Assembly: GCF_947631555.1 (NCBI RefSeq)
Contig: NZ_CANRLT010000011.1
Coordinates: forward strand, 1-45,365
Direction of reading: 5' to 3'
Source: an uncultured Mailhella sp.
GTDB taxonomy: Bacteria > Desulfobacterota > Desulfovibrionia > Desulfovibrionales > Desulfovibrionaceae
Length of the DNA stretch: 45,365 nt
A model generated the notes under the pieces. It saw nothing but the letters and a program-made list of their open reading frames with translations. It searched no databases and was not told the DNA's origin. A program made the position numbers and the translations under genes. Below, piece after piece: positions 1 to 45,365 of the stretch (position 1 is its first letter; every line of letters begins with the position of its first letter).

Positions 1-1
1 A

Positions 2-313
2 TCGGGAAAAGCTGACCGCTTAGAATCAATGCCACAGGGGCTTTTTAGATGTCTACTTGACAGGGGGCAGACCAATATCAACGGGTTTCATCATCGTATC
101 AATCATTCCCAGAAATTTGCTGAACAATATAATCATATCAACGGGATAGAAAATTTCTGGAATCAGGCCAAAAGACACTTACGCCGCTTTAACGGTATTA
201 AGCCTGAAAACTTTTACTGGTTCCTCAAGGAATGCGAATGGCGTTTCAATGGAGGCAATCATAAACAACTCCTAACTCAGCTAACTTATTGGGTAAAACA
301 GACAAAACATTAG
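2..313 (+). CDS. IS1595-family (ISXO2-like) transposase, 3' part only
   Basis: The frame is open from the window edge to a TAG stop at 311-313, so only the C-terminal ~103 residues are present and the true start lies outside or is lost. The segment HINGIENFWNQAKRHLRRF is the C-terminal catalytic block typical of IS1595/ISXO2-like DDE transposases, followed by FLKECEWRFN, also family-typical. Upstream of RINHS the residues fit the family poorly (the stretch from about codon 10 to 30), so the copy may be partly decayed. A terminal-repeat-like sequence follows the stop at once. Function in an intact element would be cut-and-paste or replicative transposition of the IS. Family assignment is firm; activity cannot be judged. 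Confidence 0.8.
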   Translation, partial: SGKADRLESMPQGLFRCLLDRGQTNINGFHHRINHSQKFAEQYNHINGIENFWNQAKRHLRRFNGIKPENFYWFLKECEWRFNGGNHKQLLTQLTYWVKQTKH

Positions 314-332
314 TCTTAGCTAGGACAGCCCC
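314..332 (+). repeat. Probable right terminal inverted repeat of the IS1595-type element
   Basis: Directly after the transposase stop the sequence reads ...TTAGCTAGGACAGCCCC. Its reverse complement begins GGGGCTGTCC, the form expected for IS1595-family ends. The left repeat is outside the window, so the match cannot be confirmed, and a target-site duplication would be looked for at 333-340. Confidence 0.5.
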
Positions 333-584
333 TAACGTTTAGCTCGGTAAGGGCGTGCCCTCAATTTTTTGGCCTTTGTCACGAGGGATTATTTGAGCCT
401 GCAAATGCAGTCCACGGCTTTGAAGATGAAAAAATTGAAAGTCATCCAGAAAATAAGTAGAGCTATTCCTCTTGTTATTTTGTGGTAACAGGAGAAATAG
501 CTTTTTGGATAAGTCTGGTTGGGAACGACTGGCTGGATTATGTCAAGCAAATAAAAGAAGTGTTGGCCTTCTCGCGAGAGGAGA
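333..584. other. Gene-free, probably decayed DNA between the IS end and the ATPase gene
   Basis: No start codon with a ribosome binding site opens a convincing gene here. A plus-strand frame from about 457 to 644 is open and reads like protein (it contains FWISLVGNDWLDY and FSREEIRREVGEV) but has no ATG and is bounded by stops. This is what a gene remnant looks like. A minus-strand frame at 389-622 is judged chance. Confidence 0.35.
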
Positions 585-788
585 TTAGGAGGGAAGTAGG
601 CGAAGTGCCTCTTCTCCTGCAAGGCAGGCTAGCTTCAAGCGGATGAACTCCTTGCAGTTCTCTCCTGCCTGTTCTGTCGTACAGGGCGGATACGAATGAG
701 TGAAGTTGTACACTGCGGCATCGATCGGGTATTTTTGGACGATTTTATGAATGTCAGCTATCAGCGCATCCCATCGCTGTTCTCGCAT
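585..788 (-). CDS. Small hypothetical protein or gene remnant
   Basis: A 67-residue frame (MREQRWDALIADIHKIV... ending LLPS) lies downstream of the DUF234-type ATPase gene on the same strand. Sequence just upstream of its ATG (GACCGACTC) has no Shine-Dalgarno motif. The frame stays open for 16 more codons upstream without another ATG, to a TAG near 840. Composition is protein-like (two Cys, helical first half), so it could be the tail of a broken gene rather than an independent one. No family is recognised. It overlaps the plus-strand remnant frame at 457-644, and at most one of the two is real. Confidence 0.3.
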   Translation of the reverse strand: MREQRWDALIADIHKIVQKYPIDAAVYNFTHSYPPCTTEQAGENCKEFIRLKLACLAGEEALRLLPS

Positions 789-842
789 GAGTCGGTCGGT
801 TTCGTTGAATTCCGTGATAAGATTCGGGGCGGTTTTCTAGAT

Positions 843-2225
843 TTACATCATCTCGTTGAATGTTACTAGGCGGGCCTGGCCAATACTCTTCGCAAATTTG
901 CGGCATCCGTCCGTGAAGCCCGACTTCGAAAACACGATATAATGGCGGTTAGTGGCTGTGAGCAGGTGAGAACGTTCCACGAGTGTTTCCAGGACGGAGG
1001 CGTCCACGGAATCATTTGTCCACTTACATTCACAGAACAGCAGGCTACGTTCACCATCCGAGGCCACGATGTCGATTTCGGACTCGTTTTTTTTGCGGGG
1101 ATCGCTTCCCCACCAGCGTCCCTGCGACAGGAAGGTAAAGGGCAGAAGAGCCAGCTTGTTCTGTCGCCACAACCACTGCTTGCAGATTTCCTCGAATACC
1201 GGTCCCATGTACTGCGAGAACTGTTCCATGATACGAGCGCAGACAAGGTCAATCATGCCATTCTGTAACAGAGAGATATGCTTGGGAATGAAGCGATACC
1301 AGAAGCGGAACAAAGGATCTTCCACAGCGTAAATTGTCTTGCGCGTGGTCTTCTCTCCAAAAGGCCCTTCTCTACGGATGAGTCCCAGTGCTATCAGTTT
1401 ATTGAGGTGCAACGAACAAGCGCTGGTTTCAAGGTGTGTCTTAGAGGCAATCTCTGACAGACGTGAAGCTCCGGACGCAATAGCCGAAATAATGGCGTTG
1501 TAGGTTGAGGCTTCTCGTATCTCCTGTTTGAGCAGATTGGAGGGTTCTTCAAAGAGATAAGAGCTAGGTTCAAGCAGGCTTTCCTTGAGGTTGTCCTCCA
1601 GTGAAAGCGAGTTGTTCATCTGCAGGAGATATTGCGGAGTGCCACCGACGATTCCGTAAACAGCGGCCATATCAAGCGGGGAGAAGTCCTGAAAATATTC
1701 GCTCGCTTCAAAAAAGTCGAAGGGCAGGATTTTCATCTGAGCCGTTCGTCTGCCATAAAGTGGACTCTGGTAGCCCAACACTTGTTCTTCCATAAAGGAC
1801 ATGGATGAACCACACAGTATGAGGAAAAGCATCGAGTTGTTTTTGTATTCATCAATGAGCTTTTGCAGGATGGATGACACCGCAGGGTATGCCTTGGCAA
1901 GATAAGGATACTCATCGATGACAAATACGAGACGTTTTTTTATCGAGAGACGGAAGACGTACTCGAAGGCTTCTTGAAAGGTCTGAAAAACAGGCGTTAC
2001 GTCTTGCTGGGCGGTAGCGAGGATGGCGCGGCTCAGGTTTTCAAGATTTTGTTGTTCGCTCGACTCGATACCTGTGAAGAAGATACTCTCTTTGCCTTTG
2101 ATGAACTCACGGATGAGAGCTGTTTTGCCAACGCGCCGGCGTCCGTAGATGACGGGATGCTGGAATCTCTCCGAATGCCAGAGCTTTTCGAGCTTTCTGA
2201 GTTCTTCTTTTCTGCCGATAAACAT
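843..2225 (-). CDS. DUF234-type ATPase: P-loop ATPase, winged helix and PD-(D/E)xK-like domain
   Basis: 460 residues. The N-terminus is FIGRKEELRKLEKL, then Walker A GRRRVGKTAL (residues ~29-38) and Walker B LVFVIDEYPYL (~99-109), as in the archaeal-type ATPase_2/STAND-like family. Residues ~240-285 form a winged helix (SRLSEIASKTHLETSACSLH). The C-terminal DUF234-like region carries SEIDIVASDGERSLLFCECKW, which has the E-x-D...E-x-K spacing of a PD-(D/E)xK nuclease fold. Start at 2225 is supported by GGCAGAGGCG about nine bases upstream. A perfect palindrome lies 29 bases before the start, so the winged helix may autoregulate. The cellular role of the family is poorly known; a toxin- or defence-like role is inference. 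It is transcribed on its own, after the terminator of the five-gene operon. Confidence 0.85.
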   Translation of the reverse strand: MFIGRKEELRKLEKLWHSERFQHPVIYGRRRVGKTALIREFIKGKESIFFTGIESSEQQNLENLSRAILATAQQDVTPVFQTFQEAFEYVFRLSIKKRLVFVIDEYPYLAKAYPAVSSILQKLIDEYKNNSMLFLILCGSSMSFMEEQVLGYQSPLYGRRTAQMKILPFDFFEASEYFQDFSPLDMAAVYGIVGGTPQYLLQMNNSLSLEDNLKESLLEPSSYLFEEPSNLLKQEIREASTYNAIISAIASGASRLSEIASKTHLETSACSLHLNKLIALGLIRREGPFGEKTTRKTIYAVEDPLFRFWYRFIPKHISLLQNGMIDLVCARIMEQFSQYMGPVFEEICKQWLWRQNKLALLPFTFLSQGRWWGSDPRKKNESEIDIVASDGERSLLFCECKWTNDSVDASVLETLVERSHLLTATNRHYIVFSKSGFTDGCRKFAKSIGQARLVTFNEMM

Positions 2226-2253
2226 GCGACGCCTCTGCCTTTCTAAGTATTAA

Positions 2254-2277
2254 TTTACTAAATCGTAATTTAGTAAA
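2254..2277. promoter_or_regulatory. Perfect palindrome upstream of the DUF234-type ATPase gene (operator candidate)
   Basis: Arms TTTACTAAAT and ATTTAGTAAA, each 10 bases with no mismatch, flank the 4-base spacer CGTA. The site is centred about 40 bases upstream of the ATPase start in AT-rich DNA where a promoter is expected. It is not followed by a T-run like a terminator. A dimeric DNA-binding protein, perhaps the ATPase's own winged helix, is the natural reader. Confidence 0.55.
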
Positions 2278-2478
2278 AAATAAAAGGCAAGATATTTTTA
2301 ATAGAGAAAGGGAGAGGTGACAATAGGTAGATTTCCCTCATCCAACACTATCCTCCAAAATATTTTTGAGAATAGATAGCTTTATGGGTATTTTTTTCTC
2401 TGAATCTCAAATCCTCAATAATTCCAATTAACTACTATTTATAAAACTATCCGCCTGGACGCCACAATGAAATCAAGC
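2278..2478. other. AT-rich intergenic region, no gene seen
   Basis: About 200 bases, markedly AT-rich compared with the flanking genes. It should hold the promoter of the ATPase gene (minus strand). No open frame with a ribosome binding site is present. Confidence 0.4.
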
Positions 2479-2506
2479 CCCTATGAGAAATCATAGGGTC
2501 GTTTTT
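2479..2506. terminator. Hairpin terminator at the end of the five-gene operon
   Basis: CCCTATGA-GAAA-TCATAGGG is a perfect 8-bp stem with a GAAA tetraloop. The T-run (GTTTTT) follows on the plus strand; on the minus strand, where the operon ends 45 bases upstream, it is followed by the weaker GCTTGATTTCATT. It may act in both directions. Confidence 0.65.
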
Positions 2507-2550
2507 CCCCATCTTCTGTGAAGGACGGTGTGGAAGTAACCACCGGATAA

Positions 2551-5262
2551 TCAATTATTCCTCTGTTTTTTCCCCATCTTCACAGGATTGTTATTCCACA
2601 CAGGAACGGCGTTGGGATTGCCTTTAAAGTCGATATAATCAAAAATTTCCTTGAGGTATTTAAGGCTGTTTTCCAAATTTTTTCTTGTCCGCCCAGCCAT
2701 TTTAATTTTTTGATCTTTTTGATCGTTGAGGCTTTTCTCAATTTCTCCAATATACTTCTGAAGTTTTTGCCGGACCTCAAACTCCTTCGCTGTTGTATCA
2801 TGATCGTTCAAAAAATCCCTATGGTTATCCTGGAGTCGATATTTGAGGAGAACAAAAATCAGGGAAGCTGCGTTCCTGAACATCACCTTCTTGCTTGTGT
2901 GCTGTGCTTCCATCATGTCTATCGCTATCTTTAAAAGCCCATAGGCGGTTTTGTCGTCCAGAGCCTGCCAGGCTTCGGGGCGGTAATGAAGAACATTAAA
3001 GGCGGCCTCCATCGCAAAGGCACGGTTCAAGTTTAATCTGACAATGTACTGAAACAGCAGCCGGCACTCTTCCTTTTTATGGAAGCAGCGTCCGGCAGCC
3101 TCGACAACGTCCCTGTGCCCTATGGCATAATTTTTTGCATAGGGGAGAGTGTTGCTTACGGGAGGTACGCTGTTGGCCAGCAAGGATCCCTGCTGGCTGG
3201 TATGCTGCAAGTCCGATAGGCCTCGGCTCAGTGTGTCAACAAGAAATTTTTTAAAGCTTTCCGGCGTCTTCCCCCACAGGAAGGAAGCTTTTTTGATGAT
3301 GTTGGGCAGGTTCGCGTTATCGAGATTCCCAACACAGACAACAAGTTGCTTTCTTACCGTCTTCATCAGCTCTTCAAATTCCGGCTGTGTGTTTCCCTTT
3401 TCATCAATAAATTTGGGCTGACAAGAGGGTAAAAGCCGCTTTGTGCGCAGCGTTTCATAGTACGATAGAGAAGTAATATTTTTAGGAGCTGACACAAATC
3501 TTTGACAATCCCATATGAACTCATTCCGATCCACACTCTGGATGTCTTCAGAAAGAACAATATGTTCATCCTTTGGACAGAAAAGTTCTCCCTTCTCAGG
3601 TTCCGATGCTTCCAGCATTCGGGAAAAGTCGGGTTCCGTGACTTCCTGCATTCTGGAGAAGTCGAACAGCAGGTCTTCAATCGAATGATCAAGAGTTTCA
3701 AGCCGAACCAGCGCTAGTCCGCTTGCGGGTTTCATGCGGATGTGCATATTAATAGGAATATCCTTTAGCGGTACGAAGGGCAGGGGAACCGTTTCCTTCC
3801 GATAGGTATTCTCGTTTTCTCTTTGCAGCCAAGCGTCCAGATGGGAATGACGCTTCTGATAGCAGAACCCTTCCACCACGTTTTCATATTCCTGCCCGCC
3901 TTTGCAGACGGTGGACTCTACCATGTTCGTCCAACCCAGGTCGTTTTCTTTGAACGTCAGTATTTTCAGCTCGGGAAGTGTGTCAAGATAGGTGGGGAGA
4001 TGGTCACGCAGTCGTTCGCCGTACAGCTTTGCCCCTTCGGCCACAATGTCGGCAGCAGTTCGTTCCGGAAGCCATATGGTATCCGGGGCAGGCTTGCGGG
4101 AAATCTGCATCCTACCCGCACAGCTTTGGGAATCGAACCAGCCGGGCCTTTTCTGAGGAATAAGCGGGCCGCACATCACCACGCCGCGCAGTCCCTGCTT
4201 GCTTCTTTCCTTTGCTGTTTCCTGGATCGCTTTGCGGAAAAAGTCGCTCCAGCTGTCTGCGGCCTTCATGTCCGTATTCTTACGCGCTATCTGAAGGGAA
4301 AGCCATGGATTCTCTGTTGGCTGGACATGGGTTACCTGGATATCCTGCGCCTGGGGTTGGCGGGAGCCGAAGCGGTACACCGCTCTCTTTTCTGTCGCGG
4401 GCACACCCTGCCAGGAGAGCAGATTCTGTTCCGGTGTCCAGAGTTCCCAGGAACCATCTTTACGGCTCCAGATCTGTTGATGGCCCTGCGGGCTGTTCTG
4501 CCGCGTGAGTGATTCCCACACTTCGGGAAAACGCATCACCTGCTGCCAGACCTCTCCCTCGGAATCTCCTGAACAGCAGCTCCATGCCCAGTCCATGCCC
4601 GTGAGTGTCAGGCCCTTTCCTTTGCTGGAACGCCGCACAGGGACGGGATAGCCCTCGTCCTGCTGCAAATCAAAAGCCGTTACCTCAAGAAAATCAGGCC
4701 CCAGATACATGACAAGCATCCAGTCGCCGGAAGAGAGGTGAAAATCAGGCCCCAGCCCATGAAGCCAGCGCATGGCTGCCGCCACGGGCCGCCAGAGCAG
4801 CTGCACATGTTCCCTGCACTCGCCGAAGGCCCGGAGCAATTCTTCCTGCCCCATTTCATCGAGCCTATCGGGAATGGCAATCACCACGTCTTCATTCTTC
4901 CAGTCTGCCTGATGAAGGAGAGCGGCCAAATGCGCGTGCAGCGCCTTGGCCGTGGAACATCCGGCAGTTCCTCCGCTCGGTTTCCATGATGACAGTTTGT
5001 CTCCGTCCTGCACCAGCTTGCTCCAGAGAAGGCTTACAGGAACGCGGCGCAGTATCGTGCTGTCTGTAATCCTGGCTTCTTGCGGCCACATAAACCCTGC
5101 TTCCAACCTGTTTTCTGCGGCCGTTCTTCCGGTCAGAATTTCATCACGCCAGGTGCCCGGAAGGATAACAGAGGCTGGGAGAAAGTCTGTATCCTGCAGC
5201 GGAGTTCCTCCCACGCACGAATCTCTCAGTCCGAAGGCCGCCAAACCAAGAACGTCAGGCAT
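2551..5262 (-). CDS. Divergent Hsp70/actin-fold protein, last gene of the five-gene defence-like operon
   Basis: 903 residues. Residues ~125-168 resemble the Hsp70 nucleotide-binding domain: DVVIAIPDRLDEM matches the AVITVPAYF strand and LLWRPVAAAM matches the INEPTAAAL motif. The phosphate-2 loop, normally DLGGGTFD, is replaced by MYLGPDFLEVTAFDL (~184-198), and VVMCGPLIP (~360) stands for the adenosine motif VGG-x-RIP. The first phosphate loop near the N-terminus is not recognisable (LGLAAFGLRD). Residues ~500-903 are mostly helical with a lysine-rich tail and no known domain. The start lies one base after the stop of the preceding gene, with GGAGAGC inside that gene's end, so translation is coupled. 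Hsp70-like partners occur in some coiled-coil McrBC systems. ATP hydrolysis is doubtful, and a scaffold or sensor role is inference. Fold call is moderate, the rest low. Confidence 0.7.
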   Translation of the reverse strand: MPDVLGLAAFGLRDSCVGGTPLQDTDFLPASVILPGTWRDEILTGRTAAENRLEAGFMWPQEARITDSTILRRVPVSLLWSKLVQDGDKLSSWKPSGGTAGCSTAKALHAHLAALLHQADWKNEDVVIAIPDRLDEMGQEELLRAFGECREHVQLLWRPVAAAMRWLHGLGPDFHLSSGDWMLVMYLGPDFLEVTAFDLQQDEGYPVPVRRSSKGKGLTLTGMDWAWSCCSGDSEGEVWQQVMRFPEVWESLTRQNSPQGHQQIWSRKDGSWELWTPEQNLLSWQGVPATEKRAVYRFGSRQPQAQDIQVTHVQPTENPWLSLQIARKNTDMKAADSWSDFFRKAIQETAKERSKQGLRGVVMCGPLIPQKRPGWFDSQSCAGRMQISRKPAPDTIWLPERTAADIVAEGAKLYGERLRDHLPTYLDTLPELKILTFKENDLGWTNMVESTVCKGGQEYENVVEGFCYQKRHSHLDAWLQRENENTYRKETVPLPFVPLKDIPINMHIRMKPASGLALVRLETLDHSIEDLLFDFSRMQEVTEPDFSRMLEASEPEKGELFCPKDEHIVLSEDIQSVDRNEFIWDCQRFVSAPKNITSLSYYETLRTKRLLPSCQPKFIDEKGNTQPEFEELMKTVRKQLVVCVGNLDNANLPNIIKKASFLWGKTPESFKKFLVDTLSRGLSDLQHTSQQGSLLANSVPPVSNTLPYAKNYAIGHRDVVEAAGRCFHKKEECRLLFQYIVRLNLNRAFAMEAAFNVLHYRPEAWQALDDKTAYGLLKIAIDMMEAQHTSKKVMFRNAASLIFVLLKYRLQDNHRDFLNDHDTTAKEFEVRQKLQKYIGEIEKSLNDQKDQKIKMAGRTRKNLENSLKYLKEIFDYIDFKGNPNAVPVWNNNPVKMGKKQRNN

Positions 5263-5263
5263 A

Positions 5264-6955
5264 TCAGCTCTCCAGAAGTTGCATGAACAGCTCGTCGAGA
5301 AGCATGGTCAGCACGTCAATGTTCTTTGGCCAGAGAGAAGGATCGGCGGCAAGGCGGGCCAGATGTGTCTTCTCTCCGGCCTCGAAGTCGGGCTCTCCCA
5401 GCAGAGCGGCGTCAACGAGTACCAGGCCGGTAAAGTTCGCCACATGGTAGCGCATGTTGATAAGCTGCTCCTGAACCTTGAGTCCATGTTCGGCCGATTG
5501 CAGAATGTCCTGAAAGTTCTGCTTCACGGCGGAGGAAAGCGTGTGTACCGGCCATATGATGATGACACGGATCATATTTTTCCGCCCCAGCGGCTTGAGC
5601 ACAAAAAACAGCGTACCGCCTGTGCCTCTCAGGGAGCGCACGGTATCATGATCATCCGCCTGTCCTTCGTGTACCACTTCGAGTACAGCCTTGTTCGCTC
5701 CGCACGACAGCAGAAAGGGTCCTGGTTCCGAACCAGGCACCACACGGCTTCCCTGTACCTGTTCTCTGCGAAAAACACACCCGGCCTGAGCCAGCGGCTC
5801 AACGCGAACGCGGCCGTCCGCTTTTTCTGCCATGGTCATAAGCGACACGCCGAGCAGAAGTGTGCCTACATCCGCCCAGGTGCGTCCCTGCCATGCCCAC
5901 ATCCAATCCTCTTCATCCTGTTTGCGCAGAAGTTTCTGATACAGGTTCCATATCCTGCGGTAGCGGGTATCGCTTTGAAGCACATAGTTGGGCCGCACAC
6001 TGCTTTCAAGTTCACCCACGTCCTCCCAGACCGGGCGTTTCAAAAGTTCGGAACACATGCCGCCAAACCTGTTCACGTCCTTGGCGCAGCCGGTGTTTGC
6101 CTGACCGGCATAGATGACGGTCACATACTGGCGGCACTCGCGTAAGCAGCGCAGAAGAAAATCCCTGAGGACGCGGTTTTCCAGCGTATTGAAGGTTTCG
6201 CGCCGCGATATGGCTTGAAGCCGCTGTCTGTTGAGCGATGCCTTTTGCATGGCGGTCACGCCGGGTTGCCGGAAGTACCAATGCAGACAGCCGGAATCCA
6301 TTTCAGAGGCCTTCGTCGCCGGCAGAAGCCGCCGTTCGTGAATAAGTACCCGCCGTGCCGAATTGACCAGCTCCTGCACATGCTGCGGCATGGTTTCAGC
6401 GATAGACACGATGAGGGAGCGCTTCTGCACGTTCGGATTTCTAGCGTATTCTCGTATGTATTTCAGCAGCTCCGTCCACGAGACGACCGACGAGCTCTTT
6501 ATGTGCGCACTCGCATGCTGTACACAGTAATCAAAGAAGGACATCCAGTTCCGCACAGCCTGCTGCAGCTCTCCTTTGTCGTGCAGACTGCCTAGCACCG
6601 CTCCCTTCGAGCGAACAGATATCCTGTCGCGGTTCATCGCGTGGGATATGGTGAGCGTCATGGCTCCGCTGTCACGCGAGCCCCCGCTGTACGCTCCATA
6701 CCTTGAGGCGGCTATGGCGTGCGGCACGCGGTAAAGGCAGTACTCTACCTTCTCATAGGTATAGGGACGCCCCAGCGGCAGGAAGTCTTCGTGCCGGGAG
6801 TCCGTACTCACTCTGAAGCCTTGCGGTACCGAGAATACGGGGCTTCCACGGTAGTCAAGCTCCACATCCTGCCCCTCATCAAAGTTTAGCGTCTCGCGCG
6901 GACACCCCATAGACGACCATGGCCAGAGGTGGAACTGTATGTGCTCCGCACTCAT
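5264..6955 (-). CDS. DUF2357/McrC-like protein with eroded nuclease motif
   Basis: 563 residues. Residues ~250-267 (SRRETFNTLENRVLRDFL) carry the R-x-E-T-x-x-T-x-E-N-R signature of DUF2357 proteins, the McrC-like partners of McrB-type NTPases. RIWNLYQKLL (~334-343) matches the conserved segment before the C-terminal nuclease domain. Where D...(D/E)-x-K is expected, the sequence reads ANKAVLEVVHEG (~420-431): the E is present but the lysine is not, so this domain may no longer cut. The gene starts six bases after the McrB-like stop, with ACGAGG and AGGATA upstream. In McrBC-type machines this subunit binds the hexameric NTPase and supplies the nuclease or stimulates hydrolysis. Here a structural or regulatory role is inferred, with the nuclease supplied by the helicase subunit. 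Confidence 0.75.
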   Translation of the reverse strand: MSAEHIQFHLWPWSSMGCPRETLNFDEGQDVELDYRGSPVFSVPQGFRVSTDSRHEDFLPLGRPYTYEKVEYCLYRVPHAIAASRYGAYSGGSRDSGAMTLTISHAMNRDRISVRSKGAVLGSLHDKGELQQAVRNWMSFFDYCVQHASAHIKSSSVVSWTELLKYIREYARNPNVQKRSLIVSIAETMPQHVQELVNSARRVLIHERRLLPATKASEMDSGCLHWYFRQPGVTAMQKASLNRQRLQAISRRETFNTLENRVLRDFLLRCLRECRQYVTVIYAGQANTGCAKDVNRFGGMCSELLKRPVWEDVGELESSVRPNYVLQSDTRYRRIWNLYQKLLRKQDEEDWMWAWQGRTWADVGTLLLGVSLMTMAEKADGRVRVEPLAQAGCVFRREQVQGSRVVPGSEPGPFLLSCGANKAVLEVVHEGQADDHDTVRSLRGTGGTLFFVLKPLGRKNMIRVIIIWPVHTLSSAVKQNFQDILQSAEHGLKVQEQLINMRYHVANFTGLVLVDAALLGEPDFEAGEKTHLARLAADPSLWPKNIDVLTMLLDELFMQLLES

Positions 6956-6961
6956 GGTATC

Positions 6962-9136
6962 CTATGACCTCGTTACACCCTGCCAGAGGAAGATGCCTGT
7001 CTCTTTGGCGTTCTCTTGCGCAGCACGGAAGGCGTTCAGAAGTTCATTATCCTCAAGCTCGTTAATAACGCCTTCAATCTTTTCCAGACTGCGGTTCGAG
7101 GCGTCCATGGCCATGTCGCAGCCCCGAAGTTTGGGCAGAATTTTCTGTTCAACCTGATCGGCAAAGGCCAGCTTCATGTCTTGAGTATTGGACTGGACAT
7201 GGACACCAGGATAGTTGGCCACATAACGGTAAATGGCTTCCTCCACACGAAAACCGAAGGCACGGCCTATGCCGGCAAGCGCGTCATTGAGCGTTTTTAT
7301 CCACTCGCTGCAGGCCTGAGCGCTGCCCTGAATGTCATGTTTCTTCCATGCCTCCCATACCTTGCACGAGACAGCTGCCCCCTGCTGCAGGGCGTTCATG
7401 TCAGGCCTGTTCTGTACTTTGCGCTGTTCCGGCTTGCCAAAGCGCAGCACATTGGCGCGGTCGAGAACCTTGTCCGAAAGCGTCTGGGTGCTTTCGTCCT
7501 CGTTCATGGTGCCCACGAAGAGAATATTCTCCGGCACCCAGATGGACAGCGAACCATGTCCCGTACCGGTGTCAAGTTCGATGGTCGCCCGGCTGCGGGA
7601 ATCGGGTCTGGAGGGATCGACCGTGCGGCGCAGTTCAAGTTTGGAAAGGAATTCACTGAAGTAGTATTCCGGCCGTGCCAGGTTCATTTCATCGAGCAGC
7701 ACCATGAGCAATCCGCTGCGGACCTCGTCGTAATTAGGGAAACGATCGCTGTGGTAGGGATCCATGCGCAGAAGGCAGCGGGAAAGCTCTGTGGCCTTGT
7801 AGCGGCGTTCCAGATAGTTGTAAAAGCCGAAGAGATCCTGCGCGGAATCCCAGCGCGGCTGCACGGAGAGGATGACCTGATTGATGCCCATGAACTCCGC
7901 ATACTTCACCGGCAGCAGCGTCTTGCCCGTGCCGGAAACGCCGGCCAGTACCGTAAGGGGATTGATATCCTGACACTTGAGCGAAGTGTGGAACGCCTTG
8001 ATAGTTCGTTCGGGGAACTGCAGTCGCGCCCCATACAAGGCTCGCTTGAAGGCCTCGAGCATGTCCTTCTCGTTCAGAGTCTCCTCAAAGTGGTGATGCA
8101 CGAGTGACACGACTGGATCGCGCATGAGTTCTTCAAGGGCCGTGTCCTTTTGAGGATTGCCTCCGGCCATCTGCATTCCCAGACTTTGCACTTCTTTTCT
8201 CAAACCCGGAAGCTGAGCGTTCAGGGCCTCAAGCTCTGCCTTGGCCGCGGCAAGCTGTTTCTGCAGCGAAGCAAGATCACGCTCTGCGGTGTCCTGTTCT
8301 TTCTCCAGCTTCCGGCAGCTGTCTTCCAGCATTGCTTGCTGGCTTTTCAGCGCATCCAGCCGCGCAGAGGCGTTGCTGCAGGCCGTTTGCTCGTCCTGAG
8401 CCTGTTTGCGGAGTCCTGGAAGCTGAGCGTTCAGGGCCGAAGATTCTGTCTTGTCCGCGGCAAGCTGATTTTTCAGCGAGGCAAGCTCATGCTCCGTGGT
8501 TTGAAGGTCTTGCTGAAGCCCTGCGTGCCTCTTTTCCAGCGGATTTATTTCCGTGGACAATTTGTCCAGGCGGGATTGTTGTTCCGAAAGACGGGTAGCC
8601 TGTTCTTGTAAACGTGCATCACCGGCATGAATGGCGGCGGCTATTTTTTCCTTTCGTTCAAGAGCTTTCTGCAGACGATCATATTCCGCCCGAACTGCCG
8701 GCAGCTCCTCCTTTTTGTTCAGGGTATCCTGTATTTGTCCCTCAAGAGTTTCCAGTTCCTTGCGCCTGTCCTCCATTTTGGCTTCCAGCTCACGCGTTTC
8801 CACCTGCATGGCGACCAAACCCTCGATGGCACTTTCCAGATCTTTCCGGCGAGTCTCCAAGTTAAGGATTTCCTGCCGGATGGCGTCCTGCTCGGCACGT
8901 TCTCCCTGCACCTTGAGAAGCTCGCTCTTCTGATCCGTCAGCCACTGCTCCAGTTGTCTCTTATCGGCTTTCAGCAGCTCCAGTGCGCTGGAAAGATCCG
9001 CAATCTCGGGGTATTGCTGCGCGACACTGCTGATGCAGCGCCGCAGATAAAGCACCATGGCAAAGACAAAGAAGACGAGAACGACAAACGCCAGCATGGC
9101 GATTGCCCAGGATATCGGGTATGAGAGTTCGTGCAT
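6962..9136 (-). CDS. Membrane-anchored coiled-coil McrB-like AAA+ NTPase
   Basis: 724 residues. Order: one transmembrane helix (~8-31) followed by LRR; a long coiled coil (~40-320); AAA+ domain (~345-724). Walker A is GVSGTGKT (~399-406) and Walker B is LLMVLLDEMNLARPEY (~476-491), the DEMN-L-A form seen in McrB homologues that pair with DUF2357 proteins. The McrB signature loop MNTADRS is replaced by MNEDEST (~544-550), so GTP specificity cannot be assumed. The start has GAGGAA nine bases upstream and lies 11 bases after the previous gene. E. coli McrB has a DNA-reading N-terminal domain; here it is replaced by anchor and coiled coil, suggesting assembly at the inner membrane. The coil contains a 70-residue internal repeat. 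Partner assignment to the next gene (DUF2357) rests on known family pairing. Confidence 0.85.
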   Translation of the reverse strand: MHELSYPISWAIAMLAFVVLVFFVFAMVLYLRRCISSVAQQYPEIADLSSALELLKADKRQLEQWLTDQKSELLKVQGERAEQDAIRQEILNLETRRKDLESAIEGLVAMQVETRELEAKMEDRRKELETLEGQIQDTLNKKEELPAVRAEYDRLQKALERKEKIAAAIHAGDARLQEQATRLSEQQSRLDKLSTEINPLEKRHAGLQQDLQTTEHELASLKNQLAADKTESSALNAQLPGLRKQAQDEQTACSNASARLDALKSQQAMLEDSCRKLEKEQDTAERDLASLQKQLAAAKAELEALNAQLPGLRKEVQSLGMQMAGGNPQKDTALEELMRDPVVSLVHHHFEETLNEKDMLEAFKRALYGARLQFPERTIKAFHTSLKCQDINPLTVLAGVSGTGKTLLPVKYAEFMGINQVILSVQPRWDSAQDLFGFYNYLERRYKATELSRCLLRMDPYHSDRFPNYDEVRSGLLMVLLDEMNLARPEYYFSEFLSKLELRRTVDPSRPDSRSRATIELDTGTGHGSLSIWVPENILFVGTMNEDESTQTLSDKVLDRANVLRFGKPEQRKVQNRPDMNALQQGAAVSCKVWEAWKKHDIQGSAQACSEWIKTLNDALAGIGRAFGFRVEEAIYRYVANYPGVHVQSNTQDMKLAFADQVEQKILPKLRGCDMAMDASNRSLEKIEGVINELEDNELLNAFRAAQENAKETGIFLWQGVTRS
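8203..8486 (-). repeat. Two-copy intragenic repeat in the McrB-like coiled coil, offset 210 bases
   Basis: About 75 bases at 8203-8277 recur at 8413-8487 with scattered changes; both contain GGAAGCTGAGCGTTCAGGGC exactly 210 bases apart. They encode ALNAQLPGLRK twice, 70 residues apart, which is ten heptads. The copies stay in heptad register, as expected for a duplication tolerated by a coiled coil. Confidence 0.75.
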
Positions 9137-9147
9137 GGCGGTGTTCC

Positions 9148-10341
9148 TCAGTTCTGTTCCGGAGTCGTGTCTCTTGCCGGGACTGCAGGTTCATGGCTCT
9201 TCAAGGGAGACGATTTCATTTGTTCCAGGATCTCCCTCAAAGCATGAGCCTGTTCCTGCAGAAGCGTCACGGCGTCAGCAAGAGCGGCTCTGCTTTTCTG
9301 AAGTTCGGAATTCTCTTGATTAAGTTCCTGTGTGCTTTTTTCAACCAGCTGCTTCTTTGTTTTGATTTCTTGCCCTGTCCTCTCAAGAGTCTGCTGGAGA
9401 TCGGCAAGTTTTTCAGGCAAAGCTGCAACCTCCTGCATGACCTTGCTTGTTTTTGCCATGTCGTTTTGCATAGTTTGCAGTCCAGTCTTCACCTCTGAAA
9501 CAAGCTGCTGGGTTGCAGGTATCTGACTGGAAAATTTTTGGACCTCGTCCGTAAAGGCTTTGGACTGGTCGTTGAGCGCCTTGATTGCCTGATTCTGCTC
9601 GTTTTGCATATTCTCCCGTGCTTCTGCGAAAGCCTGAGCTTCCTGCTCCATGCTGCTTCCCTGTGCAGAAAGTGCCTTCTCTTTCTCTTCCAGCGCATCA
9701 ATAGACGCCTTGAACTTGTCAAGGGACGCTTTCACCTGATCGCTGAACCCTTCAAGCGTTGCCTGTTCCCGCTGCAAAAGTTCATTTAGCTTCTTTAGCT
9801 TCTCAGCTTCTGCCTGTAACTCAGCAAGTTCTTTATGCGCCTTCTCAACGCTGGATGACAGATTTTCCTGTTCGGCTGAAAGGCTTGTTCGCTCCCGTTT
9901 GAGACGCGCAATGTCGCTCTCAAGCGTTAGTCTGTCTTTTTCCGCCTGTTCTTTTTCCTTCAAAAGTTTTCCCTGCTCAACTTTGAACGACTGGAGCGTC
10001 TTGCGAGCGTCATCGCGCTCTGCCACAGCGCTATCACGCTGTGCAAGCACGTTGCGTACAGCCTTTTCCTGTTCCCGCAGTTCTGCTATTGACGCCTCCA
10101 GTGCTGTCTTCTGGGATCGCATCTGAGTCAAATGCTTCTCCAGGTCGCTATATTGCTGCTCTATGCCAGGCAGTTCTGCCAAAATACGCTGATGAGCCGC
10201 AAGGTCCTCTTCAAAATCGCTGCGGCGGCGTTCAAGATCCAGCACGCCCGCACCTATGTACACGCAAAGCGCTGCGGCGCCCAGTGCCCCAAGTCCCAGC
10301 AGCCAGAGTGGAGGGAAAAATTTCCCCAGTCCCACCTTCAT
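9148..10341 (-). CDS. Membrane-anchored coiled-coil protein of the defence-like operon
   Basis: 397 residues. One N-terminal transmembrane helix (~10-31, FPPLWLLGLGALGAAALCVY), then almost continuous coiled coil from ~35 to ~375, rich in E, K, Q and A, and a short proline-containing tail ending TPEQN. No enzymatic motif. GAGGAAATC precedes the ATG as part of a strong AAAGGAGG site, the best ribosome binding site of the operon. It lies between the helicase gene (21-base gap) and the McrB-like gene (11-base gap), which has the same anchor-plus-coil layout, so the two coils may pair. It resembles the generic Smc/EzrA-like coil type. Such proteins cannot be assigned a function by sequence; a tether, ruler or sensor for the complex is inference. 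Confidence 0.75.
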   Translation of the reverse strand: MKVGLGKFFPPLWLLGLGALGAAALCVYIGAGVLDLERRRSDFEEDLAAHQRILAELPGIEQQYSDLEKHLTQMRSQKTALEASIAELREQEKAVRNVLAQRDSAVAERDDARKTLQSFKVEQGKLLKEKEQAEKDRLTLESDIARLKRERTSLSAEQENLSSSVEKAHKELAELQAEAEKLKKLNELLQREQATLEGFSDQVKASLDKFKASIDALEEKEKALSAQGSSMEQEAQAFAEARENMQNEQNQAIKALNDQSKAFTDEVQKFSSQIPATQQLVSEVKTGLQTMQNDMAKTSKVMQEVAALPEKLADLQQTLERTGQEIKTKKQLVEKSTQELNQENSELQKSRAALADAVTLLQEQAHALREILEQMKSSPLKSHEPAVPARDTTPEQN

Positions 10342-10362
10342 GATTTCCTCCTTTGAGTTATA

Positions 10363-13300
10363 TTATGCGCGCATCTCGTTCCATACGTTCTGCACCCGCG
10401 CAACGCATTCGGGCAGTTCTTCCCGCAGCTGATAGGTCCAGAACCGAAGGATCCGCCATCCGGCCGCCTTCAGCTCCAGGTCTCGCCATAAGTCATCGCT
10501 TTTCCTATGTCCTCCGGCATCGCGGTGACAGGAGCCGTCCACCTCGATGTCCAGTCGACATTCGGGACGCGAGGGATCCCGCAGGGCAAGATCCAGCCTG
10601 CGATAGCCCACCGGAACCTGGGGCAGAGGCTGGAGGCCTGCCTTTTGCAGTGCTTCGGCCAGCAGCTTTTCATACGGGGATTCATAGGGAGCCCATTCGG
10701 TTTTCTGCGGAGGCGCCGGCCGTAGCCGCGAAGGTGCCGCCAGAAATTCGATGTGGTCAATGCCGCAGTGCGCAGCCCATTCCCGGTCGCCAACCATGTA
10801 GAGCATGGCCCGGGCGCGGCTCACGGCGACGTTAAAGAGATGGGGATTTTCCCTGAGAAAATGCAGCGAACCCGGCGTGAGGCCGTCACCCGCACAGAGG
10901 CTGAAGATCATCACATCGCGTTCGTCCCCCTGAAAGCCGTGCGCCGTGTCCACATGGACGTCTGCCCGTTGCAGCAGTGCCTGGTCGATGCCGGCAATTT
11001 CCAGACTGTCTTCTATACGCTGGGCCTGTTCCTTGAACGGCGTGACAATACCTATGGAGCCTTCGAAACGGGCCGTGAGCAGAAGTTCCTTCACCAGCGC
11101 TATCACCTGTTCCACTTCCTGAGGACACCAGCAGCTTCTTTGGCCTGCGCCGCGGCCTATCTCGCCCCGAACGGAGCGCCACTCCACGGCTTCCGAGGCG
11201 TTACTGGGACGGCGCAGCCTTGCCTCGTTGGTGCCCACCTGCAGTTTGCCGCCGTAGAAGAGTCGATTGGAGTATTCGGCAATAACCTCGGAACTGCGGA
11301 AGGTGCAGTCCAGAAGAAAGGCTTCGGCGGCATCCGAACCAGACGCTACATCGTAGAGGGAGTTGTCCGTAAACGTGAAGCGCAGATCCGCCATGGAAGT
11401 CATGTGAAGCTCGTTCTGCAGCAGGGCCTCACGGTCGGCAGTCATGCGCGAGACAAAGCGCAGCTGCCGGGGATCGCCTATGATTCCCGCCCGCTTTGCC
11501 CGGAACAGCAGCGGAATCGCCGAGGGAATGTTCGATTGACTGGCTTCGTCAATGAGGACAAGGTCGAACAAGCCCGGAACAAGAGGGATGAACCTTCCTG
11601 CGGACAGACTGGTCACGGCCCAGCAGGGAAAAGCCTGAAACACGACAGGCAGTTTTTCAGGCACTACCGTAAAAAGCAAATTCCGCACACTGGAAGAGGC
11701 CAGTGCGCTCTTTGCGGTGGAAAGTACCCGCTCCAGCCCCTTCACCTCCCCCTTGTCCACGTCCTGAGGCAATGTTCCGCGCAGCTCGGCCTCGCGGAGC
11801 TTTACACTGGGCAGCTGCTTTTCCACCAGCTCGCTCAGCCCGGCAACGTCCTCGCTCAGAGTTTCCAGTGAGGGAAGAGCTTTCAGACGTTTTTCCCGTT
11901 CTCTGATGTTCAGCTTCAGCTCAATCAGATGTGAAACGGACTTGAAGACTTCAACAAAGGGTTTCATGCCCGTGCGCCAGGAATATACGGGAAGCTGCGC
12001 ACCGTGCCTGCGCAAGGCCCTGCCCGCACGCCACAGGTCAAAAAGAGCGCTGAGATTACTCCGCAGGAAAAACGTGCGGAACGGAGTGTTATCCGCGCAC
12101 TTTTGCGCAAGATGGGCAGCCTTTCTGTACAGGGGCAGATCCCGTTCGTCTTGTTCGGAAAAAGAGGACAGATAGGGGCGCGCCGCAAGTTCTGCCTCAA
12201 GTGCTTCGCCAAGATCGCCGAGTTCCCTGCCGTACTGTTCCAGCTCTTCGGCCGTGAGGCTCTTTTCTCCGCGGTCGGCCAGCAGTTGGCAAAAGTTATC
12301 CAGGCGCCTTGTATCCCTCCCATCGTCCGTGGGCATGGACAGCATGGCTTTGAGAGCGTTGACCATGCCGAAGGAAAGATTCGGATCATTCTTGGCGTTG
12401 CAGCGTGTCACCAGGGGCCGGCCTGCGGTGGGCGTGCCCAGGCGTTCCATCACGGCATCGAGCGCCTTGTGGTTGTAGCTGGAAATCAGTACCGACTGCC
12501 CGCGCAATCTTGCGTTGAACACCGCGCTTGACACCACCTGGCTCTTTCCCGTTCCGGGCGGACCCTGGATGATGGTGAGCGGACGTTCCAGCAGGGAAGC
12601 GACGGCCCGTCGCTGCGTTCCGGTAAGCTTATGTTCAGCCACAGCCGCTCCCGAGGCGAGTCTGCCCTTTTGCAGTGGCGGCTGTCCTTCCGCAAAAATG
12701 TACGCCAGAGCCGTCTTGTCCAGGAGGACGTCTGGAGTTTTTGCTATGGTTTCAAGCTCGGCGACAAGGCCTTTGCTATACCTGCTGCAGCGGCTGGCCA
12801 CAATCATGGCTCTGTTGTAAAGACCGCTTCGACAGGACGGCTCAAGGGGCCTGTCCGACAGACAGCGCGGGTCAAGAGTTTCCCGTACCCGGCGATGCTG
12901 TGCCGAGGACAGAATCTGTGCCAGATGGAAAAAGTCCGGAGCCTCACCGCCATTGTCCGCAATTCCGGCTTCATTATCCGTATCGTCATCTTCGTCAGCA
13001 GAGGCATACATTCCACAGGCTTCCAGAAACGTACGCTTTTCGCTGCTCTTTGAAAAGGCGTCTTCGAGCCATGCTGCGTTGATGGACGGCTTTGTCAGAC
13101 GGGCTTTTACTTCCAGACCGGTTGACGTAAAACGATGATTCAGCACATAGCAGAACACGGGACGAAGAAGAATTTCTCCGTTTTTTCCTATAACGGCACT
13201 GATCGGATACCCCAGCATGAGCGTTGTGGTCGCAGAATCACGCCACAGGTCTTTAAGCGCCCCAGAGATTTCCTGAAAAGAAATATTTTTTTGCCACAGT

Positions 13301-13770
13301 ATGTTATCCCGTGGATACCAGCGTCCCACTCCGGATAGAAAAATGAACTGTTCCCCAAGGGTGTTCTGCCATACCTTCGCCGCTCCACCTTCCTCAAGGC
13401 GAAGGCACTGGATATAATACGCGATAAGTTCGCGAAAGAAATCCCAGCGTCCGCGCTCCTGATGGGCAAAAAGTTTTTTCTGTATGGTGTTGATACCAAG
13501 GGGGCTTTGCAAGGGTGACATATTCCTGAACGAGGGATTTGCCGCTTTACCATGAAGTTTGTCATTGATGAGAGTCACTTCTCCGCGCTTTACAAGATCC
13601 ATGCAGATACGAAAAATAATGTATGCAGGAATATGAAGTTTGGCTGAAAGATCCCATGCCAGGCTGCGTGGACAGGTATCGCCATAGAGATGTTCCAGAG
13701 CATAGAGAATCGCCGGGCGGACTTTTTGAACGGTGTCCGATTCTTTGTCTTCCCCACAGAACGCTGTCAT
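10363..13770 (-). CDS. SF1 (UPF1/Dna2-like) helicase fused to DUF559/Vsr-like nuclease domain
   Basis: 1135 residues, first gene of the operon. The N-terminal ~380 residues have no recognised domain (a winged-helix-like start is possible). Helicase motifs: I GPPGTGKS (~403-410), II LIDEAS (~739), III GDPRQL (~765), IV-like CTFRSS (~822), V HGFQGDERDV (~944) and VI NVAVSRAR (~979). The 330-residue gap between motifs I and II is usual for the AAA_11/AAA_12 (UPF1-like) group. The C-terminus (~1035-1135) is a DUF559/MTES_1575-type PD-(D/E)xK domain: SPYEKLL, RRLDLAL, LDIEVDGSCH, RDLELKAAGWRILRFW, with the expected D, E-V-D-G-x-x-H and R-D residues intact. It would unwind or translocate on nucleic acid (DNA or RNA unknown) and cut it. 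The ribosome binding site is weak (GAAGAAACTCTT), so the start is fair rather than firm. Confidence 0.85.
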   Translation of the reverse strand: MTAFCGEDKESDTVQKVRPAILYALEHLYGDTCPRSLAWDLSAKLHIPAYIIFRICMDLVKRGEVTLINDKLHGKAANPSFRNMSPLQSPLGINTIQKKLFAHQERGRWDFFRELIAYYIQCLRLEEGGAAKVWQNTLGEQFIFLSGVGRWYPRDNILWQKNISFQEISGALKDLWRDSATTTLMLGYPISAVIGKNGEILLRPVFCYVLNHRFTSTGLEVKARLTKPSINAAWLEDAFSKSSEKRTFLEACGMYASADEDDDTDNEAGIADNGGEAPDFFHLAQILSSAQHRRVRETLDPRCLSDRPLEPSCRSGLYNRAMIVASRCSRYSKGLVAELETIAKTPDVLLDKTALAYIFAEGQPPLQKGRLASGAAVAEHKLTGTQRRAVASLLERPLTIIQGPPGTGKSQVVSSAVFNARLRGQSVLISSYNHKALDAVMERLGTPTAGRPLVTRCNAKNDPNLSFGMVNALKAMLSMPTDDGRDTRRLDNFCQLLADRGEKSLTAEELEQYGRELGDLGEALEAELAARPYLSSFSEQDERDLPLYRKAAHLAQKCADNTPFRTFFLRSNLSALFDLWRAGRALRRHGAQLPVYSWRTGMKPFVEVFKSVSHLIELKLNIREREKRLKALPSLETLSEDVAGLSELVEKQLPSVKLREAELRGTLPQDVDKGEVKGLERVLSTAKSALASSSVRNLLFTVVPEKLPVVFQAFPCWAVTSLSAGRFIPLVPGLFDLVLIDEASQSNIPSAIPLLFRAKRAGIIGDPRQLRFVSRMTADREALLQNELHMTSMADLRFTFTDNSLYDVASGSDAAEAFLLDCTFRSSEVIAEYSNRLFYGGKLQVGTNEARLRRPSNASEAVEWRSVRGEIGRGAGQRSCWCPQEVEQVIALVKELLLTARFEGSIGIVTPFKEQAQRIEDSLEIAGIDQALLQRADVHVDTAHGFQGDERDVMIFSLCAGDGLTPGSLHFLRENPHLFNVAVSRARAMLYMVGDREWAAHCGIDHIEFLAAPSRLRPAPPQKTEWAPYESPYEKLLAEALQKAGLQPLPQVPVGYRRLDLALRDPSRPECRLDIEVDGSCHRDAGGHRKSDDLWRDLELKAAGWRILRFWTYQLREELPECVARVQNVWNEMRA

Positions 13771-13802
13771 AAGAGTTTCTTCATGGATGCATTAAAGTTG
13801 TC

Positions 13803-13844
13803 ATATTAAACTTTCCAAGATGAGTATGAACCCTGATGAGTATG
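13803..13844 (-). promoter_or_regulatory. Candidate promoter and operator of the five-gene operon
   Basis: On the minus strand TTCATA (13830-13825), a 16-base spacer and TAATAT (13808-13803) form a plausible -35/-10 pair, 32 bases before the helicase ATG. The 10-mer CATACTCATC occurs twice, at 13844-13835 and 13828-13819. The second copy overlaps the -35 box and the copies are 16 bases apart. That placement suits a repressor or activator site. Confidence 0.4.
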
Positions 13845-13845
13845 C

Positions 13846-14340
13846 TCCCTAAAACCTCTCCTTGTCCAGCCGCGTGCCATCGTAAACGTGTCGGAACATA
13901 AAAACATCAATGATTTTATCTTGATATCGGCAAATTTCTTTCCCGTTTGGAAAGGAGAACAGGCATTCGCAGAGCTCATGAACATCGAAAGGGCAGATGT
14001 CTTTCCACTTGAACAAAAGGAAGATGGGGCGGTATGGCAAAACGAACCGTTTTCTTTGGCAGCGGGGGGAGGAGGGCTGATGATTGCGCGTTGGCTTACT
14101 GTGGCGGGATTTGTTTCTGGAACGTGGAACGAGGGGGAAAAGTGAATCCCAGGTACTTCGCCGATGACGGAAAAGCGCTGCATGAAGGAACGCCTGGAAA
14201 CGCTTTTCAAGTTTTGAGAGAGAAAGGGGCAAACCGTGTACATGCAGCAAAGGCGTTTTCCTGTGTAGGGAGGAAAAAGCTCTGCAGGACAAGGGAAAAT
14301 ACATTATGTGAAAGAATACTCAAGATAAGGAACGGCGAGA
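13846..14340. other. Gene-free stretch bordering the accessory region
   Basis: Several open frames run through here on both strands (for example 13888-14145 plus and 13849-14304 minus) but none has a ribosome binding site and none matches a known family. The minus frame ends in CRYQDKIIDVFMFRHVYDG, which could be a remnant. This is the transition from the more AT-rich accessory block to the GC-rich backbone. Confidence 0.35.
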
Positions 14341-14371
14341 AAAAAAAGAAAGCCCCGGACGGGCCGGGGCT
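14341..14371 (-). terminator. Rho-independent terminator of the RRM protein gene
   Basis: AGCCCCGG-5 bases-CCGGGGCT gives an 8-bp GC stem. On the minus strand it is followed by TTCTTTTTTTTCTC. Confidence 0.85.
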
Positions 14372-14388
14372 CTAGATGGCGCAGTGAC

Positions 14389-14409
14389 CTGTCACCTTGC
14401 AGGTGACAG
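14389..14409 (-). other. Short hairpin between the RRM gene stop and its terminator
   Basis: CTGTCACC-TTGCA-GGTGACAG, an 8-bp perfect stem with a 5-base loop, no T-run. It may stabilise the 3' end of the mRNA. Confidence 0.45.
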
Positions 14410-14429
14410 AAAGCGCAGACTTTCAGTGC

Positions 14430-14693
14430 TCAATAGCGGGGACGGGGAGCGCGGGGCTTGGCCTCGTTCACGCGCAACGTACGACCGCCAAAGTTTGTGT
14501 TGTCAAGCGCTTCGATAGCGGCCGTGGCTGCGGGATCTTCCATTTCGACAAAGCCGAAGCCGCGGGCGCGCCCGGTTTCACGATCGTTGACGAGTTTCAC
14601 GGACAGAACGGTTCCGTACTCGGCGAAAAGATTCTGCACCTGTTCTTCGGTTGCTGACCAGGGAAGATTCCCGACATAGATAGACTTAGCCAT
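14430..14693 (-). CDS. RRM-domain RNA-binding protein (cold-inducible type)
   Basis: 87 residues from MAKSIYVGNL. A single RNA recognition motif fills the protein: RNP2 IYVGNL (residues 5-10) and RNP1 RGFGFVEM (~44-51), followed by a short basic Pro/Arg tail (KPRAPRPRY). These small RRM proteins of cyanobacteria, Bacteroidetes and delta-type bacteria bind single-stranded RNA and are often induced by cold. The ATG at 14693 was chosen because TGTGAGG lies seven bases upstream and the family begins exactly here; an in-frame ATG 15 bases earlier has no such site. It is a single-gene unit with its own terminator and a structured leader. Confidence 0.92.
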   Translation of the reverse strand: MAKSIYVGNLPWSATEEQVQNLFAEYGTVLSVKLVNDRETGRARGFGFVEMEDPAATAAIEALDNTNFGGRTLRVNEAKPRAPRPRY

Positions 14694-14724
14694 AAAAACC
14701 TCACACAAAAGAAATCACAATCCT

Positions 14725-14759
14725 ACACTCTGCAAGGGCAAACCGATTGCCCAGAGTGT
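14725..14759 (-). promoter_or_regulatory. Stem-loop in the leader of the RRM gene
   Basis: ACACTCT pairs with AGAGTGT and, inside a small bulge, GGGCAA pairs with TTGCCC around the loop ACCGA. It ends 32 bases before the RRM start codon, ahead of the ribosome binding site, so it lies in the leader if the promoter is further upstream. Confidence 0.45.
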
Positions 14760-14871
14760 CTTTCCTGTCTATAGGAATTGCCATAGAGGTAAAGTCTAGT
14801 CAACGGGTATTTGGTATTTTTTTCTCATTTTTTCGAAGAAACTCGCTCACGGGAGCGTAATATACTGTAAA

Positions 14872-14914
14872 ACAGCCGTTCTTTCTCCAGTGTTGCTGAA
14901 AAAGGAACGGCTGT
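14872..14914 (-). terminator. Terminator of mutL
   Basis: ACAGCCGTTC and GAACGGCTGT form a perfect 10-bp stem around a 23-base loop. On the minus strand TTTTACAG follows. The hairpin lies 41 bases beyond the mutL stop. Confidence 0.6.
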
Positions 14915-14955
14915 TGTGCTTTTTGTAACAGGGCTGTCTGTAAAGAGTGAAATGC

Positions 14956-16962
14956 TCAGGATTGCTTGCGCTTGAAGAGTTTTTCCAGATCAGAGCGTTC
15001 CAGCGTGACTGCGCATGGGCGTCCGTGCGGGCAGTAGTCCGGCTCCTCGGTGAGAAGCCATTGCCGGACGAGTTCGTGCACGTCATCCGGGGAAAGGCGC
15101 TGCCCGGCGCGTATGGCTGTGGCGCAGGCGTGGTGCATCCATACGCTTTCCATGTCGTCCACGCGTCCGGAGAGGGCTTCGCGCAGGAAAGCCGCGGCCG
15201 CAGCGCGATCCATGTCCGCGGGGATGGCCTGAACGGTGCAGTGCCCCTGACGGCACACGGCTTCAAAGCCCAGACGAACGAGCGTTCCGCTCAGTTCCAG
15301 AAAACGAGCGGATTCTGCAGGGTGCAGGTTCAGTTCCAGAGGCGTGAGGAGCGGTTGTGCTCTGCCCTGGGAACCGTTCCGGCGAAATTTTTCGTAGAAG
15401 ATGCGCTCATGCATGGCGTGCTGATCCAGCAGGAGCAGGGTGTCATCGTTCTGGACAAAGAGCAGATAGGTGTTTGCGATCTGTCCTAAATAGCGGCAGC
15501 GCTCCAGAAAGTCGGGAAGCGCGTCCAGCCCTGAAGCTTTTTCTTCGGCGGCAGGAGAGGAGGGCAAGATGTCCGGGGTGCCGTATTTCGGTTCGCTTTG
15601 TGTAGTGGGGGCGGCTTTTTTCCTGAGCGCAGGCGTTGTGACTGCGGCGGGAGAGCGTTCGGGAAGACCATCGAATGCTAACGGCACGCGGGGTGAAGCC
15701 AGGGGCACACGGGAGGGCTGAACCGGGCGCTCGGCGTCCGGCCGCCTTGTGTACTGGAGCGGAGTTGCGGCTGGCTCCCGCAGGCCAGAAGCTGTGGACT
15801 CCAGCTTTTCTTCAGGATCGAAGCGTGGCCGCGGCAGAATGCGGGAGGCGTCGGCCTCGCCCCAGAAGCCCGGAGGGTGTACGGAGGAGCGTCCGTCTTC
15901 CGGTGTGCGTGCGGCGGCGCTTTCGGCAAGGCGCGCCGAAGCCGCGGGCACATGGGCGAGGGCATGGCTCACGGCGTGGAACACCGCACCGAACACTGCT
16001 TTTTCGTCGCGGAAGCGCACTTCGTTTTTCGCAGGATGGACGTTCACGTCCACTTCCTGGGGCGGCATGTCGAGAAAAAGGACGATCTGAGGATAGTCAC
16101 GGCTGGTGAGCCTGCCCTGATAGGCCTGACGGACGGCTTGAAGAATCAGGCGATCGTTGACGGCACGGCCGTTGACGTAGAACAGCATACGGTCAGCCCG
16201 CGGCTGGGAGGAGCGGGGATCCGAGGTCAGTCCGTGCAGGTGCATTCCGGATTCCGAGAGGCTGAACGGAAGCAGTGCGTCCACGATGGCCGGGGGCCAG
16301 AGGGCAGCAAGACGCCGGGGCAGCGGCTGCCCCGCTTCAAAGTGCAGAAGTTCCCGCGAGCCGCTGCGCAGGCGAAAGCCAGCGTCTTCCCGGGCGAGAG
16401 CCAGCCGGGTGAACAGTTCCTGAACGCGTTTCAGTTCTGTGGCCGGAGTTTTCAGGAATTTCAGGCGGGCGGGGACGTTGGAGAACAGTTCCGCCACTTC
16501 CACCAGGGTCCCGCGGTGGAGCGCTGCGGGGCGGACGCCTTTCAGAAGCCCGTATTCGACTTCGATACAGGAGGCTTCGCCGATGCTGCCGTCCTCGCGC
16601 AGGGGCGCGGAGGTCATGCGGAAGCGGGACACCGACGCGATGCTGGGCAGTGCCTCGCCGCGGAAGCCGTAGGATTCGATGTGCTGAAGATCGTCGAATC
16701 CGGCAAGTTTGCTCGTGGCGTGGCGGGTGACGGCGAGTTCGAGCTGTCCGGCATCAATGCCCTGTCCATCGTCCGTGACGCGGATGAGGGTCTGTCCGCC
16801 GTTCTCCACTTCGACATCCACGAACGTGGCTCCGGCGTCGAGGCTGTTTTCCACCAGTTCCTTGACCACACTTGCCGGGCGCTCCACCACCTCGCCCGCG
16901 GCGATCTGATTGGAAAGCTCCGGCGGAAGCAGGTGTATCGTTTTTCTTTCCGTATGCTTCAT
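14956..16962 (-). CDS. mutL: DNA mismatch repair protein MutL, endonuclease type
   Basis: 668 residues from MKHTERKTIHLLPPEL. The N-terminal GHKL ATPase shows motif I ELVENSLDAGA (~36), motif II DDGQGI and motif III GFRGEALPSIASVS. A variable proline-rich linker (~330-470) precedes the C-terminal dimerisation domain, which contains LLLLDQHAMHERIFYEKF, that is DQHA-x2-E-x4-E, the metal-binding endonuclease motif. CPHGRP near the C-terminus completes the site. MutL nicks the new strand after MutS recognition in bacteria without MutH. The frame is open upstream to 17055, but the family start with GGAG five bases before the ATG is at 16962. A 218-base gap separates it from the exonuclease gene upstream, so it may have its own promoter. 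Confidence 0.97.
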   Translation of the reverse strand: MKHTERKTIHLLPPELSNQIAAGEVVERPASVVKELVENSLDAGATFVDVEVENGGQTLIRVTDDGQGIDAGQLELAVTRHATSKLAGFDDLQHIESYGFRGEALPSIASVSRFRMTSAPLREDGSIGEASCIEVEYGLLKGVRPAALHRGTLVEVAELFSNVPARLKFLKTPATELKRVQELFTRLALAREDAGFRLRSGSRELLHFEAGQPLPRRLAALWPPAIVDALLPFSLSESGMHLHGLTSDPRSSQPRADRMLFYVNGRAVNDRLILQAVRQAYQGRLTSRDYPQIVLFLDMPPQEVDVNVHPAKNEVRFRDEKAVFGAVFHAVSHALAHVPAASARLAESAAARTPEDGRSSVHPPGFWGEADASRILPRPRFDPEEKLESTASGLREPAATPLQYTRRPDAERPVQPSRVPLASPRVPLAFDGLPERSPAAVTTPALRKKAAPTTQSEPKYGTPDILPSSPAAEEKASGLDALPDFLERCRYLGQIANTYLLFVQNDDTLLLLDQHAMHERIFYEKFRRNGSQGRAQPLLTPLELNLHPAESARFLELSGTLVRLGFEAVCRQGHCTVQAIPADMDRAAAAAFLREALSGRVDDMESVWMHHACATAIRAGQRLSPDDVHELVRQWLLTEEPDYCPHGRPCAVTLERSDLEKLFKRKQS

Positions 16963-17180
16963 GACGGCTCCGGGGAGTCTCTGCAACAACCCCGTGTTCA
17001 GCCTAGCGCGCTTTTCCTCTGCTGACAAGCGGAGGCTGCGTGAAGCCGGTCTCACCTGCAGACGTGGAGAGTTTTGACAGCTAACGGAAAGCTGCCAATT
17101 TTTCAGAGACTTCTTTCAAGGGAGGATCTTGGAGGATGCAGAGGGAAGGTTCCGAGGCAGCGAAGGCGACGGAAGGCTCG

Positions 17181-17837
17181 TCAGGCGGGGATGGCCGTTT
17201 TGAGGAGATGAAGGTAGATTTCGCGGCCCACCCAGGCATCGGTAGCGGCGTATTTGATTTGCTGGCGTGTGAGTTCGGGGTTTTCCCAGTTGGAGCACTG
17301 CGCAGCCTTGCTGATGCGGAAGCCGAGCAGGCTGGCGGCCAGGGTGCGCAGTCCCTGAGCCTGTACGCCGCGGGCGCGGGCCATAGCCGCAAGGTCGACC
17401 ATGCCGCCGGGCCGGAAGCTGTGGACACGGCCGAGAGCCTTCATGTCGTCGCCTATGGCCACGCCGACTTTGAGGACGGAGGGGGAGGCCAGAAGTTCCG
17501 CCAGGCGTTCGTTAAAGGGAACGTGGGTAAGCTGGATGAGGTATACAGTCTCGGATGTGGCGAGCTGGATGAGCGCCGGGGGAGCGCTTTTCCCCTTGGT
17601 AAAGGTCGGGCGCGTCTCCGTGTCGAAGCCCAGTACCTTCTGCCGGTCAAGGCTGGAGAGCGCCGCGTTCAGCGTTTCCTCATCCTGCACGAGGAGTACA
17701 GGGCCTTCCCAGGCACGGACGGGGAGAGCGTTGATTTCGTCCTTGCTCATGGCCGGCAGGACGACAGGCGCCGGTGTGGGAGACGGATGTTTGGAGGAGG
17801 TCTTGCGGGCGCGGGAGGATGGGCTGGTGGGAGTCAT
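17181..17837 (-). CDS. DEDDy 3'-5' exonuclease (RNase D/WRN-like, stand-alone domain)
   Basis: 218 residues. A low-complexity Ser/Pro/Lys-rich N-terminus (~1-30) precedes the exonuclease domain. Exo I is LGFDTET (~69-75), exo II region VGVAIGDDMKALG (~124-136), and exo III YAATDAWVGREIY (~195-207) with the Y-x3-D spacing of the DEDDy class. RNase D's HRDC domains are absent, so it is closer to the single-domain WRN-exonuclease-like proteins. It would degrade RNA or DNA 3' ends; the substrate is not visible. AAGG lies nine bases before the ATG. It follows mnmE by 82 bases on the same strand and may be read from the ccm-mnmE transcript. Confidence 0.88.
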   Translation of the reverse strand: MTPTSPSSRARKTSSKHPSPTPAPVVLPAMSKDEINALPVRAWEGPVLLVQDEETLNAALSSLDRQKVLGFDTETRPTFTKGKSAPPALIQLATSETVYLIQLTHVPFNERLAELLASPSVLKVGVAIGDDMKALGRVHSFRPGGMVDLAAMARARGVQAQGLRTLAASLLGFRISKAAQCSNWENPELTRQQIKYAATDAWVGREIYLHLLKTAIPA

Positions 17838-17919
17838 AAGTCATACCTTGTGCGTTGGCCTATCACGAAAGCGCCCGGGGAGCAAGTCCTGCGCAAGGCT
17901 GAGGGAGTGCCGTTTCCGT

Positions 17920-19320
17920 TCATTTGCCGATGCAGAAGCTGGCGAAAATGCTGTTCAGCGTCTCTTCCGTCGTGTTCAGTCCGGTGATGTCGGCCAGCAG
18001 TGCCGAGGCGGTCTCCAGATGGATGGCGCAGAGATCCGGCGGAACGGACGCAGCTATGGCGCTCTCGAGTTCGCCCAGAGCGGCCAGCGCCTGACGCAGT
18101 CTGTCCGCCTGCCGCAGGTTCGGGGCGAGTTCGCCTTCGGAGAGCGTATCCGCGCCGAGGCATACCCGGCGTATGGCCTCGCAGAGCGCTTCCAGTCCCG
18201 CTCCCAGCATGGCAGAAACGGGCAACAGCGGCACACCGAAAAAGTCTGCGGCATCGTGGGGCCTTGGGGCCTTGTCCGTCTTGTTCCATACGGCGAGACA
18301 GCGTTTTGGCCCCACCTCCTCCAAAAGTTCCCGTTCCGCATGGAAGGCGTTGAAGCGGGCGTTTTCATCTCCTGCCAGAGAGCCGTCGAGTACAAGCAGA
18401 AGACAGTCCGCCGCCTGCGCCATTTCCCGGCCCCGCCGCATTCCTTCCCGCTCTATGAGGTCTTCGCTCGCTTCGCGGAGTCCGGCGGTGTCCACCAGCC
18501 GGACGGGCAGTCCGGCAAGGATGGTCTGCTCTTCAAGGTAGTCACGGGTCGTACCGGGCGTTTCCGTGACGATGGCTCGCGGGCGGCCGAGAAGTGCGTT
18601 CATGAGGCTGGACTTTCCGGCGTTGACCTGCCCGGCAAGCACAACGAGAGCCCCTTCCCGCCAGGCGCGGGCGCGTTCGTAGCCGGAGAGAAGCCGGTGA
18701 AGGCCTTCGGCCACTTCGCGGGTGACGGCGGTAAATTCCCGAGGCGGCAAACATTGCCCCTCTTCATCCGGGAAGTCTATGGCCAGACAGACCCGCTGTC
18801 GCAGGTATTCCAGCCGTGAGCGCAGTTCGGAGACTCTGCGTCCCAGAAGCCCGTCGAGCTTGGCCGAAGCCAGCCGCACACCCTCCGGCGAGGGGGCCGC
18901 GATGAGTTCGGCCACCGCTTCCGCCTGCGAAAGATCCATGCGTCCGTTGAGGAAGGCCCGGCGCGTAAATTCTCCGCGTTCGGCCATGCGTGCACCCCGC
19001 GAGAGTACGGAATCCAGCACGGACGCGAGTACGGCCGTGCCGCCGTGTCCCTGTATCTCGGCGCAGTCCTCGCCTGTGAACGAATGCGGGCCGGGGAAAT
19101 ACGCCGCAAGCACGTCGTCGGCATTTCTGCCTGCGGCATCGAGCGCGTGGCCGTAGTGAAGCATACGCGGTGTAAAATCGCGGAACGAGGGCGAAGCGGG
19201 CCGGAACAGGGAGAACAGAATTTCTTTTGCCCGCGGCCCGGAAATGCGGATCACGCCTACGCCTCCGGCGCCGGGCGGCGTGGCTATGGCGGCTATGGTG
19301 TCCTCGCTGCGTCCAGTCAT
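17920..19320 (-). CDS. mnmE: tRNA modification GTPase MnmE
   Basis: 466 residues, the usual length. The N-terminal formyl-THF-binding domain begins DTIAAIATPPGAGGVGVIRISG. The inserted G domain has G1 GQVNAGKSS, G2/G3 TPGTTRD and DTAGLRE, and G4 NKTD. The C-terminus is FCIGK, the conserved C-x-G-K motif needed for catalysis. With MnmG it makes the cmnm5 modification of wobble uridines in tRNA. The start codon overlaps the stop of the TPR gene (ATGA), so translation is coupled to the end of the cytochrome c maturation operon. Confidence 0.98.
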   Translation of the reverse strand: MTGRSEDTIAAIATPPGAGGVGVIRISGPRAKEILFSLFRPASPSFRDFTPRMLHYGHALDAAGRNADDVLAAYFPGPHSFTGEDCAEIQGHGGTAVLASVLDSVLSRGARMAERGEFTRRAFLNGRMDLSQAEAVAELIAAPSPEGVRLASAKLDGLLGRRVSELRSRLEYLRQRVCLAIDFPDEEGQCLPPREFTAVTREVAEGLHRLLSGYERARAWREGALVVLAGQVNAGKSSLMNALLGRPRAIVTETPGTTRDYLEEQTILAGLPVRLVDTAGLREASEDLIEREGMRRGREMAQAADCLLLVLDGSLAGDENARFNAFHAERELLEEVGPKRCLAVWNKTDKAPRPHDAADFFGVPLLPVSAMLGAGLEALCEAIRRVCLGADTLSEGELAPNLRQADRLRQALAALGELESAIAASVPPDLCAIHLETASALLADITGLNTTEETLNSIFASFCIGK

Positions 19321-19880
19321 TTTTTGCGTTCCGTTTCTATCATGGCGGCCAGCGCGGAATCGGTGCAGATGTCCGCAGCCCTTTCAAACTGCTCCCGCGC
19401 CTGTTCTTCCTGACGGAGGTGGTAGCGAAGAATGACGCCCAGGCTGTAGCGCGTGCGTGCGTCGTCCCGGAGGGCAAGGGAGCGTTCCAGAGCCTGCGCG
19501 GCGTCTTCCCACTGCCCGGCCTGAGCGAGCTGGATACCACTGAGGTACGGCGGGCGCGGATCGGATGGAGCTGTGAGCGCGGCGCGTTCCAGCATACGTT
19601 TTGCGCCGTCCATGTTGCCTTGGGCGGCGAGGAGCTGCGCAATCTCCAGCATGAGATCCACGTTGTGGGGATCCTGCTGCATTTTCTGCATGAGGCCCAT
19701 GAGCGCCGTTTCCTGCGGAGCGGGCGGCATGGAGGCTTCGTTCCGGCTTTGCGGCGCGGGCGCGGCCGCCTGCCGGACCAGAGGATGATCTTCCATGCGG
19801 TAGGCAAGAGAACAGGCGAACAGGGCCGCAAGTCCGAGGGCAACGGCGGCGAGCGTCAGCCTGCGGGCGCGGTCAGTCAT
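19317..19880 (-). CDS. Membrane-anchored TPR protein at the end of the ccm operon (CcmI/CcmH-like)
   Basis: 187 residues from MTDRARRLTLAAVALG. One transmembrane helix (~8-26), then an Ala/Pro linker and two to three tetratricopeptide repeats (~60-150, for example VDLMLEIAQLLAAQGNMDGAKRMLERA and DPRPPYLSGIQLAQAGQWEDAAQ). The TPR part would face the periplasm. In system I cytochrome c maturation, a TPR protein (CcmI or the C-terminal half of CcmH) holds apocytochrome for the heme ligase. Position after ccmD supports that role but sequence alone does not prove it. The chosen ATG has GGGAGAA seven bases upstream and overlaps the end of ccmD by 8 bases. Confidence 0.8.
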   Translation of the reverse strand: MTDRARRLTLAAVALGLAALFACSLAYRMEDHPLVRQAAAPAPQSRNEASMPPAPQETALMGLMQKMQQDPHNVDLMLEIAQLLAAQGNMDGAKRMLERAALTAPSDPRPPYLSGIQLAQAGQWEDAAQALERSLALRDDARTRYSLGVILRYHLRQEEQAREQFERAADICTDSALAAMIETERKK

Positions 19881-20007
19881 GGTCGTTCTCCCACTGGCGG
19901 AGGCGCGTTTCCAGGCGTTTCTGCGTACGGGCCAGAAACGCTGCATACAGGCCCAGACCTATCCAGAGCGTGGCGTTGGCCGCCATGAGCCAGCCGAGTG
20001 CGGACAT
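19873..20007 (-). CDS. ccmD: CcmD, small heme exporter subunit
   Basis: 44 residues. The sequence begins MSALGWLMAANATLWIGLGLY, continues with a single transmembrane helix (~12-26), then a basic, helical cytoplasmic tail (RTQKRLETRLRQWE). Size, topology and position between ccmC and the TPR gene are those of CcmD, which helps release holo-CcmE from the CcmABC complex. AGGAGAAAGCT precedes the ATG. The stop lies inside the next gene (8-base overlap). CcmD proteins share little sequence, so the call rests on layout and context. Confidence 0.85.
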   Translation of the reverse strand: MSALGWLMAANATLWIGLGLYAAFLARTQKRLETRLRQWENDHD

Positions 20008-20016
20008 AGCTTTCTC

Positions 20017-20730
20017 CTATCCTTTGTGATGGCCGTCCGTCTCGTCCATCATCTGTTCAAACATCCTGACATCCAATTTAATATTAAGGGCGCGGGTCAG
20101 GCAGAGCTGTTTCCAGCGCAGCAGAAGCAGAGCCAGCCAGACGAGACCGAAGCCTGCTGTACAGGCGAAGACGGCCGCGGCCATTTCTGGTTCCAACCCG
20201 CCGCCCCTGGCCGCGAACACCGCGGGGTGGATGGAGCGCCATAGTCTTGCGGAAAGGAAGACCAGAGGCACGTCCAGAAATCCGGCGATGGCGATCACCG
20301 AACACAGGGCGGCACGGCGGCCTTCCGGCAGAGGTACGGCGCGCAGGGCCATGCAGCCCGCATAGATGAACCAGAGGACGAGGAAGGTGGCGAGCCTGGG
20401 ATCCCACGTCCACCAGACGCCCCAGGAATGGCGTGCCCAGAGCGAGCCGGTGACGAGGGTCAGCGTACAGCAGACCATGCCGGTTTCCACGGAGGCCGCG
20501 GCAAGCAGGTCGTATTTCATATCGCGGCGGCGCAGATACAGAATGCCGGACACGCAGGCCGCGCCGAAGCTGACAAGTCCCCACCAGGCCAGGGGCAGAT
20601 GGATGTAGAAGATTTTCTGAACCAGGCCCATGACCTGTTCTTCGGGAGCGTACACAAAGACGAGCCACTGGCAGGCAGCCATGACGAGACCGCCGCACAG
20701 GGCAAGCAGGGCTATGCGGGAACGCAGCAT
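20017..20730 (-). CDS. ccmC: CcmC, heme-handling membrane protein of cytochrome c maturation
   Basis: 237 residues with six predicted membrane helices. The tryptophan-rich periplasmic motif WGVWWTWDPR (~103-112) and flanking histidines (YIHLPLAWW and RSIHPAV) mark the CcsA/CcmC heme-handling family. CcmC presents heme to CcmE together with CcmABD. The C-terminal tail after helix six is longer than usual and ends in a polar MDETDGHHKG. Its start overlaps the ccmB stop by one base (TGATG). Confidence 0.95.
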   Translation of the reverse strand: MLRSRIALLALCGGLVMAACQWLVFVYAPEEQVMGLVQKIFYIHLPLAWWGLVSFGAACVSGILYLRRRDMKYDLLAAASVETGMVCCTLTLVTGSLWARHSWGVWWTWDPRLATFLVLWFIYAGCMALRAVPLPEGRRAALCSVIAIAGFLDVPLVFLSARLWRSIHPAVFAARGGGLEPEMAAAVFACTAGFGLVWLALLLLRWKQLCLTRALNIKLDVRMFEQMMDETDGHHKG

Positions 20731-21410
20731 CAGTCTTCTCCGCTGTAGACGAAGGGGAAAAGGACAAGTCCGGCGGCAAGGAACAGGGCGTCGAAGGCGG
20801 CGGCCAGACCGAGCCAGCGGAAGGCCTCGCCGGAGATCGCGTCAGGAGAAAGCCCGAAGGACACGAGGCGCACACCGGCGAGCAGCATGGGTACGAGCAG
20901 AGGAAACAGTACCAGAGAGAGCAGCGACTCGCGCCCGGACTGGCCCACGGACAGGGCGCCCAGAAGAGAGCCGGAAGCCGCCATGCCCACGTCCCCCAGG
21001 GCAATACCGAGAAGCGCCATGTCCCAGCCCGCGCCGAGGTTCTGTCCGAGGAAGACAAAGACGGCGGGCACAAAGACGCATTGTGCCGCAAAGAGCAGCA
21101 GCACTCCGGCCAGAGCCTTGCCCAGCCAGATTGACTGAACCGGCGCAGGCAGAAGCAGGAGTCCAAGGCGGGCCTGTCCGCGTTCTTCCACGGCGTAGAG
21201 CATGTTGAAGAGCAGCACCTGACAGAAGGCCGAGGCCAGCCAGAACATGGCTGCGGCTGCTTGGGGGCTGAGCCTGTCTCCGATGTCCAGAGAGAGGCTG
21301 AAGAGAAAGACGAGGAGCAGGCCGAGCAGAAGCGCCTGTATCAGACCGGCACCGTGCAGGAGTGTCAGGCGGAGATCCTTGGCGCAAATGGCGAAGGCGC
21401 ACTTCAGCAT
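20730..21410 (-). CDS. ccmB: CcmB, permease subunit of the CcmAB transporter
   Basis: 226 residues with six hydrophobic helices. It begins MLKCAFAICAKDLRLTLLHG, the CcmB-type cytosolic amphipathic start. FSLSLDI and LFPLLVPMLLAG match conserved stretches of the family. With CcmA it uses ATP to free heme-loaded CcmE from CcmCD. It overlaps ccmA by 7 bases and ccmC by 1 base. Confidence 0.93.
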   Translation of the reverse strand: MLKCAFAICAKDLRLTLLHGAGLIQALLLGLLLVFLFSLSLDIGDRLSPQAAAAMFWLASAFCQVLLFNMLYAVEERGQARLGLLLLPAPVQSIWLGKALAGVLLLFAAQCVFVPAVFVFLGQNLGAGWDMALLGIALGDVGMAASGSLLGALSVGQSGRESLLSLVLFPLLVPMLLAGVRLVSFGLSPDAISGEAFRWLGLAAAFDALFLAAGLVLFPFVYSGED

Positions 21411-22042
21411 GACGCACCTCCGCTTTCGCAGACGGTTCTGTCGCGAAGGACGAAGATGCGGTCGGCATGGCGGGAATCTTCCTCCACGTCGTGGCTGATC
21501 CAGACTATGGCGGCACCGTTTTCCCGTGCCTTCAGCATTTCGTTGAGGAGTATGCGGCGCGAAGCCGTGTCCAGCCCGGTAGCGGGTTCGTCCAGAAGGA
21601 TAAGTTCGGGAGCGGGGAGGAGCAGACGGGCAAGGTTCAGGCGCTGGGCCATGCCGCGGGAAAAAATGCCCGCGAATTCATGGGCGTGGCGGGCAAGGCC
21701 CACGGTTTCAAGCGCGGCCTGCGCACGTTCCGCGGCTCGTTCCAAGCGCGCCGCTTTCGCCCAGAAAAGCAGGTTTTCCAGAGCGGTCAGGCCGGGATAG
21801 AGAAAGGGTGCGTGGGCCATGTAGCCCAGCTTCACGTCGGGGACACGGCGTTCCACGCTCCCGGCATCGGGCGGGGTCAGTCCGGCCATGACGCGCATCA
21901 GCGTGGATTTGCCCGCGCCGTTCGGCCCAGCGAGCAGTGACAGCGTACCCGGCAGAAGCGCAAGGTTTACGCGGCGAAAGAGCAGCCGTGAGCCGAAGGC
22001 CTTGGCGATGCCCGCAAGTTCCAGCAGCGGACGTGCGTCCAT
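21404..22042 (-). CDS. ccmA: CcmA, ABC ATPase of heme chaperone release
   Basis: 212 residues. Walker A is LAGPNGAGKSTLM (~37-49), the ABC signature region reads FSRGMAQRLNLARLL (~128-142, the family's altered LSxGQ) and Walker B is LILLDEPATGLD. The H-loop is VWISHD. Length and signature variant fit CcmA. It follows ccmF by one base, so the genes are translated together. Confidence 0.95.
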   Translation of the reverse strand: MDARPLLELAGIAKAFGSRLLFRRVNLALLPGTLSLLAGPNGAGKSTLMRVMAGLTPPDAGSVERRVPDVKLGYMAHAPFLYPGLTALENLLFWAKAARLERAAERAQAALETVGLARHAHEFAGIFSRGMAQRLNLARLLLPAPELILLDEPATGLDTASRRILLNEMLKARENGAAIVWISHDVEEDSRHADRIFVLRDRTVCESGGASC

Positions 22043-22043
22043 A

Positions 22044-23966
22044 TCAGCAGCCGTCCTTCCCGCGTTCTTCTCCGCCGTCTTCGGAGCCTGCCGGACGGCG
22101 CCGGCGGCTCAGGCCGAGGATCGGAGCGAGGGACATGAGCGCGCCGCCTATCCACAGCCAGTTGACGAGAGGATTGGCACTCATGCGGAGCACAGCTTTC
22201 CCTTCGTGAAGTCCCAGGAGGGTAACATAAAATTCGGTGGCGAGGCCGGGATATGTCGTCGCTTCGGAGAAGGCGCGCTGGAACTTGTCGTAGAGGCGGC
22301 GCTGAGGCAGAACCGTGGCCGTGGTTTTTCCGTCCCGGGAGAGCTGAAGTTCCGCTTCGATGAAGTCGTAATTGGAGCCGCGCCCTTCGTTCAGACCGTT
22401 CAGTGTGACCGTCCACGGGCCTACCTGAGCCGAGTCGTGCAGGGCAAGTTCCACTTCCGTTTCCTGTTTGTACGGACCGGAAAAGGCTATGGCAAGCGCC
22501 ATGAGTGCGACGCTGGCATGGACGAGGCAGGCCATGACCGAGGGCATCCAGGCTCGGGTGGAGCGTTCGGCGAGGAGCAGTGCCACGGTGGTGAGTACCG
22601 CCACGGCGAGCGAGGCTGCCATGAGCGGCAGCGCTCTGGTCACGCCGCTCATCCAGAACACCGCAAGCGCAGCGCAGAAGGCCAGAAGGCAGGGCAGGAG
22701 CTTCTTGCCGCTGCGGACACCGCCCTGCCAGCGCAGCCACGGGCAGACCAGGAGCAGTGCCAGAAGTACGGTAAACAGCGGCAGGCAGACCTGATTGTAG
22801 AAGCCGGCGTCCAGTCCCACGGGGCGTTCAGTCCAGAGGCGGCTGATCACCGGCCACAGCGTGGCGAGGAGCACGATGGCGGACAGGGCCAGGAGCAGCC
22901 AGACCGTCATGACGACAAAACCCTCGCGCGTTTCCAGTCCGCCGAGTTCCCGGGAACGGGCGTCACGTGCACAGAATGCAACGAAACCGACAACGGTGAG
23001 AGCGATGAGGACGAAGAGCAACAGGGGTGTCCCCACGCCGCCGTCGCCGAAAGCATGGACGGAATTAACCACGTTGCCGCGCACAAGGTAGGTTGCGAAG
23101 AAGGCGGAGACTGTGGTCAGACCCATAAGGAAGATGTTCACGCGGTGCAGCTTGCCACGGCGTGTTTCCACGACGCCGGTATGCAGCGCTGCGGTGCCGA
23201 TGAGCCAGGGCAGCAGCGAGGCGTTTTCCACGGGATCCCAGGCCCAGTAGCCGCCCCAGCCGAGTTCCATGTAGGCCCACCAGCCGCCGAGGACGATGCC
23301 GGCACTGAGGAAGAGCCAGCCCGTAAGCGTGAAGGGCCGGGCCGCGTCCAGCCAGTGCATGCTGTCCTTCTGTGAAGACAGGGCCTGCGCCAGCGCAAGA
23401 CAGCCGGGGATGACGAAGCCGCCGTAGCCCAGGAAGAGCAGCGGCGGATGGAAGATCATGCCCGGGTTCTGAAGCAGGGGGTTGAGCCCGCCGCCGTCGG
23501 CGGGAGCCGGAGAGACACAGAGGAAGGGATTGCTCCAGGTGGAGAGCAGAAAGCCGAAAAAGGCCATGACCGTCAGAAAGAACAGCAGAAACCAGCTCCG
23601 CGTCTCATCGGAGAGACGGCGGCAGGTGGGCGTGAAAAGGAAGGCCGTGCCGCACAGGGAAACCATGAGCGCCCAGAACAGCAGGGAGCCTGACTGTCCG
23701 GCCCAGAAGGCCGTGATACGGTAGAAGAGAGGCAGTGCCCGTTCAGTGTAGCTGGCCACATATTCGAGGGTGAAGTCGCTCGCAGCCAGCGCATGGAGCA
23801 GGATACCGGAAGCGGCGGCAAGGCACGCGCTGCCGAGGGCCTGAGCGCCCTCCATCCAGCGCAGGTCGGAACACCGGCCCTGCCAGAGCTGAGCCGCGCC
23901 GATGGCCGCGCCTGCCAGGGAAAGGAAGGTGACGGCGAGCAGGCAGAGATAGGCGGCAAGATACAT
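22044..23966 (-). CDS. ccmF: CcmF, heme lyase subunit
   Basis: 640 residues, many membrane helices. The heme-handling WWD motif reads WWAYMELGWGGYWAWDP and continues VENASLLPWL, as in CcmF. The periplasmic histidines typical of the family are seen (IFHPPLLFLGYGG). CcmF attaches heme from CcmE to the CxxCH motif of apocytochrome c. An in-frame ATG 39 bases upstream is possible, but MYLAAYLCLLAV at 23966 has CTGGAG six bases before it and starts directly in the first helix. Confidence 0.95.
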   Translation of the reverse strand: MYLAAYLCLLAVTFLSLAGAAIGAAQLWQGRCSDLRWMEGAQALGSACLAAASGILLHALAASDFTLEYVASYTERALPLFYRITAFWAGQSGSLLFWALMVSLCGTAFLFTPTCRRLSDETRSWFLLFFLTVMAFFGFLLSTWSNPFLCVSPAPADGGGLNPLLQNPGMIFHPPLLFLGYGGFVIPGCLALAQALSSQKDSMHWLDAARPFTLTGWLFLSAGIVLGGWWAYMELGWGGYWAWDPVENASLLPWLIGTAALHTGVVETRRGKLHRVNIFLMGLTTVSAFFATYLVRGNVVNSVHAFGDGGVGTPLLLFVLIALTVVGFVAFCARDARSRELGGLETREGFVVMTVWLLLALSAIVLLATLWPVISRLWTERPVGLDAGFYNQVCLPLFTVLLALLLVCPWLRWQGGVRSGKKLLPCLLAFCAALAVFWMSGVTRALPLMAASLAVAVLTTVALLLAERSTRAWMPSVMACLVHASVALMALAIAFSGPYKQETEVELALHDSAQVGPWTVTLNGLNEGRGSNYDFIEAELQLSRDGKTTATVLPQRRLYDKFQRAFSEATTYPGLATEFYVTLLGLHEGKAVLRMSANPLVNWLWIGGALMSLAPILGLSRRRRPAGSEDGGEERGKDGC

Positions 23967-24030
23967 GAAATCTCCAGAAATTCTCCGTGCGGGCGGGAGA
24001 GGCATGGCCGGGAAGACCCCGGCACAGGCG

Positions 24031-24441
24031 TCAGGCTTTTTCCCTGTTCGCCTTTTCGTATTTGGACGGGCATTTGGTCATGAGCGTTCTGGCGGTGAAG
24101 TCCGCGCCGTCCATGCGGCCTTCCACGATGACTTCGGAGCCTTGTTCAAAGGTGTCGGGCAGAACGCCGCGGTAGTGGACACGGATGCCCTTTTCAGGCT
24201 GTTCCAGATCCACCAGCGTAAAATCCGCCCCCAGACCGTTGGCGGGCTTGACGATGTCGCCGGAGGTAACTCCGAAGAGCCGGGCCGCCTTGAGCTTATC
24301 CGCGGGAAGTTCCAGAGCCTCGGAGACGTTGAGATGATAGACGGTGCCCTCGGACAGCGCGGACCAGGCCATGAAGCCTACACCTCCCACGAAAAGGAGA
24401 AAGGCCAGAGCGTAGATGCAGGGATTCTTTTTTGATGCCAT
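24031..24441 (-). CDS. ccmE: CcmE, periplasmic heme chaperone of the C-x3-Y type
   Basis: 136 residues. One N-terminal membrane anchor (~9-29), then the OB-fold domain (GDIVKPANG, VHYRGVLPDTFEQGSEVIVEG). The heme-attachment site, H-x3-Y in E. coli, is here C124-P-S-K-Y128. The cysteine form is known from Desulfovibrio and archaeal CcmE and binds heme through cysteine. It receives heme from CcmC and passes it to CcmF. First gene of the ccmE-F-A-B-C-D-TPR-mnmE series, 64 bases before ccmF. Confidence 0.95.
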   Translation of the reverse strand: MASKKNPCIYALAFLLFVGGVGFMAWSALSEGTVYHLNVSEALELPADKLKAARLFGVTSGDIVKPANGLGADFTLVDLEQPEKGIRVHYRGVLPDTFEQGSEVIVEGRMDGADFTARTLMTKCPSKYEKANREKA

Positions 24442-24606
24442 GCTGTCTCCTTTGGGCGGGAAGGATACCTTTCAGAATACCCCGATGAGGCACAGGCGTC
24501 TGTGACTGTGCGCACACGCGGAGCGGAAAAGGGCGGACGCCCTCCCTCCTTGCCTTTTGGCATAAGGATTGTGACAGATTTGAGAGCGCAGCGCAAGTAG
24601 GAACGA

Positions 24607-25668
24607 TTACTGATTTTCAGCCGCCTCCGGAGCGGAAGAACCGTTGGCCACGGCGCGTGCCCGGCGTTCTCGGGCGGCTTCCCGCATGTCGGTCACCATG
24701 TCGCTTTCATCGACGATTTCCCGTCCGAGCATCTCTTCCATCACGTCTTCCAGAGAGACGACGCCCGCGAGACCTCCGAATTCGTCGAGGACGGCGAAGA
24801 GGTGCTGGTGGCGTTCCAGAAATTCAGTGAGCAGCTTGTCGAGAGTGAGGGATTCGAGAACGAAGTGTATGGGGCGCATGATTTCAGCCAGCGTCTTATG
24901 GCCGTGTTCCGTATCGCGCTGCATGGCCACGTCCCGGCGCAGAACCAGTCCCACCACATCCTCGTTGTCTCCCGCGTAGACCGGGACACGGCTGAAATGC
25001 CAGAAGGTCGGGTTGTTGAACGCCTGCTCCACGGTATAGTCTTCGGGGAGAGAAAAGACCACGGTGCGCGGCGTCATGATGTCGTGGACATGTTTCTGAT
25101 CGAGTGCCAGAACATTGCTGATGGTGGTTTCCTCATAGCCCTGTATGGTTCCCGCCTGCCGCGAGATGCGGGCCATGGCCTTGATGTCGTCTTCTGTGGC
25201 CTCCGGTCCGCTGGCCTTTGGGGTGATGAGCCGCGTGACCATGCCCGACAGCCAGGTCATGGGCCGGAGCAGGGCGGTGAGCACATAGAGCGGCCAGGCC
25301 AGGAGTCTGCCGAGCTGTTCGGGATAGGAGACGCCCAGAGTCTTGGGGACAATTTCACCGAAGAGCAGCACCAGCACAGTGAACAGCGCAGCGAAGGCCG
25401 GAGTGCTGGCGTCGCCCAAGGTGGAGGCCGCCAGTGCGCCGGCGATGGACGCGCCCGCGGTGTTGGCGATGGTGTTTGTGGTGAGTATGGCGGAGATGGG
25501 CTGATCGACGTTGGCGCGCAGGGTATAGAGCAGTCCGCCGGTTTTGGAGCCGTCTTCGCGCATCTTTTCAAGAGCCGTCCAGGAAAGGGAATAGAGCATG
25601 GCTTCCAGCATGGAACACAGGGCGGAGACGGAGAGGGCCAGTGCGACAGTGATGATAAGTGCGGTCAT
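24607..25668 (-). CDS. DUF21/CBS-domain membrane protein (CNNM/HlyC-CorC relative)
   Basis: 353 residues from MTALIITVALALSVSAL. Three to four helices of a DUF21 (CNNM) transmembrane domain (~1-160, including ISAILTTNTIANT and FGEIVPKTLGV), then a CBS pair (~205-325, with IMTPRTVVF, FSRVPVYAG, FAVLDEFGGLAGVVSLEDVMEEMLG). The C-terminal CorC/HlyC domain is missing; the chain stops 30 residues after the second CBS. CNNM proteins are linked to Mg2+ or Na+ transport, and adenine nucleotides often bind the CBS pair. Neither possible start (25668, or in-frame ATGs at 25707 and 25731) has a clear ribosome binding site, and the chosen one begins at the first helix. Confidence 0.85.
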   Translation of the reverse strand: MTALIITVALALSVSALCSMLEAMLYSLSWTALEKMREDGSKTGGLLYTLRANVDQPISAILTTNTIANTAGASIAGALAASTLGDASTPAFAALFTVLVLLFGEIVPKTLGVSYPEQLGRLLAWPLYVLTALLRPMTWLSGMVTRLITPKASGPEATEDDIKAMARISRQAGTIQGYEETTISNVLALDQKHVHDIMTPRTVVFSLPEDYTVEQAFNNPTFWHFSRVPVYAGDNEDVVGLVLRRDVAMQRDTEHGHKTLAEIMRPIHFVLESLTLDKLLTEFLERHQHLFAVLDEFGGLAGVVSLEDVMEEMLGREIVDESDMVTDMREAARERRARAVANGSSAPEAAENQ

Positions 25669-25860
25669 GGTTCGGCACGGGGTTGGAGGATACGGAAGTT
25701 CCAGCATAGACGAAGCGGCCGGGAACGGCAATGGCCGGAGAAGAAGGTCACGGTGTGCCGGAAGAGAGCGGCAGCCGGCGGCTTTCGGCCGCCGGGCGTG
25801 TCGCTTGCCTGAAAGAAAGTTTTATGTTATGTCTGCCCCTCATGTATTTCTGACTGGACT

Positions 25861-25945
25861 GCGAGAGTGGCGAAATTGGCATACGCACTGGATTTAGGAT
25901 CCAGCGGAGCAATCCTTGAGAGTTCAAGCCTCTCCTCTCGCACCA
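25861..25945 (+). tRNA. tRNA-Leu(UAG)
   Basis: Acceptor GCGAGAG (25861-25867) pairs with CTCTCGC (25935-25941), then A and encoded CCA. The anticodon stem CTGGA/TCCAG encloses TTTAGGA, giving anticodon TAG at 25895-25897. It has the class II long variable arm of leucine tRNAs. TTCAAGC is the T loop. Confidence 0.97.
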
Positions 25946-26021
25946 TTTTTTGGCAGCCTTATCCCCTGTCCGTGGCCGAAAGGGTCGGGCGGACACGTTA
26001 TCTTCAAGGAGTCTTGTTGTC

Positions 26022-27329
26022 ATGTCCCATACTGTTGAAGTTCTTTCTCCCGTGTCCCGCAAGATCAGCGTGACGGTTCCCGCCGAAGAGGTCAACGCCG
26101 CCCTTGATGCCGCGGCCCGACAGATCGGCGCTTCCGTCTCCCTGCCCGGCTTCCGTAAGGGTAAGGCTCCGATTGCTGCCATTGAAAAGCGCTTTGCCGG
26201 GGACGTCACCTCCCGCGCCATGGAAACGCTGGTGGAGCGCCGTGTGGCCGAGATCCTCAAGGAAGAGGATCTGAAGCCGCTTTCCCGTCTGGACTTTAAC
26301 GGCGACCCCATTGTCCGTGGTCAGGAACTGAAGTTCTCTTTCTCCTTTGAGACGCTGCCCGACGTGAAACTCCCTGAAGACCTGTCCGCCGTCAAGGTGG
26401 AAATGGGTTCCACAGAAGCCACCGATCAGGATATCGAGGAACTGACAAAGCGTATGCTGAAGGCTATGGCCACCCTTGAGGACGTGACCGAACACCGCTT
26501 GCCCGAGGACGGCGACGTGGTGACCTTTGACGCCGACGGCGAAGTGGACGGCAAGCCCGTGCCCGGCATGAAGGCGAAGGACTACACCATTCAGCTGGCG
26601 GCGCCTCAGGATGGCATGGAGTTTTCCGAACTGGACAAGATTCTCCGCGGCCTGCATGCCGGCGAGGAAGGTTCGGGCACGATGGTCTGCCCCGAAGACC
26701 ATGTGGATGAGAATCTGCGCGGCAAGACCGTGGATCTGCACGTAAAGCTGCACAAGATCAGCCGAGAGGTGCTCCCTGAACTGAATGACGAGTACGCGAA
26801 GAAGGTGGGCTTCGCTGACGAAGCCGCACTGCGCCGCAGTCTTGCCGAAGAGGCTGGGAGAAACAAGGCCTCTGCCGCACGGGAGGAAGCAGAGCGCAAG
26901 ATTCTGGAAAAACTGCTCGCGGATCAGGACTTTCCCCTGCCCGAAAGCCTGGTCAAGGCCCGGCGCGAGGAATATGAAAGCGAAGTCCGCAGCTATTTGA
27001 GCCGCGGGGGACTGGATAAGGACGCCATTGAAAACAGCCTGAAGGGTATGGAAGAAGATTGCCAAAAGCAGGCTGAAGAGCGCGCCCGTGCCCAGATCTT
27101 CCTTACCGCTCTTGCGCGCCGTGAAAAGATTGAAGTCTCCGAGCAGGAAGTGGACATGCAGATCATGCGGATGGCCCGTGAATACAAGCAGGACTTCCGC
27201 AAGCTGCGTGACCTTCTCTATCAGAATGGAGCCGTCAACGACTTGCACGATCGCATTGCTACGGCCAAGGCCATGGAGCTTTTGTTCGACAAGGCCGAGA
27301 AAGTCAGGGCGGAAGCCGCCGCAGAGTGA
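26022..27329 (+). CDS. tig: Trigger factor, ribosome-bound chaperone
   Basis: 435 residues from [19 protein letters not shown]. The N-terminal ribosome-binding domain has the signature loop GFRKGKAP (~44-51, family G-F-R-x-G-x-x-P). The PPIase domain covers ~150-245, with [19 protein letters not shown]. The C-terminal helical arms are rich in E, K and R. It receives nascent chains at the ribosome exit and also acts as a prolyl isomerase. AAGGAG lies ten bases before the ATG. The gene starts 76 bases after tRNA-Leu(UAG) and heads the tig-clpP-clpX-lon cluster. Confidence 0.97.
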
Positions 27330-27436
27330 TGGCGTATTTCCCCGGCCCTGCCGGGGAATCTTTTCCATATGAATCGGCCCGCCGCGTCCGCAGGGGCCGT
27401 GCAGGTTCGGACAGACGTTCCGAACGAGGAGCTACC

Positions 27437-28048
27437 GTGACCATTCCTTTCGTGATTGAAACTTCCGGGCGTACCGAACGCGCCTATGACATCTATTCCC
27501 GTCTGCTCAAGGATCGCATTGTCCTTCTGTGCGGCGAAGTGAACGACGCTGTGGCGTCGCTCATCTGCGCCCAGCTGCTTTTTCTGGAGTCCCAGGATCC
27601 AGAAAAGGAAATTAGTCTGTACATCAACAGCCCCGGCGGTTCAGTGACGGCAGGTATGTCCATTTACGACACCATGCAGTTCATCGCATCGCCCGTTGCG
27701 ACACTGTGCGTCGGCCAGGCGGCCAGCATGGGGGCGTTCCTGCTGGCCGGAGGCGCCAGGGGTATGCGCTACGCACTGCCCAACAGCCGGATCATGATCC
27801 ATCAGCCGTCGTCCGGATACCAGGGGCAGATCACGGATATGGATATCCATGTACGCGAAGGTCAGCGCCTCAAGAAGACGCTGAACCGTATACTCGCGGA
27901 AAACACCGGCAACAGCATCGCCCGCGTGACTGCGGCCACCGAGCGCGATAATTTCATGTCGGCGGAAGAGGCTCTCAAGTTCGGCCTTATCGACCGCATA
28001 CTCACTTCCCGCCGCGATGTGGCGGATTCTGCGGAGAAACAGGCATGA
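27437..28048 (+). CDS. clpP: ClpP, serine protease subunit of Clp
   Basis: 203 residues, GTG start. Catalytic triad: Ser in GQAASMGAF (~97), His in [10 protein letters not shown] (~122), Asp in ATERDNFMS (~171). [11 protein letters not shown] is the oxyanion-hole motif. It forms the tetradecameric chamber that degrades substrates fed by ClpX or ClpA. The GTG was chosen because AGGAG lies six to seven bases upstream and the family begins here (TIPFVIE); the frame is open further upstream without a site. The last four bases overlap clpX (ATGA). Confidence 0.97.
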
Positions 28049-29271
28049 GCGAAGACTCTCAGGACACGCGCTGCTCCTTCTGCGGCAGGGACGCCACAGA
28101 GGTGCGTCATCTTGTGCAGCAGGGTTCTCTCTATATCTGCGATGAGTGCGTGACGGCCTGCGCGAAAATTATCGCCGGGGACGACGATGCGGAAACGCTG
28201 CCGGAACCGCCTTCAGGTCTGCTTACTCCCCAGCAGATCAAGGCCCACCTTGATGAGTACGTCATCGGTCAGGAACAGGCCAAGAAGACCCTTTCCGTGG
28301 CCGTACACAATCATTATAAGCGCGTGTTTCACGGGGGGGCGCTGGACGGCGTCGAGCTGGAAAAGAGCAATATTCTGCTGCTTGGGCCTACGGGCAGCGG
28401 CAAAACCCTGCTGGCACGCACACTGGCGCGCATTCTCAAGGTTCCCTTCGCCATTGCAGACGCTACCACGCTCACCGAAGCCGGCTATGTGGGCGAGGAC
28501 GTGGAGAACATTCTTGTGCAGCTGCTTCAGAACGCCGATTACGATCTCGACGCGGCTTGCCGGGGCATCATCTACATTGACGAGATCGACAAGATCGCGC
28601 GCAAGGCCGACGGGCCTTCCATCACCCGTGACGTTTCGGGCGAGGGTGTGCAGCAGGCCCTTCTCAAAATCATCGAAGGCACGGTGGCCAATGTCCCGCC
28701 CAAGGGCGGCCGCAAGCACCCTCAGCAGGAATTCATCCGCATGGACACGTCGAATATCCTGTTCATCGTGGGCGGTGCCTTCATCGGGCTGGAAAAGCTC
28801 GTGGAATCCCGCAGCCGCGGCACGTCCATGGGCTTTGGCGCGCATATCGAGAAGAAGACGGAACACCGCCTCGGCGAACTGCTGGACGGTGTGATTCCCT
28901 CCGACCTTGTGCAGTTCGGCCTCATCCCGGAGTTCATCGGCCGTATCCCCGTCATTACGCATGTGGAGGAGCTGAGCAGAGACGATCTCATCCGCGTGAT
29001 GAAGGAACCGAAGAACGCCCTTGTCAAGCAGTACCAGAAGCTGTTCGAACTGGACGGCGTGGCCCTGCGCTTTGAAGAGGACGCCCTGCGCGCCGTGGCG
29101 GAAAAGGCGCTGGAAAACAAGACCGGTGCACGCGGCCTGCGGAACGTTCTGGAGAGTGTCATGCTTGACATCATGTACGAGCTTCCTTCGCTTGCCGGCG
29201 TGAAGGAATGTGTCATCACCCGCGGCGTCATCGCAGGCACGGAAAAGCCCGTGCTTTCCTCAGCGGCCTAG
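28045..29271 (+). CDS. clpX: ClpX, AAA+ unfoldase of ClpXP
   Basis: 408 residues. The N-terminal zinc-binding domain has four cysteines ([11 protein letters not shown]...ICDECVTAC, residues ~10-38). Walker A is [11 protein letters not shown] (~112-122) and Walker [12 protein letters not shown]. The ClpP-docking loop is IGF-like (EFIGRIPVI region). VEDTLKRR-type sensor and C-terminal small domain ([12 protein letters not shown]) are complete. Translation is coupled to clpP through ATGA. Confidence 0.97.
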
Positions 29272-29315
29272 CAAAGCGCTTTCCGCGGCACACCGGCCCA
29301 GAACAGAGGTTTGCC

Positions 29316-31670
29316 ATGTCCGAACAGACGGCACTGGAACTCCCGATTATCACGCTCCGCGAAGTGGTCATGTTTCCCCGCGTGCTTATGACCTTCCAGG
29401 TGGGGCGCGCCGCCTCCGTGAGCGCCATTGACAGCGCGGTCATGGAATACGGGAGGCAGATTTTCATGGTGGCCCAGAAGAGTTCTTCCATCGAGCGGCC
29501 CGGACTGGACGACCTCTTCCCCATAGGCGTGGTCAGCCGGGTGCAGAAGGCGGAGAAAGGTCAGGACGGCACGGTCAGGCTGGTCTGTGAAGGCTTGTAC
29601 CGTGCCGCCTGGCTGCCTCTGAACGACAGCTCGCCCTTCGGCGACCGAGCTTTTCCCCGCCTGAGAACCGTGCCTGTGGAAGAGACGCTTGCCGAGGATC
29701 CCGAACTGCCGGCCGTCATCGAAGCTTTGCAGGAGGTGCTGTCCGAAGTTTGCCGTCAGAGCCGCCACATCACGCCCGAACAGCTCTCCGCCTTCGCCCT
29801 TATCGAGGAACCCGGCGCTCTTGCCGACGCCGTAGCCCCATGGCTGAAGACGGACTATCTCCACAGACAGGCCATCCTTGAAATTCTGGATCAGGGCCGG
29901 AGACTGCGTCAGGTGTATGAGCTTTTGGGCGGCGAAATCGTGTCTTCCAAGGTAAGCAAGGCCGTCAAGAGCCGCGTCAAGGCGCAGATGGAACAGAGCC
30001 AGAAGGAATACTACCTGACGGAGCAGATCAAGGCCATCAACAAGGAACTGGGCCGCGATGACATTCAGGACGAACTTCTGGAACTGGAACAATGCCTTAA
30101 AGCCAAGGACATGCCTGACGAAGCGAGGGAGAAGGCACTGCGGGAAGTCCACAAGCTGCGCCAGATGCTTCCGGGTTCATCGGAATACGTCGTGTCGCGC
30201 AACTATGTGGACTGGATTGCCGACCTGCCCTGGAATTCGCTAAAAGATATTGACATCGACCTTGACAGGGCGCGTACCGTACTCGACGGTGCGCATTACG
30301 GACTGGAAAAAGCCAAGACGCGCATCCTGGAATATCTTGCGGTACAGAAGCTGACCGGCGGGCTGAAGGGGCCTATTCTGTGCCTCGTGGGGCCGCCCGG
30401 CGTGGGCAAGACCTCGCTGGCCCGGTCCATAGCCGAGGCCACTGGGCGCGAATTCGTGCGCATTTCCCTGGGCGGCGTGCGTGACGAAGCCGAGATACGC
30501 GGCCATCGCCGTACCTACATCGGGGCGCTGCCGGGCAAGATCATCATGGCCCTCAAACGGGCGAAGTTCAACAATCCGCTGTTCTGCCTTGACGAGATTG
30601 ACAAGATGAGCGGAGACTTCCGCGGCGATCCGGCTTCCGCCCTGCTGGAGGTGCTGGATCCCGAGCAGAACTGCGCCTTCAACGACCATTATCTCGACAT
30701 GGACTACGATCTGTCCAGAGTGTTCTTCATCACGACGGCCAACTCGATGCAGGACATTCCGGTTCCGCTTCTGGACAGAATGGAAGTGCTCGAGCTTTCC
30801 AGCTACCTGGAAGGGGAGAAAATGCACATTGCCCGGGATTTTCTCCTGCCGAGACAGCGGGAACGGCACGGACTGAAGCCGGAGAACATGGGCATTTCCG
30901 ATGAAGCGCTGCTTGAAATCATCCGTTCCTATACAAGAGAATCCGGCGTGCGCGGGCTGGAGCGCGAGATAGCGGCACTCTGCCGCAAGGCGGCTGTCCG
31001 GATTGTGGAAAAGGATGGCTGCGGTGTCTCGGTGAATCTGCAAAATCTGGAATCTCTGCTCGGCGTGAAGCAGTTCCGTTTTGACGCGAGGGAGACCCAG
31101 CCTTTGTCCGGAGTGGTGGCCGGGCTTGCGTACACCGGCAGCGGCGGAGACATCCTCTATATAGAGACCGTTATCATGCCCGGTTCCGGCAAGCTCCAGG
31201 TCACGGGCAAGCTTGGCGAGGTGATGAAGGAATCGGCGCAGGCGGCCTTTTCCTACCTGCGCTCACGTTCGCATCAGCTGGGACTGCGCCCTGATTTTTA
31301 TAAAGAGGTGGATATCCACGTCCACGTCCCTGAAGGTGCCGTGCCCAAGGACGGTCCCTCCGCGGGCATCACGCTGGCCACGTCCCTGGCTTCGGCGCTT
31401 CTGGATATTCCGGTGCGCGCGGACGTGTGCATGACGGGTGAAATCACTCTGCGCGGCCGCGTCCTGCCCATAGGCGGTCTGCGCGAAAAACTGCTTGCGG
31501 CCCATCGTTCCGGCATGAAAACCGTGCTTATTCCCGCCGAAAACGAAAAAGATCTTCGGGATGTGCCAGCGGACATCGTGAAAGCGCTGGATATCCGGCT
31601 GGTGAATGACGCCGATGAAGTGCTTCCGCTGGCTCTGCTTGCCGGCAGGGACGAAATTTTGTGCTTTTAG
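29316..31670 (+). CDS. lon: Lon, ATP-dependent protease La
   Basis: 784 residues from [21 protein letters not shown]-terminal LON substrate domain (~8-200), coiled helical part with [21 protein letters not shown] split over ~230-250, AAA+ domain with Walker [12 protein letters not shown] and LDEIDKM, then the protease domain with catalytic Ser in [12 protein letters not shown] and Lys in the following strand-helix ([14 protein letters not shown]). It degrades misfolded and regulatory proteins in the cytosol. CAGAGG precedes the ATG. The 44-base gap after clpX suggests shared transcription. Confidence 0.97.
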
Positions 31671-32025
31671 GCGTCTCATGCGTTGGCAGCCTCTCTGCGT
31701 ATGCCCAGAGCCTTTGCCGGAGACCTTGGCGGCGCAGTGCTTTAGGCTTGCAGCGCGTTTAAGAGAGAAATGCCGTTACCGGTACTTGCGCACGGCGGAA
31801 AAGGACGTGCGCCCCGGGTCTGGCTGTCTGCGCATCTCCTTTCGTCTTTTCTTCTTCACGGGCTTCAGACCGGAGACAGCCCCCGTGAGAGACTTTGCCG
31901 CCTCAGGTAGTCGTTCTCAAAAAAAACAGGGAGTCGGCCCTCTCGGACACTGGAGTGAAGTTTCTTTCGTTGCGCACGGCGGGCAAAAGGGCTAGAGAGT
32001 AAAAAACGTCCGTCGAGGAGGGAAC
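31671..32025 (+). other. Gap between lon and the hydrolase gene, no supported gene
   Basis: About 355 bases. An open frame from ATG 31678 to 31995 (105 codons, Cys/Arg-rich) lacks a ribosome binding site and resembles no family. Two partial inverted repeats are present but no clean terminator. The last bases hold GAGGAGG for the next gene. Confidence 0.4.
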
Positions 32026-32640
32026 ATGCCGGTCATCACCATGCCTTTCGGCCCGCTCGAAGCCAACTGCCACATTGTTTATCAGGGAAGCGATGCCGTG
32101 ATTTTCGACCCGTCCAGCGAGACGGAACAGGTGCTGGATACGCTTGCGGCACATAAGCTTACGCTACATGCCATCGCGCTCACCCACCTGCACGCCGACC
32201 ATTGCCTCGGCTGCGCGGCGCTCGCCCGCATCACGGGATTGACGCCGTTTGTGGGCAAAGAGGACTGGGACGAGCGCAGCCTGCTTCTGTGCAAGGGCAT
32301 GAGCTTCGGTATGTATGTCGAGCCGTTTGAAGCCAGAATTCTGGAACCGGGCGAAGTCGTCTGGGGGGCGCTCCGCTGCCGCGTCATCGGTACGCCCGGG
32401 CATTCCGCGGGCAGCCTTTGCTACTATTTTCCTGATCTCAAGGCCGTTATCACGGGGGACCTGCTTTTTTACCGCTCCGTGGGGCGCACCGATTTTCCGG
32501 GAGGCGACAGCGAGGCGCTGGCCCGTTCCCTGCGCGGCTCCATCTACACGCTGCCGGGCGACGTGACGGTCTATCCCGGGCACGGCCCAGAAACCAGCGT
32601 CGGGGCAGAAGCTTCCGGCAATCTGTACTGCCGGGCGTAG
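32026..32640 (+). CDS. Metallo-beta-lactamase-fold hydrolase (glyoxalase II/YcbL-like)
   Basis: 204 residues. The metal site THLHADHCLG (~53-62, family T-H-x-H-x-D-H) is followed by the second ligand GTPGHSAGSLCY, the bridging Asp in VITGDLLFYRSVGR, and a terminal His in YPGHGPETSVG. Order and length fit the short YcbL/glyoxalase-II-like proteins that hydrolyse thioesters such as S-lactoylglutathione. Low-molecular-weight thiol or hydroxyacyl substrates cannot be told from sequence. A strong GAGGAGGGAAC lies before the ATG. It starts a plus-strand series with the next four genes. Confidence 0.9.
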   Translation: MPVITMPFGPLEANCHIVYQGSDAVIFDPSSETEQVLDTLAAHKLTLHAIALTHLHADHCLGCAALARITGLTPFVGKEDWDERSLLLCKGMSFGMYVEPFEARILEPGEVVWGALRCRVIGTPGHSAGSLCYYFPDLKAVITGDLLFYRSVGRTDFPGGDSEALARSLRGSIYTLPGDVTVYPGHGPETSVGAEASGNLYCRA

Positions 32641-32649
32641 GCACGGGTC

Positions 32650-33231
32650 ATGGCCGCACCCGTCTGTATCCTGACGTGCAGTCCGCGGCGCGGCGGCAAC
32701 AGCGACACGGCGGCCGCTTGGCTGCGCACGGCGTTCAGCCTGCCTGCGGAAGTTCTGCGCGTGGCAGATAAGGCGGTTCACCCCTGTGTCTCCTGCGGGT
32801 ACTGCGCTGAGCGCCCAGGCTCCTGTGTCCTTGACGGGCCGGAAGACGGCGCATTTTCTCTGCTGAAAGCCTTGACCGCCGCGCCTGCGGCCTGTCTCGT
32901 TTCACCCATTTACTTCTATCACCTTCCAGCGCAGGCCAAGGCCCTTATCGACCGCTGCCAGCGTTTTTGGACCGGTGTCCCGCCAGGACGGGGCACCCCG
33001 TTTGGCGCCGTGCTGCTGGCGGGAAGGCCGCAGGGAGAGAGGCTCTTTCAGGGCGCGGAACTGACCCTGCGCTTCATGGCGCACACTTTGGGCCTGAAGC
33101 CGGTTCCTCCGCTCTGCCTGTACGGTGTGGATGCGCCGGATGCACTTGCCGGCCGGACGGAACTACGGGAACGGATACGAAACTACGCCGCGGAGCTGGA
33201 GGCGCTGGCCGGGCATGGGCGTTCTTTTTGA
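32650..33231 (+). CDS. NADPH-dependent FMN reductase-like flavoprotein
   Basis: 193 residues. CSPRRGGNSDTAA (~11-23) is the FMN phosphate loop of the flavodoxin-like FMN_red family (G-S-P-R-x-x-G-N-T). HPCVSCGYCAERPGSC (~43-58) gives a C-x2-C-x2-C...C cluster motif seen in iron-sulfur flavoproteins of anaerobes, and SPIYFYHLPAQAKALIDRC contacts the flavin. Electron transfer to an unknown partner is likely. It follows the hydrolase by nine bases and overlaps comF only if comF uses the upstream start. Confidence 0.82.
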   Translation: MAAPVCILTCSPRRGGNSDTAAAWLRTAFSLPAEVLRVADKAVHPCVSCGYCAERPGSCVLDGPEDGAFSLLKALTAAPAACLVSPIYFYHLPAQAKALIDRCQRFWTGVPPGRGTPFGAVLLAGRPQGERLFQGAELTLRFMAHTLGLKPVPPLCLYGVDAPDALAGRTELRERIRNYAAELEALAGHGRSF

Positions 33232-33247
33232 TGTGAGGCTTCCGGCC

Positions 33248-34021
33248 ATGCTCATGGAGCATCTGGCAGCACTGCGCCGCTTCTCCGGGCTGTGCGAGCG
33301 GCGCTGCGCGGCATGCCTGACCGTCTTTGAGCCGGAGGCGGGGAAGGGTGATGCGCTTTCTCAGTCGCTTTGCCCCGGCTGCCGCGCCCGGATCGTCCGC
33401 CGCGAGGCCGGCTTCTGCCCGTACTGCGGTGAACCGTTCGCCCTTTCTGATGCGCCCTGTGTTCCCTGTGGGAAATGCCTGCGCGTATTGCCGCCGTGGA
33501 GGGAATTTCTGTTTTTCGGCGTGTACGAGGGCCTGCTTCGCGAACTCATCCTCCGCGGCAAGTTCGGCGCAAGCCTGGCCTCTCTGCGTTTCCTTGGCGA
33601 GCTTCTCGCAGATGTATGCAGCGCCTATTACGCGGCCGCCACTCTGCCGGACGCCGTGATTCCCATGCCGCTCCACGTCCGGCGTCTCAGGGAACGCGGC
33701 TACAATCAGTGCCGGGAATTGGTCCGGCCGCTTTCAGCCCGACTGGGCGTGCCGGTAAGGGATGATATGCTGCTGCGTGCGGAAGAAACCGCGATGCAGG
33801 CCACGCTGGATCGGGAGCGGCGTCTGAGCATGGGCCGGCCGTTTGTGGCCGGAGCTGTGCGAGGCATGCGTGTCCTGCTTGTGGATGACGTATGCACCAC
33901 GGGAACCACACTCACCCGCGCGGCGGAGTGTCTTCTGCAGGCAGGAGCGCTGTATGTGGATGTGGCGGTTGTGGCGCGCTCCAGCAGCCATACTCCCCCG
34001 GAAACCCTTTCCCGCGCTTGA
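33248..34021 (+). CDS. comF: ComF-family phosphoribosyltransferase-like protein
   Basis: 257 residues. The N-terminus has zinc-finger cysteine pairs (CERRCAAC, LCPGCRARI, FCPYCGEPF, CVPCGKC). The PRTase domain shows PLHVRRLRERGYNQ and the PRPP motif VLLVDDVCTTGTT. In naturally competent bacteria ComF helps move DNA into the cytosol; in others the role is unclear. ATG 33248 has TGAGG nine bases upstream. ATG 33215, overlapping the previous gene by 17 bases, is the alternative. Confidence 0.88.
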   Translation: MLMEHLAALRRFSGLCERRCAACLTVFEPEAGKGDALSQSLCPGCRARIVRREAGFCPYCGEPFALSDAPCVPCGKCLRVLPPWREFLFFGVYEGLLRELILRGKFGASLASLRFLGELLADVCSAYYAAATLPDAVIPMPLHVRRLRERGYNQCRELVRPLSARLGVPVRDDMLLRAEETAMQATLDRERRLSMGRPFVAGAVRGMRVLLVDDVCTTGTTLTRAAECLLQAGALYVDVAVVARSSSHTPPETLSRA

Positions 34022-34108
34022 ACGCCGGACACCCCGGCCTTGCCAGAACAGGCGTTCACCTGCTATCTAAGCCGTGTTTCCCGCTGTTCCGCCTGCCTTG
34101 AGGAATCT

Positions 34109-35182
34109 ATGACCGAACTCCCCATACGTCCCGACACGCCGTGGCTGGCGCCGCTGGCCGGCTGGTCTGACCTTTCCTTCCGTCTGCTCTGCCGGGAGCA
34201 GGGGGCAGCGGTCTGCTGTACGGAAATGGTGAGCGCCAAGGGCCTGGTCTACGGCGGACGCAGTACGGAAAGTCTGCTGGCCACCACGCCTGAAGCGGGA
34301 GAAACGCTTGAGGACGGAAGCTGTGTCTGCGATCGTCCCCTTGTGGTGCAGATTTTCGGAGCGGAAGCGGCGTTCATGGCTCAGGCCGTGGAACGGCTGC
34401 GCCGCCGTGGTTTTTGCTGGTTCGACGTGAACATGGGCTGTTCCGTGCCCAAGGTGACAAAGACCGGTGCGGGCGCCGCCATGCTTCGGGATATGGACAA
34501 TGCCCTCCGCGTGGCCGAAGCCGTGCTTCAGGCGGCCGGGCCGGGGCGTGTGGGGTTCAAGCTGCGCCTGGGCTGGGACGGGGAACATGAGGTGCACCGC
34601 GAACTGTCGTCCCGCCTTGCCGGTTTGGGGGCAGGATGGGTGACGCTGCACCCGCGGCACGCCGTGCAGGGCTTTTCCGGCACGCCGCGCAGTTTGGCGC
34701 TGGCGGAACTGGCCGCGCTTCTGCCTGTACCCGTGATCGCGAGCGGCGACTTGTTTACCGCGGCCGACGGCGTGCGCGTACTGCGGGAAACGGGTGTGGC
34801 TGCCGTGATGTACGCCCGCGGAGCCTTGCGGGATCCCTCCATTTTTGCCCGTCACAGGGCGCTGCTTGCCGTTGGGGAATTGCCTGACCGCGCGGAGCTG
34901 CCGCCGCGGGAAACACCCCTCGCCGCACAGGACGCCTGCGATGTTCTGGATGAGCTTCCCGTGGATAGAGTACGGCTGGCGGGCATCATCCGCCGCCATG
35001 CCTTTCTGGCCCGGCGCTATGCGCCGCGGGAGGCGCTCTTTAAAATGCGTACCGTGGTTCCGCGCTATGTGAAGGGGGGAGACGGGGCCAGAGTCCTGCG
35101 TCAGGAACTTGTGGCCTGCCGCAGCTGGATGGACGTGGACGCCGTGCTGGAAAAACATTTTGGAGACCACTGCCATGAGTGA
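34109..35182 (+). CDS. tRNA-dihydrouridine synthase (Dus family)
   Basis: 357 residues. WLAPLAGWSDLSFR is the FMN-binding start of the TIM barrel (family L-A-P-M-x-G-x-T-D). FDVNMGCSVPKVTKTGAGA (~105-123) contains the catalytic cysteine in N-x-G-C-P-x(2)K form, here GCSVPKV. TLHPRHAVQGFSG, VIASGDLF and VMYARGALRDPSIF are further FMN contacts. It reduces uridine to dihydrouridine in tRNA D loops. ATG 34109 has TTGAGG five bases before it. The last eight bases overlap rlmN. Confidence 0.93.
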   Translation: MTELPIRPDTPWLAPLAGWSDLSFRLLCREQGAAVCCTEMVSAKGLVYGGRSTESLLATTPEAGETLEDGSCVCDRPLVVQIFGAEAAFMAQAVERLRRRGFCWFDVNMGCSVPKVTKTGAGAAMLRDMDNALRVAEAVLQAAGPGRVGFKLRLGWDGEHEVHRELSSRLAGLGAGWVTLHPRHAVQGFSGTPRSLALAELAALLPVPVIASGDLFTAADGVRVLRETGVAAVMYARGALRDPSIFARHRALLAVGELPDRAELPPRETPLAAQDACDVLDELPVDRVRLAGIIRRHAFLARRYAPREALFKMRTVVPRYVKGGDGARVLRQELVACRSWMDVDAVLEKHFGDHCHE

Positions 35183-36278
35183 CACGAAACTCGTTGAGCT
35201 TTGCGATCTGCCGTATCCTGAGCTGGAGCGCTTCATCGTGGAAAAGCTGGGAATGAAGCGCTTCCGTGTCGGGCAGATCTGGCAGTGGATATGGGTACGG
35301 AACGTTTCCGATTTTGCGGCCATGACCGACCTGCCCCAGGCGGATCGCGCCCTTCTGTCCGAGCGGGCGTCCATACGCTGGCCGTCCATCGCCGATGTGC
35401 GCGTGAGCGGAGACGGGACGACCAAGTTTCTCCTTGAGCTTGCGGACGGCGAACACGTCGAGACCGTGCTCATCCCCAGCGACGCTCCCCGCAGACCGCA
35501 CGACGCCGCGGCGCGCATGACCCAGTGCCTGTCCACGCAGGTGGGCTGCGCCATGGCCTGTTCCTTCTGCAGTACCGGCAGGCTGGGATTCAGACGCAAC
35601 ATGACCATGGGCGAAATCCTTGGCCAGGTACAGGTCGCCCGTGCCTACCTTCACGACACACAGCCCGAGCGCCCCATCATCCGCAATCTGGTCTATATGG
35701 GCATGGGCGAGCCGCTGCTCAATCTGGCCAACGTCATGGATTCCCTGCGCACGCTCCAGCATCCGCGGGGGCTCGCCTTTTCCCCGCGCCGCATCACGGT
35801 TTCCACCTGCGGCATAGAAAAGGGGATGAAGGAATTTGGCGAAAGCGGGCTGGCGTTTCTGGCCGTCTCACTGCACGCGCCGAATCAGCGCCTGCGCGGG
35901 CAGCTCATGCCCAGAGCCGCGCACTGGCCTCTGGAAGAACTTCTTGCCGCGCTGGAGAGCTATCCCCTCAAGACCCGCGAACGCATCACCCTGGAATATC
36001 TTGTCATCGCGGGCGTCAACAATCAGCCGGAGCATGTGCGGGAACTTGCCCGCATCTGCGCTCACCTCAAGGCCAAGCTGAACCTCATCCCGTATAACCC
36101 CACGCCGGATACGCCGTACCGTGCGCCTACACCCGAAGAGCTGCTGTGTTTTGAAAAGGCGCTCTGGGCCAAGGGCATCACCGCCATCGTGCGCAAGAGC
36201 AAGGGGCAGGACATCGAGGCCGCCTGCGGCCAGCTCTGCGCAACTCACGAGGCGCAGGCAGAGCAGAAAGGCGCTTAA
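35175..36278 (+). CDS. rlmN: RlmN, dual-specificity 23S rRNA/tRNA adenine-C2 methyltransferase
   Basis: 367 residues. Radical-SAM cluster motif GCAMACSFCSTGRLGF (~125-140, C-x3-C-x2-C). N-terminal helical domain with GQIWQWIW. The resolving cysteines lie in VSTCGIEKGM and, near the end, EAACGQLC. It methylates A2503 of 23S rRNA and A37 of some tRNAs. Start codon sits inside the dus stop region, with GGAG ten bases upstream. Confidence 0.97.
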   Translation: MSDTKLVELCDLPYPELERFIVEKLGMKRFRVGQIWQWIWVRNVSDFAAMTDLPQADRALLSERASIRWPSIADVRVSGDGTTKFLLELADGEHVETVLIPSDAPRRPHDAAARMTQCLSTQVGCAMACSFCSTGRLGFRRNMTMGEILGQVQVARAYLHDTQPERPIIRNLVYMGMGEPLLNLANVMDSLRTLQHPRGLAFSPRRITVSTCGIEKGMKEFGESGLAFLAVSLHAPNQRLRGQLMPRAAHWPLEELLAALESYPLKTRERITLEYLVIAGVNNQPEHVRELARICAHLKAKLNLIPYNPTPDTPYRAPTPEELLCFEKALWAKGITAIVRKSKGQDIEAACGQLCATHEAQAEQKGA

Positions 36279-36283
36279 CCACG

Positions 36284-36305
36284 AGAAGGCAGAGTGTTGC
36301 CTTCT
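36284..36305 (+). terminator. Hairpin after rlmN, possible terminator
   Basis: AGAAGGCA-GAGTGT-TGCCTTCT, a perfect 8-bp stem six bases after the stop codon. No real T-run follows (TGCGTCC), so termination would be weak. Confidence 0.4.
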
Positions 36306-36344
36306 TGCGTCCTGCGGCAGCGCACGAAATTTTGCCGAACGGTT

Positions 36345-36842
36345 TCAGTTCAGGATGTTTGCCACTACGCCCAGGAAGCGGGAAACCAGGGTGGTCAGGC
36401 CCTGAAGCGTCTTCAGGGCGAGATCCTTCAGTACCGGAAGCTGCCGCTTCACCTCCCCAGCCGCGTCCTCGGCAAGGGAATCCGCAGTGTCCGCAGCGCG
36501 TTCCAGCATGGTCTTGCTCGGGGACAGGCCCGGCGTCTTTTGCAAAATTTCCCGCACGGCGGAAGCTGCCTTGCCGCCCAGAGCGTCGGCCGATTTTTCG
36601 AGCTTTTTCGTCAGGGCATCGAGCTGTTCGGACGAAAGCCCTCCCTGCCTGTTCTTTTCGAGAAAAGGCTGGATTTCCCTTTCAAAAACGCCGGGCGGCA
36701 GGAGCTTTTTCAGACCTTTGAGCAGGGTGTCGTCCACGACCTGCGGGCTGGCGGGCGCGGTTGGCATGGATGCCTGATCCTTCTGATAGAAGTAGAACAT
36801 ACCGCATCCGATGACGAAAAGAACAACAAGCGTCTTCAGCAC
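36345..36842 (-). CDS. Small membrane-anchored helical protein, unrecognised
   Basis: 165 residues. One N-terminal hydrophobic helix (~3-19, TLVVLFVIGCGMFYFY), then an Ala/Pro linker and a wholly helical, charged domain (~40-165) with no cysteines and a hydrophobic C-terminal helix (LGVVANILN). The anchor is an uncleaved type, although a cleaved signal cannot be excluded. No family is recognised. It faces rlmN across a short gap and stands downstream of rne on the same strand, separated by the rne terminator. The ATG follows a CTGTGCTGAAG-like context with no obvious Shine-Dalgarno. Confidence 0.6.
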   Translation of the reverse strand: MLKTLVVLFVIGCGMFYFYQKDQASMPTAPASPQVVDDTLLKGLKKLLPPGVFEREIQPFLEKNRQGGLSSEQLDALTKKLEKSADALGGKAASAVREILQKTPGLSPSKTMLERAADTADSLAEDAAGEVKRQLPVLKDLALKTLQGLTTLVSRFLGVVANILN

Positions 36843-36858
36843 AGGAACTCCGAAAGCC

Positions 36859-36878
36859 CCGGCTTCCGAAGAAGCCGG
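36859..36878 (-). terminator. Terminator hairpin of the RNase E gene
   Basis: CCGGCTTC-CGAA-GAAGCCGG, a perfect 8-bp stem and tetraloop 14 bases past the stop. On the minus strand GGGCTTTCGG follows, a weak T-run. Confidence 0.55.
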
Positions 36879-36892
36879 AGCCGAATAGCGCT

Positions 36893-39784
36893 TTATTTGG
36901 GCCTGATTTCGATGTGTACGCCGAACTTTTCTTCCAGAGCGGCCAGCCTGTCGCGCTTGCGGTTGAGCAGATACAGCGCCAGTTCCATTTCGTTTTCATA
37001 GACGAAGGTGGCAGGCTCGCTGCCGGATCTGGCCGCGTCCTTTTTGCTTTTCGAGCGGTCGCCATTCTTATAGAGCTTGGCCTGAAGGTCGCGCAGGGCC
37101 TGAAGCGACTGCCATTCCATGTTGCGCCGCACCCCCGTGCCGTGGCAGTGGGGGCAGGACTCGCAGGAAATGGAGATGGCCGAGGTGCCTGTGCGCTGGC
37201 GTACCAGTTCCAGAAGTCCGAAGGAACTCATGTGGCCGATGTCGTGGCGCGCTCTGTCGCGGCGCATGGCCGTGCGGAGTGTGCGTTCCACGTCGCGGCA
37301 ATGATTCTTGTCGCGCATTTCGATGAAGTCGATGACCACCTGACCGCCGATGTCGCGCAGCCGCAGGTGACGGGCTATGGCCTCAGCCGCTTCCATGTTG
37401 GTGCGGAAGACCATGGCCTCGAAGTTGGTCTTGCCCTGAGTCTTGCCCGAGTTGATGTCGATGGCCATAAGCGCTTCGGTCTGGTCAAAGACCAGGCGGC
37501 CGCCGGAGGGCAGTACCACTTCGCGGCTGGTCACGGATTCAAGCTGTTTCGTCAGATTGAAGCGATCCCAGAGTGTCTGGCGCTGATCCTTGTGGAGCTT
37601 GACAAGCTCGCGGGCGCGGTCAGGGAAGATGAGCGCCGCGGTATCTTCCACGCGGGACTTGATGGCTTCGTCATCGGTCCAGATCTCCTCGATGTCTTCG
37701 GAGAGGTAGTCGCGTACGGAGCGGGCCACGAGATCGGCTTCCTGATAGATGAGGCATGGGCTTTTTTCCGGAACCGCGCGCTTGCGAATGTCCTGCCAGA
37801 GCATCTTGAGGTACTGCATATCCTGCTGAATGCTGGCCTTGTCCGCGCCTTCGCTGGCCGTGCGGATGATGACGCCCATGTTTTCGCCGGGCTGGATGCC
37901 GCTCAGTAGCTCCTTGAGCCGGGCGCGTTCTTCAGGGTCTTCCACCTTGCGGGATACGCCGATCTGTTCCTGCCCGGGCGTGAGCACCAGAAAGCGTCCG
38001 GCGATGGAGATCCATGTTGTCAGGAAGGCCCCCTTGCTGCCGGAAGGCTCCTTGACCACCTGTACCAGCACATCCTGGCCGACCTTGAGCACCTTCTGTA
38101 TGGGCGGATATTTGGGACCGTGGGTGGAGTCATGGGGCACGAGATAATATTCGGGATGAACTTCATCAATCTGCAGGAAGCCGTTCTTCCCGTTGCCGAA
38201 GTTCACGAAGGCCGCCTGGAGGTTGGTATCGATATTGTTGATGACTCCCTTGTAGATATTGCCCCGTATCTTTGCCTGATGCGCCATTTCCACGAAATAT
38301 TCCATGACGTTGCCGTCTTCGGTAATGGCGACTTCCACCTGCTCGTCCGGCACGGAGCTGATGTACAGCACACGGCGCGGCGCGGGGGCAGGCTCTGCGC
38401 CTTTCGCTTTTTCGGCAACGCGGGGCTTTTCTCCTGCTTTGGCCTTCTCTGCGGGGCGGCCCTTTTTTTGCGGCTGGCGTTCGCGGGGCTTGGGAGCGTC
38501 GATGCGGTTGCCGTTGACCGCGGCGTCCAGCGCGTCCAGATCTTCCTCGTTTTCTTCGCCAAACGGAGGCATGGCCGCGGGCTGATCGGGAAGCACGGGC
38601 TGGGGACCATCGTCTTCGGGCAGAAGTTCCTCTTCGCGCCGGCCGAGGGCCACGCCGAGGACGCTGTCGTTCAGCATGGCGGCGTTGAAATCGAAATCTT
38701 CAGGTATGGCGGGTACGCCCTGGACGCTGCGGCGCGGTCGTCCGCGCCCATTGCGAGGCTTGCGGCCCCCGAAAGGAGCATTCCCGTCCATGCCCGTGAA
38801 CGGCGGATAGAAGTTCTGCTGATAGGGATCGGGCAGGTAGGGCGAGGCGTTGGACAGCGGCTGGGCATCACGGTCACGCTTCCTGCGTGTGCGGGGATTG
38901 ATCCGGCGCTGAGAGCGGATATCGCCGAAAGACCCTTCGGCGGGCAGTATGCTGGTGATAATGGCGTCATCGTCCGGCCACAGCGGGGGCTGAGGCCGGC
39001 TGTCCGCCCGGTTGCCCAGATCGTCCTCGGGCACGGGCGCGATGTCGGCAGCCTGATTGCCCGGTTCTGCTTCAACGTGTGCTTCCGCAGTGGTGTTTTC
39101 CTTTCGGGCGCGGGGCTTGCGGCCGCGGCGGGCTTTGGGGGCGGCGTCTATTTTTGCAGGAGTTTCGGGCACATTTGGGGCTGAGACATCAGGAGCGGAG
39201 GCAGCCTGAGCGGGAACTTCGGGAGTGGAAGCCGCGGCGGATTCAGACCGGGCGTCTGCGGGTGTGCTTTCACCTGCGGGAACGCCGCCCGCTGGGGTTT
39301 CGGCCGTGCGGGAACGCCTGACACGGGTACGGCGCACGGGCGTTTCTGCAGCTTCGGCAGGCACCGCGCCGGTGGGGGAAGGCACACTGACTTCGGATTT
39401 GCGGGGGCGTCCCCGGCGTCTTTTGGCAGGAGCAGGCACTTCTTCCGGCGAAGCCCCGGCAGGCACAGGCTCAGATGTCGCAGGCGCGGCGGGTACAGGG
39501 GGGACGGAAACGGGGGCGAGGGGCAGGGTGGCTTCCGGCAGTGGCGCAGTGTTGTTCTCTGCAACCTCTTCCTGTGTTTCTGTGCCGCTGTTTTTTCTGC
39601 TCGTGCGACGTTTCCTCACGGGAGCCGTCTCTTTGCTTTCGGGAGTGTCTGCAACGGCTTTTCTGCGGCGGCGTACCGTCTTCTTTTCCATTTCAGGAGC
39701 GGCTCCCGTGTCCGGGGTGGCCGCGCTGGTGCTGTTTTTGGGTTCTTCGGTGGTGTTTTCGTTGAGAGAAGGGTTTTGACTCAT
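36893..39784 (-). CDS. rne: Ribonuclease E/G with a long N-terminal extension
   Basis: 963 residues. Residues ~1-469 are disordered and Ala/Pro/Glu/Arg-rich, with basic blocks KRRRGRPRKSE (~121), RRGRKPRARK (~219) and GRGRPRRS (~346). The catalytic core (~470-963) starts with VLYISSVPDEQVEVAITEDG, then the S1 domain (GNIYKGVINNIDTNLQAAFV), 5'-sensor and DNase-I-like part with metal-binding Asp in MAIDINSGK and VVIDFIEMRD, and the zinc-link CPHCHG. It would start mRNA decay and process 9S and tRNA precursors in the cytosol. E. coli Rne has its disordered scaffold at the C-terminus; here it is at the N-terminus and the chain ends just after the small domain. GAGGAA precedes the ATG. It lies 22 bases after the metallophosphoesterase stop. 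Confidence 0.93.
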   Translation of the reverse strand: MSQNPSLNENTTEEPKNSTSAATPDTGAAPEMEKKTVRRRRKAVADTPESKETAPVRKRRTSRKNSGTETQEEVAENNTAPLPEATLPLAPVSVPPVPAAPATSEPVPAGASPEEVPAPAKRRRGRPRKSEVSVPSPTGAVPAEAAETPVRRTRVRRSRTAETPAGGVPAGESTPADARSESAAASTPEVPAQAASAPDVSAPNVPETPAKIDAAPKARRGRKPRARKENTTAEAHVEAEPGNQAADIAPVPEDDLGNRADSRPQPPLWPDDDAIITSILPAEGSFGDIRSQRRINPRTRRKRDRDAQPLSNASPYLPDPYQQNFYPPFTGMDGNAPFGGRKPRNGRGRPRRSVQGVPAIPEDFDFNAAMLNDSVLGVALGRREEELLPEDDGPQPVLPDQPAAMPPFGEENEEDLDALDAAVNGNRIDAPKPRERQPQKKGRPAEKAKAGEKPRVAEKAKGAEPAPAPRRVLYISSVPDEQVEVAITEDGNVMEYFVEMAHQAKIRGNIYKGVINNIDTNLQAAFVNFGNGKNGFLQIDEVHPEYYLVPHDSTHGPKYPPIQKVLKVGQDVLVQVVKEPSGSKGAFLTTWISIAGRFLVLTPGQEQIGVSRKVEDPEERARLKELLSGIQPGENMGVIIRTASEGADKASIQQDMQYLKMLWQDIRKRAVPEKSPCLIYQEADLVARSVRDYLSEDIEEIWTDDEAIKSRVEDTAALIFPDRARELVKLHKDQRQTLWDRFNLTKQLESVTSREVVLPSGGRLVFDQTEALMAIDINSGKTQGKTNFEAMVFRTNMEAAEAIARHLRLRDIGGQVVIDFIEMRDKNHCRDVERTLRTAMRRDRARHDIGHMSSFGLLELVRQRTGTSAISISCESCPHCHGTGVRRNMEWQSLQALRDLQAKLYKNGDRSKSKKDAARSGSEPATFVYENEMELALYLLNRKRDRLAALEEKFGVHIEIRPK

Positions 39785-39806
39785 GGGTTCCTCAAAAATT
39801 TCGGGA

Positions 39807-40592
39807 TCAGTCAGCGGTATCGAGTCTGCGGAGCGTCACCCGTATGCCTGCCTCGTCCAGAGTGAGGAGCGCATAGCAGCCGAGGGAAAAAGGCCCCGGA
39901 TTGGCCACGATGGTGCGTCCCAGTTTTTGAACGCCGGCGGACTCGTGGATGTGCCCGCAGATGCAGAGGGAAGGCTGATGTTCCTCTATGAAGTCCCGCA
40001 CTGCGGTGGAGCCAACGTGGATTCCCCCGTGCGTACGGTCGCATACGGTGTTGTACGGAGGGTTGTGGGAAATCAGGATCCAATCTCTGTGGCCTCCTGA
40101 CTGCCGGGCAAGTTCCTCCAGCCATTCTGAAAAACGTGCCTCTGGAAATTCTGACGGCGTCCCCAGAGGAGTGAACGTGGAGCCGCCTACACCAAGGAGG
40201 GCGACTTCCGGGCCAAGTTCCCGCACCTTGCGGTGCAGGTTGATGCCCTCATTTTCAAGCCAGTCGTCTGCTTCCGCCCGATCCATGTTGCCAATCTGGG
40301 CAAGAACCATGGGGTGTACGGCGCGGAAGGCTTCGATGACCGTGCGTGCGGCGTTCGCGCCGCCCAGCGTGGTCAGATCGCCGGTCAGAAGGACGCCGTT
40401 TGCCTGCGTAAGTTCCGGAATTTCCCGTGCGCGGTGGATACGGCCGTGGATGTCCCCCAGCACTATCCACGTCTGCCTCACGCGGAAGCCGGGCGTTTCG
40501 CCTTTGCGGCGGCCGGTACGGATACGCCCCTTCGCGGTCTGAAGACCGTTGTCAGGGGTAGAGAGAGCAGATTCCGTAACGGTATCCGGCAT
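39807..40592 (-). CDS. Calcineurin-like metallophosphoesterase
   Basis: 261 residues from MPDTVTESALS. About 45 polar residues come first, then the metallophosphoesterase motifs: GDIHGR (~50), TGDLTT (~73), GNMDRAEAD (~101, G-N-x-D), ISHNPPYN (~175) and CGHIHESAG (~214). The order and spacing fit YfcE/archaeal MJ0936-like phosphoesterases. Substrate unknown. The frame is open 54 bases further upstream to another ATG at 40646; neither has a clear ribosome binding site. Close spacing with rne suggests a shared transcript. Confidence 0.85.
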   Translation of the reverse strand: MPDTVTESALSTPDNGLQTAKGRIRTGRRKGETPGFRVRQTWIVLGDIHGRIHRAREIPELTQANGVLLTGDLTTLGGANAARTVIEAFRAVHPMVLAQIGNMDRAEADDWLENEGINLHRKVRELGPEVALLGVGGSTFTPLGTPSEFPEARFSEWLEELARQSGGHRDWILISHNPPYNTVCDRTHGGIHVGSTAVRDFIEEHQPSLCICGHIHESAGVQKLGRTIVANPGPFSLGCYALLTLDEAGIRVTLRRLDTAD

Positions 40593-41073
40593 ATTGAGGG
40601 AGTCCTTTTTCTGGCAGACGAACACAGCGGGGAAAAGACGGTGCAAGAAATCCGCGCCGTGCGGGGCGCGCTTCGGAAAGAGACGCGGCTATACTCGTGG
40701 TCTGTTCTCCGTGTGAGAACTTCATAGACTATTTTTTTTCGTTTGACAAAGGAAAAGAGAGGCTCGGAAGCGATTCTTTGACAATGCAGTGATGTTTTAT
40801 GGAATTTTTTCTGCCAATGGAGAAGAAAAAAACGTTTCCAGGATGGAAACAGCGCCTTTCCTGCGCGGAGACGCTTACCTGATTACAAACGAACGCCGTT
40901 CTGCCGCAAGCTCTTGTCCGGCAAAGCGCTCCCTGTTATTGTGTGTTTCCCAAAGGCTTGCCCTGGCCTTGCCTCAGTGGGCAGAAACTCAGGGCATACT
41001 GAAGCTCGCGGGGCGGGCGTTGACCAATGTTTTACTTTCTGCGGAGCCGTGAGCACCGCAGTGGAGCTTTTCT
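40593..41073. other. Divergent intergenic region, no supported gene
   Basis: About 480 bases between the metallophosphoesterase (minus) and pgeF (plus). It contains the hairpin GTTCTC-CGTGT-GAGAAC (40704-40720), a T-run at 40732-40739, and two TTGACA boxes (40743 and 40778). The second has TGGAAT 16 bases on, a possible plus-strand promoter. An open frame at 40789-41052 is not supported by a ribosome binding site or by family. Confidence 0.4.
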
Positions 41074-41805
41074 ATGCAGCTTGACCTGATTCCCCTCCGT
41101 TTTCCGGGCATTTCCCATGTGCGCTGCGCGTTTGGTACGCGGGCACTTGGCAATCTTTCCCTCGACGTTGCCGGCGCTGGAAACGCGGAACGGGAACGCC
41201 GTGCCGCGCTCTGTGCGCGTCTGGACGTGGAAGCCTTTGCCGAGGCCCGGCAGGTGCACGGCGTACGTACGCTCTTCGAACCTGCCGCCCAAGATCCGGC
41301 GCTGGCGGCCGTGACCGAGGCGGACGGACTGGCGACGGCCCGCCCGGGACTAGCACTCATGATAAAAACCGCCGATTGTCAACCCATACTGCTGGCGCAT
41401 AACGGTGGGCGCTTTGTCGCGGCGATACATTCCGGATGGCGGGGGAATCGTCAGGACTATCCGCGCATCGCGGTGGAGGAGTGCTGCGCGCACTACGGCG
41501 CGGATCCTGTGGACGTGTGGGCCGTGCGCGGTCCCAGCCTCGGCCCGGCTGCTTCCGAATTCATCCATTTTGACAGAGAGTGGGGCGGCGCTTTTCTGCC
41601 CTGGTACAACGCCGGCCGCCGCACGGTGGACCTCTGGCGGCTGACGCACGATCAGCTTTTGCGGGCGGGCATTCCGGAAGGGCAGATACTGTCTCTGGAT
41701 CTGTGTACCTTTGAAAACAGCGGGCTTTTCTTCTCCTACCGCCATGCGCGGGCGTTCGGCAGCGCGGATGGCCGGCAGGGGAGCTTTATCTGGATGACCT
41801 CCTGA
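41074..41805 (+). CDS. pgeF: Purine nucleoside phosphorylase/laccase-domain protein YfiH
   Basis: 243 residues. The metal-site motifs are present: RQVHGV (~66), KTADCQPILL (~98, T-A-D-C), AIHSGWRG (~117, H-x-G-W-R-G) and, near the end, FSYRHARAFG. The family (DUF152, polyphenol oxidase YfiH, LACC1) phosphorolyses purine nucleosides and in E. coli removes a wrong stem-peptide amino acid (PgeF). TGGAGC lies eight bases before the ATG. It appears to be a single-gene unit or to lead into fadL. Confidence 0.92.
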   Translation: MQLDLIPLRFPGISHVRCAFGTRALGNLSLDVAGAGNAERERRAALCARLDVEAFAEARQVHGVRTLFEPAAQDPALAAVTEADGLATARPGLALMIKTADCQPILLAHNGGRFVAAIHSGWRGNRQDYPRIAVEECCAHYGADPVDVWAVRGPSLGPAASEFIHFDREWGGAFLPWYNAGRRTVDLWRLTHDQLLRAGIPEGQILSLDLCTFENSGLFFSYRHARAFGSADGRQGSFIWMTS

Positions 41806-41951
41806 ACAAGGCTTTATTTTTTTCAGGAAAAGGGCTAACGTGCAAAGCGGTGCCGCTGTCCGGCCCTGGAGAGGGGGCTTTGGACGTACCGTATCGGGCG
41901 GAGCGGCGTCTGTTCCGGCTTTACGCCCTATCTGTTTTTTTAGAGGAAAGA

Positions 41952-43337
41952 ATGAACGTATCTCACATGATGCGGCGGCTTGTCGAAGCCGTTCGCGGCT
42001 GTGTCATGGCAGCCGGCTGTGTTCTGGCTCTGGGCGGTGTGTTTGCCCTGGCTGTTCCCCATGCCCATGCCGAAGGTTTCAACATCACAGAATGGAGCGC
42101 CCGCGGCATGGCCCTCGGCGGCGGACCGGCCGGCGGCATGGTCGCCCGCGCTGACGATGCCTCAGCCGTAGCCTATAACCCTGCTGGCATCACCCAGATT
42201 CCCGGGACCTCCATGCAGGCCGGCCTGGCCGTGTCCATGCTGAATTTTGATCTCTACCGCAGGGACACGGGGACAACGGTTTCCAGCTCCGACCAGGCCT
42301 GGCCCATCCCCCATTTTTATCTGACCCATCAGCTGAGCGACCGCGTCTGGTTCGGCATGGGCATGTTCACCCGCTATGGACTGGGCTCTCAGTTCCCGGA
42401 TAACTGGGGCAGACCTTCTCCAGGCACCCCGGGGATTCCGGTCTTAGGTGGAGCGCAGTTGACCGGAGTGTTAAAGTCCGTGACGCTCATTTCCTCCACC
42501 CTCAATCCCAATATCGCCGTCAAGCTTAGCGACCGGTGGTCAGTGAGTGCCGGCGTCAGCTATACCTGGGGCTATTTGAGCCTGAATCAGCAGTACAACC
42601 TTGGTATGAACGGAACTTCTGTTGCCGGTGCCGACGCCCGTATGCATTCCGAAAACGGCTACGCCTTCGGCTTCAACTTTGGTCTGCACGCGAGGTTCAA
42701 CGAGCAGTGGAGCGCCGGTCTGACCTACCGCTCACGGGAAGACATGAGCTTTTCCGGAATGAACCGTTTTCGTTTCAGCGGCAATTCTGCATACGTTGGA
42801 ATGCTAAAATCCTACATGCAGTCCTGCAGTGCCGATGGCAAACTTTCCGTGCCGGACGTCATCACTCTGGGCGTTATGTATAAGCCTCTGGAGAATCTGA
42901 GTTTTGAAGCCGACCTCGGCTACACGGTCTGGAGCCGTTACCGCAATCTGAACATCAACATGCACGATGCGCCGCCGCCGCAGCAGTTCCACGAGCAGAA
43001 GAACTGGCATGACACCTGGGCCTTCACCCTCGGCGTGGAATACGCGCCCATCGACTGGATGACGCTGCGCGCTGGCTTCACCTACGAGACCTCGCCGCTC
43101 AAGAATTCCGGTTATCCCGATTATCTCGTGCCTTCCAACGGGCGCAATTATTATACGCTGGGTGCCGGGTTCAAGTATGAGAACTGGACTCTCGATCTCG
43201 CCTACATGTATATCGACGTGCGCAAACTGAATTATCCCGGAAATTCTTTTACCGGGCCGGCTCTTTCCGTGCATGAAGGCAACTGCCACAACAGCTACGC
43301 CCATAATTTCGGTGTGACCCTCGGCTACAGGTTCTAA
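41952..43337 (+). CDS. Outer-membrane transport protein, OmpP1/FadL/TodX family
   Basis: 461 residues. Signal peptide ~1-40 (two Arg, hydrophobic stretch VMAAGCVLALGGVFALAV, cleavage likely after AHA). Mature start EGFNITEWSARGMALGG is the FadL hatch, and DDASAVAYNPAGIT (~68-81) is the N-P-A motif of the family. Alternating beta-strands follow and the chain ends in LGYRF with a C-terminal aromatic, needed for outer-membrane assembly. It would take up long-chain fatty acids or other hydrophobic compounds. ATG 41952 has AGAGGAAAG just before it; the upstream extension in frame is not used. Confidence 0.93.
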   Translation: MNVSHMMRRLVEAVRGCVMAAGCVLALGGVFALAVPHAHAEGFNITEWSARGMALGGGPAGGMVARADDASAVAYNPAGITQIPGTSMQAGLAVSMLNFDLYRRDTGTTVSSSDQAWPIPHFYLTHQLSDRVWFGMGMFTRYGLGSQFPDNWGRPSPGTPGIPVLGGAQLTGVLKSVTLISSTLNPNIAVKLSDRWSVSAGVSYTWGYLSLNQQYNLGMNGTSVAGADARMHSENGYAFGFNFGLHARFNEQWSAGLTYRSREDMSFSGMNRFRFSGNSAYVGMLKSYMQSCSADGKLSVPDVITLGVMYKPLENLSFEADLGYTVWSRYRNLNINMHDAPPPQQFHEQKNWHDTWAFTLGVEYAPIDWMTLRAGFTYETSPLKNSGYPDYLVPSNGRNYYTLGAGFKYENWTLDLAYMYIDVRKLNYPGNSFTGPALSVHEGNCHNSYAHNFGVTLGYRF

Positions 43338-43359
43338 AAGCGAAACACGCAGAAGCGTG

Positions 43360-43426
43360 ACGGCGGCGCGTCTCCCTGATGCCTGTCCCTGCGGACAGGC
43401 GTCCGGAGAAGTGCCGCCGTTTTGTC
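43360..43426 (+). terminator. Strong nested terminator of the FadL-family gene
   Basis: Outer stem ACGGCGGC/GCCGCCGT encloses an inner perfect hairpin GCCTGTCC-CTGC-GGACAGGC, and TTTTG follows. It lies 22 bases after the stop codon. Confidence 0.8.
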
Positions 43427-43702
43427 ATAATGAGGCCGTCAGGAGTGACGAGATATGCTGAAATCTGGGGATGAAACGGGGGAAAACGCTGAGAGACAAG
43501 GCCTGTGCGTGGAAAGGACACCGGGCTGGAGGGAGACTGAACGCCGTGACCGAGCTGCCGGACAGGGAAGCAAGGCTTTTCAGGGCGAGGGCTGTGTCGG
43601 TCTCAAGCCATAAAGATGAAGAGAGGACAGATTCCCTCTGGTCAGGAAAGAAAATTGGAGAGAAGCAGAAACAGGGGAAGCAGTGGCCGCGCAGGCAGGC
43701 GT
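43427..43702. other. Intergenic region between convergent FadL-family and NlpC/P60 genes
   Basis: No gene with a supported start is seen. The stretch is the 3' side of both flanking genes, so no promoter is needed here. Confidence 0.4.
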
Positions 43703-44209
43703 TCAGCGCCGCACGATACGCCGTCCGCTCACATAGTAGCGTCGCCAGTAGGAGGTGTTCAGGGATTCCACCCGAACTTTGGCGCGGGGTTTGGGACTGT
43801 GCACGAAGTTGTTCTTTCCGGTATAGATGCCCGTGTGGTAGCCGGAACGCGGGATGCGGAAGACCACGATGTCCCCGGGGCGCAGGTTGGCGCGGCCTAC
43901 CTTGCTGCCCGCACTGGCCTGATCCTTGCTGAGCCTGGGGACTTTGACGCCATGCCTGCCATAGGACCAGAAGACAAGCCCGGAACAGTCGAAGCCCCGG
44001 GGCGAGGCGCCGCCTGTGACGTAGGGGCGGCCGACCTGGGTCAGGGCGGTCTGAGCGATGGCTGCGCTCGTACTTGTATAGCCGCGCTGAGCCTGCGCCG
44101 AAGAGCGGACGTTTTGCTTGCCGCAGCCGGAGAGCAGAGCCAGGGCGAGGCAGAGAAGCAGGAACAGGAGCGGCCGGAACAGGGCGGGGCGGTCAGTCGG
44201 TACGGTCAT
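43703..44209 (-). CDS. NlpC/P60-family lipoprotein peptidase
   Basis: 168 residues. Lipoprotein signal with lipobox LLSGC (Cys ~29), a short linker, then the NlpC/P60 domain: catalytic Cys in RGFDCSGLVFW (~75), His in SGYHTGIYTG (~122) and third polar residue in NFVHSPKP. It would cut peptidoglycan stem peptides (D-Glu to diamino acid) from the outer-membrane or periplasmic side. Length fits the Spr/MepS type. A promoter-like pair precedes it by about 33 bases. Confidence 0.92.
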   Translation of the reverse strand: MTVPTDRPALFRPLLFLLLCLALALLSGCGKQNVRSSAQAQRGYTSTSAAIAQTALTQVGRPYVTGGASPRGFDCSGLVFWSYGRHGVKVPRLSKDQASAGSKVGRANLRPGDIVVFRIPRSGYHTGIYTGKNNFVHSPKPRAKVRVESLNTSYWRRYYVSGRRIVRR

Positions 44210-44241
44210 GACAAGCGAGGTCTCGCAAGGAAATTTTTTTC

Positions 44242-44270
44242 ATCCTAGAGTATCTGGAAATAATTTGCAA
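44242..44270 (-). promoter_or_regulatory. Candidate promoter of the NlpC/P60 gene
   Basis: On the minus strand TTGCAA (44270-44265), a 17-base spacer and TAGGAT (44247-44242). The first of three TATCTGRAAATAA-like repeats (44251-44263) lies in the spacer. Confidence 0.45.
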
Positions 44271-44627
44271 GAAGCAAAAGAGAAGGAAAGTTTATGGCAC
44301 AGGTAAAATGGTATCTGAAAATAAAATTCCTTATATCTGAAAAATAAAGAAATTATATATGAATTTGTGCGTTATGGTATCAGTTATCTCATTTAAAAAG
44401 GGCAATACTACCGTTTTATAAAAATGATATTTTGAGAAGATGAAGAGTTTTGTTTGCAAGGTATTCGCTGTCTTCCGCCGGCAACAGGAACTTTCTGGAA
44501 GTTCCGCGTTACTTGCTCTGATTTTTATGCATGGTTTCTGGCATTCCGAAATCCGGCCAGATCATTGGCAAGCCCCCGGCAGGCTCCCTTGCTGCTTGAA
44601 GAAGGGAATCTGCACGAGAAGAGGACT
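44271..44627. other. AT-rich intergenic region, no gene seen
   Basis: AT-rich up to about 44450, far more than the neighbours. It has two more TATCTGAAAATAA-like repeats at 44312 and 44334. A 17-codon plus-strand frame at 44294 (MAQVKWYLKIKF...) follows GAAGGAAAG, but is too short to call. A longer plus frame from 44440 would run through the SRP RNA gene and is rejected. Confidence 0.4.
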
Positions 44628-44667
44628 GAGAAAACAGGAAGGGCGCAGGCATGAACCTGCGCCCTTC
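44628..44667 (-). terminator. Terminator of the SRP RNA gene
   Basis: GAAGGGCGCAGG and CCTGCGCCCTTC form a 12-bp perfect stem with a 6-base loop. On the minus strand CTGTTTTCTC follows, and the hairpin begins directly after the RNA. Confidence 0.9.
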
Positions 44668-44668
44668 T

Positions 44669-44753
44669 GGGAACCGGACACCCGGCAGCAACCGTTACCG
44701 TTGCTTCCTTTCGGACCTGGCGGGGTTGGCGGCGCAACCGCCGCCCGGTTCCC
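44669..44753 (-). ncRNA. ffs: 4.5S/SRP RNA, small bacterial type
   Basis: On the minus strand the conserved domain IV reads CCAGGTCCGAAAGGAAGCAAC, split here as CCAGGTCC, GAAAGGAAGCAAC: the symmetric loop and GNRA-like tip bound by Ffh. The 5' end GGGAACCGG pairs with the 3' end CCGGTTCCC. The RNA with Ffh forms the signal recognition particle that targets nascent membrane proteins to FtsY. Exact ends were set by the closing stem. Confidence 0.95.
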
Positions 44754-44766
44754 AATGTGTGAAAAT

Positions 44767-44795
44767 ACCATAGTCTGCCCCGTCGGTCTTGTCAA
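44767..44795 (-). promoter_or_regulatory. Sigma-70 type promoter of the SRP RNA gene
   Basis: On the minus strand TTGACA (44795-44790, perfect -35), a 17-base spacer and TATGGT (44772-44767), about 13 bases before the RNA 5' end. Confidence 0.8.
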
Positions 44796-45113
44796 GGCCG
44801 GGAACGGCGGAAGCGTATCGTTTCAGAGACCGCTTACGGAAAGAACGCCGTTCAGGGCGATAGGGCCGTATCCGGCCTGAAGATCGGAGTCCATGAAGGT
44901 GACAAGATTGAAGTGTTACCCTTAAGACGTGAACGTTTTGTCTGTCCAGGGAGCATCCTTTCAGGAGAGGCATTTTTTAAGAACGGCCCCTCTGCGGGTT
45001 CTTTTTACGGGGTTCATCCTCACTGCGCACGGGGAGATTGAAGGCGCGGGTGTGGAAAATCTGCAAAAAAAGAGCTTGCCAACGCGCCCTCTTTTTTATA
45101 GAAAGACACCTGT
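44796..45113. other. Intergenic region between ffs and tRNA-Leu(GAG), no protein gene
   Basis: No coding frame is supported. It contains an orphan plus-strand terminator-like hairpin at 44979-45006. A weak promoter pair for the tRNA is TTGCCA (45076) and TATAGA (45097), with a short 15-base spacer. Confidence 0.45.
44979..45006 (+). terminator. Orphan terminator-like hairpin
   Basis: AAGAAC and GTTCTT flank a GC-rich centre (GGCCCCTCTGCGG), and TTTTTAC follows on the plus strand. No plus-strand gene ends here. Confidence 0.5.
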
Positions 45114-45198
45114 GCCCAGATGGTGGAATTGGTAGACACGCTATCTTGAGGTGGTAGTGCCAACTGGCGTGGGAGTTCGAGTCTCCCTCTGGGCACCA
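45114..45198 (+). tRNA. tRNA-Leu(GAG)
   Basis: Acceptor GCCCAGA (45114-45120) pairs with TCTGGGC (45188-45194), then A and encoded CCA. Anticodon stem CTATC/GGTAG encloses TTGAGGT, with anticodon GAG at 45148-45150. A long variable arm marks leucine class II. It is very similar in order to E. coli tRNA-Leu(GAG). Confidence 0.97.
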
Positions 45199-45225
45199 CC
45201 CAACAGTCCAAAATGGTTCATAGAA

Positions 45226-45265
45226 GGCCGAAATCACTAAGGAAAATGTGGTTTCGGTCATTTTT
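45226..45265 (+). terminator. Terminator of tRNA-Leu(GAG)
   Basis: GGCCGAAATCAC pairs with GTGGTTTCGGTC (two G-T wobbles) and ATTTTTGG follows. Confidence 0.75.
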
Positions 45266-45297
45266 GGTTAAACGTCCCCTAGCTAGGTTGATATGCA

Positions 45298-45357
45298 CCC
45301 CATCAGGTGGACAAAGTAAGAAAGCCCCGCTAGGCTGAACTTTGTAAACAGATGGGG
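45298..45357. mobile_element. Nested hairpin, possible end of an insertion sequence at the window edge
   Basis: Three nested stems: CCCCATC/GATGGGG (outer), ACAAAGT/ACTTTGT (middle) and AGCC/GGCT (inner). The left side, CACCCCATCAGGTGGACA, resembles IS3-type terminal repeats of the form TG...CCCC...TTGGACA, so an element may begin here and run out of the window. No transposase sequence is visible. A transcribed hairpin or other repeat is the alternative. Confidence 0.35.
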
Positions 45358-45365
45358 ATTTGTAT

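What the first reader, a model, noticed from the sequence alone, without database searches (positions are those of the whole stretch)
2551..13770. Five-gene membrane-anchored McrBC-like operon with helicase-nuclease and Hsp70-like subunits
Seen: five minus-strand genes with gaps of 21, 11, 6 and 1 bases: SF1 helicase with DUF559/Vsr-like nuclease; anchored coiled coil; anchored coiled-coil McrB-like NTPase; DUF2357/McrC-like protein; Hsp70-fold protein. Known: McrB-type NTPases pair with DUF2357/McrC proteins in type IV restriction, and coiled-coil McrBC relatives (the CoCoNuT group) can carry SF1 helicases and Hsp70-like partners. Inference: this is a defence system that senses nucleic acid or translation state at the membrane, then unwinds and cuts. 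There is no methyltransferase, so self-discrimination is not by host methylation encoded here. The exact five-part layout, with two anchored coils, may be a new or little-described subtype.
Basis: partly seen in the sequence, partly recalled or inferred. Interest (0 to 1): 0.88.

Follow-up and report, generated by a model that had tools for sequence, protein, structure and literature searches.

The report
Membrane-anchored Type III-B CoCoNuT operon
This is a five-gene bacterial defence-type operon of an already catalogued but experimentally untested kind (Type III-B CoCoNuT), and what the comparison adds is that two of its proteins carry conserved membrane anchors across many phyla, which the published description does not mention.

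Summary
In detail: five minus-strand genes at 13770-2551 with gaps of 21, 11, 6 and 1 bases, encoding an SF1 helicase-Vsr/DUF559 nuclease, an anchored coiled coil, an anchored coiled-coil McrB-like GTPase, a DUF2357/McrC protein and an Hsp70-like protein. The layout is not a new subtype. Gene for gene it is the Type III-B CoCoNuT of Bell et al. 2024 (eLife 94800): CnuH-CnuA-CnuB-CnuC-CnuD. Every defining feature I could test was met, and a GTPase tree groups it with an alphaproteobacterial III-B locus, apart from III-C, III-A and II. New here: hydrophobic N-terminal anchors occur in 70/76 CnuB and 60/67 CnuA proteins of 80 related loci in about ten phyla, but in none of five Type II/III-A CnuB references and 1/193 CnuH/C/D proteins. 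Flanking charges predict opposite topologies: CnuB's coil and GTPase inside, CnuA's coil probably outside. Likely mechanism: an inner-membrane GTPase complex that senses infection and switches on a helicase-nuclease. Defence function, topology and RNA-versus-DNA target are unproven.

The parts
10363..13770 (-). CnuH: UPF1/SEN1-like SF1 helicase fused to a C-terminal Vsr/MTES_1575-type PD-(D/E)xK nuclease (1135 aa); Walker A at 12564-12541, nuclease domain about 10671-10393
   Evidence: Pfam AAA_11/AAA_12/MTES_1575/DUF559; PDB profile hits SEN1, UPF1, DNA2; D1060, E1076, D1078, H1082 invariant in 57/57 homologues
9148..10341 (-). CnuA: N-terminal membrane anchor (about 10320-10240) followed by a long coiled coil, no other recognised domain (397 aa)
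   Evidence: coiled-coil families only; KD 1.97, GES 39.7 for the anchor; anchor in 60/67 homologues
6962..9136 (-). CnuB: N-terminal membrane anchor (about 9127-9044), coiled coil (about 9034-8102), McrB-like GTPase (about 8044-6965) with Walker A at 7942-7919 and NxD motif (NED) at 7504-7496
   Evidence: alignment A1: GVSGTGKT, LLDEMN, MNEDE; anchor KD 3.11, GES 54.4; PADLOC PDC-M26A 150 bits
5264..6955 (-). CnuC: Ig-like N-terminal domain (6955-6605), DUF2357 helical body (6571-5822), inactive PD-(D/E)xK-like fold (5806-5276)
   Evidence: Pfam DUF2357; AlphaFold2 pLDDT 91.8; Foldseek best hits E. coli McrC in McrBC 6ut6/6hz4, Ig domains for the N-terminus; no D or K at the expected catalytic positions in 53 homologues
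2551..5262 (-). CnuD: Hsp70-like nucleotide-binding domain (5262-4003), beta substrate-binding-like domain (3987-3640) and helical repeats (3627-2632)
   Evidence: AlphaFold2 pLDDT 87.2; Foldseek DnaK E=5.7e-12; profile hit to DnaK NBD E=7e-4
14349..14373 (-). terminator-like hairpin separating the mutL/RNA-binding-protein genes from the operon
   Evidence: 10-pair stem with T run; sequence read
2479..2498 (.). hairpin after cnuD, matching on both strands, possible operon terminator
   Evidence: 8-pair stem
13839..13868 (-). weak promoter-like match upstream of cnuH
   Evidence: 9 of 12 consensus matches; the number of such sites is not above chance for the region
843..2225 (-). neighbour, not part of the core system: ATPase_2/DUF234 protein with Mrr-like C-terminus, candidate defence gene PDC-S27
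   Evidence: PADLOC PDC-S27 E=1.4e-62; Pfam ATPase_2, DUF234, Mrr_cat

Best explanation
The locus is a Type III-B CoCoNuT (CnuH-A-B-C-D), a coiled-coil McrBC-type system; I put this identity at about 0.95. Most likely mechanism: CnuB, anchored in the inner membrane with its coil and GTPase in the cytoplasm, forms an McrB-like ring switched by CnuC. CnuC keeps the McrC body but has a dead nuclease fold, so it acts as activator and nucleic-acid binder, not as the cutter. CnuD, an Hsp70-like protein with a degraded ATPase site, serves as sensor or adaptor for foreign or aberrant nucleic acid or nascent chains. CnuA, the second anchored coil, lies beside CnuB in the membrane, its coil probably on the outer face, and could relay an envelope signal. 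Activation hands substrate to CnuH, whose UPF1/SEN1-like motor unwinds it and whose fused Vsr-type nuclease cuts it. Shown here: composition, order, motifs, folds, conservation, anchors. Inferred: complex formation, topology, trigger, target and defence role. The confidence below is for identity plus the general scheme (membrane-bound GTPase complex that switches on CnuH).
For: Feature-by-feature match to the published Type III-B (against 5, 23-27, 63, 71, 72, 77, 79). GTPase tree: the window falls in an 80-row group with the Rhizobium tropici III-B locus (SH-aLRT 87), sister to cyanobacterial III-C (99), then III-A and II. Gene order HABCD in 36 of 80 loci, ABCD-H in 10. Anchors in 70/76 CnuB and 60/67 CnuA, in 1/193 CnuH/C/D; present in CnuB of the III-B and III-C references, absent from 3 Type II and 2 Type III-A references. 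K+R after versus before the CnuB anchor: 60 to 0 with 5-residue flanks, so C-terminus inside; CnuA shows the reverse, 28 to 6. CnuC fold is McrC-like without catalytic D and K. CnuH nuclease residues invariant in 57/57. Accessory context: lower GC than the adjoining chromosome, CnuD found in only 1 of 18 other same-genus genomes, PDC-S27 neighbour, restriction or DISARM-like neighbours in relatives.
Against: No phage assay, biochemistry or structure exists for any III-B system in the papers I could find. Topology rests on the positive-inside rule only, and several Desulfobacterota CnuA flanks are ambiguous. Nothing here shows that the proteins bind each other. The target is undecided: the motor resembles RNA helicases, the nuclease family is mostly DNA-acting (family knowledge).
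Confidence: 0.6

Rival explanations
1. Soluble RNA surveillance, as Bell et al. propose for CoCoNuTs in general: CnuD and CnuC find viral or stalled-translation RNA and CnuH degrades it; the N-terminal hydrophobic segments are incidental or only tether the complex.
For: CnuD is Hsp70-like with a degraded ATPase site, as the paper argues for RNA binding; CnuH is closest by profile to the RNA helicases SEN1 and UPF1.
Against: The segments are strongly hydrophobic, sit at the N-terminus of two different proteins, and are conserved across about ten phyla while absent in Type II and III-A references, so an incidental origin is unlikely.
Confidence: 0.2
2. DNA restriction at the membrane: the GTPase complex recognises incoming modified or unusual DNA and CnuH unwinds and cuts it, in the way Zorya couples a membrane complex with a cytoplasmic tail to a DNA-cutting effector. 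This is a version of the best explanation that commits to DNA as target.
For: McrB/McrC core; Vsr/DUF559-type nuclease with invariant catalytic residues; anchored long coils; Zorya's ZorAB has an elongated cytoplasmic tail and a nickase effector in type II (PMC11890865).
Against: No DNA-recognition domain found; the McrC nuclease is dead; the CnuH motor resembles RNA helicases.
Confidence: 0.3
3. Both CnuA and CnuB coils are cytoplasmic and form one bundle at the membrane; CnuA is a scaffold, not an outside sensor.
For: Simple way for CnuA and CnuB to interact; residues after the CnuA anchor often begin with K or R in Desulfobacterota.
Against: Net charge of the 8-residue flanks favours N-inside for CnuA in 44 of 46 informative cases.
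Confidence: 0.35
4. A housekeeping or stress-response complex with no role against phages or plasmids.
For: No phage data; Hsp70-like and UPF1-like parts could serve RNA quality control.
Against: Patchy presence within genus and class, candidate and known defence genes next to several copies, GC drop.
Confidence: 0.1

Closest known systems
Type III-B CoCoNuT (Bell et al. 2024, eLife 94800, PMC11090510)
   Same: Gene set, helicase-nuclease fusion, separate coiled-coil CnuA, coiled-coil NxD GTPase, Ig-DUF2357-dead nuclease CnuC, separate Hsp70-like CnuD, no TerY-P, no CnuE
   Different: The published text puts III-B mainly in Alphaproteobacteria and mentions no membrane anchors; this one is in a Desulfovibrionaceae genome and has two anchored proteins
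Type III-C CoCoNuT (e.g. Synechocystis pSYSX, locus L142)
   Same: Anchored coiled-coil CnuB, DUF2357 protein, sister in the GTPase tree
   Different: Phospholipase D effector gene, no CnuA found next to CnuB, mainly cyanobacterial
Type III-A and Type II CoCoNuTs (L145, L148; L144, L146, L147)
   Same: Coiled-coil CnuB, CnuH-family helicase, DUF2357 protein
   Different: Kinase (TerY-P) genes present, separate CnuE gene, larger DUF2357 proteins in III-A, no CnuB anchor
CoCoPALM (named in the same paper)
   Same: GTPase with transmembrane helix and coiled coil
   Different: Characterised by pilus-assembly/signal-peptidase partners, none seen here; no CnuH or CnuD described for it
Zorya (PMC11890865)
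   Same: Works-like analogy only: inner-membrane complex with long tail plus DNA-cutting effector
   Different: No MotAB-type motor, no peptidoglycan-binding domain, unrelated proteins
E. coli McrBC
   Same: McrB-type GTPase and McrC-type partner fold
   Different: NxD instead of NxxD, dead nuclease in CnuC, cutting presumably moved to CnuH

Membership tests
Type III-B CoCoNuT | McrB-like GTPase with NxD instead of NxxD motif | tested here: met
   MNEDE in the window; NxD in all 80 CnuB sequences compared, though one search pattern was GTMNEDE
[quoted passage not shown]
   Coiled-coil families over about residues 37-330
Type III-B CoCoNuT | separate coiled-coil CnuA with no other domain | tested here: met
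   Only coiled-coil hits; plus an N-terminal anchor not in the description
Type III-B CoCoNuT | CnuH UPF1-like SF1 helicase with large insertion after Walker A | tested here: met
   SEN1/UPF1 profile hits; Walker A to DEASQ median 345 residues
Type III-B CoCoNuT | Vsr-like nuclease fused to CnuH, no CnuE gene | tested here: met
   MTES_1575/DUF559 at the C-terminus, no further operon gene
Type III-B CoCoNuT | N-terminal wHTH and OB-fold in CnuH | not tested
Type III-B CoCoNuT | CnuC with Ig-like N-terminus, DUF2357 and inactivated PD-(D/E)xK fold | tested here: met
Type III-B CoCoNuT | Hsp70-like NBD/SBD plus HEAT-like repeats in a separate CnuD | tested here: met
   (helical repeats seen in the model; not matched to HEAT by name)
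Type III-B CoCoNuT | no TerY-P kinase/phosphatase/VWA genes | tested here: met
   None among the window genes scanned; the contig ends 2.5 kb downstream of cnuD
Type III-B CoCoNuT | place in the GTPase tree | tested here: met
   Groups with R. tropici III-B, SH-aLRT 87 (moderate); III-C sister at 99
Type III-C CoCoNuT | PLD nuclease effector | tested here: not met
   Vsr-type nuclease instead
CoCoPALM | signal-peptidase/pilus-assembly partner genes | tested here: not met
   None beside the operon
PADLOC PDC-M26 | subunits beyond PDC-M26A | tested here: not met
   Only PDC-M26A (CnuB) matches; no other PDC-M26 model hits CnuA, C, D or H

The most novel reading that the evidence does not exclude
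[quoted passage not shown] That would be a transmembrane McrBC-type sensor, which no description I could find contains.
Probability: 0.35. Interest if true: 0.75.

Novelty: new member of a known kind. Interest (0 to 1): 0.45.

Why it matters
CoCoNuTs are predicted from sequence only. If a whole branch is anchored in the membrane, with a coil predicted outside, the trigger should be sought at the envelope and at phage entry rather than only in free cytoplasmic RNA, and simple fusion and deletion tests follow. The survey also widens III-B from mainly Alphaproteobacteria to Desulfobacterota, Planctomycetota, Verrucomicrobiota, Lentisphaerota, Kiritimatiellota, Spirochaetota and others, and shows a second gene order (A-B-C-D-H).

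Tried and rejected
New five-part subtype: rejected, published as III-B. CoCoPALM: partner genes absent. PDC-M26: only one subunit matches. CnuC as the cutting subunit: rejected, catalytic positions lost in all 53 homologues. Single-sequence Pfam, NCBIfam and PADLOC scans of CnuD: nothing; a profile and a fold comparison were needed. Profile searches of CnuC and CnuB against PDB sequences: no McrC or McrB hit, only coils for CnuB. Searches for later experimental papers on III-B, for PDC-M26 and for membrane-anchored McrBC: none found. Supplementary files of the CoCoNuT paper could not be read, so I cannot exclude that anchors are listed there.
Full report
What is there. A terminator-like hairpin (14373-14349) lies between the upstream mutL/RNA-binding-protein pair and the operon, and an 8-pair hairpin (2498-2479) follows the last gene. 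The pair mutL-RNA-binding protein is kept in most same-genus genomes examined, but what follows it differs, so the operon sits as an accessory block next to core genes. GC is 42-59% across the operon and its edges versus 58-66% over most of the adjoining chromosome. The window begins at base 1 of contig C11 of a 2.58 Mb assembly. A same-genus genome (G232) has a 19064-base contig carrying the operon, the same length as a record titled uncultured Mailhella sp., so the host is probably Mailhella or a close Desulfovibrionaceae relative (inference).

What the proteins are. CnuH: helicase domains and a C-terminal MTES_1575/DUF559 nuclease; the nearest solved relatives by profile are SEN1, UPF1 and DNA2; the nuclease residues D1060, E1076, D1078 and H1082 are invariant in 57 homologues, and the Walker A to DEASQ distance (median 345) shows the large insertion described for CnuH. 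CnuA: an N-terminal hydrophobic segment and a coiled coil only. CnuB: anchor, coil, and a GTPase with GVSGTGKT, LLDEMN and MNEDE, i.e. the NxD form. CnuC: model with pLDDT 91.8; Foldseek finds E. coli McrC (E 1.3e-5) and, for the N-terminus, Ig domains; at the positions expected for the catalytic D and K there is neither in any of 53 homologues (the positional assignment rests on fold and alignment, not on a superposition I could inspect). CnuD: model with pLDDT 87.2; DnaK is the best structural match (E 5.7e-12) and a profile match (E 7e-4), followed by helical repeats; the positions of DnaK's phosphate loop and catalytic residues look degraded, in line with the paper.

What it is. The paper on CoCoNuTs (PMC11090510) describes Type III-B by exactly this set: Vsr-like nuclease fused to CnuH, CnuA coil, coiled-coil NxD CnuB, CnuC with Ig-like domain and inactivated nuclease, separate Hsp70-like CnuD, no TerY-P. 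To test membership with sequences, I took reference loci by their gene content from plasmids: Synechocystis pSYSX (III-C, phospholipase D gene), Rhizobium tropici (III-B), three Type II and two Type III-A loci; typing these was my reading of their annotation. In a GTPase tree of 97 rows the window sits with Desulfovibrio and Mailhella copies (support 100), inside the group holding R. tropici (87), with III-C as sister (99; III-B plus III-C 95), then III-A and II. The tree is a quick one and deep forks inside III-B are open.

How widespread. One scan of 84,980 species genomes gave 214 relatives, 80 kept: Desulfobacterota, Myxococcota, Planctomycetota, Verrucomicrobiota, Lentisphaerota, Kiritimatiellota, Spirochaetota, Bacillota, Alpha- and Gammaproteobacteria and, as III-C, Cyanobacteriota. 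Order H-A-B-C-D appears in 36 of 80 loci (window included), A-B-C-D-H in 10, and two have C fused to D. The scan patterns included GTMNEDE, so the NxD count is biased towards conservation; the anchors, the order and the other proteins were not selected for. In the class, 17 of 297 genomes have a CnuB hit, of which ten (own genome included) are III-B by gene content; CnuD is in 1 of 18 other same-genus genomes.

The anchors. A hydrophobic N-terminal segment (mean hydropathy over 19 residues above 1.6) is in 70 of 76 CnuB and 60 of 67 CnuA; most exceptions are cut contigs, wrongly picked neighbours or values just below the line; in CnuH, CnuC and CnuD it is in 1 of 193. It is present in CnuB of the III-C and R. 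tropici III-B references and absent from the five Type II and III-A ones. The paper's main text and preprint mention transmembrane helices only for other proteins; supplements could not be read. Charge flanks place the CnuB C-terminus inside, as a GTPase requires, which serves as a check of the method (60 to 0); for CnuA they point the other way (28 to 6 by K+R at 5 residues, 44 to 2 by net charge at 8), so its coil is probably outside. Several Desulfobacterota CnuA flanks, the window's included, are weak on this point.

Function. Nothing has been tested. For defence: PDC-S27 neighbour; Type IV and Type I restriction, PDC-M16A and DISARM-like matches in four of eight large neighbours that I picked by hand (not a random sample); patchy presence. 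For mechanism I favour a membrane-bound, GTP-switched complex that activates the CnuH helicase-nuclease, with CnuD as sensor and CnuA as possible envelope relay. Whether the substrate is RNA or DNA is open. Zorya (PMC11890865) is a works-like comparison only.

Verdict. A complete Type III-B CoCoNuT: a catalogued kind, not a new subtype. The membrane anchoring of the III-B/III-C branch is the part worth following.

Noticed in passing
window 843-2225 (-): ATPase_2/DUF234 protein with Mrr-like C-terminus next to the operon; strong match to candidate defence family PDC-S27.
   Followed up: partly
L031 4392-5648 (-) and 13505-14761 (+): In the G183 relative two 418-aa ORFs with the same beginning, possibly a transposable element, lie on either side; the second splits cnuD and no cnuH is found, so this copy looks broken.
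   Followed up: no
L142 9854-19006: Synechocystis sp. PCC 6803 plasmid pSYSX carries what looks like a Type III-C CoCoNuT with a phospholipase D gene, in a genetically tractable strain.
   Followed up: partly
L096 11587-14700, L115 11587-14715: CnuC and CnuD are fused in one ORF in two III-B-like loci, recalling the CnuCD fusion of Type III-A.
   Followed up: no
L079, L081, L082, L083, L090, L097, L099, L103, L107, L116: Alternative gene order with cnuH last (A-B-C-D-H), mostly Verrucomicrobiota and Lentisphaerota, also Spirochaetota, Planctomycetota and a clostridial MAG.
   Followed up: partly
window 27326-31670 (+) and 14956-24441 (-): clpP, clpX and lon in a row; mutL, mnmE and a ccm cluster: ordinary core genes.
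   Followed up: no
window 26004-27368 (-) and 34067-35608 (-): Long ORFs without any Pfam match; the first overlaps the start of the clpP ORF slightly and may not be a gene.
   Followed up: no
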